Source: Microbacterium sp. CBA3102
GTDB lineage: Bacteria; Actinomycetota; Actinomycetes; Actinomycetales; Microbacteriaceae
Reading direction: 5' to 3'
DNA length: 64,000 nucleotides
NCBI RefSeq assembly: GCF_007954505.1
Contig: NZ_CP042412.1
Location: 620,001 to 684,000 of the forward strand
Part shown: positions 1-64,000 of the stretch, in pieces
How the letters are laid out: each line of letters starts with the position of its first letter
How positions within the stretch are numbered: position 1 is the stretch's first letter
Notes under the pieces: generated by a model
Seen by the model: only the letters and a program-made list of their open reading frames with translations
What the model was told of the DNA's origin: nothing
Database searches by the model: none
Program-made: the position numbers and the translations under genes

Positions 1-780
1 ATACGCCTGCAGCACGATGCCGGCTTCGAGGTTCTCGAGCCCCGGCTGGTCGAGGATGCTCGTGAAGGCCGCGATCGTCAGGTCGAGGTCGCGGTACTCC
101 TCCATGTCGAGGTTGATGAACTTCGCCTTGCCCTCGGCCTCGGCCGCAGCCGCCAGTTCGTAGAGCGGGGTGAGCTTCTCGACGACGTCTGCGACGGCCT
201 CGTCGAACGACCACATCGAGAGCTGGCTGACGACGCTCGAGACCTTGATCGAGACGTAGTCGACGTCGTCACGGGCGAGGAAGTCACGGGTGCCGCGCAG
301 ACGGTGTCCTGCTTCACGCTCGCCCAGCACCGCTTCGCCGAGGAGGTTCAGGTTGAGGCGGTTGCCGCTCTTGCGGAGCTTCGCGATCGCGGGGCCCAGC
401 TTGGCGGGGGTCGCATCGAGCACCAGGTGCCCGACCATGGCGCGCAGCACACGACGGGAGATCGGCACGACGACACCGGGCAGCTTGGGCGCCCAGAAGC
501 CGCCCGTCTTGATCGCGGCGCGCAGGTAGCCGGGCAGCAGACCCGGGGTGATGTCGCTCAGCTCGGCGAGCGTGCGCCCGGCGACGCGCAGATCTTCGGG
601 ACGCATCACGCCGTCGACGAAGCCGACCGTGAACGCGAGCCCGTTCGGGTCTTTCAGGACCTCGGAGAGGCGCTGGGCGGCGGGCTCGACGGGGTGGGTC
701 TCGCTCTCGGCGAGCCAGCGCTGCACGAGGGCGGCGACCTCTTCGGTGCGGGGAGTGGTGGTGTCGGCGGCGACAGGCAT
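1..780 (-). CDS. putA: PutA-type proline dehydrogenase / glutamate-semialdehyde dehydrogenase, N-terminal part (cut by window edge)
   Basis: The minus-strand frame is open from an ATG at 780 to base 1, giving 260 codons of a protein that continues outside the window. I read it from the sequence; it begins MPVAADTTTPRTEEV and contains KFINLDMEEYRDLDL near residues 218-232, a signature of the proline dehydrogenase barrel of actinobacterial bifunctional PutA. The family oxidises proline to pyrroline-5-carboxylate with FAD and then to glutamate with NAD. A good ribosome site (GGAAGG) lies 7 bases before the ATG. The gene is divergent from a LysR regulator at 915, which may control it. The aldehyde dehydrogenase half is not visible, so a monofunctional PRODH cannot be fully excluded. 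Confidence 0.82.
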   Translation of the reverse strand, partial: MPVAADTTTPRTEEVAALVQRWLAESETHPVEPAAQRLSEVLKDPNGLAFTVGFVDGVMRPEDLRVAGRTLAELSDITPGLLPGYLRAAIKTGGFWAPKLPGVVVPISRRVLRAMVGHLVLDATPAKLGPAIAKLRKSGNRLNLNLLGEAVLGEREAGHRLRGTRDFLARDDVDYVSIKVSSVVSQLSMWSFDEAVADVVEKLTPLYELAAAAEAEGKAKFINLDMEEYRDLDLTIAAFTSILDQPGLENLEAGIVLQAY

Positions 781-841
781 CGGTGGGACCTTCCAAGAGA
801 GCGCACACCGGGGTTTCGTGTGCGGCTGGATCATTGTCCTG

Positions 842-901
842 CCACTCGGTAGGCTCCGTCTATCAACCGATTCGAGTGGGTTCTGTTCACTCTGACTGAA
901 C
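842..901. promoter_or_regulatory. Divergent putA/LysR control region with inverted repeats
   Basis: The 134-base gap between putA and the LysR gene holds two inverted repeats. CCACTC (842-847) pairs with GAGTGG (874-879), and GTTCA (885-889) pairs with TGAAC (897-901). LysR proteins usually bind an interrupted dyad next to their own divergent promoter, so these are candidate operator sites. Assignment to this regulator is inference. Confidence 0.4.
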
Positions 902-914
902 GGATGGAACGCGC

Positions 915-1823
915 GTGCTGGACGTCAATCGGCTGCGGATGCTGGTGGAGCTGTCGCGGCGCGGAACGCTGTCGGCCGTCGCCGATGCCCTCTCCTACAG
1001 CAAGGCCTCGGTGTCACAGCAGCTGAGCGCACTGGAGCGCGATGTGGGCGTGCCGCTGCTGCGCCGGGTGGGGCGCGGAGTGCAGTTCACCCCGCAGGGG
1101 AACGTGCTCGTCGCCGAGGCCATCGGCATCCTCGATCAGCTCGAACACGCCGAGGTCGCCGTGGCTGAATCGCTCACCGAGGTGACGGGCACCGTGGGCA
1201 TCGCGGTGTTCCAGTCGACGGCGCACTCCCTCCTCCCCCGCGCCCTCCGGGCCCTGAAGGATCGGCATCCCGCATTGCGCGTCGAGGTCACCGAGTGCGA
1301 CCCGGAGACCGGCCTCATCGGGGTGTCCAGCCGGGACTTCGACCTGATCCTGGCCGAGCAGTACCCCGGACGCACCCGCCCGATCCACGCGGATCTCGAC
1401 AGGGTGGAGCTCGCTCATGATGCGATCGCGCTCGCCCGACGCCCCGGATCCCCGACCCCTGCGGATGCCTTCGCCGCACTGTGGTCGACCCGCGGGGAGC
1501 CCTGGGTGCTCGAGCCTGCCGGTACCGCTTCGCGAGCGTGGGCGGAACAGCTGTGCCGCACCGCCGGCTTCGAACCGGACGTGCGCTACGAGATCGCCGA
1601 CCTTACGGCACATGTGCGACTGATCCATGCGGGGCTCGCCGTCGGGCTGCTGCCCGACCTGGTGTGGGCGGGTGACACCCCGACCGTCGACCTCACCCCG
1701 CTCCCTCATGACCCGCGGCGCGAGATCTTCTCCTCGGCGCGCCGCGTGTCGGCGGATGCCCCGTCGATCCGGGCGGTCCGCAGCGCGCTGGCTGACGCGG
1801 CCACGCACAACCTCCCGGACTGA
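915..1823 (+). CDS. LysR-family transcriptional regulator
   Basis: A 302-residue protein starting at GTG 915. Residues 1-60 form the LysR winged helix-turn-helix (LRMLVELSRRGTLSAVADAL, then SVSQQLSALERDVGVPLLRR), and about residues 85-290 form the periplasmic-binding-like effector domain. Length is normal for the family. It is transcribed away from putA across 134 bases, the usual LysR arrangement with its target gene, so control of proline catabolism is a reasonable guess but not shown. The effector is unknown. Confidence 0.88.
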   Translation: MLDVNRLRMLVELSRRGTLSAVADALSYSKASVSQQLSALERDVGVPLLRRVGRGVQFTPQGNVLVAEAIGILDQLEHAEVAVAESLTEVTGTVGIAVFQSTAHSLLPRALRALKDRHPALRVEVTECDPETGLIGVSSRDFDLILAEQYPGRTRPIHADLDRVELAHDAIALARRPGSPTPADAFAALWSTRGEPWVLEPAGTASRAWAEQLCRTAGFEPDVRYEIADLTAHVRLIHAGLAVGLLPDLVWAGDTPTVDLTPLPHDPRREIFSSARRVSADAPSIRAVRSALADAATHNLPD

Positions 1824-1932
1824 GGCGCCGGGAACCGGACCGCGCACCCGGGAATATGCATGCACATGCATCTGTTCAGTCCCGTGTACCCGGACGATGG
1901 AGTCCGATCCACTCCGTCCGAAAGGCACTTCT

Positions 1933-2520
1933 GTGAGCACTCCCGTCATCGACCGCACCGCACCGACCGAGCACCCCGTCCTCGACGTCCTTGCCGGCCG
2001 CTGGAGCCCCCGCGCTTTCGACGCGCAGAACACGATCGACGAGGCCAAGCTCGCCACCGCGCTCGAAGCGGCCCGTTGGAGCCCGTCCGCCAACAACACG
2101 CAGCCCTGGCGCTTCATCGTCGCCCGCCGCGGCACCGCCCTGCACGCGCAGGTGGTCGACGCGCTGATGGGCTTCAACCAGGCCTGGGCGGGCAACGCCG
2201 CCGTCCTGGTCGTCGCCGTGGCCGAGACCGCGACCGCCGACGGCACGCCCCTCACCCACGCCCTCTACGACCTCGGCCAGGCAGTCGCGCACTTCTCGGT
2301 GCAGGCACACCACGACGGCCTGCTCGTGCACCAGATGAGCGGCTTCGACCCCGAGGTCGTCCGCGAGTTCGCCGATCTCGAACCGCGCTTCGTCCCGGTC
2401 ACGGTCTTCGCGGTCGGCGAGTTCGGCGACGTGAGCGCGCTCCCCGAGGTGCTGCAGGAGCGCGAGGTCGCGCCGCGCGTCCGTCGCCCCATCGCCGAAT
2501 CGGTCATCCTCAGCGCCTGA
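1933..2520 (+). CDS. Nitroreductase-family FMN oxidoreductase
   Basis: A 195-residue protein from GTG 1933, with AAAGG about 8 bases upstream. The frame is open upstream to 1627, but similarity begins at this GTG (STPVIDRTAPTEHPVLDVL). RWSPRAFD near residue 24 and RWSPSANNTQPWRFIVARR near residues 44-62 are typical of the FMN-binding part of NfnB/FRP-like nitroreductases, which use NAD(P)H to reduce nitro compounds, quinones or other electrophiles. The physiological substrate cannot be told from the sequence. The protein is probably cytosolic and homodimeric, and no partner gene adjoins it. Confidence 0.82.
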   Translation: MSTPVIDRTAPTEHPVLDVLAGRWSPRAFDAQNTIDEAKLATALEAARWSPSANNTQPWRFIVARRGTALHAQVVDALMGFNQAWAGNAAVLVVAVAETATADGTPLTHALYDLGQAVAHFSVQAHHDGLLVHQMSGFDPEVVREFADLEPRFVPVTVFAVGEFGDVSALPEVLQEREVAPRVRRPIAESVILSA

Positions 2521-2603
2521 CACCCGGTCGGGCACCCGTTCTGGGGGTGCTGCCACAGACATCCCCCAGGCTGCGCAGAAGCGTCGAACCTAGGGTTGCT
2601 CGG

Positions 2604-4091
2604 GTGCTCCACTCTCGCCCACAGCTTCCTCCCGCTCGGCACTTCGCGCTCACCTGGGGGATCGCCGATCAGCACGGGGGGATGACGAGCGCGATGCTTC
2701 GGCGTTCGCGGGCGTTCCGCCGCCTCGGCGGAGTCGACGTGGACATCCTGACGCTGGACGACCGCCCCGACTATCCCGAGTTCGCGGATCGTCTCCACGC
2801 CGCAGGTGAACTCATCGACGGGCTGCGCATCCGCAACCTCTGGGACGAGCTGCGTCGGGAGTCGCCCCGGCCACGCGGGACCACGCCGACCGCCGCGGAA
2901 CTGCTGGTGCCGCAGGCGGGCGACGTGGTCGCGTCCCACGACGGCACCGTCCTGAGCCGCGCACGCCGCGACGATGCCGGCCGGATGCTGGTGGATCGGT
3001 TCCGCCGCGACGGCTCGCTGCTCGCCACCGAGCGCCCCGGCGACGACCGGAAGGTCGTGCTCTACTCGACGGACGGCGCACCGCTACGGGGCTGGCGCAC
3101 GACGTGGGGCCTGTACCGCTGGTGGTTCGACCGCCTGACCGGCAAGGCGCCCAGCTTCCTGCTGGTCGACTCGAAGACGGCCGCGCGCTCGGTCGCAGGC
3201 TACCGGCGGGACAACGTCGTCACGGTGCACATCGTCCATGCGTCGCATCGCGTAGGCGGGCGGCCGGGGACGCTCCGGGCGACACGCGAATCCGTGCTGC
3301 GTCGCGCCGGGGAGTTCGACGAGATCGTCGTCCTCACGTCGCGACAGCGCACCGATCTCATCGAGGATCTCGCCGCAATCGACGTCGCGGCCCGGATCCG
3401 CACGATCCCGAACGCTGTCGCCCTGCCCCCGCGCGCTGCCGTGACCCGCGACGCGTCACGCGGCGTCGTCGTCGCCTCACTCACACGCCGCAAGCGACTC
3501 GAACACGCGGTGGAGGCCGTCGCGATCGCCCACGCCGCCGATTCGACGATCGATGCCGACATCATCGGAGAGGGCCCCCGCGAAGCAGCCCTGGAAGAGC
3601 ACATCCAGCACCTGCACGCCGACGGTCATGTGCACCTGCGCGGATACGACCCCGACGCACGCTCAAAGTTCCGTTCCGCGGGATTCAGCCTGCTCACGTC
3701 GACCTCCGAAGGGCTGCCGCTCGTGCTCGTGGAGAGTATGGCCGCCGGCTGCATCCCGCTCGCCTACGACATCCGCTACGGCCCTGCCGACATGATCAGC
3801 GACGGAGTCGACGGCTTCCTCGTCCCGGACGGCGACGTCCAGGCCCTCGCGCGACGCATCGTCGACCTGCAGGCCATGCCACCCGCGGCAGTCGAGGCGA
3901 TGCGTCGTCGCGCGGTGGGCCGCGCCTCGGAGTTCTCCGATGACGCCGTCACCCGACGCTGGTCGCGGGAGCTGCGGGCCGTGTACGACGCGAAGCTGTT
4001 CGCCGCCGCACGCGATCAACCTCTGCCCGTGCGCCTGCGTCGTCGTGCGGGCGCGCTGCGACGCCGGGCGCTCTGGATGCTCGGCCGCTGA
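2604..4091 (+). CDS. Family 4 glycosyltransferase, poly(glycerol-phosphate) glucosyltransferase-like
   Basis: A 495-residue protein from GTG 2604; the frame extends far upstream but recognisable sequence begins here (HFALTWGIADQHGGMTSAML). The C-terminal Rossmann domain has the donor-site features of GT4: SLTRRKRLEHAV (glycine-poor RK loop), EGPRE and the E-x7-E motif SEGLPLVLVESMAAG near residue 368, followed by DGFLVPDGD. The N-terminal WGIADQHGGMTSA segment resembles TagE/TarM-type enzymes that glycosylate wall teichoic acids, so a role in decorating a cell-envelope polymer is likely, but the acceptor is unproven. It stands alone, 83 bases after the nitroreductase gene, and is followed directly by a 14-bp tandem repeat. 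Confidence 0.85.
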   Translation: MLHSRPQLPPARHFALTWGIADQHGGMTSAMLRRSRAFRRLGGVDVDILTLDDRPDYPEFADRLHAAGELIDGLRIRNLWDELRRESPRPRGTTPTAAELLVPQAGDVVASHDGTVLSRARRDDAGRMLVDRFRRDGSLLATERPGDDRKVVLYSTDGAPLRGWRTTWGLYRWWFDRLTGKAPSFLLVDSKTAARSVAGYRRDNVVTVHIVHASHRVGGRPGTLRATRESVLRRAGEFDEIVVLTSRQRTDLIEDLAAIDVAARIRTIPNAVALPPRAAVTRDASRGVVVASLTRRKRLEHAVEAVAIAHAADSTIDADIIGEGPREAALEEHIQHLHADGHVHLRGYDPDARSKFRSAGFSLLTSTSEGLPLVLVESMAAGCIPLAYDIRYGPADMISDGVDGFLVPDGDVQALARRIVDLQAMPPAAVEAMRRRAVGRASEFSDDAVTRRWSRELRAVYDAKLFAAARDQPLPVRLRRRAGALRRRALWMLGR

Positions 4092-4133
4092 GCGGTCGGT
4101 GCCGCTCGGTCGGTGCCGCGCGGTCGGCGCCGC
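4092..4133. repeat. Three 14-bp tandem repeats starting right after a stop codon
   Basis: The unit GCGGTCGGTGCCGC occurs three times in a row (4092-4105, 4106-4119, 4120-4133) with two differences. It begins at the base after the TGA of the glycosyltransferase gene. It is noncoding and has no obvious hairpin of its own. Confidence 0.85.
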
Positions 4134-4177
4134 CCACATACACACTTCCCGCATACCCCCGCGCGCGCACACGCCGC

Positions 4178-4244
4178 GAAGGAGAACTCACGCTTTGAAG
4201 GAGGCTTTGACGCATCTCCTCCTTCGTAGCGTGAGTTCTCCTTC
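4178..4244. terminator. Long hairpin between convergent genes
   Basis: A perfect 17-bp inverted repeat (4178-4194 with 4228-4244, GAAGGAGAACTCACGCT) encloses a second 8-bp stem (GAAGGAGG 4197-4204 with CCTCCTTC 4218-4225) and a 13-base loop. It lies between the 3' ends of the glycosyltransferase and clpB, so a bidirectional terminator is the simplest reading. There is no T-run, and the stem is unusually long with few G/C blocks, so it may instead be a mobile palindromic repeat. Confidence 0.6.
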
Positions 4245-4280
4245 AGACAGTGAGGCGAGCGAACACCACCGCCCACGCAA

Positions 4281-4329
4281 CTCAGTCCTGATACCACTCA
4301 GTCCTGATACCGCTCAGTCCTGATAGAAC

Positions 4330-4335
<6 letters not shown>
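4281..4335. repeat. 16-bp tandem array running into the clpB stop codon
   Basis: CTCAGTCCTGATA recurs with exact 16-bp spacing at 4281, 4297 and 4313, and a fourth, diverged copy (CTCAGTC) at 4329 contains the clpB stop (TCA at 4330-4332). Read on the minus strand, each unit begins at a TGA and the unit is GACTGAGNNNTATCAG. Each unit carries CTGA and TCAG arms. Confidence 0.88.
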
Positions 4336-6546
<2,211 letters not shown>

Positions 6547-6611
6547 GCGCTCCTCCTGGAGATGCTCCTTCTGGTCGTCTCCCGCCTGCCGGGTCGGAAG
6601 GCGGGGTCAAA

Positions 6612-6632
6612 GTTGAGTGGTGTTGACTCAAG
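6612..6632. promoter_or_regulatory. HAIR box (HspR operator) upstream of clpB
   Basis: GTTGAGT-N7-ACTCAAG matches the HspR consensus CTTGAGT-N7-ACTCAAG at 13 of 14 positions. It lies between the clpB start (6546) and the coaBC stop (6645). hspR itself is in this window at 57248-57664. Confidence 0.87.
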
Positions 6633-6644
6633 TTTAGCATTCCT

Positions 6645-7844
6645 TCAGCGCGCGCGTGCGATCGCATCCCAGATCGCGGCCGCGACCGCGCGCTTCGACC
6701 CCGATGCACTGCCCGCGTCGGCACCGTGCGGTCCGAGGATGTGCACGGCGTTCTCGAGGCTCTCGAATCCCCGCTCCCACCCGACCTCGTTCACGATGAG
6801 CAGGTCCACGCCCTTGCGCTGCTGCTTGCGGCGGGCACGGGCGAGGAGCTCCGATGCCTCCTCCGGAGTCTCTGCGGCGAACCCGACCACGAGCTGACTG
6901 GTTCGCCGCACCGAGGCGAGCGCCGCGACGATGTCCTCGTTCTCGACCAGCTCGATGGCGGGGATCCCACCCCCCTCCTTGGTGAGCTTGCGCTCCGACA
7001 CCGCCGCCGGTCGATAGTCCGCCACCGCCGCCGCCATCACGACCACATCGGCGAGGGAGGACTCGTGCGTCATCGCCTCGGAGAGCTCTGCCGCCGTCCC
7101 GACCGACACGACACGGATCGACGGGTGCCGCACCTCGGCGAGCACCTCGCCCGAGATGTTGGCCGACACCAGGGTCACCTCGGCCCCTCGGGCGGCGGCC
7201 TCCGCAGCGAGCGCCGCCCCCTGCCTGCCACTGGAGCGGTTGCCGAGGAAGCGCACCGGATCGATCGGCTCACGGGTGCCCCCCGCCGAGACGACCACGC
7301 GCACACCGGCGAGATCACCGGGAGTCAGCAGCGCCTGGGCGGCGGCGAAGATCTCCTCGGGCTCCGACATCCGGCCGGGGCCGCTGTCACCGCCGGCGAG
7401 CTCTCCGTCCGCGGGGCCGACGACGTGCACACCGCGCTCCCGCAGCGTCGTGATGTTCGCCTGCGTCGCGCGGTTCCGCCACATCTCCGCATGCATCGCC
7501 GGGGCGATCAGCACCGGAGCCTCGGTGGCGAGCAGGGTCGTGCCGAGGAGGTCGTCGGCGAGCCCGGCGGCCATCTTGGCGATCGAGTTCGCCGTCGCCG
7601 GCGCGACGATCACCAGCTCGGCGTTCTGCCCCAGGGCGACGTGCCGCACCTTCGCGACGTCGTCGTGCACGCTCGTGGTGACCGCATGACGACTGATCGC
7701 CTCCCAGGTCGGGAGCCCCACGAAACGCAGGGCGTCCTCCGTGGGCACCACGGTCACGTCGTGCCCACCCTTCGTGAGCAGGCGCACGAGGTGCACCGTC
7801 TTGTACGCGGCGATGCCGCCTGTGACTCCGACCACGATGTTCAC
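6645..7844 (-). CDS. coaBC: Bifunctional phosphopantothenoylcysteine decarboxylase / phosphopantothenate-cysteine ligase
   Basis: A 399-residue protein that makes 4'-phosphopantetheine for coenzyme A. The N-terminal CoaC half opens NIVVGVTGGIAAYKTVHLVRLL (FMN site) and carries APAMHAEMW, the PXMNXXMW-like motif, near residue 105. The C-terminal CoaB half has VVVSAGGTREPIDPVRFLGN near residue 190 and AAAVADYRP near residue 285. I chose GTG 7844 because homologous sequence begins there; the frame is open to 8498. It ends 99 bases before clpB and is transcribed in the same direction. Confidence 0.92.
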   Translation of the reverse strand: MNIVVGVTGGIAAYKTVHLVRLLTKGGHDVTVVPTEDALRFVGLPTWEAISRHAVTTSVHDDVAKVRHVALGQNAELVIVAPATANSIAKMAAGLADDLLGTTLLATEAPVLIAPAMHAEMWRNRATQANITTLRERGVHVVGPADGELAGGDSGPGRMSEPEEIFAAAQALLTPGDLAGVRVVVSAGGTREPIDPVRFLGNRSSGRQGAALAAEAAARGAEVTLVSANISGEVLAEVRHPSIRVVSVGTAAELSEAMTHESSLADVVVMAAAVADYRPAAVSERKLTKEGGGIPAIELVENEDIVAALASVRRTSQLVVGFAAETPEEASELLARARRKQQRKGVDLLIVNEVGWERGFESLENAVHILGPHGADAGSASGSKRAVAAAIWDAIARAR

Positions 7845-7911
7845 GTCTCGATTCTGCCCCAGCATCCGCCGCCATGGGCCGACACCTCTTCCTCGACCTA
7901 GACTTGGATGC

Positions 7912-8829
7912 GTGTGCACGGTTGTCATCGATGTCGAGAAGGCCGGCTCGGCACGACTCCTCGCGGTCCGCGACGAAGATCCGCTGCGGGCGTGGGACTC
8001 CCTCGGACCGTGGTGGCCGGAGGACCATCCCGGTGTGATCGGGATCCGCGATCGGCGCGCCGGGGGCGCCTGGCTCGCCGCGAACCCCGCCGAACGCCGG
8101 CTCGCGGTGCTGCTGAACCGGGCGGACGTGAGCGACCTCCCCGCCGCGCGGGCCGTCTCCCGCGGCGCCCTGGCACTGGAGTCCGTGCAGGGGCGCTCGC
8201 CCGTCGCGCCCCTCTCCATGCACGGCTTCAACCTGCTCGAGGTCGGCCCCGAAGGCGCGCGCGTGCTGTCGTGGGACGGCGTCGAACTGCGCGAGACACG
8301 CATCGATCCCGGCACGCACATGATCGCGCACGATGACCTCGACGATGCCACGACCCCGCGGATCGAAGCCTGGCTGCCGGAGTTCCGCGCCCTGGGCCCG
8401 ACCGCCGACAGCGCCGACTGGACGGCTGAGTGGACCGCGCTCCTCGCCTCCTCCGCCGAACTGCCGCCCGAAGACGACCGGGCCATCATCCGCGACAACC
8501 GCCCGCACGGCTATCCCACCCAGTCGCTGCTGTACTGCATCGCCACCGTGACCCCCGAGGGCGTCGAGGTCCGCGACGTGACACTCCCCTCCCCGCGCAC
8601 CTTCCGGAGTGACACTCCCCTCCCCGCCCCCACTCCCGTACTCCCCCACTCCCGCACTCCCGCCGAGACCCCCGCCTGTCGTCGACGCCCCTCCTGTGTC
8701 GCGCCGCCCAGCGGGGGCGTCGACACTCAGCGGGGGCGTCGACCTGATCTTGCACCGAAGGGGAAGAGGGGAGGGGGTCAGGCGGCGGGAAGCGCCGGCT
8801 CCTCGACGCAGGAGAATCGCGCGCGGTAG
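7912..8829 (+). CDS. NRDE/TANGO2-domain protein with a doubtful low-complexity C-terminus
   Basis: The start at GTG 7912 gives the N-terminal sequence MCTVVIDVEK, and family members place a cysteine at position 2 as here. RDED near residue 19 corresponds to the NRDE motif and LLNR occurs near residue 65. The first 225 residues look like a normal family member, whose function is unknown (linked to heme and lipid handling in eukaryotes). The last 80 residues are proline/arginine-rich and encoded by repeats: an 18-bp direct repeat at about 8578 and 8608, and GGGGCGTCGAC copies at 8714 and 8733. The frame also overlaps the end of glxA by 52 bases. The true stop may have been lost. Confidence 0.7.
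   Translation: MCTVVIDVEKAGSARLLAVRDEDPLRAWDSLGPWWPEDHPGVIGIRDRRAGGAWLAANPAERRLAVLLNRADVSDLPAARAVSRGALALESVQGRSPVAPLSMHGFNLLEVGPEGARVLSWDGVELRETRIDPGTHMIAHDDLDDATTPRIEAWLPEFRALGPTADSADWTAEWTALLASSAELPPEDDRAIIRDNRPHGYPTQSLLYCIATVTPEGVEVRDVTLPSPRTFRSDTPLPAPTPVLPHSRTPAETPACRRRPSCVAPPSGGVDTQRGRRPDLAPKGKRGGGQAAGSAGSSTQENRAR
8681..8743. repeat. Direct and inverted repeats between convergent genes
   Basis: GTCGACGCCCC (8681-8691) is the reverse complement of GGGGCGTCGAC, present twice (8714-8724 and 8733-8743) within a 19-bp direct repeat. Either copy can pair with the first to form an 11-bp stem. It sits where a terminator for the NRDE gene and the glxA-like gene would be expected. Confidence 0.6.
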
Positions 8830-9752
8830 GCCGTGGGGGTGAGGCCGAGGACGCGGGCGAAGTTCTGCCGCAGCACCGCCGCCGACCCGAAACCGCATTC
8901 ATCCGCGATGTGCTCGAGCGGAAGACCGGTGCGCTCCAGCATGCGCTGCGCGTGGATGATGCGCTGACGGGCGAGCCAGGCCGCGGGTGTCGCACCGTAC
9001 TCGGCCTTGAACCGCCGGGCGAAGGTGCGCGGCGACATCAGCGCCCTGGCGGCGAGCTGCTCGACACCCAGATCGTCTCGCAGGTGTTCGACGGCCCAGT
9101 CCGCCACCGCGGCGAGCGAGTCGGTGGGGACCTGCGGGATCGGTCGGTCGATGAACTGTGCCTGTCCGCCGTCACGCTGCGGCGGAACGACCATGCGCCG
9201 TGCGATGCGGTTGGTGAGCTCGGCGCCGACCTCCTGACGGAGCAGGTGCAGGCAGGCATCGATCCCCGCAGCCGTGCCCGCGCTGGTGATGACCTTCCCG
9301 TCCTGCACGAACAGCACGTCGGGGTCGATGTCGATCTGCGGGTACATGTCCGCCATGGTGTGCGCGTACATCCAGTGCGTGGTGGCTCGACGCCCGTCGA
9401 GCACTCCGGCCGCCGCGAGGATGAAGGATCCGCTGCAGACGCTCATCACCCAGGCGCCACGCGCGACGGCGTGCCTGGCGAGCTCGAGCAGCAGCGGATC
9501 GATGTCTCCCCAGTGCTCCCGGGGAAGGGGGCAGAACACCACCAGATCCGCCTCGTAGGCGAACGTCAGATCGTGCTCGACGTTGACTGAGAAGCCGATC
9601 TTCGATGCCACGACGCCCGCACGGGGGGCGACGATGCGGAAGTCGAAGTTCGGCACGCCGTCGTCAGCGCGATCGAGGCCGAACGCCTCGCACGCGACGC
9701 CGAACTCGAAGGGTGCGAACCCGTCCTGGATGACGCAGGCGACCGTCTTCAT
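8778..9752 (-). CDS. GlxA-family transcriptional regulator (DJ-1/PfpI domain plus AraC HTH)
   Basis: A 324-residue regulator. Residues 1-180 form a class-I glutamine-amidotransferase-like domain with the nucleophile elbow VMSVCSGSFILAAAGVLDGR near residue 105 and ATTHW after it. About residues 225-315 form the AraC/XylS DNA-binding domain (RTFARRFKAEYGATPAAWL, HIADECGFGSAAVLRQNF). I start at ATG 9752 because GGGAG lies 8 bases upstream; a GTG at 9758 is the alternative. Such regulators sense small metabolites and act on neighbouring genes, but no obvious target adjoins it. A 53-codon gene is divergent. Confidence 0.88.
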   Translation of the reverse strand: MKTVACVIQDGFAPFEFGVACEAFGLDRADDGVPNFDFRIVAPRAGVVASKIGFSVNVEHDLTFAYEADLVVFCPLPREHWGDIDPLLLELARHAVARGAWVMSVCSGSFILAAAGVLDGRRATTHWMYAHTMADMYPQIDIDPDVLFVQDGKVITSAGTAAGIDACLHLLRQEVGAELTNRIARRMVVPPQRDGGQAQFIDRPIPQVPTDSLAAVADWAVEHLRDDLGVEQLAARALMSPRTFARRFKAEYGATPAAWLARQRIIHAQRMLERTGLPLEHIADECGFGSAAVLRQNFARVLGLTPTAYRARFSCVEEPALPAA

Positions 9753-9839
9753 GTACACGCTCCCGAATGGCAGTTTTCATACGCTCAGAGTCTTCTCTGC
9801 CACTCGTGGCGGTTCAACGATGAACGTAGCGTTTCTGCC

Positions 9840-10001
9840 ATGATACTCGTCATCGCACTTCTCGCCCTCGCCGCCTGGGCGACGATCGCCACGTTCGTCG
9901 AGCTCCGCCGCGACGGCTACCGTCGCGTGCCGACGGACTGGAGACGCCTCGCCGGCCGCGACCTCCACCAGGAAGCGGAGTCCGGACGCCTCTACCGGTG
10001 A
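9840..10001 (+). CDS. Small predicted membrane protein, 53 residues
   Basis: I read this short frame from the sequence: ATG 9840 to TGA 9999-10001. It starts with one hydrophobic helix (MILVIALLALAAWATIATFV, residues 1-20), then a basic charged tail with ELRRDGYRRVPTDW and ending ESGRLYR. Codon use is strongly GC3-biased as in its neighbours, and small proteins of this layout are common in Microbacteriaceae. No function can be assigned. It is divergent from the GlxA-type regulator and 58 bases upstream of the next membrane protein. Confidence 0.65.
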   Translation: MILVIALLALAAWATIATFVELRRDGYRRVPTDWRRLAGRDLHQEAESGRLYR

Positions 10002-10059
10002 CCTCGGTGCAAGGCGAGGCGCGGTGCACATCCGGCACCCCACGGCTACGCTCGACGTC

Positions 10060-10626
10060 ATGAGCGAGCCCGTGCAGCCTCCCGTCCCGCCTTCCGGACA
10101 CGACCTCCCGGCCGCTCCGGCGGCACCGCCGCCAGCCGCCACGCCTCTGCCCGCCGCGCCTCAGTACCCCGCCACGGCGCAGGGGTACCCGAGTGCTCCT
10201 CCGTATCCGACAGCACCGCAGGCGGCCGCCCCGCCACAGGCGTATCCGACGGCGAACCCGGCTCCCCAGGCCTATCCGCTGGCCCCTTCCGGCCGACCGG
10301 CACCCGTCCGCGAGAGCAATCCGCTCGCTCGCGCGGCCTTCATCATCGCTGTGGCCACCTTCGCGATCAATCTGTTCGGATCCATCGTGCGGCCGTTCGT
10401 CTACAGCGGTGGCGGCGTCGGCGGATACGAGTTCATGCTCGCGTTCGACAACGGGATCGGCATCCTGAGCTTCTTCGTCTACGTCGTGGCGCTGATCCTG
10501 GGTCTGATCGCGATGCGCCGCGCCGGGTCGAGACTGCTCACCGGCATGGCGATCGGCATCGCGGGAGTCGGCGCCATCGGGTTCGTCTTCACCAGCATCG
10601 CCATCACGCTGCTCCAGTTCATCTGA
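10060..10626 (+). CDS. DUF4190-like membrane protein with proline-rich N-terminus
   Basis: A 188-residue protein from ATG 10060. Residues 1-85 are disordered and rich in P, A, Q and Y with AYPTAPQAA/QAYPTANPA repeats. Three or four transmembrane segments follow (about 90-110, 130-155 and 165-187), ending ITLLQFI. This layout is typical of actinobacterial DUF4190 or septation-associated small membrane proteins. No enzymatic motif is present and the role is unknown. Confidence 0.75.
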   Translation: MSEPVQPPVPPSGHDLPAAPAAPPPAATPLPAAPQYPATAQGYPSAPPYPTAPQAAAPPQAYPTANPAPQAYPLAPSGRPAPVRESNPLARAAFIIAVATFAINLFGSIVRPFVYSGGGVGGYEFMLAFDNGIGILSFFVYVVALILGLIAMRRAGSRLLTGMAIGIAGVGAIGFVFTSIAITLLQFI

Positions 10627-10680
10627 GAGCGGATGGCGTCTCCTCTGCGGGCGGACAGCATCGCCCCGTCACTTCGACGC

Positions 10681-10718
10681 GTGCTCGCTACCGCGAGCTC
10701 TCAGGGCCTCGCGAGCAC
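10681..10718. terminator. Hairpin at the end of a glycosyltransferase gene
   Basis: GTGCTCGC (10681-10688) pairs with GCGAGCAC (10711-10718). The downstream arm lies inside the last codons of the minus-strand glycosyltransferase and the stop codon falls in the loop. It could terminate both this gene and the convergent membrane-protein gene. No T-run is present. Confidence 0.4.
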
Positions 10719-11930
10719 CCGCTCGTAGACGGCGATCATGGCGGCCGTGCGCGAGGACTGCCGGAACGCCTCGGCGACCTCGGGGACCGGAACGGGGGCG
10801 GTGCCGCCCGCGATGTCGGAGGCGGCCCGCCGCAGGGTCTCCGCGAGTGCGGTGACCCTCTGCACCTCGATGTCCCGGCTCGACGCCCCAGGGTCGGCAT
10901 CCGGTACCGCCCAGAGTCCGCCGCCGAGTTCCGCGCCGATGTCGGGGTCGCAGATCACGGAGGGCGTGCCGAGCGTGGCCGCCTCGAAGGGGGTCATCCC
11001 CTGGGTCTCGAAGCCGATCGACGTCTGCACGAGCGCGTCGGCGGCGGCGATCCGCTCCAGCGTCTGCGCGTAGGTCAGCCGTCCGGCGAATCGCACGCCG
11101 TCGACCCCGCGGACGACCTTCTCGGCGGCCGCACGCTGAGCGCCGCCACCGATGATCTCCAGGTCCGCATCGACGCCCGAGGCGACGAAGGCCTCCAGGA
11201 ACGGGAGCAGGCGCTTCTCCGGACTCATCCGTCCGAGCCACACGAATCGCGGCCGTCCCGGTTCCCGAGTCGCGGGACGCGCGGCGAGCGTCTGCGCGCG
11301 CAGGTCGTCGTCGATGCCGTTCCAGATCACGTCGACCTGCGGGAAGACGTCGTGCTGTTCCAGGCGCCGCGCGAAGTGGGTCGACGGCGCGGTCACGGCC
11401 GATGCCCCGGCCGCGAGTCCGCGCAGGAACGCCCACCCGTCCCGCCCGCGCACGGATCGTCCGATGCCGCGCATCGCGATGCCTCGCCACGTGTTCAGCA
11501 CCGCGAGCACGGGCCGGTGCAGCGGGGTGACCGCGGCGATCCCGACGTCCACGCGGTTGTGCATGGTGTGCACGACGGGGAGTCCGTGCCGCTGCGCGTA
11601 GCGATGCCCGATGAACGCACCCCAGAAGTCGGCCTGCACGTGCACCAGGTCGACGGGGGGACGGCGGGTCATCGCCCGGTCGAGGAAGCGGTCCGTCGCC
11701 CGACCCGGCCAGCTCATCGAGTACTCGCGATCGACCGTGATCGGCATCGACGGCAGATCGACGAAGGCGCCGCCGTGAGAGCCGGATGACGCCCGCGAGC
11801 CCTGCATCCTCGGCGCGACGACCGTGACGGTGTGCCCGGCTCGTTCGAGGAACTCGCGCTGGAGCCGCATCGACACCTGGGCCCCGCCGAGGGAGTCGAG
11901 GTGCTGATCGCCGAAGAAGACGATGTGCAT
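10701..11930 (-). CDS. Family 4 glycosyltransferase
   Basis: A 409-residue GT-B enzyme. The N-terminal fold starts MHIVFFGDQHLDSLGGAQVS, and HVQADFWGAFIGHRYAQ (near residue 98) is typical of acceptor-side sequences. The donor domain has LGRMSPEKRLLPFLEAF near residue 230 and the E-x7-E motif FETQGMTPFEAATLG near residue 305. It probably transfers a hexose from a nucleotide sugar to a lipid or wall acceptor. It lies 5 bases downstream of a second GT4 gene in the same direction, so the two are almost certainly co-transcribed and may act in sequence. Donor and acceptor are unknown. Confidence 0.86.
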   Translation of the reverse strand: MHIVFFGDQHLDSLGGAQVSMRLQREFLERAGHTVTVVAPRMQGSRASSGSHGGAFVDLPSMPITVDREYSMSWPGRATDRFLDRAMTRRPPVDLVHVQADFWGAFIGHRYAQRHGLPVVHTMHNRVDVGIAAVTPLHRPVLAVLNTWRGIAMRGIGRSVRGRDGWAFLRGLAAGASAVTAPSTHFARRLEQHDVFPQVDVIWNGIDDDLRAQTLAARPATREPGRPRFVWLGRMSPEKRLLPFLEAFVASGVDADLEIIGGGAQRAAAEKVVRGVDGVRFAGRLTYAQTLERIAAADALVQTSIGFETQGMTPFEAATLGTPSVICDPDIGAELGGGLWAVPDADPGASSRDIEVQRVTALAETLRRAASDIAGGTAPVPVPEVAEAFRQSSRTAAMIAVYERVLARP

Positions 11931-11935
11931 GGCCG

Positions 11936-13168
11936 CTACTCCGGCAGCGGCTCGTCGCGGTACAGCGCCTCGAAGGTGTCGAGGGTGCGGTTGATGTCGT
12001 GGATCGCGACGCCGTCGAGCGAGGCCCGCTGCATCCGCTCGTACTCCGCGGGCTCCGCCGTGAGCACGTCGGTCAGACGCGCGGCGAGCTCGTCGACATT
12101 CCCGGGCTCGAACAGATAGCCGTTCTCGCCGTCGTGCACGAGGTGCGGGAGGGCCACGGCGTCCGCGGCGACGACCGGCAGGGCCGAGGCCATCGCCTCC
12201 ATCGTCGCGATGGACTGGAGCTCCGCGATCGAGGCGATCACGAACAGGCTGGCACGGGACAGCAGGGCCCGGAGCTCCTCATCGCTCGTGCGCCCGTGGA
12301 AGGTCACTCGATCGGCGAGTCCGAGCTGGGCGGTCAGGTGCTCCAGCTGCTTGCGCTGGTCGCCGCCGCCGACGATGTCGAAGGTCGTGTCGAGCGCGGG
12401 GTCGAGCTTCGTCATCGCCTTGAGGATGACCTCGACCTGCTTCTCGGCCGTGAGCCTGCCGACGAAGATGATCCGGTTCTCGTCGCGCGGGGCGAGGACA
12501 GGCGTGTACTGGGTGCGATCGATACCGCAGCTGACCGGGATCACGCCCTTCACCTCGACCGTCTTCTCGAGGAAGTCCGCGGCACGGCGGGTGGGTGTGG
12601 TGATCGCACGGGTCTTGTCGAACGTGCGCTTGGCGTCGGCCCACGCGAACTTCAGCACGAGGTCGTCGATGAACTTCGGCATGGTGGTGTGGTCGAGGAT
12701 GTTCTCGGCCATGACGTGGTTGGTCGCGATGACCGGGATGCCGCGCTCGTTCGCGATGTACGCGAGTCCGCGCCCGATCACGATGTGCGACTGGATGTGC
12801 ACGACATCCGGCTGCACCTGATCCAGGACCTTGCGGGCATAGTGCTTCGATCGCCACGGCCACACGAACCGCAGCCAGTCGTGCGGCGCCCAGCGCACCG
12901 ACGGCAACCGGTGCAGGGTCATCGGCTCGCCCTCGATGACCTCGGTGTGCGGCTGGGCACGGCGATACGCCTGGTTGGGCGCCACGACGTGCACGTCGTG
13001 GCCGCGCTGCACGAGGCCGGCGGCGAGGCGCTCGGCGAAACGGGCGGCGCCGTTGATGTCGGGCGCGAACGTGTCGCAGCCGATCACGATCTTCAACGGT
13101 CGGGGCGCGGATTCGGCGGCGGGGCCGCGCGACGGATCGGTCGGATCGTCGGAGGAGGTCACAGACAT
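11936..13168 (-). CDS. Family 4 glycosyltransferase, first gene of a two-gene operon
   Basis: A 410-residue GT-B enzyme. After a polar 22-residue leader it reads KIVIGCDTFAPDINGAARF, with HVMAENILDHTTMPKF near residue 150 and GRLTAEKQVEVILKAM near residue 235. The donor site contains ELQSIATMEAMASALPVVA (E-x7-E) near residue 320 and NGYLFEPGN. The sequence style is close to glycolipid and phosphatidylinositol mannosyl- or glucosyltransferases of actinobacteria, so membrane glycolipid synthesis is plausible but not proven. It is followed after 5 bases by another GT4 gene. Confidence 0.87.
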   Translation of the reverse strand: MSVTSSDDPTDPSRGPAAESAPRPLKIVIGCDTFAPDINGAARFAERLAAGLVQRGHDVHVVAPNQAYRRAQPHTEVIEGEPMTLHRLPSVRWAPHDWLRFVWPWRSKHYARKVLDQVQPDVVHIQSHIVIGRGLAYIANERGIPVIATNHVMAENILDHTTMPKFIDDLVLKFAWADAKRTFDKTRAITTPTRRAADFLEKTVEVKGVIPVSCGIDRTQYTPVLAPRDENRIIFVGRLTAEKQVEVILKAMTKLDPALDTTFDIVGGGDQRKQLEHLTAQLGLADRVTFHGRTSDEELRALLSRASLFVIASIAELQSIATMEAMASALPVVAADAVALPHLVHDGENGYLFEPGNVDELAARLTDVLTAEPAEYERMQRASLDGVAIHDINRTLDTFEALYRDEPLPE

Positions 13169-13293
13169 GCTGCCTTACGATGTGGCGGCCAAGGAGGAGC
13201 CCTGGTCGGGCGCTGGCCACTCTACCCGAGCGCCCTGATCCCCCGGCCGAGGCATACCGGCATCCCCTCAGCCTCAGCCGTTAACGTGGGAGC

Positions 13294-13881
13294 ATGCGAC
13301 TGACTGCCGAGGCCGATCCCCAGCTGTGGATTCCCGTGACGGACTCGCTCGGATGGAAGGGACGCCGGCACCGGAAGGCGGCGATCCGGATGCTGCTCGG
13401 CCAGGTCAACGCCGCCGTCGGTGCGACCGAGCGCCCCGGCTCGAGGTTCGGTGCCTGGGCGATGAGCCAGGCGGCACCGATGCTGATGAAGCGGGCCGAC
13501 GGGCGCGTGCTGGTGTGGACATGGAAGGCGGAGCCGGAGCTGGTCGTGGCGATGGCGACGGCACAGGCACTGACACCGGAGGTCCGCATCGCCCGCGCCT
13601 CGATGCCGATGGACTACGACGACACCGAGTCTTTTCCGAGCCGACTCGGCGTGGGCGAGAAGCTCCTCGTGCCGATGCCGCCGTCTCCCGCGTCTCCCCC
13701 GTTCGCCACCTACACCTGGGACACCGGGACGCATCTGGTCACGCTGACGGCGGTGTGCAGCGACAAGGAGCGGTTCGGCACGCTCACCGGCGCGCTCGAC
13801 GACCTGGCCCGCAGCCTCCGCATCGCCGACGACCTCACGGGCGGCGAATCACCCGAGGTCCTGCGCCTCGACCCCGCCTGA
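13294..13881 (+). CDS. Hypothetical protein, 195 residues
   Basis: Starts MRLTAEADPQLWIPVTDSL and shows ordinary coding character (GC3 bias, no repeats). There is no signal peptide or membrane segment. YTWDTGTHLVTLTAVCSDKERF near residue 145 suggests a mixed alpha/beta fold. I do not recognise the family. It overlaps the 3' end of the convergent amidohydrolase gene by 33 bases. Confidence 0.7.
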   Translation: MRLTAEADPQLWIPVTDSLGWKGRRHRKAAIRMLLGQVNAAVGATERPGSRFGAWAMSQAAPMLMKRADGRVLVWTWKAEPELVVAMATAQALTPEVRIARASMPMDYDDTESFPSRLGVGEKLLVPMPPSPASPPFATYTWDTGTHLVTLTAVCSDKERFGTLTGALDDLARSLRIADDLTGGESPEVLRLDPA

Positions 13882-15567
13882 CCGACCACGGGAGTCCCCC
13901 GCGGCCCCGTCGGCCGCGTCGTACACCCGCACGCCTTCGACCCAGGTGCCGCGCACCTCGGTGAGCCCGATCTCCTCGACGGGGTGCTCGAACGGGTCGC
14001 GGTCGAGCAGGGCGAGGTCCGCCCGCATCCCCACCGCGATCGTGCCGGTGTCGTCGAGGTGGTTCACGTACGCGGATCCCGAGGTGTACGCGGCGAGCGC
14101 GGTCCCGAGGTCGATCGCCTGCTCCGGCAGGAACGGCGGATAGTCCCCCTCCCACTCGGTCGGAGCCGACCGACGGTTCACGGCCACGTGCATCGCGGCG
14201 AGCGGATTCGGGGTGCTCACCGACCAGTCGCTGCCCGCGGCGAGCACGGCTCCGGAGCGCAGCAGATCGCCGAAGGGGTACTGCCAGGCGCTGCGCGTGT
14301 CCCCGAGGAAGGGGATCGTGAGGTCGACCATCTGCGGCTCCAGTGTGGCCCACAGCATCTGCATGTTCGCCGTCACGTCCAGCGCACGGAACCGGGGGAC
14401 GTCGTCCGGGTGCACGACCTGGATGTGGGAGATGTGGTGCCGGTTCCCGCGCGGACCGTTGTGCAGGAGGGCGGCTTCGACCGCGTCGAGGCACTCGCGC
14501 ACGGCACGGTCGCCGATGGCGTGGAAGTGCAGCGTGAACCCGAGGGCATCGAGCCGGGTCGCCGCTTCCTTGAGCAGCTCCGGCTCGACGAACGAGATGC
14601 CGGAGTCCTCACGCGGATGCCCGTGGCCGTCGCAATAGGGTTCGAGCATCGCGGCGGTGAAGTTCTCGGCCACCCCGTCCTGCATGATCTTCACGCTGCG
14701 GGCACGGAAGCGACCGACGGAGCCGGCAGCGCGCCGTTCGACGATGTCCTCGATCTGCTCCAGGCCGCGCGAGCGGTCCCACCACAGGGCGCCCACGACC
14801 CGACCGGTGAGTTCTCCAGTGGCTGCCGCGGCACGGTACGCGGGCAGCGGGTCACCCGCGTCGCCGTACTCCGTGCCGACGATCGCGTCCTGCCAGGCGG
14901 TGACGCCGAAGGAGTGCAGGTACCGCTGCCCCTGGACGAGCGCCTCCACCAGACGCTCGACGGGCTCGGCCGGGAGCAGCCGGTTCACCAGGCCCATCGC
15001 TCCCTCGTGCAGGGTTCCGCTCGGGGCACCGCCCGCGTCGCGTTCGATGCGTCCGTCCGCGGGATCCGGGGTCTCCGCGGTGATCCCGGCGAGCGCGAGT
15101 GCTCGCGAGTTCACCCAGGCGCCGTGCCCATCGCGATTGGGGAGGAAGGCGGGGCGATCGGGCACGACCGCGTCCAGCTCCGCGGCCGTCGGCGTACCTC
15201 CGGGAAAGGCCGACATCTGCCAGCCACCGCCCAGGATCCATTCGTCGTCGGGGTGCTCCGCGGCGTACTCCGCGATCCGCTCCAGATACTGCTCACGCGT
15301 CGCGAGGCCCGAGAGGTCGCACCGGAGCATGTCCAGTCCGCCCCACACCGGGTGCACATGCGCGTCCTGGAACCCGGGCACGAGGAGCCCACCGGCCAGA
15401 TCGACGACCTCGGTGTCCGGGCCGATCATCTCCGACAGGTCGTGGCCGATCGCACTGATGCGGCCGTCCGTGACCGCGACGGCGCGAGCGGTGGACCGCG
15501 CTGCATCGGAGAGGAACGCCCTCCCGCCGCGGGAACCACCGGTGAAGACGAGGTCTGCCACTCTCAT
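13849..15567 (-). CDS. YtcJ-like amidohydrolase (amidohydrolase 3 family)
   Basis: A 572-residue metal-dependent hydrolase. The first metal-binding motif is VPGFQDAHVHPVWGG (HXH near residue 73); later ligands include LHFHAIGDRAV and HHISHIQVVHP, and GSDWSVSTPNPL supplies the catalytic Asp. Family members hydrolyse amides, formamides or cyclic amides. GGGAGG precedes ATG 15567. It is the last gene of the polyamine-transporter operon, only 2 bases after the second permease, so its substrate is probably brought in by that transporter, for instance an acylated or cyclic amine. This is inference. Confidence 0.84.
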   Translation of the reverse strand: MRVADLVFTGGSRGGRAFLSDAARSTARAVAVTDGRISAIGHDLSEMIGPDTEVVDLAGGLLVPGFQDAHVHPVWGGLDMLRCDLSGLATREQYLERIAEYAAEHPDDEWILGGGWQMSAFPGGTPTAAELDAVVPDRPAFLPNRDGHGAWVNSRALALAGITAETPDPADGRIERDAGGAPSGTLHEGAMGLVNRLLPAEPVERLVEALVQGQRYLHSFGVTAWQDAIVGTEYGDAGDPLPAYRAAAATGELTGRVVGALWWDRSRGLEQIEDIVERRAAGSVGRFRARSVKIMQDGVAENFTAAMLEPYCDGHGHPREDSGISFVEPELLKEAATRLDALGFTLHFHAIGDRAVRECLDAVEAALLHNGPRGNRHHISHIQVVHPDDVPRFRALDVTANMQMLWATLEPQMVDLTIPFLGDTRSAWQYPFGDLLRSGAVLAAGSDWSVSTPNPLAAMHVAVNRRSAPTEWEGDYPPFLPEQAIDLGTALAAYTSGSAYVNHLDDTGTIAVGMRADLALLDRDPFEHPVEEIGLTEVRGTWVEGVRVYDAADGAAGDSRGRSGGVEAQDLG

Positions 15568-15569
15568 GC

Positions 15570-16415
15570 TCAGCCTCCCGCCATCGTGCGGGCGATCTCG
15601 GTCGCCGAGTCACCGGCACGCTTGAGCACCACCGCCACCAGCGCCAGAGCGAGGAGGGTGAGCACGAGCATGATGGTCGACACCGCCGCGATCTCAGGAC
15701 GGAGTCCGCTACGCAGTGCACTGAGCACGTACACCGGCCACGGTGTCGTGCCGGACACCTGCACGAACGCCGACACGACCGTGTTGTCGAGGCTCAACGT
15801 GAACGAGAGCAGGAACCCGGCGAGCACGGCCGGCATCGCCAGCGGCAGCGTGATCTTCAGGAAGGTCCGCACCGGCGGGGCGTACAGGTCGGCGGAGGCC
15901 TCTTCCAGGCGGGCGTCGAGTCCGACCAGTCGCGCCCGGACGATGTACGACACGATCGCGATCGAGAACAGCGACTGCCCGACCACGAGCCTCATCGTTC
16001 CGTCGTTGAAGATCCCGATCCCGGCGTCCTGGCCGAGGAAGACCAGCCAGGGCAGCAGCGCGACGGCATCCACGATCTCCGGGGTGACCGAGACGAGCAG
16101 CAGGAGCCCGAGGAACCACCACACCCATTTGCCGGGGTTGCGGGCCATCGCGATGCCGGCCAGGGTTCCGAGCGCGGTCGCGAGCAGGGCGGCCAGCAGG
16201 CCGGTGCGCACCGACACCAGCACCGCGTCGCGGATCGCCGGCTTGTTGACGATCGCGAGGAACGAGTCGAAGCCGAAGTGGTCCCACGAGACCAGCAGGC
16301 GGCCGACGTTGAACGAGTAGACGATGATCACCAGGATCGGCAGGAACAGGAACAGGAAGACGAGTCCTGCCCAGATCGGCAGCAGGAGACGTGCTGCTCC
16401 ACGACGTGAACTCAT
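15570..16415 (-). CDS. ABC transporter permease, PotC-like
   Basis: A 281-residue inner-membrane subunit with about six hydrophobic segments (first about 12-34). The EAA loop that contacts the ATPase reads EEASADLYAPPVRTFLKITL near residue 175. ATG 16415 overlaps the stop of the upstream permease by four bases (ATGA); the frame itself is open much further upstream but that part is a shadow. It pairs with the PotB-like permease in the same operon for uptake of a polyamine-like substrate. Confidence 0.9.
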   Translation of the reverse strand: MSSRRGAARLLLPIWAGLVFLFLFLPILVIIVYSFNVGRLLVSWDHFGFDSFLAIVNKPAIRDAVLVSVRTGLLAALLATALGTLAGIAMARNPGKWVWWFLGLLLLVSVTPEIVDAVALLPWLVFLGQDAGIGIFNDGTMRLVVGQSLFSIAIVSYIVRARLVGLDARLEEASADLYAPPVRTFLKITLPLAMPAVLAGFLLSFTLSLDNTVVSAFVQVSGTTPWPVYVLSALRSGLRPEIAAVSTIMLVLTLLALALVAVVLKRAGDSATEIARTMAGG

Positions 16416-17296
16416 GAGCCCTCCCCCAGGACGAGTCGGTTGCGTTGTCTGAGTGGCAGTGTCACGAGCCAGAGCAGCCCGGCCGCGACGGCGATCGAGA
16501 TCATGATGACGATGATCAGCAGCACCGCCATCGCCGAGCCCAACGCCCAGTTCTGCGCGGTCTGGAACTGACTCGCCACGACCTGCCCGATCATGTTGCC
16601 CTTCGCGCCACCGAGCACGGTCGCGGTGATGTAGTCGCCCATGAGCGGGATGTACACGAGCAGCACGCCCGCGATGATGCCGGGTCGGGCCAGGGGCACG
16701 GTCACCCGGAGGAAGGTCGTCGCGCTGTTCGCGCCCAGGTCCTTGCTCGCCTCGCGCAGCGGACCCGAGACCCGGTCGAACGCGACGAACAGCGGGAGGA
16801 TCATGAGCGGCAGGTAGTTGTAGACCACGCCGAGCAGCACCGCACCCCGCGAATACAGCAGGTCGAGGGGACCCGGGATCACGCCGATGCCCTGGAGCAG
16901 CTGCGACAGCCAGCCCTCCGGGGCGAGGATCACCTGCCAGCCGATCGTGCGCACCAGGAAGTTCGTCCAGAACGGCACCATGACGAGGGCCAGCAGCAGT
17001 CCGCGCTTCGACGGCGGCGCCTTCACGGCGATCCAGTACGCGACCGGCGCCCCGATCACCAGGCACAGCAGCGTGCCGAGGATGCCGATCCACAGGGTGT
17101 TCAGGAAGGTGCTGAAGAACGTGGGCGAGAGGGCCTCGAGGTACCGGTCGAAGGAGAGGTGGTCGAGGGCGTGGGTGGCGAAGATGCTCGGCTTGTAGCC
17201 GAAGCTGAAGACGATGACCATGCCGATGGGGGCGACGAAGAAGATCAGCAGCCACACCCAGGCGGGGATCGCGAGACCGAACTTGAGCTTAGGCAC
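16412..17296 (-). CDS. ABC transporter permease, PotB-like
   Basis: A 294-residue membrane protein from GTG 17296. The first transmembrane helix is AIPAWVWLLIFFVAPIGMVI and five more follow. The EAA loop is REASKDLGANSATTFLRVTV near residue 185, and FWTNFLVRTIGWQVIL is highly typical of PotB/PotH. It overlaps the binding-protein gene by 8 bases and the next permease by 4, so translation of the set is coupled. Confidence 0.9.
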   Translation of the reverse strand: MPKLKFGLAIPAWVWLLIFFVAPIGMVIVFSFGYKPSIFATHALDHLSFDRYLEALSPTFFSTFLNTLWIGILGTLLCLVIGAPVAYWIAVKAPPSKRGLLLALVMVPFWTNFLVRTIGWQVILAPEGWLSQLLQGIGVIPGPLDLLYSRGAVLLGVVYNYLPLMILPLFVAFDRVSGPLREASKDLGANSATTFLRVTVPLARPGIIAGVLLVYIPLMGDYITATVLGGAKGNMIGQVVASQFQTAQNWALGSAMAVLLIIVIMISIAVAAGLLWLVTLPLRQRNRLVLGEGS

Positions 17297-18467
17297 CGGC
17301 GGCCGCCTTCATCGAGTTCCAGATCGCGACGACCCGGTCCTGAGCGTCCGTCAGCTTGCCCTCATGCATGGTCTGCACCTGCTCCTCGTCGAAGAACACC
17401 ATGTCGAGCCGTTCCAGACCCGCGGCCTCCGCGGCTTCGCGGACGCCGGAGATGCCCGTGTCGTAGCCGATGTAGTCGACCTGCGCGAGCTGCACATCGG
17501 GCTGCAGGACGAAGTTGATGAACGCGTGCGCCGCTTCGGGGTGCGGCGCGCCCGCGGCGATCGCCCAGTTGTCCATCCACAGTTCGGTGGCCGGACTCCC
17601 GAGCACCCATTGCCAGCGGTCGGGGTCGTCGGACTCGAAGATGCCCAGGCGCGCGTCACCGTTGTAGGACTGCAGCAGAGCGTGCGACGCCTGCGGGATC
17701 GACGAGCCGCCCGGGTAGGAGTCGAACGCCGAGATGTGCGGCGCCAGATCCTTCACCAGGAAGTCCTCGACCGCGTCCAGGTCGTCGGGGTCGGTCGTCG
17801 TCCAGTCGATGCCGTTCGCCCAGAAGTAGATGCCGAGCAGCGGCGCCGGGTCATCCAGCACCGAGGTGGAACCGGACGCCTCGTTCTGTGCGGCGTCGAT
17901 GAAGTCGTTCCAGGTGGTCAGCTCCCGCGAGATCACCCGCTTGTCGTAGACGAACCCCGTGGTGCCCCATGCCTTGCACACCGAGTACTCGTTGCCCGGA
18001 TCCCAGGCGCGCCCGCGGAACTCCGGGGCGACGTGCTTCATGTTCGGCAGCAGGTCGAGGTTGAACTTCTGCAGCAGCCCGTTCTCGGCCATCGGCCCCA
18101 CGAAGACTCCGGTCGGCACGACGATGTCGTACCCCGACGTGCCTCGGGCTGCGACCAGCTTGGCGATCAGCTCCTCGTTCGAGTTGAAGGCGTCGAGCAC
18201 GATCCGCGGACCGTTCTCGGCCGTGAACTGCTCGAGCACCTCCGGCGCGTCGTAATCGCCCCAGCTGTAGATGGAGAGCTTGTCCTCCAGCGGTCCGCCC
18301 TTGGCGTGCACCGCCGCGGCGTTCTGGCCGGGGGTGCAGGCGGTGAGCACGACGGCCCCGCCCGCCAGCAGCGCGGTGGCGAGGAACCCGCGACGGGAGA
18401 GTTCGGTGCGGATCACCCGGGCGGCGCTCCGGTGCGCGAGCACGCGGACCGGAGGAGCGCCCGTCAC
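17289..18467 (-). CDS. Polyamine-type substrate-binding lipoprotein (PotD-like) with Tat-like signal
   Basis: A 392-residue extracellular solute-binding protein. I start at GTG 18467, which overlaps the ATPase stop by 4 bases. The leader has a twin-arginine motif (SRRGFLA, residues 24-30) followed by a hydrophobic stretch and lipobox LTAC with Cys44, so Tat export and lipid anchoring are both predicted. The mature part opens with [18 protein letters not shown], typical of PotD/PotF, and [16 protein letters not shown]-like sequence occurs near residue 310. It delivers putrescine, spermidine or a related amine to the two permeases. The exact ligand is not determinable. Confidence 0.9.
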
Positions 18468-19624
18468 CGGCCTCCCTCCTTGGGAAGCGCGATCACGTGC
18501 GTGGCGGTGGTCGGGATGCCGTCGGCGGCGAAGAGTCGCACATCCGCGGGATCCCACACGCAGCGAACCTCCTCGTCGACTCCGACGCGCGGCGCGGTGG
18601 GCGCCGGCATCCTCGAGAGGAACGTCGCATCTTCGCCGACGCGCACGGCGACCTGCATGGTCTCGCCGAGATGCGAGACACCGAGCACACGACCGCGCGC
18701 GCCGGTGCCTTCCCCCTGCTCGAGCCGCACATACTCCGGGCGGATCGCGGCGACGGCGGGCTGCCCGGCAGCGACCCGCTCCCCGCCCCAGCGCCCGGAG
18801 ATCGCACCGATCGCGGTGTCGACGGCATCTTCGTCGGAACGGACGGTGCCGTGTACGAAGTTCTGCTGGCCGATGAACGAGGCCACATACGCGGATGCCG
18901 GTTCCGCGTAGATCGCCGCCGGCTCATCGAGCTGCTCGATCCGGCCCGCACGCATCACGGCGATCCGGTCGCTCATCGACAGCGCCTCGGCCTGATCGTG
19001 CGTGACGAAGACGAACGTGGTGCCGAGTCGCGCCTGCAGGAGCTTCAGCTCGAGCTGCATCTCCTCGCGCAGCTGCCGGTCGAGGGCGGCGAGCGGCTCA
19101 TCGAGCAGGAGCACGCTGGGGCGGTTGATGAGGGCTCGCGAGAGGGCGATGCGCTGCTGCTGACCGCCCGACAACTGGGTGGGCTTGCGATCGGCGAAGC
19201 TGCGCAGCTGCACCATGTCGAGCGCCTCGCTCACCCGGGTCCGCTGCTCCGACTTGGGAACGCCTCGCTGCTGCAGTCCGTACGCCACGTTCTCCGCGAC
19301 CGACAGGTGCGGGAACAGCGCGTAGGCCTGGAAGACCGTGTTCACCTCGCGTCGATACGGCGGCAGACTCAGCACGCTCCGGCCCGAGATGCTGATGTCA
19401 CCGGCGTCCGGATACTCGAAGCCCGCGATCATGCGCAACGTCGTGGTCTTGCCGCAGCCCGAGGGTCCGAGCAGCGAGAGGAATTCCCCCGGCTGCACGT
19501 CGAGGGTCAGATCGTCGACGGCCACGGCGGTGCCGTAGCGCTTGGTGACGCGGTCGATGCGTACCGCACCGGTGGCTGTGGGTGTGTCGAGCGTCGCCGA
19601 AGACGCGGGCAGAGTGCCGGGCAT
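18464..19624 (-). CDS. Polyamine-type ABC transporter ATP-binding protein (PotA-like)
   Basis: A 386-residue ATPase, first gene of the transporter-amidohydrolase operon. Walker A GPSGCGKT (53-60), signature LSGGQ (151-155), Walker B VLLLDEP (171-177) and the H-loop VTHD are intact. A C-terminal TOBE domain (about 290-380) is typical of PotA/FbpC. ATG 19624 has GGGAGG upstream. Order on the minus strand is ATPase, binding protein, PotB-like, PotC-like, amidohydrolase, each overlapping or within 2 bases of the next. Confidence 0.92.
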
Positions 19625-19712
19625 GGAGCCTCCCCATTGAGAATCGCTTGCGGCGAGTCTGTCACAGGAAGGGCCTCAGGTATAGCGAAATCGGAAGTCT
19701 CTTGATCAATTC

Positions 19713-19729
19713 GCAACGGTATCCGTTGC
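19713..19729. promoter_or_regulatory. Palindrome in the promoter region of the polyamine-type transporter operon
   Basis: GCAACGG-TAT-CCGTTGC is a 7-bp dyad upstream of the ATPase gene. Just downstream on the minus strand, TTGATC and TATACC could serve as -35 and -10 with a long (19-base) spacer. Outer sequences GAGAATCGC (about 19639) and GCGATTCTC (about 19728) form a second inverted repeat. A repressor site is likely; its protein is unknown. Confidence 0.5.
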
Positions 19730-19772
19730 GATTCTCGAAACCTGCGACCGATTAGCGCCTCGGGGTGATCTC

Positions 19773-20045
19773 CTACTTGCGGTCGAAGTCGAAGGCCTTG
19801 AGCAGTTCGAGGACGGCCTTGTCGCGCTCCTCGCCACCCTCATCGAACATGTGGGTGACGTGCGTGCGCAGGTGGTTCTCGAGCAGCAGCCGGTTCAGCG
19901 ATTCGAGGGAGCGCTGGATCGCCCGGGACTGCGTGATGATGTCCATGCAGTACTCCTCGTTCTCGATCATCCGCGCGACACCGCGCATCTGCCCCTCGAG
20001 GATGCTGGTGCGGTGCAGAGCACGCTTCTTGATGTCTTCGATCAC
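19773..20045 (-). CDS. CsoR/RcnR-family (DUF156) metal- or formaldehyde-responsive repressor
   Basis: A 90-residue all-helical repressor from GTG 20045; the much longer upstream frame is the shadow of the opposite gene. LHRTSILEGQMRGVARMIE is the family hallmark. Copper-sensing CsoR uses Cys-His-Cys; here the corresponding residues are Cys33, His58 and His62 (YCMDII, NHLRTHV), the pattern of nickel/cobalt RcnR-like or other members rather than copper sensors. No metal transporter adjoins it: the DUF445 gene is divergent and the polyamine operon follows after 148 bases, so its target is unclear. Confidence 0.85.
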   Translation of the reverse strand: MIEDIKKRALHRTSILEGQMRGVARMIENEEYCMDIITQSRAIQRSLESLNRLLLENHLRTHVTHMFDEGGEERDKAVLELLKAFDFDRK

Positions 20046-20114
20046 CCCTTGAGGGTACTCCGCCCGCTGCGAAGCGAGACCTCCTGCCCGCGCCCACCGT
20101 GAAAGGATGACGTC

Positions 20115-21392
20115 ATGCCGCGAACACCGATGACGCAGCTCTCGCCCTCCGACCAGGAGCGCCTCCGCGCGCTCCGGCGCATGAAGGCGGTCGCCCTCGG
20201 AGCGCTGCTGTTCATGGCCGTCGTGTTCGTGATCGCGTTCGCCTTCCAGCAGCGGGTCGGCTGGCTCGGCTACGTCCGCGCCGCCGCCGAGGGAGGGATG
20301 GTCGGTGCGCTCGCGGACTGGTTCGCCGTCACCGCGCTGTTCCGCCGTCCGCTCGGGCTGCCGATCCCCCACACCGCGATCATCCCCAACCGCAAGGACG
20401 AGATCGGCCGCACGCTCGGAGAGTTCGTCGAGACCAACTTCCTGGCCGGAGACGTCGTGCGCACCAAGCTCTCCAGCACGCACATCGCGCTGCGCGCCGG
20501 AGAGTGGCTGCGCGAGCCTCCGCATGCCGAGCGGGTGGGTGCCGAAGGAGCCACGATCGCGACCGCCGTCCTGGGCGCACTGAGCGACGACGACGTGCGC
20601 GACCTCATCACCGACCTCGCCCGCGAGCACCTGGTGGCTCCGGAGTGGGGGCCGCCGGCCGGTGCCTGGCTCGAGAAGATCGTCGATGCGGGGGCCCACC
20701 ACGGCGCGGTCGACCTCGCCGCCGACAGCATCGCGCGGTGGCTCGACGCGAACGCCGCATCGTTCACCGGTCTCGTCTCTCGGCGTCTCCCCGGCTGGGT
20801 GCCGAAGCTGGCCCATCGCTTCGTCGACGACACGGTCTACCACGAGGCGGTCAAGTTCGTGCATGCGGTGCAGGCCGATCCGCATCACCCCGCGCGCATC
20901 GCGGTCGACGGCTACCTGACCCGCCTGGCGGACAACCTGCAGAACGATCCGGCCACGCGCGCCAAACTCGAGAACGCCAAGGCCTCGCTCTTCGACAGCC
21001 CGCGGGTCGGCGCTCTGGCGGCTGAAGCGTGGAACACCGCGAAGAACGGCCTGCTGACCGCTCTCGCCGACCCCGACAGCGGGCTGAGTCGCCGTGCCGT
21101 GCAGGCGCTGCAGGAAGTCGGCGAGCGCCTGACCACCGACATCGCCCTGCAGCACCGCGTCGACACCTGGGTGTCGGACGCCGCTGTGTTCCTCGTCGAC
21201 CGCTACCGGCACGACATCGCCTCGATCATCACCGACACCGTCGAACGCTGGGATCCCGCCGAGACCACCGAGAAGATCGAGCTCATGGTCGGCCGCGACC
21301 TGCAGTACATCCGCCTGAACGGCACCTTCGTCGGCGCCCTCGCGGGTCTCGCCATCTTCTCCCTCGCCCACGCCCTGATCCCCGGAGTCTGA
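20115..21392 (+). CDS. DUF445 membrane protein
   Basis: A 425-residue protein with an N-terminal transmembrane helix (about 25-46, ALGALLFMAVVFVIAFAF) and a C-terminal one (GALAGLAIFSLAHALI). AAAEGGMVGALADWFAVTALFRRPLGL after the first helix is the DUF445 signature. The middle is a long alpha-helical domain. Function is unknown in the family. It is separated by only 2 bases from hutG downstream, so co-transcription is likely though a functional link is not apparent. Confidence 0.85.
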   Translation: MPRTPMTQLSPSDQERLRALRRMKAVALGALLFMAVVFVIAFAFQQRVGWLGYVRAAAEGGMVGALADWFAVTALFRRPLGLPIPHTAIIPNRKDEIGRTLGEFVETNFLAGDVVRTKLSSTHIALRAGEWLREPPHAERVGAEGATIATAVLGALSDDDVRDLITDLAREHLVAPEWGPPAGAWLEKIVDAGAHHGAVDLAADSIARWLDANAASFTGLVSRRLPGWVPKLAHRFVDDTVYHEAVKFVHAVQADPHHPARIAVDGYLTRLADNLQNDPATRAKLENAKASLFDSPRVGALAAEAWNTAKNGLLTALADPDSGLSRRAVQALQEVGERLTTDIALQHRVDTWVSDAAVFLVDRYRHDIASIITDTVERWDPAETTEKIELMVGRDLQYIRLNGTFVGALAGLAIFSLAHALIPGV

Positions 21393-21394
21393 CC

Positions 21395-22327
21395 ATGACG
21401 CCCACTTCCCGACCGTTGAGTCACGACCCGCTCTGGCCCCGCGCCGGCTCCTGGCCCGCTTTCACGGCTGCGGCGGATGCCGTGCTGCTCGGGGTGCCGA
21501 CCTGGCGCACGTCACTCTCGCCGACCGGAGCCCACGCGACGCCGGCCGCCATCCGCGAAGCGCTTCCCCGCTACGGGACGACGCTGATGGGTCCGCCGGT
21601 GCTCGAACTCGACGAGGTTCTGCGCATCGCGGATGCCGGCGATGTGAGCGATCCGGACGGCGCGGACGGCGAGGCGAGGGTCATCTCCCGCGTGCGTGCA
21701 CTCGCCGGGGCGACCAAGCTCGTGATCGCACTCGGCGGTGACAACTCGCTCACGTATCCGGTCGCGCTCGGCGCCGAAGCCACGGGCCTCATCACGTTCG
21801 ACGCGCACTTCGACCTGCGCGACGGCGTCTCCAACGGCACACCGGTACGACGCCTCGTGGAAGACGTCCCGACCGCGTCCGCACTGACGACCACCCGGAT
21901 CGACCCGACCAGGATCGTCCAGATCGGCATCGCCGACTTCGCGAACTCCGCCGCCTATGCGCGGCGCGCGGCCGACTGGGGCATCCGCGTCGTCACGCTC
22001 GACGAGGTGCGCCGTCGCGGCATCGACGACGTCGTCGCCGAGGCGCTCGAGCTCGCCGGTGCGGGGGCGGCCCCGCGTGTGCACCTCGACATCGACGTCG
22101 ACGTCTGCGACCGGTCGGTCGCGCCCGGCTGCCCAGCGAGCGTCCCCGGTGGGCTCCACGCGTGGGAGCTGCGTGCCCTCACGCGTGCCGTCGCCGCGGA
22201 TGGGCGCGTCGTCAGCGCCGACCTCGCCGAGGTCGATGCGACCACGGACGCGGAGGACGCCCGCACCGTCCGTCTGGCGGCGCTGTGCGTGCTCGAGCTG
22301 CTGGCCGGCCTCGCGTCCCGCCGATGA
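21395..22327 (+). CDS. hutG: Formimidoylglutamase / arginase-family hydrolase
   Basis: A 310-residue ureohydrolase from ATG 21395. Manganese motifs: GGDN (114-117), DAHFD (136-140) and DIDVDVCD (232-239). Beside hutI, hutU and hutH it most likely hydrolyses N-formimidoyl-glutamate to glutamate and formamide, the last step of histidine degradation. The usual GGDH or GGGH histidine is Asn117, a change at a metal ligand. It overlaps the following P-loop gene by 4 bases. Confidence 0.83.
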   Translation: MTPTSRPLSHDPLWPRAGSWPAFTAAADAVLLGVPTWRTSLSPTGAHATPAAIREALPRYGTTLMGPPVLELDEVLRIADAGDVSDPDGADGEARVISRVRALAGATKLVIALGGDNSLTYPVALGAEATGLITFDAHFDLRDGVSNGTPVRRLVEDVPTASALTTTRIDPTRIVQIGIADFANSAAYARRAADWGIRVVTLDEVRRRGIDDVVAEALELAGAGAAPRVHLDIDVDVCDRSVAPGCPASVPGGLHAWELRALTRAVAADGRVVSADLAEVDATTDAEDARTVRLAALCVLELLAGLASRR

Positions 22328-22860
22328 GGATCGTCGTCTCCGGTACGCACGCGAGTGGCAAGAGCACTCTGATCGCGGACTTCCTCGCCGCGCATCCGGA
22401 GTATCTCTCGCTCGGGGACCCGTTCGACGACCTCGAGGAGGAGGCGGTCGACCCGTCCGGGGAGGCGAGCTTCGCCGGCCAGCTGCGGATAGCGGCCGGA
22501 CGCCTGCACGCAACGGCGGGTCAGCAGGACGTGATCGCCGAGCGGGGACCGCTGGACTTCGCCGCCTACCTCATCGCCCTCGAACGGCTCGGGCGGAGCG
22601 ACGGCGCACTCGTGGAACGTGCGATCGCGATCGCCGAGGACTCTCTCGCTCGCGTCGATCTGGTCGTGCTCGTCCCGCTCGATGCACGCCGGTCGATCCG
22701 CATCCCCGCGGACGAAGACCCCGCACTGCGCGAGGCGATGGACCAGGCTCTGTTCGACCTCGCGGACGATCTCGCGCAGGACACCGGAGTGCGTCTCCTC
22801 ACGGTCGCCGGGGACGGCGAGATGCGGCTGGCCACGCTGGTCGAGGCCATCGCGGAGTGA
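22324..22860 (+). CDS. P-loop NTPase, kinase-like, coupled to hutG
   Basis: A 178-residue protein from ATG 22324, overlapping the hutG stop (ATGA). Residues 1-16 hold a Walker A loop (GTHASGKST, 7-15). AERGPLDFAAYLIALERLG near residue 71 resembles the Mg/lid region of AAA_28 or NadR/dTMP-kinase-like proteins. The substrate is unknown. Translational coupling to hutG hints at a role tied to amino-acid or nucleotide salvage, but this is inference. Confidence 0.78.
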   Translation: MRIVVSGTHASGKSTLIADFLAAHPEYLSLGDPFDDLEEEAVDPSGEASFAGQLRIAAGRLHATAGQQDVIAERGPLDFAAYLIALERLGRSDGALVERAIAIAEDSLARVDLVVLVPLDARRSIRIPADEDPALREAMDQALFDLADDLAQDTGVRLLTVAGDGEMRLATLVEAIAE

Positions 22861-22865
22861 CGGCG

Positions 22866-24041
22866 TCACCCCACCCGGACGCCGTCCTTCCACACCTGCC
22901 GCACGAGCGGGACCCCCGGCCGGTACGCGAGGTGGATCCTGGTCGGTGCGTCCAACAGCACGAGATCGGCCCTGGCACCGGGGGCGATCACCCCGACGTC
23001 GTCCCGGCGGAGTGCCTTCGCTCCGCCGGCCGTCGCCGCCCACACGGCTTCCCCCGGGGTCATCCCCATGTCCCGGACGGCCACGGCGATGCAGAACGGC
23101 ATCGATGAGGTGAAGCTCGACCCCGGGTTCGTGTCGCACGCCAGCGCCACGGTCACGCCCGCGTCGATCAGGCGCCGCGCGTCCGGATACGGCTGCCGCG
23201 TCGAGAACTCGACGCCCGGCAGCAGGGTGAGCACGGTGCCGGAGCCGGCGAGCGCTCCGACATCGGCATCCGTCAGATAGGTGCCGTGGTCGATCGACGC
23301 CGCGCCGAGCTCGACCGCCAGGCGAACGCCGTCGCCCGGGCCGAGCTGGCTCGCGTGCACCCGGGGGGCGAGTCCGCGCGCGATGCCGGCCTCCAGCACC
23401 CGACGTGACTGCGCCACCGTGAAGGCTCCGGTCTCGCAGAACACGTCGATCCACTTCGCGTGCGGAGCACAGGCGTCGAGCATGGGCCCGGTGACCAGAT
23501 CGACGTACTCGTCCGACCGGTCGGCATACTCGGCGGGGACCACGTGCGCGCCGAGGAACGTCACCTCGGGCGTCACCTCGGCGGCCAGGCGCACCAGGCG
23601 CTCCTCGTCGACGACGCTCAACCCGTAGCCGCTCTTGATCTCGACGGTCGTCGTGCCCTGTGCGAGCATCTCGTCGAGGAAGCCGCGCAGACGTGTACGC
23701 AGCTCGTCCTCGGTCGCGGCGCGGGTGGCGGCCACGGTCGAGCGGATACCACCGGCGGCGTACTTCTGCCCTGCCATGCGGGCCTCGAACTCGGCCGCGC
23801 GGTCGCCGCCGAAGACCAGGTGGCTGTGACTGTCGACGAACCCGGGGATCACGGCGCGCCCACCGGCATCGATCACCTCCTCGGCCACGGGCGCATCCGC
23901 AGCGGCGCCCACCCAGGCGATCCGTTCGCCCTCGATCAGCACGGCCGCATCGGTCAGGGTTCCGGTACGGTCACCGGACCCGTCGCCGTGCAGGGCGACG
24001 TTGGTGGTCAGTTCCGCGATGTTCGTGAGGAGCGTTGCCAT
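22866..24041 (-). CDS. hutI: Imidazolonepropionase
   Basis: A 391-residue amidohydrolase opening the imidazolone ring to N-formimidoyl-glutamate. [28 protein letters not shown] contains the HXH metal pair near residue 68; KSGYGLS near residue 138 and ACDTNPGSS near residue 304 are diagnostic of HutI. It is third in the hutH-hutU-hutI operon, 12 bases after hutU, and convergent with the hutG pair (5-base gap). Confidence 0.94.
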
Positions 24042-24053
24042 GTCCTGACCCTC

Positions 24054-25740
<1,687 letters not shown>

Positions 25741-25748
<8 letters not shown>

Positions 25749-27282
25749 GGATGTGCTCCTTTGCGATGCGGGCGACGGCGCCCGATTGGACGAGGGCGGT
25801 GACGGCCTCCATCTCCGGGGAGAGGAAGCGGTCGGGTCCGGGACCCGCTGCGACGGTGCGGACGAGATCGCGCACGGCGCCGGTCACGGGTCCGGCTTCC
25901 AATGGCGCCCGCAGGTCGAGAGCACGCGCGCCGGTGAGGATCTCGATGGCGAGCACCCGGCCGAGGCCGTCGATCGCGCGCCGCAGCTTGCGGGCGGCGG
26001 CCCATCCCATCGAGACGTGATCCTCCTGCATGGCGGAGGACGGGATCGAGTCCACCGACGCCGGCACGGCCAGGCGCTTGAGCTCGGAGACGATACCGGC
26101 AGCCGCATACTGCGCGATCATCAGGCCGGAGTCGACACCGACCTCGTCCGCGAGGAAGGGGGGCAGACCGTGATTGCGGGCGGGGTCCAGGGCGCGGTCC
26201 GTGCGCCTCTCGGAGACGGAAGCGACATCGGCGACCGAGATCGCGAGGAAGTCGAGGACGGCCGCGACCGGAGCACCGTGGAAGTTCCCGTTGGACTCGA
26301 TGCGTCCGTCGACGGTGATCACGGGATTGTCGATCACGCTGGCGAGCTCGCGGTCGGCGATCATCGCGGCGTGTGCCATCGTGTCGCGCGCCGTGCCGTG
26401 CACCTGGGGCGAGCACCGCAGCGAGTACGCGTCCTGGACACGCCCGTCATCCGGTCCCTTGTGGCTGGCGACCATCGGCGAGTCCGCGAGGAACCGGCGC
26501 AGGTTGCCGGCCGACTCCGCCTGCCCCATCTGCGGTCGCAGGGCCATCAGGTCGGCAGCGAACACCGCGTCGGTCCCCAACTGGGACTCCACCGACATCG
26601 CCGCGGCGACATCGGCGGTGACGAGGAGCGTCTCGAGATCGTGCAGGGCCAGCACCAGCATGCCGAGCATGCCGTCCGTGCCGTTGATGAGGGCGAGCCC
26701 TTCCTTCTCGACGAGGGTCAGGGGCTCGATCCCGGCGCGTGCGAGGGCAGCGGAGGCCGGTACCAGCTCCCCGGAAGCATCACGCACCTCCCCCTCTCCC
26801 ATCGCGGCGAGGGCGATGTGGGCCAAGGGGGCGAGATCGCCCGAGCAGCCGAGCGAGCCGTACTCGCGAACGACCGGCGTGATACCGGAGTTCAACAGCG
26901 CCGCGTAGGTCTCGACGACGATCGGCCGGACGCCCGTGCGCCCCGAAGCGAGGGCCTGCAGACGCAGGAGCTGAAGCCCGCGTACGACCTCGCGCTCGAC
27001 CTCGGCGCCGGTGCCCGCGGCGTGCGACCGGATCAGACTCGCCTGCAACTGGAAACGACGATCCGGCGCGATGAAGGTGGTCGCGAGGGCACCGAAGCCT
27101 GTGGAGACGCCGTAGTGGGGATTCGGATCGGCAGCGAGACCGTCGATCACTCGACGGGTCTCGGCGACCCGAGTGAGTGCATCCTGGAATATCGACACAG
27201 GAGCGTCGTGGCGGGCGACGGCGACGACGTCGGCAGGCGACAGCGGTGCCGCTCCGACAATCACGGGGGCGAGTTCGGTCAT
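25741..27282 (-). CDS. hutH: Histidine ammonia-lyase
   Basis: A 513-residue lyase that deaminates histidine to urocanate, first gene of the hut operon. ATG 27282 is chosen; the upstream 39 codons belong to the divergent regulator's strand. The MIO cofactor forms from Cys146-Ser147-Gly148 in [14 protein letters not shown]; most bacteria have Ala-Ser-Gly, while Cys is the form I recall for actinobacterial enzymes. HYGVSTGFG (57-65) and [10 protein letters not shown] further on are conserved substrate-pocket elements. Confidence 0.95.
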
Positions 27283-27340
27283 GACTCGATTCCACACCCC
27301 GTGGGGCCTGCGGGGCACCCGTTCGTGCCATGCTGTGTCT

Positions 27341-28108
27341 GTGATCCCAGACAAGCCAGAGGCCGCGAAAGTCCCCGCCGCCGACCACACGCTGCGCATC
27401 CTGAGCTATCTCGCCGGACGCCCCGCCCCGGTGGCGGCGTCGGCGATCGCACGGGAGCTCGAGCTCCCCCGCTCGACCGTGTACCACCTGCTGTCCACGC
27501 TGGCGGCTCACGGCTTCGTGCTCCACCTGCAGGAGGAGCGCCGCTGGGGCCTCGGCACATCGGCGTTCGAGCTCGCCGGCGGGTACACCCGACAGCAGCC
27601 GCTCGCTCGGCGAGGCGCTCCCCTGGTCGCGGCGCTGTCCGACCGCCTGGGCGAGAGCGCCCACCTGGCAGTGATGAGTGGTGGGGACGTGCTGTACATC
27701 GTCGAGGAGCGTGCGCCACGCCGCCCCGCACTGGTGACCGACGTCGGAGTCCGCCTTCCGGCTCACCTCACCGCGTCGGGCCGGGCCATGCTGGCTGCGC
27801 TGCCCCGCGAACAGGTGCGCGCGCTCTACCCCGATACGTCTGCGTTCCCGGTTCGCACGGGCCAGGGGCCGCAGACACCACGCGAGCTGCGAGAGCTGTT
27901 GCGCGAGGTTCGAGCGCGGGGATACGCGACCGAGGACGGTGAGGTCGCGGTGGGCCTGCGCAGCGTCGGCGCAGCCGTCCTCGATGCCTCGGGATGGCCG
28001 GTCGCAGCCGTCGCCGTGACCTGGGGCATCGAAGAGTTGGACGAAGCTCTTCTGGCCAGGGCTGTGCAGGAGACCGCAGCCCTGCTGGAGTCTCGGCTGA
28101 GACGGTGA
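27341..28108 (+). CDS. IclR-family regulator, probable hut regulator
   Basis: A 255-residue regulator from GTG 27341. An N-terminal winged helix (DHTLRILSYLAGRPAPVAASAIARE; LPRSTVYHLLSTLAAHGF) is followed by an IclR effector domain (about 80-250) with LTASGRAMLAALP and GYATEDGEVAVGLRSVGAAV. It is divergent from hutH with 58 bases between, so it most likely controls histidine utilisation by sensing urocanate or a related compound; the ligand is inferred. It ends at the strong terminator at 28119. Confidence 0.87.
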   Translation: MIPDKPEAAKVPAADHTLRILSYLAGRPAPVAASAIARELELPRSTVYHLLSTLAAHGFVLHLQEERRWGLGTSAFELAGGYTRQQPLARRGAPLVAALSDRLGESAHLAVMSGGDVLYIVEERAPRRPALVTDVGVRLPAHLTASGRAMLAALPREQVRALYPDTSAFPVRTGQGPQTPRELRELLREVRARGYATEDGEVAVGLRSVGAAVLDASGWPVAAVAVTWGIEELDEALLARAVQETAALLESRLRR

Positions 28109-28118
28109 GACTTAACGC

Positions 28119-28150
28119 AAAATGGCCACCCAGCGTTGGGTGGCCATTTT
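28119..28150. terminator. Bidirectional intrinsic terminator between the IclR gene and the rRNA operon
   Basis: A perfect 14-bp stem (AAAATGGCCACCCA at 28119-28132 with its complement at 28137-28150, loop GCGT). The arms end in T-runs on both strands, so it can stop both the IclR gene (+) and the rRNA operon (-), whose 5S end lies about 10 bases away. Confidence 0.93.
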
Positions 28151-28159
28151 GTTTAAAAG

Positions 28160-28280
28160 GAGTCCGGCGGTGTCCTACTCTCCCACAGGGTCCCCCCCTG
28201 CAGTACCATCGGCGCTGTGAGGCTTAGCTTCCGGGTTCGGAATGTAACCGGGCGTTTCCCTCACGCTATGGCCGCCGAAA
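28160..28280 (-). rRNA. rrf: 5S ribosomal RNA
   Basis: The reverse complement reads GTTTCGGCGGCCATAGCG at the 5' end and contains CCGAACCCGGAAGCTAAG, the universal loop region, and GGGAGAGTAGGACACCGCCG at the 3' end. The two ends pair as helix I. Exact ends are within a few bases. It is the last gene of the minus-strand rRNA operon. Confidence 0.95.
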
Positions 28281-28329
28281 CACTATTGATGTTTCAATCA
28301 AACACATAACAAAGTCATTGTTGTTATGC

Positions 28330-28354
28330 GGTTCTCGACCGTACATCGAGAACC
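28330..28354. other. Spacer hairpin between 23S and 5S rRNA
   Basis: GGTTCTCGA (28330-28338) pairs with TCGAGAACC (28346-28354). It lies in the roughly 105-base spacer and probably serves in processing of the precursor RNA. No tRNA is present. Confidence 0.6.
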
Positions 28355-28387
28355 ACTCAGTGGACGCGTAGCACCAACAAACGGTGT

Positions 28388-33431
<5,044 letters not shown>

Positions 33432-33680
33432 AAAAGAAATGCATACGAACACCGGGAAAACGATGAACGCAGCGAGTTTGATGCTGACCAAAGAGACAAA
33501 TTCATTGCTGACTTCATCCATTGCCAGCCCCCGGAAGGGCTGGTCTTTGATCCAAAGGAATTCTCACCCAGCCGAAGCTAGACGAGGATAATTTGGCATT
33601 TGACAAGTGCACGCTGTTGAGTTCTCAAGGATCGGATGCTCCCACGACCCAGTCATCACAACCAGGCCCGCAGGGCAACT
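33432..33680 (-). other. 16S leader transcript
   Basis: This noncoding stretch precedes 16S. It holds a hairpin CCAGCCC-TTCCGG-GGGCTGG-type stem at about 33523-33542 and TTGAGAACTCAACAGCGTG at about 33608-33628 (minus strand), a leader element also echoed in the 16S-23S spacer. Both are likely antitermination or processing signals. Confidence 0.6.
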
Positions 33681-33685
33681 TCTCT

Positions 33686-33713
33686 ATCTTACCGATCTCA
33701 TCTCCGTTGTCAA
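33686..33713 (-). promoter_or_regulatory. rRNA operon promoter
   Basis: On the minus strand TTGACA (33713-33708) and TAAGAT (33691-33686) are separated by 16 bases, followed by a start region near 33680, about 250 bases upstream of 16S. A near-consensus -35 is expected for a housekeeping-sigma rRNA promoter. A 13-bp palindrome, CACTCA-G-TGAGTG, lies upstream at 33767-33779. Confidence 0.78.
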
Positions 33714-33935
33714 GTCCGATTTTCTTCGGCCTGAGTGAGGGAACGAGTCAGCACCTTCATCCTGTTCACTCAGTGAGTGTCTGGGATTCGGGAGGTGTTA
33801 GCTGCTTGACGGGAGCCGGTCCGAGGACCTCCGCTCAACCGTTTGGGGCGAACAGGTAATAAGTTACGCGGATCCCGGGGATCGGGCAAATCAGGCTCGA
33901 CCGCCGGGCGTGTCGTGCACGTCCCCGCGCCGCAT

Positions 33936-33989
33936 GCGGGATCGAAACCGCTCCTCCGCACCGGTTTCCCGGCGCGTTTTCGATCCCGC
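33936..33989. terminator. Hairpin downstream of the GH38 mannosidase gene
   Basis: GCGGGATCGAAA (33936-33947) pairs perfectly with TTTCGATCCCGC (33978-33989) over 12 bp with a 30-base loop that can itself fold (ACCGGT core). It lies 18 bases past the mannosidase stop and ends the locus on the rRNA side. Between it and the rRNA promoter (33714-33935) I see no gene. Confidence 0.6.
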
Positions 33990-34006
33990 ACGCCGCGGAT
34001 ATCCAC

Positions 34007-37000
34007 TCAGCGGGCGATGCGGAGCGTGCGCACCTCGAACGGACGCAGTCTCAGGTCGCCACCGGTACGCGCGTCCTCGATGTCATCCTCGATCAGACTC
34101 ACCTCGCGCACCCCGTGGTGCTCGAACCCGACCGTCAACTCGCCGGCCGTGCGTCGCCCGAGCGCCTCGTACACGCGCACGATCACGTCGCCCGATCCGT
34201 CGTCGGCGAGCTTGACCGCCGACACGACGATCCCCTCACCCCGGACCGACACCAGGGGTTCGACCTCGCGCGCACCCCGCACGACGGTGGGGAGCGCGTT
34301 GATCCGGATGCCCTCGGCCGTCGCGATCTCGGCGTCCGCCCCGATCACGAAACCGACCTCGATCTCGTGGTGGCCGTGGTCGGTGTCGGGGTCGGGGAAC
34401 CGCGGGGCACGCAGCAGCGAGAGCCTCACCGTGGTCGTCACCGCATCATCCGACACCTCGCGGGATGTGTCGTAGCCGTAGATCGAGTCGTTCACGAGTG
34501 CGACGCCGAAGTCCTGCTCGCGCACCAGGACGAACCGGTGCATCGACGTCTCGAACTTCGCCGCCTCCCAGCTGGTGTTCGTGTGCGTCACCCGCGACTG
34601 GTAGCCGAACTGCGTCTCGGCCTCGGTGTGCGCCGCCTGGATGTCGAGCGGGAAGGCGAGCTTGAGCAGCTTCTCGGTCTCGTGCCAATCGATCTCGTTG
34701 CGCAGCAGCACGGTCCGCGAGCCGGGTGCGAGAAGGATCGTCTGCGTGATGGTCGACTCCGAGAACGGGCGCACGACCACGATCTTCGCCACGGTGCCGA
34801 CCATGGTCGCCTCGATCGACGTGACGGCGGTGAGGTCGTCGACGCTGTTGCGGTAATAGCGATCGATGTCCCAGGCGTCCCACATGTTCGGGAAGTCCTG
34901 GTGGAGCTGGAACAGGTTCGCGGCCTTTCCCGCAGCGACCGCCTCGCGCCCCGATGCCTTGTCGACGGCGGAGACGATCAGACCGTCGGCGGACACGCGC
35001 ACCGAGACGAGCTCGTTCTCCAGCCGCCAGCCGTCGTCCTCCTGCGAGAGCGAGACGGCAGCGGAGGTCGCCTCGGGAAGGAACGCCGCGCCGAGAGCGT
35101 GCCCCTGTCCCCCCGCGCGCCCGACCGAGGTCGGCTCGAACCGCAGTTCGCGATCGCCCTCGCCCGCGAGCGAGCGTCGGGCGGCACCCGCGATGTCCTG
35201 CGCATCCGAGAGCACGTCCGTCAGCACGGCGACGGCCTCGCGGTGCACCCAGGCGATCGAGGTCCCCGGGAGGATGTCATGGAACTCGTGCAGGAGAACG
35301 GTCTGCCACAGGCGGTCGAACTCGGCCTGCGGGTAGGCGGCACCGGTGCGCACCGTATCCGTCGCCGCCCACAGCTCCGCCTCGATCAGCGTGTGCTCGG
35401 CCCAGCGGTGCAGTGCCTTGGTGGCGTGCTGGCTGGTGAGCGTTCCGCGGTGCAGCTCGAGGTACAGTTCCCCCACCCACACCGCCGGATGCGGCAGCTC
35501 GGCCCTCGCGGCGTCGAAGAAGTCGTCCGGATGCTCCCACACCACCTGCGCGCTGCCCTCGAGGTCGCGGAGGCGTTCGGCCTTGCCCGTCATCTCGCGG
35601 GTCGTACCGCCACCGCCGTCACCCCAGCCGACCGGGGCGATCGAGCGCGAGCTGACCCGGTTCTCCTTGAACTGCCGGGCGGCCTTCGCGACCTCCATGC
35701 CGCTCAACTGCGAGTTGTAGGTGTCCATTGACGGGAAGTGCGTGAACACCTGCGACCCGTCGATGCCCTCCCAGAGGAAGGAGTGGTGCGGGAAGACGTT
35801 CTGCTGGTTCCACGAGATCTTCTGCGTGAAGAACCACTCGAACCCGGCGCGGCGCATCAACTGCGGCAGGGCGGGCGAGTACCCGAAGCTGTCCGGGAGC
35901 CACACGCCCTTGGACCGGATGCCGAACTCGCGCTCGAAGAACCGCTGCCCCTGCGAGAACTGCCGCACGAGCGACTCCCCCGTCGGCATCACGGTGTCGG
36001 ACTCGACCCACATGCCGCCCAGGGGCAGGAAGCGCCCTTCGGCGACCGCGGCCTTGACCCGCTCCCACACCTCGGGGCGGTGCTCCTTGATCCAGGCGTA
36101 CTGCTGTGCGCTGGACATGCCGTACCGGAACTCGGACTGCTCCTCCAGCAGAGCCGTCATCGACGAAGTGGTGCGTGCGACCTTGCGAATCGTCTCGCGC
36201 ACAGGCCACAGCCACGCCGAATCGATGTGCGCGTGACCGACGGCCGAGATCCGGTGCGCACTCGCCTCGGCGGGTGCGGCCAGCACTTCGGCCAGGCGGG
36301 CGCGGGCATCGGAGGCCGTGGCGACGATGTGCTGCAGGTCGAGGACGTCGAGCGCATCGTCCATGGCCTGCAGGATGCGCATGCGACGGGGCGAGGTCGC
36401 CGGCAGCTCCGCCTGCAGCTCGAAGAGCACCTCGAGGTCGAGCGCCAGGTCGAACACTCCCTGCTCGAACACCGCCAGATCCATCCGCCGGGCGCGGTAG
36501 AGCGGTTCCTTCGAGGATGTGAGGATGTCGCCCTCCTGCGTCGGGAGGAAGGGGTGGTAGTCCAGGAGCACCGGGTTGGAAGCCGCCTCGAGGTACAGCT
36601 CGACCGGCTCGTCGCCCGCTGCCATCTCGACGATCGGGACCCACTGGTTCCGCGGGTTGATGCTCTTCACCGGGATCTGGTCGGACCCCGTGCCGCCCGG
36701 TCGGTAGGCGAGGGCCTCGCACTGGAAGCCCGTCATGTTCACGTCGAACCCGAGGTCGATCAGCGCCTCGACCTTGCGGCCGGCCCACTCGGACGGCACC
36801 CGCCCGGTGAGCTTGAACCACGTGGTTCCCCAGGCCGGTCCCCACGGGGCGCCCACGGAGCCGGCGGTGTAGTCGAGGGCGAGCCCTTCCGCCGGTGCGA
36901 TCGGCTCCCCGGGCAGTTCGTGGATCTCGACCTGCAGCGGCACCGACGCCGAGTGGATCGACGGGCGGATGCGCTCCTCCAGCACACGCTTGACGCGGCC

Positions 37001-37027
37001 GACGGTGAGCGAGGTGTCGTCATGCAT
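34007..37027 (-). CDS. GH38 alpha-mannosidase
   Basis: A 1,006-residue class II alpha-mannosidase without signal peptide, so cytoplasmic. GHAHIDSAWLWPVRET near residue 263 gives the Zn-binding His and Asp; GGMWVESDTVMPTGESLVRQ near residue 337 holds the predicted nucleophile Asp; a further metal ligand is in HEFHDILPGTSI near residue 580. The C-terminal half is beta-rich as in Ams1-type enzymes. It would remove alpha-linked mannose (1,2/1,3/1,6) from imported glycans. The gene is divergent from a LacI regulator, and a 14-bp palindrome lies 80 bases upstream of its start. Confidence 0.92.
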   Translation of the reverse strand: MHDDTSLTVGRVKRVLEERIRPSIHSASVPLQVEIHELPGEPIAPAEGLALDYTAGSVGAPWGPAWGTTWFKLTGRVPSEWAGRKVEALIDLGFDVNMTGFQCEALAYRPGGTGSDQIPVKSINPRNQWVPIVEMAAGDEPVELYLEAASNPVLLDYHPFLPTQEGDILTSSKEPLYRARRMDLAVFEQGVFDLALDLEVLFELQAELPATSPRRMRILQAMDDALDVLDLQHIVATASDARARLAEVLAAPAEASAHRISAVGHAHIDSAWLWPVRETIRKVARTTSSMTALLEEQSEFRYGMSSAQQYAWIKEHRPEVWERVKAAVAEGRFLPLGGMWVESDTVMPTGESLVRQFSQGQRFFEREFGIRSKGVWLPDSFGYSPALPQLMRRAGFEWFFTQKISWNQQNVFPHHSFLWEGIDGSQVFTHFPSMDTYNSQLSGMEVAKAARQFKENRVSSRSIAPVGWGDGGGGTTREMTGKAERLRDLEGSAQVVWEHPDDFFDAARAELPHPAVWVGELYLELHRGTLTSQHATKALHRWAEHTLIEAELWAATDTVRTGAAYPQAEFDRLWQTVLLHEFHDILPGTSIAWVHREAVAVLTDVLSDAQDIAGAARRSLAGEGDRELRFEPTSVGRAGGQGHALGAAFLPEATSAAVSLSQEDDGWRLENELVSVRVSADGLIVSAVDKASGREAVAAGKAANLFQLHQDFPNMWDAWDIDRYYRNSVDDLTAVTSIEATMVGTVAKIVVVRPFSESTITQTILLAPGSRTVLLRNEIDWHETEKLLKLAFPLDIQAAHTEAETQFGYQSRVTHTNTSWEAAKFETSMHRFVLVREQDFGVALVNDSIYGYDTSREVSDDAVTTTVRLSLLRAPRFPDPDTDHGHHEIEVGFVIGADAEIATAEGIRINALPTVVRGAREVEPLVSVRGEGIVVSAVKLADDGSGDVIVRVYEALGRRTAGELTVGFEHHGVREVSLIEDDIEDARTGGDLRLRPFEVRTLRIAR

Positions 37028-37106
37028 AGGGGATCTCCGACTCGACGGTGAGGGCAGATTCGCGGGACGTCGCCGCGAACCCGTGTGATGAATGCTATCC
37101 GATTTA

Positions 37107-37120
37107 CTAAAACGATCTAG
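37107..37120. promoter_or_regulatory. LacI-type operator, site 1 (GH38 / LacI intergenic)
   Basis: CTAAAACGATCTAG, with the central CG typical of LacI-family operators. It lies 80 bases before the GH38 start and 68 before the lacI-like start. One of five similar sites in the locus. Confidence 0.72.
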
Positions 37121-37159
37121 TGAAGAGTCTAGAACACACCCGATCCGCCTTCCACGGGG

Positions 37160-37173
37160 CTAAACCGATCAAG
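37160..37173. promoter_or_regulatory. LacI-type operator, site 2 (upstream of the LacI gene)
   Basis: CTAAACCGATCAAG, 14 bases before the regulator's ATG and next to its ribosome site, which suggests autorepression. It shares CTAAAnCGATC with site 1. Confidence 0.7.
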
Positions 37174-37187
37174 TAGGGTGAGGGACT

Positions 37188-38216
37188 ATGAGTCCGGCGA
37201 AGCGCGTCACGATCGCCGACATCGCGCGCATGGCCGGGGTCTCCCCCGGCGCCGTCTCCTTCGCCTTGAACGGGCGCCCCGGAGTGAGCGAGGAGACCCG
37301 GCAACGGATCCTCGCCGTCGTCGAGGAGAACGGCTGGCAGCCGAGTTCAGCGGCACGCGCCCTCGTCGGCGCGCGGGCGAACACCGTCGGCTTCGCACTC
37401 GCGCGCCCCGCGCGCTCCCTCGGATCGGAGGCCTTCTTCACCGACCTCATCGCCGGTATCGAATCGCGTCTCTCCGAGAGCAAGGTCAGTCTGCAGCTGC
37501 GTCTGGTGGCGGACATCGCGGAGGAGATGGAGGTGCATCGGCAGTGGCGCTCGTCCAACCAGGTCGACGGTTTCATCTTCATCGACCCGCGCGACGACGA
37601 TCCCCGGGCCGACCGCATCGCCGCCCTCGACGCCCGCGCCGTGATGATCGGGTCGAAGCCGTCTCCCGACGGGACGGTGCCCAGCGTGTGGATCGGCGAC
37701 GACACGGTGGCGGAGACGCTCTACTCCTATCTCGCCGCACTCGGGCACGTGCACATCGCCTACGTGGCAGGACCGGCGGAGCTCGAACACACCCGGCTGC
37801 GGGCCGAGGTCTTGGAACGCCTGTCGGCCGACGGCGTGGAGGGCGAGGTCATCACCACCGACTTCTCCCCCGCCCGCGCCTCCGCCGTCACGCGGGCGCT
37901 GCTCTCCGGACGGCGGCGACCCACCGCGATCGTCTACGACAACGACGTGATGGCGGTCGCCGGTCTCCGCGTCGCACAGGAGATGGGACGCAGGGTTCCC
38001 CGCGACGTCTCGCTGGCCTCCTTCGACGACTCGGTCATCGCGGGGCTCATCAACCCGTCGATCACGGCGATGACGCGCGACACCTTCGAACTCGGCGAGC
38101 GCGCGGCCACCCTGCTGCTCCAGCAGATCGAAGCGGGCGCGAACCTGCCGAGCGTCGAAGGCCCGACTCCCGTGCTCACGGCGCGCGAGAGCACGGCCCC
38201 GCCCACGCGCACCGAC

Positions 38217-38219
<3 letters not shown>
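37188..38219 (+). CDS. LacI-family regulator of the N-glycan locus
   Basis: A 343-residue repressor. The N-terminal HTH and hinge are intact (VTIADIARMAGVSPGAVSFALN; ARALVGARANTVGFAL), followed by a periplasmic-binding-type effector domain up to about residue 330. Ribosome site AGGGTGAGGG precedes ATG 37188. The gene lies between GH38 (divergent) and GH5 (convergent), and sites matching one palindrome flank the whole locus, so it is the likely master regulator, probably relieved by a mannose-containing oligosaccharide. The inducer is inferred. Its stop codon lies in the first unit of the 16-bp array. Confidence 0.88.
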
Positions 38220-39626
<1,407 letters not shown>

Positions 39627-39640
39627 CTATAACGCTTGAG
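39627..39640. promoter_or_regulatory. LacI-type operator, site 3 (upstream of GH5)
   Basis: CTATAACGCTTGAG, 45 bases before the GH5 start. It matches the CTAWANCGNTNNAG pattern. Confidence 0.65.
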
Positions 39641-39662
39641 CGCCGACGATCGCACACACTTC

Positions 39663-39691
39663 TTGACAGAAGGAGAATCGGATGGTTTCAT
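39663..39691 (+). promoter_or_regulatory. Candidate promoter of the transporter-GH92 operon
   Basis: TTGACA at 39663-39668 and TTTCAT at 39686-39691 with 17-base spacing. The operator (site 4) begins 4 bases after the -10, well placed to block RNA polymerase. The -10 is weak. Confidence 0.45.
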
Positions 39692-39694
39692 CTG

Positions 39695-39708
39695 CTAAAG
39701 CGTTGTAG
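39695..39708. promoter_or_regulatory. LacI-type operator, site 4 (upstream of the ABC transporter)
   Basis: CTAAAGCGTTGTAG, 50 bases before the binding-protein start. It is a good dyad (arms CTA/TAG around CG) and matches the other sites. Confidence 0.68.
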
Positions 39709-39758
39709 TCCATCGACCGGACACCACGCGGAATCGCCCGCCTCGAGGAAGAAGCACG

Positions 39759-41060
39759 ATGAAATCTCCCACACGCATTGTCGCTCTGGCAGCCTTCAGC
39801 ATCGGCGTTCTGGCGCTGACCAGTTGCACGGGAGGCGGAGGGGCATCCGGCGCCTCGGGCCCCATCGACACGTCCGGCGAGCTGAGCGGCACGATCCAGT
39901 TCCAGACGTGGTCGCTCAAGAACGAGAAGTTCACCCCGTACTTCGAGGATCTGATCGATGCGTTCGAGAAGGAGCACCCGGACGTCACCGTCGAGTGGCT
40001 CGACCAGCCGGGAGACGGCTACCAGGAGAAGATCCTGAGCCAGGCGAACGCCGACACGCTCCCGGACGTGCTGAACCTGCCGCCGGACATCGCGTATCCC
40101 CTGGTCGCTGCGGGCAAGCTCGTCGACCTCCAGACGGCGGATCCCGAGCTGGAGTCCGCCTACAACGCCGGCGCGTGGGAGGCGTACAGCGCGTACCCGG
40201 GCATCGACGGCACCTACGGCCTGCCCTGGTACCTCTCCAGCGACGCCTCGTGGTGGAACCTCGCACAGCTCGCCCCGTACGGCGTCACGGAGGAGAACCT
40301 CCCGACCACGGTCGACGAGCTCCTCACCCTCGCCGAGGAGGTGGCCACGGAATCCGGCGGCAAGGTCCAGCTCCTGTCCTCCATCCCCGCGCTCGACACC
40401 TTCACGGCGGCGGGCATGGAGGTCATCAACGCCGACGGCGAGTTCGACTTCAACACCGACGAAGCCGCCGCGATCATCCAGAAGTACGCCGACGCCTACG
40501 CAGCCGGAGCCATGCCCGCCGAGGCCCTGACCGGCGACTACGGCGGAAACGCCGAAGCCTACATCCAGGAGAAGGTGGCCTTCACGACGGGCGGCACCGG
40601 CTTCACGACCGACCTGCAGAAGGATGCACCCGCACTGCTCGAGAACACGGTGGCGACCCCTCGCCTCGGGGTCGCACCCCTCTACGTGCAGGGTCTCAAC
40701 GTCTCGGCCGACTCCGACAACAAGGAGGCCGCACTCGCGTTCGCCGAGTTCGCGACGAACCAGGAGAACCAGGTGGCCTTCTCGTCGCTCGCCGTCGGCA
40801 CCGCTCCCGGCACGGCGAACGGCGGGGATGAGGTCGTCGAGAACATCGCGTCCTCCGTCACCGACGAGAAGCAGCTCGCGGCGATCGACACCGTGTTCGG
40901 CGCGATGAAGGATGCGAAGGCCCTGCCGTTCCAGTGGACCTCCGACATGGCGACCTACATGACCCAGCAGATCGCCCTCGCCGTCAACGGTGAAGCGGAC
41001 GCCAAGGCCCAGCTCGACAAGATCGTCGAGTACGCCAACGCCAACCGCGTGGACCAGTAA
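39759..41060 (+). CDS. Carbohydrate ABC transporter substrate-binding lipoprotein
   Basis: A 433-residue solute-binding protein. The signal peptide ends in lipobox LTSC with Cys23. The mature domain has the family-1 layout (TIQFQTWSLKNEKFTPYFEDLIDAF near residue 45; TYGLPWYLSS near residue 152). It likely captures the glycan released by the neighbouring endoglycosidase. First gene of a four-gene operon with two permeases and GH92. No ATPase gene is present, as is usual for actinobacterial sugar importers that share an MsiK-type ATPase. Confidence 0.9.
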   Translation: MKSPTRIVALAAFSIGVLALTSCTGGGGASGASGPIDTSGELSGTIQFQTWSLKNEKFTPYFEDLIDAFEKEHPDVTVEWLDQPGDGYQEKILSQANADTLPDVLNLPPDIAYPLVAAGKLVDLQTADPELESAYNAGAWEAYSAYPGIDGTYGLPWYLSSDASWWNLAQLAPYGVTEENLPTTVDELLTLAEEVATESGGKVQLLSSIPALDTFTAAGMEVINADGEFDFNTDEAAAIIQKYADAYAAGAMPAEALTGDYGGNAEAYIQEKVAFTTGGTGFTTDLQKDAPALLENTVATPRLGVAPLYVQGLNVSADSDNKEAALAFAEFATNQENQVAFSSLAVGTAPGTANGGDEVVENIASSVTDEKQLAAIDTVFGAMKDAKALPFQWTSDMATYMTQQIALAVNGEADAKAQLDKIVEYANANRVDQ

Positions 41061-41063
41061 GCC

Positions 41064-41990
41064 ATGCGCGCGAACACCGGCATCCGCGACCGCGGATCGT
41101 CGATGAGATCCCACCGATGGTTCACTCCGTGGCTGCTGCTGGGCCCCGCCGTCGCCTGGGTGCTGGTGTTCGCGCTCTGGCCGTTCCTCAACACGGTCTT
41201 CCTCAGCTTCACCGACGCCCGGCCGCTGCGGACGCCCGAGTTCGTGGGGGGAGCGAACTACGAGCGCATGTTCGGCGACGAGATGTTCTGGAATGCGCTG
41301 ACCACGTGCCTCATCTACGTGGTCGTGTGCGTGCCCCTGCTCACGATCCTCCCCCTCCTCCTCGCCCTGCTGGTGCAGAAGAAGCTCCCGGGCATCTCGT
41401 TCTTCCGCACCACGTTCTATTTCCCCGTGATCGCCTCGGTGGTCGTGGTCGCCCTCATCTGGACCTGGCTCTTCGACAGCCGCGGCATCATCAACCAGAC
41501 GCTGGAGTTCCTCGGTCTGATCGACAAGCCGATGGCCTTCCTCGTCGATCGCTGGCTGCTGCTGGGCTGCGCGATCCTGCTCACGGTCTGGAAGGGCTTG
41601 GGCTACTACATGGTCGTGTACCTCGCCGCGCTCGGGAACGTCGGCAAGGAGCTGCACGAGGCCGCGATGCTCGACGGCGCCGGGGCCTTCCGCCGCTTCC
41701 TCTCGGTCACGATCCCGTCGGTGCGAGGAGCCATGCTCCTCATCGCGGTGCTCATCGCCGTGTCCGCGATGCGGGTCTTCGCCGAACTCGACGTGCTGTC
41801 CAAGAGCACCGGAGGGCCCGGCGGGTACGACATGTCGCTCGTGATGCTCATCCGCCAGGTGGGGTCCGGCCTGAACGGGAACATCGGCTACGCCTCCGCG
41901 ATCAGCGTGGCGCTGTTCCTGCTCACCCTCGTGCCCCTCGCCGCGATCGCCGTCATGAACCGTGAGAAGAAGGCGAAGGTCTCCGCATGA
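41064..41990 (+). CDS. Carbohydrate ABC transporter permease (MalF/UgpA-type)
   Basis: A 308-residue membrane protein, 3 bases after the binding-protein gene. It has six hydrophobic segments, first WLLLGPAVAWVLVFALWPFL, and the EAA loop is ELHEAAMLDGAGAFRRFLSV near residue 200. It pairs with the following permease, whose start overlaps its stop by 4 bases. Confidence 0.9.
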   Translation: MRANTGIRDRGSSMRSHRWFTPWLLLGPAVAWVLVFALWPFLNTVFLSFTDARPLRTPEFVGGANYERMFGDEMFWNALTTCLIYVVVCVPLLTILPLLLALLVQKKLPGISFFRTTFYFPVIASVVVVALIWTWLFDSRGIINQTLEFLGLIDKPMAFLVDRWLLLGCAILLTVWKGLGYYMVVYLAALGNVGKELHEAAMLDGAGAFRRFLSVTIPSVRGAMLLIAVLIAVSAMRVFAELDVLSKSTGGPGGYDMSLVMLIRQVGSGLNGNIGYASAISVALFLLTLVPLAAIAVMNREKKAKVSA

Positions 41991-42922
41991 GCACCCTCAC
42001 CCCGCAGCGCCCGGCCGACGACACCCGGTCCCCCGACGGCCCGGTGTCGCCCACGCGCGAGCGCATCTTCCGCCGTCGCGGCTCCGGAGACTTCAGCACA
42101 CCGAGCCTCGGCGGACTGATCGGGCGCTATGCGCTGCTGCTGTTCGTCCTGTTCCTCGTGATCGGGCCGTTCATCTGGCAGCTGTCCACCTCTTTCAAGG
42201 GCCCGCAGGAGAACATCTACTCCTTCCCGCCCGAGCTCATCCCCCGCGAACCCACGCTGCAGAACTACAGCAAGGTCGCCGACATCGTCCCGGTCTACCT
42301 CTACGCCTGGCACTCGCTGCTCGTCTCGGTCGGGACCGTCGTGAGCAACGTCGTGCTGTCGACGTTCGCCGGATACGCGCTGGGATGCATGCGATTCCGG
42401 GGCAAGTGGATCGTGATGGGGATCCTCCTGTCCACTCTGCTCTTCCCCGGCGAGGTGACGGTGACCAGCAACTTCCTCACCATCCGCGCACTGGGACTCG
42501 CGGACACCCTCTGGGGCGTCTTCCTCCCCGGAGCGATCAGCGCGATGAACGTGCTCCTTATCGCCACCGCGTGCCGCATGATCCCGAAGGACGTGCTGGA
42601 CGCCGCGACGGTCGACGGGGCCACCACGTGGCAGCGCATCCGCCACATCGTCTGGCCGAACATCCGCGGCATGGTCTCCGTGGTCGCGATCTTCGCCTTC
42701 ATCGGTGCCTGGGACGACTACCTGTGGCCGCTCATCGTCCTGTCCGATCCCTCGAAGTACACGCTGACGGTGGGCATGGCCTACCTCAACAGCAGCTTCT
42801 CCGTGGATCCGCGCCTCATCGCGGCCGGCACCATGATCGCCCTCGTGCCGATCGTGATCATGTTCTCCTTCACGCAGCGGTTCTTCTTCAAGGGCGTGCA
42901 GGAGGGCGCGATCAAGGGGTGA
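41987..42922 (+). CDS. Carbohydrate ABC transporter permease (MalG/UgpE-type)
   Basis: A 311-residue membrane protein with an unusually long polar N-terminus (residues 1-45, rich in R, P and S) before the first helix. The EAA loop is LDAATVDGATTWQRIRHIVW near residue 205, and the C-terminus ends RFFFKGVQEGAIKG, the characteristic tail of this family. It is followed, with a 4-base overlap, by the GH92 gene. Confidence 0.9.
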   Translation: MSTLTPQRPADDTRSPDGPVSPTRERIFRRRGSGDFSTPSLGGLIGRYALLLFVLFLVIGPFIWQLSTSFKGPQENIYSFPPELIPREPTLQNYSKVADIVPVYLYAWHSLLVSVGTVVSNVVLSTFAGYALGCMRFRGKWIVMGILLSTLLFPGEVTVTSNFLTIRALGLADTLWGVFLPGAISAMNVLLIATACRMIPKDVLDAATVDGATTWQRIRHIVWPNIRGMVSVVAIFAFIGAWDDYLWPLIVLSDPSKYTLTVGMAYLNSSFSVDPRLIAAGTMIALVPIVIMFSFTQRFFFKGVQEGAIKG

Positions 42923-45900
42923 ACGCCGTGCAGCTCCTCCCGGCGGACGGGCCGGCCGATCCCCCGTCCTCCCGCCCGCGCTCGGGAGTGCTCCCGGGTG
43001 CGGTGTTCGCCTTCGCCTTCGACCCGACCGGCGGGGTGCAGCGGATCGATGCCCCGGGTCTCGCCGACATCGAGATCACACCCCACACGGTGCTGCACTG
43101 GGCCTTCTACGCCGACGGGCCGGCAGCGACCCTGGCGCCGCACGCCGCCCTCGCGGTTTCGGCCGACGTGCGCTTCGACGACGGATCCCGGCTGAGCGAC
43201 GACTCCGCGGTCCGCGACCGCTACGACTTCCCGATCACCGCCGATGCCCAGTTCGCCGCGCGCTGGAGCATGCCGGAGCAGTGGAATGCGGACACCGTCT
43301 CGCTCGCTCCCCACGCCGGAGGACGCGGCACGGTCGAACTCGTGCTCGGCGCCGACGCGCTGTCCGACGAGGCGGATGCCGCAGGCGTCACCGGCTTCGT
43401 GCAGGTCCTGGTCGAGGAGCGGATCGCACCGGGCGTTCCCACCCTCACCCCCGTCGACCGCGTCGACACCCGACGCGGCACGCATGCGGGACCGCGCTTC
43501 TCGCGGGGCAACACCATCCCCGCCGTGGCTCTCCCGCACGGGTTCACCTTCGTCACGCCGGCCACCGACGCAGCCGACTCCCGGTGGCCGTACCGGCCCT
43601 TCGTGCACGACGACGCGCAGGGACGCCGACTCGAAGCCCTCCAGTTCTCCCACCAGCCGAGTCCCTGGATCGGCGATCGCTCGGTGCTGCAGCTGATGCC
43701 CTATCTGGCAGATCCTGTGTCGAGCCGCGAGCGACGCCGGCGCTGGATCGTGCCGGGGTCCGAACGCGCGCGTCCGCACGAGTACGCGGCGGACCTCGGC
43801 GATGGTCTGACCGTCGAGATGACCGCGACGATGCACGCTGCCGCCTTCCGGGTGCGGTGCGCGGACCCCGACGCCCCGATCGGCTTCGTCATCGATCAGC
43901 TCACCGATGAGGGCCAGCTCGCCTGGACCGGCGCAGACGCGTTCGAGGGATGGATCCCGGAGGGCTCGGCGGACTGGGGCAACGCGCCGCGGTGCTTCTT
44001 CGCCGGCACCGCCCTGCGCCGCACGGACGACGGCGTGATCGAGCGCGGCCCGCTCGATGACGACGGACGCGGTCGGGTCGCCGGGTATGTGGGCGGACGC
44101 GGATCGCTCGAACTACGGATCGGGATCTCCTTCCTCTCCGTCGCCCAGGCCCGGCACGCCCTGGAGACCGAGGCGCCCCCGACCCGTCCCTTCGAGGAGT
44201 TGCGCGCCGAGGGCGCCGCGATCTGGAATCGCCTGCTGGGCCGGGTGTCGATCCCCCCGCTGCCGGCGGAGGAGATCCCCTACCGCGGTCTCGCCGATGA
44301 GGAGCACCGCGCCCGGATCGCCGCAGCACTGCATCGGATGCACCTGTACCCCAACAGCGCCGGGGAGAACGTCGGCACCGCGGCGGAGCCGCGCTGGCGA
44401 TTCGCGGATGTCTTCTCCGACTCCGTCGACACGGTCGCCGACGGGGAACTCGTCGTGAACAACGGCTACTGGGACACCTACCGCACCGAGTGGCCGGCGC
44501 TCGCCCTGCTCGATCCTGCATCGACCGGCAGGCTCCTCGACGGCCAGCTCGAACAGTATCGACGCGGAGGATGGATGGCGCGGTGGAGCGCGCCCGGCTA
44601 CGTGGACAGCATGGTCGGCACGTCCAGCGACCAGATCTTCGCCGATGCCGCGCGCTGGGGTGTGAGCTTCGACCGTGAGACCGCGTTCGACAGCGGATGG
44701 CGCAACGCGTGCGAGCCGGGTCCGGATGCGCGACGGGGACGCAAGGGCATCGATCTCGGCCGATTCACCGGCTACATCTCGTCGGAGACGCCCGAGGGCA
44801 TGAGCTGGAGCATCGAGAACGCACTCAGCGATGCCGCCCTCGGCCGGTTCGCCCTGCAGCTCGCCGTCGGCGCCGGATCGGCCGAGGAAGCCGCTCGCTA
44901 CCGTTGCTTCGCACGCTACTTCGCCAATCGCTCCCGGTCATATCGACAGCTCTTCGACGACGGCACCGGGTTCTTCCGCGGGCGGGATTCGCGCGGGGCG
45001 TTCGCTCCGGAGTTCGACCCGCGGGCCTGGGGCGGGGACAACGTCGAGACGAACGCCTGGGGGATGTCGGTGGGGGCGGTGCACGACGGAGTCGGGCTCG
45101 CCGCCCTCCACGGCGGACCTGTCGGGCTCGGCCGTCACCTCGATGCCCTGTTCGCCGAACCCGAGACCGCGGACGAACGGTTCGCCGGCGCATACGGCAC
45201 CGTGATCCATGAGCAACGGGAGGCCAGGGCCCTGCGCTCCGGGATGTGCGCGCTCTCCAACCAGCCCGCACACCACATCCCGTTCATGTACGCGTTCAGC
45301 GACCGCCCGTGGCAGTCCGCTCCGCTCGTCCATGAGTTCGCGGGGCGGCTGTTCGCCGGGGCCCACATCGGTCAGGGCTTCCCGGGCGACGAGGACAACG
45401 GAGAGATGAGCGCCTGGTGGCTGTGGGGCGCACTCGGGCTGTACCCGCTGGAGCTCGCATCGGGCCAGCTGCGGATCGGATCGCCGCTCTTCGACGACAT
45501 CCGGGTGGATCGGGGGGACGGCTCCTCCCTCCGGATCCGCTCCCGGCGACGGTCCGCCGGGGCCCACATCCTGCAGGAGGCATCTCTCGACGACGTATCC
45601 CTCGCCTCCGCCGACCTCCCGATCGATGCGCTCGTGGGGGATGCCGTCCTCGACCTCACGTTCGGGGACGACCCGGCGTCCGCGCTCGAGAAGTCCGGGC
45701 GCTCTCCCGTCCTCCGTGCGGTCCCGTGGTGCGCCGATCTGACCGCGACCGAGGGCGAGGTGATCGCCTCGGCTCTCGTCGCCCACCCCGAGCGGGTGTT
45801 CGACGACGGGGCTCCCTCGGGTCGTCCTGGCGTCGTCCTGCGCCCCGGCGACTGGGTGGGGTGGCGGTTCCCCGAGGCTCGCGGGATCAGCGACGTCACG

Positions 45901-46119
45901 GTGACGACGACCGCCTCCGCCTCCTCTGCCGCGCTGCACTGGGAGGCCCTCGGCCCGGATGGGCACTGGCGGACCCTGGCGCCGACGCATCGGGAAGAAC
46001 TGCGGGCCGACCGCACGACGCCGTTCACCCTGGTCGAGCGGACCGTGACCCCGGCGCTCCGCGTGCGTGCGGAGTCCGAGGTCACGATCCGTCAGATCGA
46101 GCTCTTCGACCTCGTGTGA
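42919..46119 (+). CDS. GH92 alpha-mannosidase (predicted cytoplasmic)
   Basis: A 1,066-residue Ca-dependent exo-alpha-mannosidase, start GTG 42919 overlapping the permease stop (GTGA); GTG 42928 is an alternative. An N-terminal beta-sandwich is followed by an (alpha/alpha)6 domain with YWDTYRTEWPALALLDP near residue 515, SMVGTSSDQIFADA near residue 565 and the catalytic-loop hallmark GFPGDEDNGEMSAWWLWGALGLYPL near residue 820, where Asp and Glu act as bases. A further C-terminal beta domain (about 950-1066) may bind carbohydrate. There is no signal peptide, unlike many GH92s. GH92 members trim alpha-1,2-, 1,3- or 1,6-mannose from high-mannose glycans. It is translationally coupled to the importer. 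Confidence 0.92.
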   Translation: MNAVQLLPADGPADPPSSRPRSGVLPGAVFAFAFDPTGGVQRIDAPGLADIEITPHTVLHWAFYADGPAATLAPHAALAVSADVRFDDGSRLSDDSAVRDRYDFPITADAQFAARWSMPEQWNADTVSLAPHAGGRGTVELVLGADALSDEADAAGVTGFVQVLVEERIAPGVPTLTPVDRVDTRRGTHAGPRFSRGNTIPAVALPHGFTFVTPATDAADSRWPYRPFVHDDAQGRRLEALQFSHQPSPWIGDRSVLQLMPYLADPVSSRERRRRWIVPGSERARPHEYAADLGDGLTVEMTATMHAAAFRVRCADPDAPIGFVIDQLTDEGQLAWTGADAFEGWIPEGSADWGNAPRCFFAGTALRRTDDGVIERGPLDDDGRGRVAGYVGGRGSLELRIGISFLSVAQARHALETEAPPTRPFEELRAEGAAIWNRLLGRVSIPPLPAEEIPYRGLADEEHRARIAAALHRMHLYPNSAGENVGTAAEPRWRFADVFSDSVDTVADGELVVNNGYWDTYRTEWPALALLDPASTGRLLDGQLEQYRRGGWMARWSAPGYVDSMVGTSSDQIFADAARWGVSFDRETAFDSGWRNACEPGPDARRGRKGIDLGRFTGYISSETPEGMSWSIENALSDAALGRFALQLAVGAGSAEEAARYRCFARYFANRSRSYRQLFDDGTGFFRGRDSRGAFAPEFDPRAWGGDNVETNAWGMSVGAVHDGVGLAALHGGPVGLGRHLDALFAEPETADERFAGAYGTVIHEQREARALRSGMCALSNQPAHHIPFMYAFSDRPWQSAPLVHEFAGRLFAGAHIGQGFPGDEDNGEMSAWWLWGALGLYPLELASGQLRIGSPLFDDIRVDRGDGSSLRIRSRRRSAGAHILQEASLDDVSLASADLPIDALVGDAVLDLTFGDDPASALEKSGRSPVLRAVPWCADLTATEGEVIASALVAHPERVFDDGAPSGRPGVVLRPGDWVGWRFPEARGISDVTVTTTASASSAALHWEALGPDGHWRTLAPTHREELRADRTTPFTLVERTVTPALRVRAESEVTIRQIELFDLV

Positions 46120-47328
46120 TCACCCGGTGAGGGTGAAGAGCACCTCGGTGCGGTTTCCCGACGCGTCGAACACCTCGAGCACGTTGGTTCCGGCCACCGC
46201 ACCGAAGACACCCGGCTTCACGAAGTTCAGGTCGCTCCAGGCGTTATCGGTCAGATCCTTCGGCACACCGTTGACCGACAGCCTGTCGACCTTGCCGGCG
46301 TCGTACAGCTTGAAGCTGACCTTCGAGTACGCGTCGGGAGATCCCGTCGTGAACGACTCCCCCGGCTTCACGGTCACGGTCGGAGCCGTGCGATCCCGCG
46401 GAGCGGCGCGATACTCGGTCGGCTCCCCCTTGAGCTCCTGCGTGATCCCCGAGAGGTACGCCGACTGATCCGTCGCGGTCAGGTTGTACGCCACGTAGAC
46501 CCCGTATCCGTCGGCGACCGTGCGTCGGGCGAAGTCCGCGGCGGTCGCGGCGCTCGTGTTCGCCAGGTCGATCGCAGCGGCACCGAGGCGGGTGCGATCT
46601 TCGAGCCCGGGCACCGTGGGGGCGTCGTACGTCGGGTAATAGGGGTTCCAGGCGTAGTCGATCACACCGTCGACGTCGAACGCATCGAAGTCGGTGGTGG
46701 TGTAGGACGGGCCGATCGCGTAGAGGCTGATGATCTTGTCCGATCCCAGGCGCTCGCGCAGCGCGGTCGCCAGCCAGCCGAACGACTGCGCGTTGGGCTG
46801 CGGGGTGCCGTTCGCGCCGTAGTTCGTCCACTCGTCGTCGAAGTCGATCCCATCGAGGCCGTAGGTCGTCACCGCATCGGCCAGCTCTGCGGCGAAGGCG
46901 TCCGCCGCGGCGAACGAGGTGAAGTTCGCGAAACCCGCACCCTGGTGGTTGCCGAGCACGGAGAGCAGCACCTTCGTGCCCTGTGCCTGCAGCGGACGGA
47001 TCTGGTTCTCCGCGTCCTGGAGCGTCTCGGTGACCCGATCATTCAGGTGCAGATACGCCTTCTCTCCGTCGTAGTTGATGTTGGCGGCGAAGATCATCGC
47101 GAGGTCGACGGCGGCGCGCCCGGAATCCGCGAGGGTGTAGTCGGCGACGTTGGCTAAATCGTTCGAGTTCACCTCGACATAGACGGCGAGCTGGGGGTCC
47201 GCCTCCACCCCCTCGGCAGCGGTCGCGGGTGAGGCGGTCGCGACGAAGGACATCGCGATCACCGCACTCGCGGCGACAGTGAATCCCTGTCGTAGACGGT
47301 GAAGCTTCCTGGAATGTGGCCGACTCAT
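46120..47328 (-). CDS. Secreted GH18 endo-beta-N-acetylglucosaminidase, Endo H-like
   Basis: A 402-residue protein with a clear secretion signal (basic residues 1-14, hydrophobic 17-30, likely cleavage after ATASPATAA near 38). The catalytic domain (about 45-310) follows Streptomyces Endo H closely: LGNHQGAGFANF (125-136), DGIDFDDEWTNYG (159-171) with acid Glu166 and Asp164, KIISLYAIGPSY, and YAWNPYYPTY. This enzyme cleaves between the two core GlcNAc residues of high-mannose N-glycans. A C-terminal domain (about 320-402) is beta-rich with DRTAPTVTVKPG, typical of an Ig-like or surface-attachment module. It is tail to tail with GH92 with no gap. Confidence 0.92.
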   Translation of the reverse strand: MSRPHSRKLHRLRQGFTVAASAVIAMSFVATASPATAAEGVEADPQLAVYVEVNSNDLANVADYTLADSGRAAVDLAMIFAANINYDGEKAYLHLNDRVTETLQDAENQIRPLQAQGTKVLLSVLGNHQGAGFANFTSFAAADAFAAELADAVTTYGLDGIDFDDEWTNYGANGTPQPNAQSFGWLATALRERLGSDKIISLYAIGPSYTTTDFDAFDVDGVIDYAWNPYYPTYDAPTVPGLEDRTRLGAAAIDLANTSAATAADFARRTVADGYGVYVAYNLTATDQSAYLSGITQELKGEPTEYRAAPRDRTAPTVTVKPGESFTTGSPDAYSKVSFKLYDAGKVDRLSVNGVPKDLTDNAWSDLNFVKPGVFGAVAGTNVLEVFDASGNRTEVLFTLTG

Positions 47329-47391
47329 GGCAGATCGTCTCCCTCTTCATCGAAATCGAGATCAGGCCGCATCAGAGCGACCTGCCGCCGA

Positions 47392-47405
47392 CTATATCGC
47401 TTAAG
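47392..47405. promoter_or_regulatory. LacI-type operator, site 5 (upstream of the Endo H-like gene)
   Basis: CTATATCGCTTAAG, 63 bases before the endoglycosidase start. It matches sites 1-4 at the conserved positions and ties the secreted enzyme to the same regulon. Confidence 0.66.
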
Positions 47406-47554
47406 TAGAAGCCTGTACAGATCGGACGAAGGACGACACCTCTCTGTTCCTGCACCCGGTCAGCGATCCGTGGGTTGTACACGTGCGCCGGGTTCTCCAC
47501 GCGCCGGAACCGGAATACCGTGACATCGTGACCTTCCGGAACGACACTGGAGGC

Positions 47555-47800
47555 ATGCGCTTGAACGACCCGCAGGTATGGACGCTGATCGGAGTGTTCG
47601 CCGCCGTCATGCTCGGCGGGATGACGCTCATGACCACGCAGCTCAGTCGCATCATCCGCGCCGAGACCGATCGCATCCACGGCACGCTCTCCGCGCGCAT
47701 CGACGCCGTCGTCGACCGCCTTGACCGCATCGAGGCGAAGGTCGACGACCTCGACAAGGAGCTCACGAACCTCGCCGTGCGGTTCTGGCGCTCGCAGTGA
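47555..47800 (+). CDS. Small membrane protein with a coiled-coil tail
   Basis: An 81-residue protein; I start at ATG 47555 because GGAGG lies 5 bases upstream, although the frame is open from 47483. One transmembrane helix (about 9-28, LIGVFAAVMLGGMTLM) is followed by a heptad-rich coiled coil with IDAVVDRLDRIEAKVDDLDKE. No function is assigned. It lies between the N-glycan locus and the isomerase/kinase operon and is likely unrelated to both. Confidence 0.7.
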   Translation: MRLNDPQVWTLIGVFAAVMLGGMTLMTTQLSRIIRAETDRIHGTLSARIDAVVDRLDRIEAKVDDLDKELTNLAVRFWRSQ

Positions 47801-47817
47801 CCCCTCCGGGCTTCCCG

Positions 47818-47837
47818 TCACCCCTCAGAGGGTGACG
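47818..47837. terminator. Hairpin at the end of the isomerase gene
   Basis: GTCACCC (47818-47824) pairs with GGGTGAC (47831-47837) around CTCAGA. The right arm is the last coding triplets of the minus-strand gene and the stop codon lies in the loop. It may end transcription from both sides. Confidence 0.45.
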
Positions 47838-49459
47838 TCGCCCACCAGATTCACCTGGATGCCCATCCCCGCGAACATCGAGGCTTTCGCGATGAGTGCC
47901 CGGTCGGCCGTCTCGGCATCCGGTGCGTAGACGAGCTGCGCGTGGTTGGCCTTGTGGCGGGCCATGAACTGATCCCGCGAGACGCCGTGCAGCACCACGT
48001 GCGCGATCGGCCACTCCGGGTTCGTGGCATCCTTCCGGCGCTGCGTCTCGTCGGCCGGGAGCTCGACGACCGAGGCACGGAAGATGTCGGCCTGCAGGAC
48101 GCCGTCGGCGATGAACACCCGCGACAGCACGATCTCCCCCGGCTGGGAGACCCCGTTGATCGTCGCACCGCCCGCCGGGAAGAACACGTGGCCCTGACGC
48201 CATCCCTCCGCGTTCTGCCACCCGCCCAGGTGCGAGGCGGGGACGGAGCCGGAGATCTCGTAGACCCACACGAACTCCCCGTCGTACTCCTCACCCCACC
48301 GCACGTCGTGCAGCGTGTTGTCCGGCACGAGTCCCATTGCACGCCACACGCGGTCGGTCACCAGCGCGTCGACCGCCACGCCCTCATCCGCTTCGTTGAA
48401 GTGCGGGAAGGCGCGTCCCTCGTGCAGCACCCGGGCACCGTCGCGCGACCTCACCGGCGGGCGCTCCGTCGAGTTCAGGATGCCCTCGGCCAGGTCGGAC
48501 GCCGGCACCAGGTCCTTCAGACCCTGCTGGTACTGGATCCCGACGGCGTCGAGGCCGAAGTCGTCCGCGATACGAAGCGCGGCGATGTACATCTTCAACT
48601 GCCACTGCACCTGCTCGCGCGTGAGCTCGGTGGCGGCATCCGTCCCGAAGCGGAACGTCATGCCCGCATCGATCAGCCAGTCGTACGCGGCGTCCGCCTC
48701 GTCTTCGGTGACGGTGAGCATCTCGGCGTAGAGCGCCGACTGCGACAGCCGCTCCTTGTAGATGCCCGTCTTGTTGAGCAGCTCGTCGTCGAAGATCGCG
48801 TTGTACATGCCCATGCAGCCCTCGTCGAACACGCCGATGATGGCCTTCTCGGCGAGCAGCTCCGCGGCGAGCGCCTCGCCCAACTGCTTCTCGGGGCTGT
48901 CCGGCAGCTCCGGCAGGGGACGCACGTGCGAGGCGTCGTGCGCGATGGAGCCCGTCTCGGTCCACTCCCGGATGCCGTTCCGGAACCACTCGTCGGTGAA
49001 GTCGACCGACCAGGTCGTGGCGTACGGCTTGCCCATCTTGGTGAGGCCCGCGTTCAAGCCGAGGAGGCCGACGAGGCCGGGCCAGTCGCCGGCGAAGTTC
49101 GCGACCGTGAGGATCGGGCCCTCGTGGGTGCGCAGACCGGCGAGCACATGGTGGGAGTACTGCCAGTTGGCGATCGCGACGATCAGAGGCGCGTCGACCG
49201 GGATGCTCCGGAAGACCTCGAGCCCCATGCGCTGGCTGGAGATGAAGCCGTGACCGGTGGCGGGATCGACGCCGAAGGGACGGATCACCTGCCACCCGAG
49301 GTCGTCGAGCACACCGGTGACCCCGGTCTCGAGCTCGACCTGAGTGGGCCAGCCCGCGACGTTCGCCGACTCTCGCAGATCACCCGAGGTGATGAGGTAC
49401 GCCGTCTTCGGGGCGGCAGCCGGACGCGATGCCGGGGCCGGCAGGGTGTAGGTGGTCAT
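47825..49459 (-). CDS. L-fucose/L-arabinose isomerase-family protein
   Basis: A 544-residue cytosolic protein. It opens KTAYLITSGDLRESANVAGW, followed by ANWQYSHHVLAGL near residue 98 and GVFDEGCMGMYNAIFDDELL near residue 208, which fits the fucose/arabinose isomerase fold where Glu and Asp ligands hold Mn. C-terminal metal-proximal residues (HVFFPAGGATINGVSQPGE) are also preserved. The sugar is not defined by sequence. It is coupled by a 4-base overlap to an FGGY kinase, so an aldose-to-ketose step before phosphorylation is likely. Confidence 0.8.
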   Translation of the reverse strand: MTTYTLPAPASRPAAAPKTAYLITSGDLRESANVAGWPTQVELETGVTGVLDDLGWQVIRPFGVDPATGHGFISSQRMGLEVFRSIPVDAPLIVAIANWQYSHHVLAGLRTHEGPILTVANFAGDWPGLVGLLGLNAGLTKMGKPYATTWSVDFTDEWFRNGIREWTETGSIAHDASHVRPLPELPDSPEKQLGEALAAELLAEKAIIGVFDEGCMGMYNAIFDDELLNKTGIYKERLSQSALYAEMLTVTEDEADAAYDWLIDAGMTFRFGTDAATELTREQVQWQLKMYIAALRIADDFGLDAVGIQYQQGLKDLVPASDLAEGILNSTERPPVRSRDGARVLHEGRAFPHFNEADEGVAVDALVTDRVWRAMGLVPDNTLHDVRWGEEYDGEFVWVYEISGSVPASHLGGWQNAEGWRQGHVFFPAGGATINGVSQPGEIVLSRVFIADGVLQADIFRASVVELPADETQRRKDATNPEWPIAHVVLHGVSRDQFMARHKANHAQLVYAPDAETADRALIAKASMFAGMGIQVNLVGDVTL

Positions 49460-50979
49460 GATTCCTCCGGTGTTGGGGTCGGGGTGAGCGGGGAGCCGCC
49501 TCGCTGTGCGGCCGCGAGTTCGTGCACCACGGGTCGGGATCCCTCATAGAGCCGCCGGTAGCGCGCGAACAGGGAGTCATAGAACGGTCGCAACCCGTCA
49601 TCCGGGCGGATCCGCTCTGACATGGGGTTCCACTCCGTGATCGCCGGGCGCTCGTCGGGCACCGCCGTCGCGGTCGCCGCGAGAAAGGCCGCTCCGTAGC
49701 TCGCGCCGATCGTGGTCGCAGGCACCTCCTGGACGAGGCCGGTGACGTCGGACACGACCTGGAGCCAAAGCCGACCCTGTGTTCCGCCCCCCACCGCGAC
49801 GATGCGGCGGATGTCGGCGCCGGCCGCCCGCATGGTCTCGACGTTGTGCCGCACACCGAGTGCGGTCGCTTCTAGCATCGCTCGGTAGAGGTCGCCGCGC
49901 GTGTGCTCGAGTGTGAGCCCGGCGATCACGCCCCGGGCGTCCGGGTCCTGGATCGGCGTGCGCTCGCCCGCGAAGTAGGGCAGCACGAGAAGGCCGCGCG
50001 CTCCGGCACCCGACGCGGCAGCCTCGGCGAGCAGTTCAGGATAGTCGGCACCGGTCAGCCCTTTGAGCCAGGCGGTCAGAGCCCCGGATGTCGACAGCCC
50101 GCCGGCGAGGTTGCGCGTACCGGCGAAGGCCCCCGCCGTGGTCCACATGGACGGGGTCCGCAGGGTCTCTTCACCGGTGGCCACGAGGAACATGGTCGTG
50201 CCGTACATCAGCATCAGGTCGCCGGGCTCGTGCGCGCCGACGCTGACAGCTTCCGTCCAGGCATCGATCGTCCCCGCGATCACGGGCGTTCCCAGAGGGA
50301 TCCCGGTGACCGATTCTGCCTCAGCCGTCACCTCTCCGGCGATCTCCCCCGCCCACTGCAGGCGCGGCTGCTCGATGCCCCCGGCGTACCGCTCCCACCA
50401 CGGGTCGTGCCACCGCTCCCCCTCGATGTCGTAGAGAGGAGAAACCTGGCTGGCGGACTGGTGATCGAGCACGTACGCTCCCGTGAGCCGACGGACGAGC
50501 CAGGACGCCGGCATGTACAGACGTCGTGCGCGTTCCCATGCCTCGGGCTCCTCCTCCGCAACCCACGCGATCTTCGGTCCGCCCGCCTGCGAGGTCAGTG
50601 TCGACCCTCCGACACGCGTGATCTCCTCGACACCGAGCTCATGCGTGAGACGCTCGATCTGCGCGGTCGAACGGGTGTCGACCCCGTACAGGATCGCGGG
50701 GCGCACGGGGGCGTCCCGTTCATCGACGAGCAGGACACAGGGTCCCATGCCACTGACCCCCACCCCCACGATCTCGGCCTCCGGGACTCCGGCGAGCAGT
50801 TCGCGCACGATCGCGACGAACTCCTCCCACCAGATCGCGGCGTCCATCTCGACCCAGCCGGAGTGCGGTCGTTCCACGTCATGCGCCCTGGTCGCGGATG
50901 CCGCGATGACGCCGTCGGGCCCCACCAGCACGCCCTTGCTGCTGGACGTGCCGATGTCCACCCCGAGGGTGCAGCGCAT
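49456..50979 (-). CDS. FGGY-family sugar kinase, xylulokinase-like
   Basis: A 507-residue kinase from ATG 50979; AGGAGGA lies upstream, and the 32 further codons of open frame look noncoding. Phosphate-1 loop LGVDIGTSSSKGVLV (5-19), catalytic Asp239 in AGTIDAWTEA, and phosphate-2 AVGGGTQGRLWLQ near residue 415 are present. The family phosphorylates ketoses such as D-xylulose or L-fuculose. It pairs with the isomerase in one operon, with a GAAATCGATTTC palindrome 56 bases upstream. Confidence 0.87.
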   Translation of the reverse strand: MRCTLGVDIGTSSSKGVLVGPDGVIAASATRAHDVERPHSGWVEMDAAIWWEEFVAIVRELLAGVPEAEIVGVGVSGMGPCVLLVDERDAPVRPAILYGVDTRSTAQIERLTHELGVEEITRVGGSTLTSQAGGPKIAWVAEEEPEAWERARRLYMPASWLVRRLTGAYVLDHQSASQVSPLYDIEGERWHDPWWERYAGGIEQPRLQWAGEIAGEVTAEAESVTGIPLGTPVIAGTIDAWTEAVSVGAHEPGDLMLMYGTTMFLVATGEETLRTPSMWTTAGAFAGTRNLAGGLSTSGALTAWLKGLTGADYPELLAEAAASGAGARGLLVLPYFAGERTPIQDPDARGVIAGLTLEHTRGDLYRAMLEATALGVRHNVETMRAAGADIRRIVAVGGGTQGRLWLQVVSDVTGLVQEVPATTIGASYGAAFLAATATAVPDERPAITEWNPMSERIRPDDGLRPFYDSLFARYRRLYEGSRPVVHELAAAQRGGSPLTPTPTPEES

Positions 50980-51034
50980 GGAGTCCTCCTCCTGCCGGGA
51001 CGACCGAGTCCGTGGCTTGTTCGACACTGTACGC

Positions 51035-51046
51035 GAAATCGATTTC
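51035..51046. promoter_or_regulatory. LacI-type operator upstream of the kinase-isomerase operon
   Basis: GAAATCGATTTC, a perfect 12-bp palindrome with central CG, 56 bases before the kinase start. A related half-conserved site precedes the adjacent LacI gene. Confidence 0.7.
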
Positions 51047-51098
51047 ATGATGCAAGGGCGTGCGCGCTCCCGCATCGACCCTTCCGGTCGCGGTCCGC

Positions 51099-52085
51099 TC
51101 AGCGCCGGGTGGCGCTGGCCGGCTGGACCTCGTTGCGCAGCACGACAGTGCGAGCCGGTTGCGTATCGCCGTCGATCCGATCGAGCAACATCCGCGCCGC
51201 GGTCACGCCCATATGCCGCGCGGGCAAGCGCACCACGGTCACGGCTGTCGGAGAAAGCGTCGTGAACGGCAGAGAACCGATGACCGCCACGCCGACGTCC
51301 GGCGGAGTGAGCCCATGCTCGGTGAGCACCTGGATAGCTCCCACACCGATGAGGTTGTTGCCCGCGACGACCGCATCGGGCGGTTCGCGAAGCGCGAGCA
51401 GCTCTTCCATCGCCGACCGACCACCGTCGACGCGGAACGTCGTGAAGCGCTCGAGCTCGTCGAGGGCGTGACCGGGGTGCGCCGAGGCGAGCACAGAGCG
51501 CCAGCCCGCGGCGCGTTCAGCGGCGGTGTCGATGTGCGCGGGGCCCCCGATGTAGGCGATGCGGCGGTGCCCGGCGTCTATCAGGCTCCGGGTGGCCGAT
51601 GTCCCCGCCGACCGATTGGCCATCATGACGCTGTCGATGTCGTAGCTCGTGCTGCGATCGACGGCCACGACAGGGCGGCCGGTGGCGAGGACACCGTCGA
51701 GGTCGGAGCGCTCATCGGCTGTCGCGATGATCACTCCGGACATGTTCTCGGCGATCGCGATCCGCAGATAGGTGGCCTCCTTCTCCACCTGCGCGTCCGA
51801 GTTGCAGAGCACGACCGAGTATCCGGCCTCGGAGGCGACATCCTCCACGCCGCGCGCCATCTCGGTGAAGTAGGGATTCTCGATGTCGGGGATCACGAGC
51901 GCGATGACCTCGGAACTCTGGCGCCGTAGCGTGCGGGCGGTGCGATTGGGAGTGAACTTCAGCTTCTCCGCGGCGTTGCGCACGGCCGCCACCTTCTCCT
52001 CGGACACGTTCGTCCCGTTGAACACGCGCGAGACTGTCGCGGGCGAGACCCCCGCGAGTTCGGCGACGTCGTAGATCGTTGCCAT
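51099..52085 (-). CDS. LacI-family regulator of the isomerase-kinase operon
   Basis: A 328-residue repressor. I start at ATG 52085 (MATIYDVAELAGVSPATVSRVF), since the 60 codons before it are not LacI-like. HTH residues 1-25 and hinge RTARTLRRQSSEVIALVIPD are followed by the effector domain with DRSTSYDIDSVMMANRSAG and VAVIGSLPFTTLSPTAVTVV. It lies directly upstream of the kinase gene and a palindrome lies before both, so it most likely represses them. Confidence 0.88.
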   Translation of the reverse strand: MATIYDVAELAGVSPATVSRVFNGTNVSEEKVAAVRNAAEKLKFTPNRTARTLRRQSSEVIALVIPDIENPYFTEMARGVEDVASEAGYSVVLCNSDAQVEKEATYLRIAIAENMSGVIIATADERSDLDGVLATGRPVVAVDRSTSYDIDSVMMANRSAGTSATRSLIDAGHRRIAYIGGPAHIDTAAERAAGWRSVLASAHPGHALDELERFTTFRVDGGRSAMEELLALREPPDAVVAGNNLIGVGAIQVLTEHGLTPPDVGVAVIGSLPFTTLSPTAVTVVRLPARHMGVTAARMLLDRIDGDTQPARTVVLRNEVQPASATRR

Positions 52086-52177
52086 GCGCTCCCCTGCTCC
52101 CCGCTGACACCTACTCCCACCGACCGCGGCCGGTGCTGCAACAGTATCGCGCGGGGACCGGAATTCCTTGCGCGGGT

Positions 52178-52189
52178 GAAATCGATGCC
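52178..52189. promoter_or_regulatory. Partial operator upstream of the LacI gene
   Basis: GAAATCGATGCC keeps one arm of the GAAATCGATTTC palindrome and part of the other, 93 bases before the regulator. It suggests weak autoregulation. Confidence 0.45.
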
Positions 52190-52261
52190 AGGGTCGCAAA
52201 GCCGCTACCGAGAGCTCTCCGCCTGCGCGTGCGCACCAGCGTCGCCTCACCGGCAGCCGTC

Positions 52262-53131
52262 TCACCGGTGCGCGGCCACCACCTCGGCGACGGCGGTGCG
52301 CTCGGCGGCACTCGGCTCGGCGATCGCCATGCGGCAGTGCGTGTCGACCACGTCGAGCACGCGGTAGGCCTCTTTCATGCGCGCCATGTCGCCGCCGATG
52401 AGGGCGACCACATCGTCGACCGCGGCCTGCGCAGCGGTGATGGCTGCCGCATCTCCGGCCCGCCCGGCGTCGGCGAGGGCGCGGAACGGTTTCGGCGTCA
52501 CGGATGACACCCCGGAGACGACACCCTGGGCGCCCACCTCGACGGCGGCGATCAGGTCGCGGTCGGCGCCGGTGTAGAGCTCGAAGTCGGCGGGCACGAC
52601 GGCGCGGTAGGCGGCGATGTCGTCGAGTGAGAGCTCGCTGATCTTGGCTCCCACCACGTTGGGCAGCTCCGCGAGCCGCACGAGGAGCTCCGGCGACACC
52701 GGGTTTCCACTCCGCGCCGGGTAGATGTACACGTACAGGCGCCCGTCGCCGACGGCGTCCGACACCGCACGGTAGTACTCGAAGATCGAGCCGTCCGTCG
52801 CCTTCAGGTAGTAGGGCGTGAGCGCGGCGAACTCGACGGCGCCCAGCTCACGGGCGATGCGGGTCAGGCGCACGGCCTCGAAGGTACTGGGCCGACCGAC
52901 ATGCACGACCACGCGCATCCGCTCCTTCAACTCGGCCAGAGCGGCTTCCACGATGGCCGCGAACTCGCCGGCATCCACAGCGGGGAACTCCCCCGTCGTT
53001 CCGAGCACGAAGGCCCCCTCGTTCCCCGAGTCGGCGACGAATCGGAAGATCGCACGCGAACCCTCGATGTCGAGGGTGCCGTCGCGGTGGAACGCGGTGG
53101 GCACGGCGGTCAGGATGTCGTAGCGGGTCAC
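52262..53131 (-). CDS. DapA-family aldolase/dehydratase
   Basis: A 289-residue TIM-barrel lyase from GTG 53131, overlapping the tctA stop by 4 bases. It has GTTGEFPAVD (44-53), the Tyr in YVYIYP (Tyr137) and Schiff-base Lys163 (VVGAKIS). Family members include dihydrodipicolinate synthase, N-acetylneuraminate lyase, 2-keto-3-deoxygluconate aldolase and 5-dehydro-4-deoxyglucarate dehydratase. As it sits in a tripartite-transporter operon rather than with lysine genes, a sugar-acid or related catabolic substrate is more likely than DapA itself. Confidence 0.82.
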   Translation of the reverse strand: MTRYDILTAVPTAFHRDGTLDIEGSRAIFRFVADSGNEGAFVLGTTGEFPAVDAGEFAAIVEAALAELKERMRVVVHVGRPSTFEAVRLTRIARELGAVEFAALTPYYLKATDGSIFEYYRAVSDAVGDGRLYVYIYPARSGNPVSPELLVRLAELPNVVGAKISELSLDDIAAYRAVVPADFELYTGADRDLIAAVEVGAQGVVSGVSSVTPKPFRALADAGRAGDAAAITAAQAAVDDVVALIGGDMARMKEAYRVLDVVDTHCRMAIAEPSAAERTAVAEVVAAHR

Positions 53132-54783
53132 TTCTCGGTCTCCTCGGAGTTCTTGCGGGACGTGCGGGCACGACGCTTCGGGGCGTCGATGTTGCGGACG
53201 GTGGAGGTGAGCAGGTCGGGCTGCGCGGCGAGCTCGTCGTGCGCCTTCTCGATCTGCTGGATGCTGTCGTCGTGGAGGATGGAATCCGCGAGGGAGCCGC
53301 GCTCGGCACGGGGGCGACGAGCGGCACGGATCGCCGGCATCACGATCGAGAGCACCGCCAGGGCGAGGAGCACGAGCGCGATGGGGCTGACGACCTCGAA
53401 GAACGGACGCGTGGGCAGGATGGCCAGCGTGCGGGCGAGGTTCTCTTCGGCGAGCGGTCCGAGCAGGAGCCCGAGCACCACGGGGCCGGCCGGCACCTGC
53501 ATGCGCTTGAGCATCACCCCGATCACACCGAAGACGAGCATCGTCACCACGGTCGAGAGGCTGTTGGAGGTGGCGTAGGTGCCGATGATGCAGAAGATCA
53601 GGATGCCGCTCCACAGGTACGGCTGCGGCACGTCGAGCAGCTTCACCATGCCCTTCATCCGCACCAGGCTCAGAGCGAGGGACAGGATCGTCGCGATCAG
53701 CATGATGCCGACGATCGAGACGACCAGGTCGGGGCGGTTCGTGAAGAGGGTGGGTCCGGGTGTGATGCCCCAGATGATCATGGAGCCGATCATCACGGCC
53801 ATCACGGAGTCGCCGGGGATGCCGAGTGCCATGGTCGTGGTGAGGGAGCCGCCCAAGGTCGCGCTGGAAGCACTGTCGGACGCGGCGACGCCCTCGATCG
53901 ATCCCTTGCCGAACATCTCCGGACGCTTCGACACCTTGCGCGCCCGTTCCCACCCGATGAGACCGGCGATGTCACCGCCCGCGGCGGGGATGAGACCGAC
54001 ACCGAGTCCGACCGCGCCGCCGACCGCCGTGGCACGACCGCTCTGCTTCAGCTCGGACCTGTTCGGCAGCCAGCGACCGAGGCTGGAGATGGGGCGCACG
54101 CGGGACGCGCGATGCGTGAGCAACTGGTCGAAGAGTTCCGCGATGCCGAAGAGGCCGATGATCACGGCGATGAAGTTCACGCCCTCGACGAGGTCGAGCA
54201 CCCCGAAGGTGAAGCGCTGATCGGCCGTCGCGGCGTAGGTGCCGACGGTGCCGAGCATGAGGCCGAAGAGCCCGGCGAGGATGCCCTTGAGCATCGACTT
54301 CGACGAGATGCCGATCATGATCGAGATGCCGAACACCACGAGGGCGAACAGTTCGGGGGACTTGAAGTAGTCACGGGCGAAGCTGGCGATCGGGACGGCC
54401 GCGACCGCGAACAGCACCAGCGAGGCGAGGATCCCGACGGCCGAGACGATTGCGGAGATGGTGAGTGCGAGACCTGCCCTGCCCTGCTTGGCCATCGGAT
54501 AGCCGTCGAGGGTGGTGGCGATGGAGGCGGGCGTTCCCGGAGTGTTGATGAGGATGGACGGCACCCGATCGCCGAAGTTCGCCGCGACGTAGATCGTCAG
54601 CAGCACGGCGAGGCCCTGCACGGGCTCGAGGGTCATGGTGAATCCCGCGGCGAGGGCGACGGCCATGGTCGCGGTGATGCCGGGGAAGGCGCCGACCATG
54701 AAGCCGAGCATGAGGCCGACGAGCATGTAGAGCAGGATCGAGATGTCGAGGAGCGAGTTCAGCCCCTCCAGGAGCGCGTTCAC
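53128..54783 (-). CDS. tctA: Tripartite tricarboxylate transporter large permease (TctA)
   Basis: A 551-residue membrane protein from GTG 54783 (overlaps tctB by 4 bases). About 11-12 hydrophobic segments with the conserved LVGLMLGFMVGAFPGITATMAVALAAGFT (near residue 20) and AAGGDIAGLIGWERARK near residue 265, and GIPGDSVMAVMIGSM further on. It drives import of a carboxylate with a cation gradient, handed over by TctC. The C-terminal 50 residues are basic and probably cytoplasmic. Confidence 0.92.
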   Translation of the reverse strand: MNALLEGLNSLLDISILLYMLVGLMLGFMVGAFPGITATMAVALAAGFTMTLEPVQGLAVLLTIYVAANFGDRVPSILINTPGTPASIATTLDGYPMAKQGRAGLALTISAIVSAVGILASLVLFAVAAVPIASFARDYFKSPELFALVVFGISIMIGISSKSMLKGILAGLFGLMLGTVGTYAATADQRFTFGVLDLVEGVNFIAVIIGLFGIAELFDQLLTHRASRVRPISSLGRWLPNRSELKQSGRATAVGGAVGLGVGLIPAAGGDIAGLIGWERARKVSKRPEMFGKGSIEGVAASDSASSATLGGSLTTTMALGIPGDSVMAVMIGSMIIWGITPGPTLFTNRPDLVVSIVGIMLIATILSLALSLVRMKGMVKLLDVPQPYLWSGILIFCIIGTYATSNSLSTVVTMLVFGVIGVMLKRMQVPAGPVVLGLLLGPLAEENLARTLAILPTRPFFEVVSPIALVLLALAVLSIVMPAIRAARRPRAERGSLADSILHDDSIQQIEKAHDELAAQPDLLTSTVRNIDAPKRRARTSRKNSEETEK

Positions 54784-55358
54784 AGGGGGATCCTCAGGAG
54801 CAGCCCGAACACGACGTAGACGAACGCCGTGACGGAGGCGGAGTAGATGATCAGGCTCAGCCAGCGGCGGTGACCGTAGAGGAGCATGAGGGAGGCCATC
54901 AGCAGGGCTGCGGCGATCGGGAAGACCTCGATGCGGTACCCGAAGAGGATGACCGACCCCAGCGACCACAGCGCGATGAAGGCGCCCGTGATCACCAGCG
55001 TGGCGATCACGCGCAGGTAGCCTCCGGGCTGGATGCGCTCGAGGTCGTCACGACCGGGTGCGGGGCGGGTGATCGCGATGGCGAGCAGCGCGATGGCGAC
55101 GACGACTCCGGTGACCCCGATGACGAGCGGCCAGAAGCGGGCATCGATCTGACCCGGAGCAGCCTCGCGGCGCAGCGGGATCTGCGTCGAGAGGAAGAGG
55201 TATCCGGCGGTGAACGCCAGGGCGAGGACGGCGAAGACGATCTCGAGAGGTCGCGACGCGGTCGCACCCTGGTACTCGTCGCCCGCGGAGGCGTCCGATG
55301 CGGAGACGTCCGCTGCGGAGGCGTCCGATGCGGAGGCGTCCGATGCAGAGGTCGACAT
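54780..55358 (-). CDS. tctB: Tripartite tricarboxylate transporter small permease (TctB)
   Basis: A 192-residue protein with four predicted membrane segments (about 38-58, 78-98, 112-135 and 150-185), as in TctB. The N-terminus is an unusual low-complexity stretch of SASDA repeats (residues 2-26) encoded by GGAGGCGTCCGATGC-type DNA repeats at about 55285-55350. It lies between tctC and tctA. Confidence 0.88.
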   Translation of the reverse strand: MSTSASDASASDASAADVSASDASAGDEYQGATASRPLEIVFAVLALAFTAGYLFLSTQIPLRREAAPGQIDARFWPLVIGVTGVVVAIALLAIAITRPAPGRDDLERIQPGGYLRVIATLVITGAFIALWSLGSVILFGYRIEVFPIAAALLMASLMLLYGHRRWLSLIIYSASVTAFVYVVFGLLLRIPL

Positions 55359-55394
55359 GATGCTCCTTTCGTGATCCGAGAACTGAAGGAGAGC

Positions 55395-55428
55395 ACTGCG
55401 GGGCCGGTGATGAGCCCGGCCCCGCAGT
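55395..55428. terminator. Intergenic hairpin between tctC and tctB
   Basis: ACTGCGGGGCCGG (55395-55407) pairs perfectly with CCGGCCCCGCAGT (55416-55428), loop of 8. It lies inside the transporter operon, after the binding-protein gene, with no T-run. Such stems often protect the upstream message or attenuate downstream genes, so that the binding protein exceeds the permeases. Confidence 0.65.
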
Positions 55429-55445
55429 CTTCTCTACCGGGCTCC

Positions 55446-56414
55446 TCAGCCCAGGAGGTCCTTGAAGAGGTCGAACTGCTCGTCGACGAACGTCGTCCAT
55501 TCGGCGGAGTCGCGGTACACGACCAGGTTTCCGGCGTCGGCCTGGAACTTCTGGTAGCTGTCGGATTCGACGGCCTCCTTGACGGCGGCTTCGAGCGTCG
55601 ACTTCACGTCGTCGGGCAGACCCTTGGGCGCGTAGATGCCGCCCCAGCCTCCGAAGACGACGTCTTCGCCGATGGCCTCTTCGACCGTCTCGACGTCTTC
55701 CGCGTCGGGGTGGCGCTCGTCGTTCATGACGGCGAGGATGCGCACCGCGTCGCCCTGCGCGAGAGCCTCACCGAGGCCGGAGACGGCCGCGACGGTCTCG
55801 CCGGATGCGGCTGCGGCGACGGCCGTCGCTCCGCCGTCGTAGGGCACCGGAGTGAAGTCGGCGTCGGTCGCGGCACCGAGCCCGAGGGTCGCCGCCTCCC
55901 AGATGGAGCCGGCGCCGGAGTTCGCGACCGTGACGGCACCGGACTGCGCCTGGGCGACGAGGTCTTCCAGCGTCTCGATCCCGCTGTTCGCGCCGACGGT
56001 GACGACACCGGGGGCGAGCATGATCTGGCCGAGCAGGTCGAAGTCGTCCGGCAGCACGTCCGCGCTCTGCGTGGTGTTCAGCATCGCGATCTCGACGGGC
56101 GCGAATCCGATCACGTAGCCGTCGGGATCCTGCGCACCGACGTACTCCATCGCGAGCGCTCCGGCGGCACCCGGCATGTTCTCGGGGATGACGCTGACGT
56201 CGAGGATCTTCTCGAGCTCCGTGGCGAGTGCGCGCGACGAGAGGTCTGATCCTCCCCCGGGGTTGGCCTGGATGATGAGCCGGATGTCCTTCTCCGGGTA
56301 GGTCGATTCGGCGCCCTCGCCCTCTTCGACCTTGGTGCAGGCCGAGACGATGAGAGCGGTGGCTGCGAGGGCGGCGATCGCGGCAGCCGCCCGGGTGATG
56401 CGCTTGCGGGGCAT
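55446..56414 (-). CDS. tctC: Tripartite tricarboxylate transporter substrate-binding lipoprotein (TctC)
   Basis: A 322-residue extracytoplasmic binding protein. The signal peptide ends VSAC with Cys26. The mature domain shows YPEKDIRLIIQANPGGGSDLSSRALA near residue 39, VIPENMPGAAGALAMEYV, and YDGGATAVAAAASGETV near residue 190, all typical of TctC/BugT proteins. Ligand unknown. First gene of the tctC-tctB-tctA-dapA-like set; a strong palindrome lies 53 bases upstream. Confidence 0.92.
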   Translation of the reverse strand: MPRKRITRAAAAIAALAATALIVSACTKVEEGEGAESTYPEKDIRLIIQANPGGGSDLSSRALATELEKILDVSVIPENMPGAAGALAMEYVGAQDPDGYVIGFAPVEIAMLNTTQSADVLPDDFDLLGQIMLAPGVVTVGANSGIETLEDLVAQAQSGAVTVANSGAGSIWEAATLGLGAATDADFTPVPYDGGATAVAAAASGETVAAVSGLGEALAQGDAVRILAVMNDERHPDAEDVETVEEAIGEDVVFGGWGGIYAPKGLPDDVKSTLEAAVKEAVESDSYQKFQADAGNLVVYRDSAEWTTFVDEQFDLFKDLLG

Positions 56415-56466
56415 CTTTGCTCCTCTACGTGGGTCGACCTTGTTGTCGACTCCCCCGACCGTAGCA

Positions 56467-56490
56467 GTGTTGACTGTTAACAGTCAACAC
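56467..56490. promoter_or_regulatory. 24-bp perfect palindrome upstream of tctC (GntR operator)
   Basis: GTGTTGACTGTT followed by its exact complement forms a perfect dyad 53 bases before tctC. Its core (TTGACTGTTAAC) recurs before the adjacent GntR-type gene at 57208-57224, so this regulator is the likely binder. Confidence 0.8.
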
Positions 56491-56535
56491 TCGGACGATA
56501 CGTGCGCCGCGAGGGCCGCAGGCACGGCCCTGCCC

Positions 56536-57198
56536 TCAGGCGTGGGTGGCGATCTCGCTCAGCATGCGTCGACGAGCACCGTCGAGATGCTCGGACAGCA
56601 CCTTCGCCGCCTGCGCCGGCGTGCCGGTGCGCATCACCTGCATGAGCGTCACGTGATCATCGGAAGACTCGTGCAGGTCTTCGTCATGGTTGATCGTGAC
56701 CTCGAGCAGCGCGGTGAACGTCGGGAGGTACTGATTCCATGCACCCTCGAGACGCGGGTGATCGGCGAGCGCGTAGATCTGCGAGTGGAACTCGAGATCC
56801 GCGGTGACGAATGCGGCATGGTCGCCGCGGTCCGCGGCCTCGCCCATGCGGTCGACGGCCGCCGCCATCGCGGCCCAGCGCGCCTCGTCGTCGACACGCA
56901 TGGCCCGCGAGAGGGCGAGCTGTTCGAGCGCACCCCTCAGGCTGTACAGCTGATCGACGTCATCCCCCGTGAGTCCCACGATGTACACGCCGCGGGGACG
57001 CTGCACCTCGACGAGCTTCTCGAAGCTCAACTGGGTGAGCGCATCGCGCACGGGGCCACGGCTGACCGAGAACTCCTCGGCGAGCGCTTCCTCGGTGATC
57101 CGCGCGCCGGGGGCGAGTTCGCCTCGCACGATGCGCTGGCGGAGCACCCGTGCCACCTGGGCGCCGAGGGATTCTCCGCGCGTGACGGTCTGCGTCAT
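56536..57198 (-). CDS. GntR-family regulator, FadR/FCD subfamily
   Basis: A 220-residue regulator. An N-terminal winged helix (RVLRQRIVRGELAPGARITEEALAEEFSVSRGPVRDAL) is followed by an all-helical FCD domain with Asp/His metal-ligand positions (HAAFVTADLEFHSQIYALADHPR near residue 118). AGGAGG precedes ATG 57198. It lies just upstream of the transporter operon on the same strand and both genes have related palindromes; it probably senses the transported carboxylate or its product. Confidence 0.9.
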   Translation of the reverse strand: MTQTVTRGESLGAQVARVLRQRIVRGELAPGARITEEALAEEFSVSRGPVRDALTQLSFEKLVEVQRPRGVYIVGLTGDDVDQLYSLRGALEQLALSRAMRVDDEARWAAMAAAVDRMGEAADRGDHAAFVTADLEFHSQIYALADHPRLEGAWNQYLPTFTALLEVTINHDEDLHESSDDHVTLMQVMRTGTPAQAAKVLSEHLDGARRRMLSEIATHA

Positions 57199-57207
57199 GG
57201 TGACCTC

Positions 57208-57224
57208 CTGTTAACTGTTGACAG
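57208..57224. promoter_or_regulatory. GntR operator upstream of the GntR gene
   Basis: CTGTTAACTGTTGACAG, 9 bases upstream of the start and next to the ribosome site. It shares TGTTAAC and TTGACAG elements with the tctC palindrome, pointing to autoregulation. Confidence 0.7.
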
Positions 57225-57247
57225 GATACACACCACGAGATCGGTGT

Positions 57248-57664
57248 CTAGGCGTGTCCGCGCGGATCCCAGAGCACGACGTCGGTCGAGCGGCGGATGC
57301 GACGGCCGCTCGGCACGGGCACCACCCCCGCGGATCCGGCGGCGAACACCCGCACGCCGGGGCGGTTCTCGCGCTCGGTGCGCAGAGCGCTCTCGAGTAC
57401 CGCGATGCGGTTGCGCAGCGCCCGGTTCTCGTCTTCGAGGTCGAGCAGACGCGCGATCGCGGGGAGGCTCACACCTTCCGAAGAGAGCTGGGCGACCTCG
57501 CGCAGCTGTTCGATGTTGCGGGCAGAGTACCGACGCGAGCCGCCCGACGTCCGTCCGGGGACCACGAGTCCGATGCGGTCGTACTGCCGCAGGGTCTGCG
57601 GGTGGAGACCGGAGAGCTCGGCCGCCGCCGCGATCGCGAACACCGGGGTGTCAGCGTTCATCAT
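57248..57664 (-). CDS. hspR: Heat-shock repressor HspR (MerR family)
   Basis: A 138-residue DNA-binding protein. The winged helix (FAIAAAAELSGLHPQTLRQYDRIGLV, then SRRYSARNIEQLREVAQL) and the coiled coil (LLDLEDENRALRNRIAVLE) are typical of HspR. It binds HAIR boxes with DnaK as co-repressor and releases them when DnaK is titrated by misfolded protein. Last gene of the dnaK-grpE-dnaJ-hspR operon; three candidate HAIR boxes are in the window. Confidence 0.92.
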   Translation of the reverse strand: MMNADTPVFAIAAAAELSGLHPQTLRQYDRIGLVVPGRTSGGSRRYSARNIEQLREVAQLSSEGVSLPAIARLLDLEDENRALRNRIAVLESALRTERENRPGVRVFAAGSAGVVPVPSGRRIRRSTDVVLWDPRGHA

Positions 57665-57701
57665 GAACGCCTCCGACCCCGGTGCCCACTTCGACGCTCG
57701 G

Positions 57702-58685
57702 TCATCGACGCGCCTTCGCCATCAGCTCCGCCCGCGGATTCTCCGTGGGCTCGAGCTCCTGGAACTTCTCCAGGGCCTCCCGCGCGGCGTCGTCGAGGTG
57801 CGTGGGCACGGCGACCTGGAGTTCGGCGAGCAGGTCTCCGGTTCCCTTCGCCGTCGCCACACCGCGGCCCTTGACGCGCAGCACCCGCCCGGAGGGGGTG
57901 CCGGGAGCGACGCGGAGCTTGACCACGTCACCGCTGAGCGTCGGGACCTCGATCGTCGCGCCGAGGGTCGCCTCGGTGAAGGTCACCGGGACCACGACGC
58001 GCAGGTTGAGCCCGTCACGCGTGAAGACGGGGTGCGGGCGCACCGAGATCTGCACCACGATGTCGCCGCTCTCCCCGCCGTCGGGCGAGGGACGGCCACG
58101 ACCGCGCAGACGGATCTTCTGTCCGTCTGCCACACCGGCAGGGATCTTCACCTTGAACGGCTTGCCGTCATCGCCCTGCAGGGAGATGGTCTCGCCCTGC
58201 ACGGCGGTGACGAAGTCGAGCGTCGTGCGGGCGGTGACGTCGGCACCACGCTGCGGTCCGCCGAAGCCGCGGTAGCCACCGCTCGGCTGCCCGAAGCGTC
58301 CGCCTCCGAAGCTCGCACCCTGCCCCTGGTTGAACATCGCGAAGATGTCCTCGAAGTCGGCCGTCTGCCCTCGGCCCTGCTGGCCGAACCGGCTGAACAC
58401 GTCTTCGAAGCCGCCGGCACCCTGGCCGCCCGCCGTGAAGCGGGCGCCGGAGCCCATCGCGCGGATCTCGTCGTACTCTTTGCGCTGTTCGGCGTCGGAG
58501 AGCACCGAGTAGGCCTCGCTGATCTCCTTGAACTTCGCCTCTGCTTTGGCATCACCCTGATTGGAGTCCGGGTGGTACTTCCGCGCAAGCTTGCGATACG
58601 TCTTCTTCAGATCCGCATCACTGACGTCCTTGGAGACCCCGAGGGTCTTGTAGAAGTCCTTGTCGAACCAATCCTGGCTGGCCAT
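57702..58685 (-). CDS. dnaJ: DnaJ-type co-chaperone without zinc finger
   Basis: A 327-residue J-protein. J-domain (about 10-75) has the HPD tripeptide in RKYHPDS; residues 80-150 are rich in G, F and Q; the two C-terminal beta-domains (about 155-320) follow. The CXXCXGXG zinc repeats are absent, so this is a class II protein, as usual for the DnaJ in actinobacterial dnaK operons. It stimulates DnaK ATP hydrolysis and substrate loading. Confidence 0.94.
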   Translation of the reverse strand: MASQDWFDKDFYKTLGVSKDVSDADLKKTYRKLARKYHPDSNQGDAKAEAKFKEISEAYSVLSDAEQRKEYDEIRAMGSGARFTAGGQGAGGFEDVFSRFGQQGRGQTADFEDIFAMFNQGQGASFGGGRFGQPSGGYRGFGGPQRGADVTARTTLDFVTAVQGETISLQGDDGKPFKVKIPAGVADGQKIRLRGRGRPSPDGGESGDIVVQISVRPHPVFTRDGLNLRVVVPVTFTEATLGATIEVPTLSGDVVKLRVAPGTPSGRVLRVKGRGVATAKGTGDLLAELQVAVPTHLDDAAREALEKFQELEPTENPRAELMAKARR

Positions 58686-58692
58686 CGATCAC

Positions 58693-59346
58693 CTACTCCG
58701 CAGGGACAGCGACGACGACCTTCGCGGGGCGCAGCTCGATGTCACCGAGGCGGTAGCCCACCTCGACGACCTCGAGGATCGTCGTCTTCTCGGCGCCGGG
58801 GGTCGGCTGCTGGAAGATGGCCTCGTGGCGCTGAGGGTCGAACTCCTCACCCTTCTCGCCGTATGCGGCCACCCCGAGACGCTCCACGACCGCACGCACC
58901 TTCTCGGCGATCACGGCGAAGGGCGTGCCCTCGACCAGGTCGCCGTGCTGAGCGGCACGGTCGAGGTCGTCGAGCACCGGGATGAGGCCCTTGGCGGCCT
59001 CGCCCTTCGCCCGCTCGATCTCGACCTGGCGCTGCTCCTCGGTGCGACGACGGTAGTTCGCGTACTCGGCCTGGAGGCGCTTGAGGTCGTTCAGCAGCGT
59101 CGACTCGAGGTCGGCGAGCACGGCGTCCTCCGCCGCGGCCTCACCGGTCTGCGTCGCTCCGAGGATGTCATCGACCGTGACGTCATCGACACCGTCTTCA
59201 GGAGTCTCGTCCGACCCCTCGGCGGCCTTCGCCTCGGTGGAGTCCGGGTTCTGCGGCGCGGGGCCGGACGCCTGAGCGTCCGACCCCTCGCTGCGACCTT
59301 CGGCGGACTCAGGATTCTGGTTCTCGTCGAAGTTCTTGTCCGTCAT
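58693..59346 (-). CDS. grpE: Nucleotide exchange factor GrpE
   Basis: A 217-residue protein. An acidic disordered N-terminus (1-75) leads into a long helix (LKRLQAEYANYRRRTEEQRQ) and a C-terminal beta domain with PQRHEAIFQ and VVEVGYRLGD. It releases ADP from DnaK. Seven bases separate it from dnaJ and 2 from dnaK. Confidence 0.94.
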   Translation of the reverse strand: MTDKNFDENQNPESAEGRSEGSDAQASGPAPQNPDSTEAKAAEGSDETPEDGVDDVTVDDILGATQTGEAAAEDAVLADLESTLLNDLKRLQAEYANYRRRTEEQRQVEIERAKGEAAKGLIPVLDDLDRAAQHGDLVEGTPFAVIAEKVRAVVERLGVAAYGEKGEEFDPQRHEAIFQQPTPGAEKTTILEVVEVGYRLGDIELRPAKVVVAVPAE

Positions 59347-59348
59347 GA

Positions 59349-61316
<1,968 letters not shown>

Positions 61317-62666
61317 TCAAATCAACTTGATACGACTCGGCTCAACTTTTTCAGAAGGGCGCGAGAATCGCCGGATCCTCCGTGAACGTGACGGTGTTCT
61401 GGGGCGGGGCCGGTCGACGTAGACCTTGCCGGTCGGGCTCGTCCAGGCGTAGACGCCACCACCCAGGGGCTCGACCGCCCACGGCGAATGATGCTTGAGC
61501 ACGTGATGGCGACGACACAGGTGACCGAGGTTCGACTCCTCGGTGGCTCCCCCGAGCGCGGCCTCGTGATGATGGTCGATGTCACAGTCCACGGACGCGT
61601 ACCCGCAGGTGGGGAATCGGCACCGCTGATCCCTCGCCCTCAGATGCCGCTTCAGATCCGGACCGGGACGATAGCGGTCGACCGCGAGCACCGCGCCGGT
61701 GATGGGGTGGGTGAGGATCCGGTCCCAGCCCGCTGCCGCGCCGGCGATCCGGCGGGCGGTCGCGGGGTCGACCGGAGTGCGGCCGTTCAGCTCGGCCGGA
61801 GTCGAGTCCTCGCCGATCAGCGTCGTGACGGGGACCGTGATCGACACCGTTCCGCGAATCGTCGCCAGGAGCCCCTCGCCGCGATCATGTCCGGCCGGAG
61901 CGCCGGTGAGGAGCAGGTCGAGAGCGAGATCGGCGCGGCGCTGCGCGAGGGTGCGCTCGTCCGGCTCGGGAGCCGGGAGCTCCGTGGATTCACACTCCGG
62001 GTGCTCACGCTCCGGGGACTCGTGCTCCTGCACCGCCTCGGCCATCTGCGTGAGCCGCTCGAAGACCCCGTGCACGAGCGCCGACGGACCGAGCAGGCCG
62101 AGCTGCGTCATCCCGTCTCCGACGTCTTTCACCCACACGGATCTCTTCTCCCGCGCATCGAGGTGCCGCTCATCGATCGACCGCGCCTGGAACCGTTCGG
62201 CCACCCGCCGAGCCATTCGGCCGACACGAGCGGGAGACTCGGTCTCGGCGAAGGGGATGATCTGAGTCGCATAGGCGGCGCGGCTTGCCGCATCGGGGAG
62301 GTGCTCACCCGCTTCGCAGACGACTCGGGCGTGCGCCGCGCTGATGCGACCCGCCCCCTGCGCCTCCCAGACCAGCGGGAAGTGCTCCACGACCCAGGCC
62401 GCGTCGGCCATCCGGCGCTGCACCGTTCGATCACTCACCCGCAGGGCCGTGGCGAACTCCGCGGCGACCGTGCGGGCCGACATGTCTCCGTGGTCGGGAT
62501 GCTCCGCCTGCGCGGCTACATCGAGCGCGAGCCGCGACCCGACCGCCAGGATGCCGTCTCGCGCGGCCTGCAGACTGCTGATCGTGCGCTCGACCTCGAC
62601 GAGCATCTCGGTGAGCGCAGCGAGGGCGTCCACCTGCTCGAGGGTCGCATCCGCCAGCGCTGTCAT
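61317..62666 (-). CDS. DUF222/HNH endonuclease-domain protein with an apparent C-terminal frameshift
   Basis: A 449-residue protein. DUF222 spans about 1-320 and the HNH domain about 345-420, with CRFPTCGYASVDCDIDHHHE and LCRRHHVLKHH holding the metal and catalytic residues. Such proteins are abundant in Actinobacteria, often with inteins or mobile ancestry; their biological job is unknown. In the frame used here the last 30 residues are arginine-rich and run through a HAIR-like box. In another frame the same DNA encodes a proper-looking tail (APPQNTVTFTEDPAILAPF) ending at a TGA at 61351, as is typical for Microbacterium homologues. Confidence 0.85.
   Translation of the reverse strand: MTALADATLEQVDALAALTEMLVEVERTISSLQAARDGILAVGSRLALDVAAQAEHPDHGDMSARTVAAEFATALRVSDRTVQRRMADAAWVVEHFPLVWEAQGAGRISAAHARVVCEAGEHLPDAASRAAYATQIIPFAETESPARVGRMARRVAERFQARSIDERHLDAREKRSVWVKDVGDGMTQLGLLGPSALVHGVFERLTQMAEAVQEHESPEREHPECESTELPAPEPDERTLAQRRADLALDLLLTGAPAGHDRGEGLLATIRGTVSITVPVTTLIGEDSTPAELNGRTPVDPATARRIAGAAAGWDRILTHPITGAVLAVDRYRPGPDLKRHLRARDQRCRFPTCGYASVDCDIDHHHEAALGGATEESNLGHLCRRHHVLKHHSPWAVEPLGGGVYAWTSPTGKVYVDRPRPRTPSRSRRIRRFSRPSEKVEPSRIKLI
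61326..61346. promoter_or_regulatory. Second, degenerate HAIR-like box upstream of dnaK
   Basis: CTTGATA-N7-GCTCAAC matches 11 of 14 consensus positions and lies 53 bases from the first box. It overlaps the last codons of the HNH gene only if the frameshifted end is used. Confidence 0.6.
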
Positions 62667-62837
62667 ACCTTCAGTGAACCAGGGACCACCGACATTGAAA
62701 CGCCCAGATCAGCACCAGAAACCAAGATACCGGAATGGGGCGGGGAGCACCTTCCCCTCCGCCCTGGACGAGCCGACCGCAGACCGGACCGAGGCGATAC
62801 TTGACCCTGACACGGTGGCAGACGGGAGAACAGACAT

Positions 62838-63638
62838 ATGTTGTCCATCGGAGCGTTCGCGCAGATCGGCCAGGTGACCCACCGCATGCTGCGGCACTGG
62901 GACACGGCCGGACTGCTCGTGCCCGCCCACGTGGACGAGTTCAACGGCTACCGCTCCTACGACCCGTCGCAGTTGGAAAGGCTGCACCGGATCGTCGCCC
63001 TGCGCCAGCTGGGCTTCGGCCTCGACGACATCTCGGCCATCCTCGAACGGGGAGTCGATGCCGAGCGCATCGCCTCCCTGCTGCGGATCCGCCGCGCAGA
63101 GGTCGAGCAGGAGCATCGGATCGCCGCGGAGAGACTCGTCGACGTGGAGAGGCGCCTCCACCTCATCGAGAGAGAGAAGCACATGTCACGGATCGAGATC
63201 GTCGAGAAGCCCCTGCCCGCCGTCCGGCTCGCCGCCCTCCGCACGGTCGTCCCCGATCAGCCGGCCGTCGCCGGTGTGGTCGGTTCCGCCTTCGACGCGG
63301 TGGCGGACGCCATCGGCGGCGAACATCCCCTGACCACACCGATCGCCCAGTACACGACGCTCGACGACGGACTGGAGGTCATCGTCGGCTACACATATGC
63401 GGGCCCCGCGCGTGAGGAGTTCGACATCATCGAGCTCCCTGCGGCGGATGAAGCCGTCTGCGGCATCCACCTCGGCTCGATGGGGCACATAGCGGAGAGC
63501 TGGCAGGCGATCCACGCCGAGATCTTCGCTCGCGGCCTCGTGCACGACGGTCCGTGCAGGGAGCTCTACGTCCGCGCCGTCGGCGACGACCAGCCCGATT
63601 GGGTCACCGAACTGCAGCAGCCCGTCCGACGCGCCTGA
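62838..63638 (+). CDS. MerR-family regulator with GyrI-like effector domain
   Basis: A 266-residue regulator. The MerR HTH and wing (IGAFAQIGQVTHRMLRHWDTAGLL; GYRSYDPSQLERLHRIVALR) are followed by a helix and a GyrI-like small-molecule-binding domain (about 115-265). Layout resembles BmrR/TipA-like multidrug sensors. GGGAG lies upstream of ATG 62838. No efflux gene adjoins it in the window, so the target is unknown. Confidence 0.87.
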   Translation: MLSIGAFAQIGQVTHRMLRHWDTAGLLVPAHVDEFNGYRSYDPSQLERLHRIVALRQLGFGLDDISAILERGVDAERIASLLRIRRAEVEQEHRIAAERLVDVERRLHLIEREKHMSRIEIVEKPLPAVRLAALRTVVPDQPAVAGVVGSAFDAVADAIGGEHPLTTPIAQYTTLDDGLEVIVGYTYAGPAREEFDIIELPAADEAVCGIHLGSMGHIAESWQAIHAEIFARGLVHDGPCRELYVRAVGDDQPDWVTELQQPVRRA

Positions 63639-63667
63639 GCGGAATCACGCACTGAACGTGTGCGGGC

Positions 63668-64000
63668 TCACTTGCCGCCGGGAGGACCGATCAGCAGCAG
63701 GATGACGTAGAGCGCGACGATGCCGACCACGAGTAGCACCGCGAGCACCCACGGCCGCTGCAGGAACCACCGCATCAGCCGGTCGTACCACCGTCGATCA
63801 CGCGGATCCTCAGTCGCCGCGAGGCGCCAGGCTCCGGTGAGCCGGCCGGTGCGGTGCAGCCAGATCTCCATCGGGATGGTCGCGTAGGGCACGACGGCGC
63901 TCGCGACGGCGAGCACGCCGACCCCGACATGCCAGCGCTGGTTCAGGGCGACCAGGATCGCCGTCGCCGCATAGCTCAGGAAGATGAATCCGTGGATGCC
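63668..64000 (-). CDS. DUF3817-like membrane protein, C-terminal part (cut by window edge)
   Basis: The minus-strand frame is open from base 64000 to a stop at 63668; I read it as starting GIHGFIFLSYAATAILVALN. At least three membrane segments are visible, with WYDRLMRWFLQRPWVLAVLL before the last. PYATIPMEIWLHRTG and the FIFLSY element fit DUF3817, an actinobacterial integral membrane family of unknown function. The start lies outside the window. Confidence 0.75.
   Translation of the reverse strand, partial: GIHGFIFLSYAATAILVALNQRWHVGVGVLAVASAVVPYATIPMEIWLHRTGRLTGAWRLAATEDPRDRRWYDRLMRWFLQRPWVLAVLLVVGIVALYVILLLIGPPGGK

Follow-up and report, generated by a model that had tools for sequence, protein, structure and literature searches.

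What does an Endo H-type endoglycosidase do in Microbacterium sp. CBA3102, and what does the additional domain at its C terminus contribute? Both questions are raised by a single gene in the 64,000-nucleotide stretch of DNA analyzed here, the whole of which is referred to as the window. A preliminary description, made from the sequence alone, had proposed that this gene encodes an Endo H homologue with intact catalytic acids, a signal peptide and an added C-terminal module with a possible binding or surface function. The gene, its neighbors and its relatives in other genomes were examined.

The Endo H gene and its catalytic site

The features assigned to the gene and its product, in window coordinates, are:

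46120..47328, minus strand: Endo H gene, 402 amino acids
47215..47328, minus strand: signal peptide, approximately residues 1-38, with probable cleavage after ATAA (read directly from the sequence)
46417..47202, minus strand: GH18 barrel of the Endo H type, residues 43-304 (NF045482; 6ve1, 1edt, 1c90)
46831..46854, minus strand: catalytic motif DGIDFDDE, residues 159-166 (sequence alignment)
46123..46404, minus strand: C-terminal Ig-like module, residues 309-402 (AlphaFold2, pLDDT 95.8, pTM 0.87)

Translation of the plus strand over 46120..47328 is interrupted by stops. The minus-strand product has a basic start, a hydrophobic stretch and an A-x-A motif, all read directly from the sequence, in line with the signal peptide that had been proposed. 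Residues 43-304 scored 363.1 bits with NCBIfam model NF045482, above its curated cut-off of 300, and residues 39-45 to 302 aligned with solved Streptomyces Endo H chains (6ve1, 1edt) at E values of 5e-86 to 6e-84. When the full-length model was submitted to Foldseek, 1c90 and 1edt were matched, with 51-52% identity to Streptomyces Endo H in the structure-based alignments. Alignment to the solved chains placed D164 and E166 opposite D130 and E132 of the Streptomyces enzyme, mutants of which appear in PDB titles, and the motif DGIDFDDE was found to start at residue 159, just as the preliminary description had it; LGNHQGAGFANF begins at residue 125 of the homologue. An Endo H barrel was present in at least 54 of 366 genomes of the genus, and both catalytic acids are kept in 54 of these 54 relatives. 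Judged by its sequence, the 402-residue protein is thus an Endo H homologue with both catalytic acids intact.

Conservation extends to other parts of the barrel. F80, which corresponds to F44 of Streptomyces Endo H at the end of strand 2, is invariant in all 54 relatives, and the FAANIN hairpin sequence that follows it is conserved in 53, with an A to S change in the remaining one. F44 has been proposed as important in substrate recognition, according to the accessible text of PMC3408457, which also places Y133 of Streptomyces Endo H next to the proton donor. In 51 of the 54 relatives the proton donor is followed by W; because this residue replaces Y133, substrate specificity may differ. The Microbacterium enzyme therefore shares with Streptomyces plicatus Endo H (GH18; 1edt, NF045482) the barrel, both catalytic acids and the FAANIN hairpin, and differs from it by this W and by a 94-residue Ig-like module; on the Microbacterium side, the gene is set in the operator-marked locus described below.

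The surrounding locus and its operator

The genes around Endo H were assigned as follows:

34007..37027, minus strand: GH38 alpha-mannosidase, 1006 amino acids (Pfam; 7ufr)
37188..38219, plus strand: LacI-family regulator (Pfam)
39759..41060, plus strand: sugar-binding protein of an ABC importer (Pfam)
41064..41990, plus strand: ABC permease 1 (Pfam)
41987..42922, plus strand: ABC permease 2 (Pfam)
42919..46119, plus strand: GH92 alpha-mannosidase, start codon approximate (Pfam; 7nsn)
47825..49459, minus strand: sugar isomerase-like protein, Fucose_iso_C (Pfam, related loci)
49456..51075, minus strand: FGGY sugar kinase (Pfam, related loci)
51099..52265, minus strand: second LacI-family regulator (Pfam, related loci)

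The closest solved chains to the GH38 protein were 7ufr, 7ufs, 7uft and 7ufu (E 1.2e-233 for 7ufr, with the others down to 3e-210), which we take to be Bifidobacterium longum N-glycan mannosidases. The GH92 protein matched the GH92 alpha-1,2-mannosidase 7nsn at E 6.9e-161, and the best solved match for the sugar-binding protein was 6wpm. GH92 on the plus strand and Endo H on the minus strand are convergent, with stop codons that abut at 46117-46122 and 0 bases between them, so that there is no space for a terminator and the two mRNAs may overlap. In relatives with the convergent arrangement this gap ranges from -17 to 81 bases, except in L093 (653) and L094 (410); in nine relatives the importer, GH92 and Endo H lie in order on one strand.

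Nine neighbors were counted in the 53 related loci that were fetched, with homologues accepted at E ≤1e-25. GH92 was found near Endo H in 51 of the 53, L109 and L125 being the exceptions. An ABC permease turned up in 50; of the three loci without one (L094, L109 and L112), L094 and L112 are on short contigs. None of the nine neighbors was detected in L109. Taken from gene content, Endo H probably sits in a conserved locus for the utilization of high-mannose N-glycans. For the step at the last Man-beta-1,4-GlcNAc bond, a search that covered GH130 and GH125 returned one GH130 gene, approximately 150 kb from the locus, as a possible candidate; no match was found for GH125, a 1,6-alpha-mannosidase family.

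Three further observations concern the surroundings. The isomerase-like, FGGY kinase and second LacI genes accompany Endo H in many relatives, not in all. A 105-residue frame at 47483-47800, divergent from Endo H, has a membrane stretch and a tail that looks coiled-coil-like by eye, and no Pfam family was matched by it at E ≤0.001. An rRNA operon (16S, 23S, 5S) occupies 28162-33432 on the minus strand.

The same neighbors bear on the substrate. GH18 includes chitinases, and few Actinomycetota possess an Endo H relative (of 396 genomes sampled, 2 held one over the cut-off, both in Microbacterium), so the barrel might act on chitin or a bacterial wall polymer with N-glycans not its natural substrate. 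The score, however, exceeds the Endo H cut-off, the lone chitinase model that matched did so with 27.4 of 750 bits, and the conserved neighbors are alpha-mannosidases and an importer, with 0 chitin genes among the nine examined; this substrate assignment is accordingly regarded as very improbable.

When upstream regions in the locus were compared, a LacI-like operator site, CTNAARCGNTNTAGTS, was spotted by eye. Its copies in the window, all located by pattern match, are:

37107..37122, plus strand: operator between GH38 and LacI
39625..39640, minus strand: first of two operators ahead of the ABC importer
39695..39710, plus strand: second of two operators ahead of the ABC importer
47390..47405, minus strand: operator CTTAAGCGATATAGTC, upstream of Endo H

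These four, all at the Endo H locus, are the only exact copies in the genome (3.886 Mb). Their exactness is by construction, because the sites of the window themselves supplied the pattern. No copy with one mismatch was found in the 3.886 Mb. The 31 copies with two mismatches are taken as background because a reversed control gave 98 at ≤2 mismatches, and a fifth operator-like match at 47152-47167, inside the Endo H gene and with two mismatches, was treated in the same way. No operator precedes the isomerase-like, FGGY kinase and second LacI genes (47825-52265) in the window. A k-mer comparison of the upstream regions returned only ribosome-binding-site-like and unspecific words, and a palindrome scan flagged just an overlapping piece of one operator site (37100).

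The pattern was then searched at ≤1 mismatch in 54 loci of the genus (938 kb, window included). Of 129 matches, 128 lie between -30 and 260 bases upstream of the estimated start of a locus gene, with the operator found before Endo H in 39 of 54 loci and before the binding protein in 44 of 50; these counts are not independent, given the window-derived pattern, shared ancestry and near-palindromic sites that can be counted on both strands. The reversed pattern gave 0 matches in the 54 loci. No operator precedes Endo H in 15 of the 54 loci (L095-L103 and L104-L109). In L095-L103 no promoter of its own is expected for Endo H, which follows GH92 on the same strand; L104-L109 are without the site despite another arrangement, and in L104-L108 the binding protein is not preceded by one either. 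Near-palindromic copies also occur in two other genera, approximately 60 bases ahead of where Endo H probably starts. From its position and from the operator type, we infer that the LacI protein encoded at 37188..38219 binds this site, and the operator shared upstream of GH38/LacI, the importer and Endo H indicates a gene set that is apparently under joint control.

These components can be assembled into a scheme, drawn by analogy with other bacteria that possess GH18 or GH85, GH92, GH38 and importers, and what we infer in it extends to enzymatic activity, secretion, import, LacI repression and the function of the module. Secreted Endo H would cut high-mannose, and probably also hybrid, N-glycans between the two GlcNAc residues of the core, so that the glycoprotein retains one of them. 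The released Man(n)GlcNAc would enter the cell via the adjoining ABC importer and would be trimmed inside by the GH92 and GH38 alpha-mannosidases, with the LacI repressor controlling importer, GH38 and Endo H together through the shared operator. The Ig-like module would be an accessory outside the catalytic machinery, most likely one that keeps the enzyme on or close to the cell envelope, or that stabilizes and spaces it. For the whole of this scheme, from a secreted and intact Endo H through import, trimming and LacI control to a removable accessory module, we estimate a probability of approximately 0.72.

Import and trimming of N-glycans has been described in other bacteria, as far as the accessible portions of the sources report it (PMC5215778, PMC6160142, PMC10154615, PMC11180146), and three of these systems allow a closer comparison. 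Bacteroides thetaiotaomicron BT3987 likewise combines a high-mannose GH18 with an accessory beta-sandwich and has GH92 in its locus (PMC11180146 and PMC10154615, accessible text); its accessory domain (DUF1735) is N-terminal and of another family, and it belongs to a PUL-type system, in contrast to the ABC importer here. Streptococcus pneumoniae also possesses an endoglycosidase, GH92 and an ABC importer (EndoD, SpGH92, NgtS-P1-P2), whereas its endoglycosidase is GH85, its genes are at several places in the genome, and no LacI operator of this kind is described in the available part of PMC5215778. The N-glycan locus of Cutibacterium acnes (GH38/GH5_18) shares with the window the phylum Actinomycetota, GH38 and sugar ABC importer genes. 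In the text of PMC6160142 that is accessible, however, its GH18 resembles Endo T most closely and has no secretion signal, the locus includes a GH5_18 beta-mannosidase and GH20, and the term "GH92" is absent. The surrounding locus and its operator, which the preliminary description did not take up, tell more about the role of the enzyme.

The C-terminal module and its other carriers

Matches to Streptomyces Endo H end at residue 302-304, which places the C-terminal part outside the classical enzyme, as had been supposed. The extra beta-rich domain had been put at approximately 80 residues; it is indeed all-beta and was modeled with confidence, and its length was found to be 94 residues (309-402). 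The structure prediction that had been suggested for this part was run with AlphaFold2 on 83 aligned sequences and returned an Ig-like beta-sandwich at a pLDDT of 95.8. Contacts between barrel and module could not be read from the full-length AlphaFold2 model, since the barrel was modeled poorly there (mean pLDDT 64, blocks 33-84, six Endo H rows), and this model was set aside for that use.

For the window copy, no Pfam or NCBIfam Ig family was matched at E ≤1, and at gathering score it was unmatched by the known Pfam Ig-like families Big_13, Big_3_3 and HYR. Across 83 copies, no Pfam or NCBIfam family could be assigned, the best being HYR at E 0.0015, which was matched at E ≤1 in 16 of the 83. 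By structure, the best VIA hit was 5z1a (Z 8.0 over 76 residues, 2.6 Å), followed closely by numerous Fn3, PKD and Ig chains, and Foldseek against the PDB gave a best E of 4e-3 and nothing under 0.001. On the predicted model, the module is an Ig/Fn3/PKD-like two-sheet beta-sandwich, a fold class that implies no function. It resembles the C-terminal domain of RemA from type 9 secretion (8gl6), which is likewise a small C-terminal Ig-like beta-sandwich (VIA Z 7.1 over 69 residues, no higher than Fn3 or PKD domains). Type 9 C-terminal domains cap many unrelated secreted proteins and are known from Bacteroidota. The fold hits to type 9 C-terminal domains and to carbohydrate-binding modules were not taken as membership, because ordinary Fn3 and PKD domains reach the same Z values.

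Sequence searches with the module in solved structures, plasmids, phages and PHROGs found no relative, and of 78 stretches in viral contigs that fit the pattern, 0 were confirmed. A predicted structure in BFVD, A0A8S5SEL4, an uncharacterized protein from a Myoviridae contig, aligned with the module at TM 0.91 and 36% identity, far above the other viral-library hits; the module family may extend beyond Actinomycetota.

The module is not confined to Endo H. In the source genome a protein of 1565 amino acids (L033:588-5282), which also has a glucose/sorbosone dehydrogenase-like domain and a laminin G-like domain, ends in two tandem copies. When the full protein was used as query across the genus, 130 of 366 genomes gave a match, many through the module alone. 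Forty non-Endo H proteins were fetched from among the strongest matches, and in every one the module is terminal, with 0-9 residues after it. Of the 149 named loci with the module, the best 80, which include six Endo H, have it ≤6 residues from the end in 78 cases. A strict C-terminal rule was nonetheless rejected: 81 residues follow the module in L181 and 105 in L192, where they look by eye like a chitin-binding CBM5, and further non-terminal copies were seen in L228/L231 (one protein, 107 residues after) and L235 (weak copies, 150 residues after). Many large secreted proteins have two or three tandem copies (L162, L181, L182, L189 and others).

Carriers among the named loci include members of Microbacterium, Agromyces, Isoptericola, Janibacter, Paraoerskovia, Nakamurella, Phycicoccus, Cellulosimicrobium, Demequina and Actinocorallia. 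The distribution is patchy, with the module in 11 of the 299 genomes sampled from the family and in 4 of 392 sampled across the phylum, all four in Microbacteriaceae. Partner domains include glycosidases (GH20, GH43, GH59, GH141-type and rhamnosidase domains) as well as phosphodiesterases, metallophosphoesterases, sulfatase-like proteins, M1, M6 and S8 peptidases, an amidase and sugar-dehydrogenase-like proteins. A crude signal-peptide rule was satisfied by 61 of 79 module-bearing proteins, and in several of the 18 failures the frame is open upstream of the likely start. Copies attached to unrelated partners are 54-77% identical to the window copy and share invariant residues, with W, S, D and N residues strongly conserved. 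Sequence comparison thus identifies the tail as a general C-terminal module of secreted proteins that is not specific to Endo H.

This breadth bears on the proposal that the tail acts as a carbohydrate-binding module, directing Endo H to glycoprotein or to glycan of the cell wall. The conserved W, S, D and N residues would suit such a role, Ig-like and Fn3-like folds occur in some binding proteins (2c26, from carbohydrate-binding modules, and the starch adherence protein Sas6 were among the fold hits), and one Endo H gene of another genus of the family (L271:1093-2430) carries a ricin-type lectin domain in the corresponding position, which indicates that binding modules do get attached to such barrels. 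However, the same module is found on peptidases, an amidase, phosphoesterases, sulfatase-like and sugar-dehydrogenase-like proteins with no obvious common substrate, a single substrate for all partners is implausible, and the module comes and goes while the locus persists. Carbohydrate binding is therefore considered unlikely, and of the binding or surface function that had been suggested, it is glycan-specific binding that has become less likely now that the tail is seen to be common to unrelated secreted proteins.

Gain, loss and role of the tail

The C termini of the 54 Endo H proteins fall into several states. The module is present in 18, 22 end directly after the barrel, and 9 have another module; of the rest, one has a Big_13-like Ig domain (E 9.5e-5, below the Pfam cut-off), two have remnants and two are unclear (L088 and L094, left out of the state count). 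The tail is therefore far from universal among Endo H relatives, whereas its presence in all of them would have counted against the preliminary description. The nine replacements (L095-L103) are an unnamed module of approximately 95 residues in place of the Ig-like one, for which no Pfam match was obtained at E ≤1 in the two copies scanned (L095 and L099). In the remnant L073, whose barrel is 94% identical to that of the window, 213 bases of the module core have been deleted in frame, and both break points follow GAG. Outside Microbacterium, none of the eight Endo H genes over the cut-off in other genera of the family carries the module: seven stop 1-2 residues past the barrel, and the eighth is the lectin-bearing gene described above. 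The tail is thus removable, being present, absent, partly deleted or swapped among the 54 Endo H genes.

The 19 modules on Endo H (the 18 above and L094) form one clade with an SH-aLRT of 98 in a tree of 93 columns and 131 rows with 65 open forks. On the barrel tree, in which 21 of 51 forks are open, nine changes of module label are required, five of these being forced by well-supported branches. With a single module clade set against a scattered distribution on the barrel tree, the simplest reading suggests one gain of the module by Endo H followed by repeated loss or replacement.

For 17 module-bearing Endo H genes, synonymous changes outnumber non-synonymous changes in both the barrel and the module. 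Omega values for ten pairs ranged from 0.11 to 0.34 in the module and from 0.04 to 0.22 in the barrel, and median pN/pS over the 136 pairs of the 17 genes was 0.44 and 0.17, respectively; the module evolves faster than the barrel yet is still constrained. Given the invariant catalytic acids and the synonymous excess in both parts, the combination of Endo H with its tail is more than chance.

Faster evolution and loss in some relatives are what would be anticipated if the module simply stabilizes or spaces the enzyme, as the N-terminal beta-sandwich of BT3987 is reported to do; removal of the latter left kinetics similar and lowered the Tm from 52 to 41 °C (accessible text of PMC11180146). Set against this are the many Endo H relatives that manage without the module, and the invariant residues across unrelated partners and nearly fixed C-terminal position, which seem to exceed the needs of a generic spacer. 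We hold such a role as a tentative possibility, somewhat short of an even chance. The position of the module at the end of unrelated enzymes leads us to regard a role that does not depend on the substrate, either envelope-related or stabilizing, as more likely than glycan binding; no known envelope anchor motif was noticed. A more specific and rather doubtful version would make the module an undescribed C-terminal tag for sorting or retention in Micrococcales and allied Actinomycetota. A common partner at the envelope would recognize it, much as happens with the C-terminal domains of the Bacteroidota type 9 system; Endo H would have acquired the tag a single time and lost it again wherever free diffusion of the enzyme was an advantage.

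The Endo H enzyme itself is of a known kind. In the open literature, no paper was found on a Microbacterium Endo H of this type, on the module or on the operator, and the combination of enzyme, unnamed module family and operator-marked locus was not found there either; Microbacterium testaceum is mentioned, in the accessible text of PMC3408457, for a different, Endo T-like group.

At least 149 stretches of a single genome collection belong to the module family, which has no name in Pfam or NCBIfam. Natural Endo H barrels with the tail, without it and with swapped tails, together with the in-frame deletion, form a series for measuring what an accessory domain contributes. Endo H is a standard laboratory enzyme, and its natural role in environmental Actinomycetota has, to our knowledge, been little discussed; the compact, conserved locus and its apparently dedicated operator give it a directly testable one, the scavenging of high-mannose glycans from eukaryotic glycoproteins.
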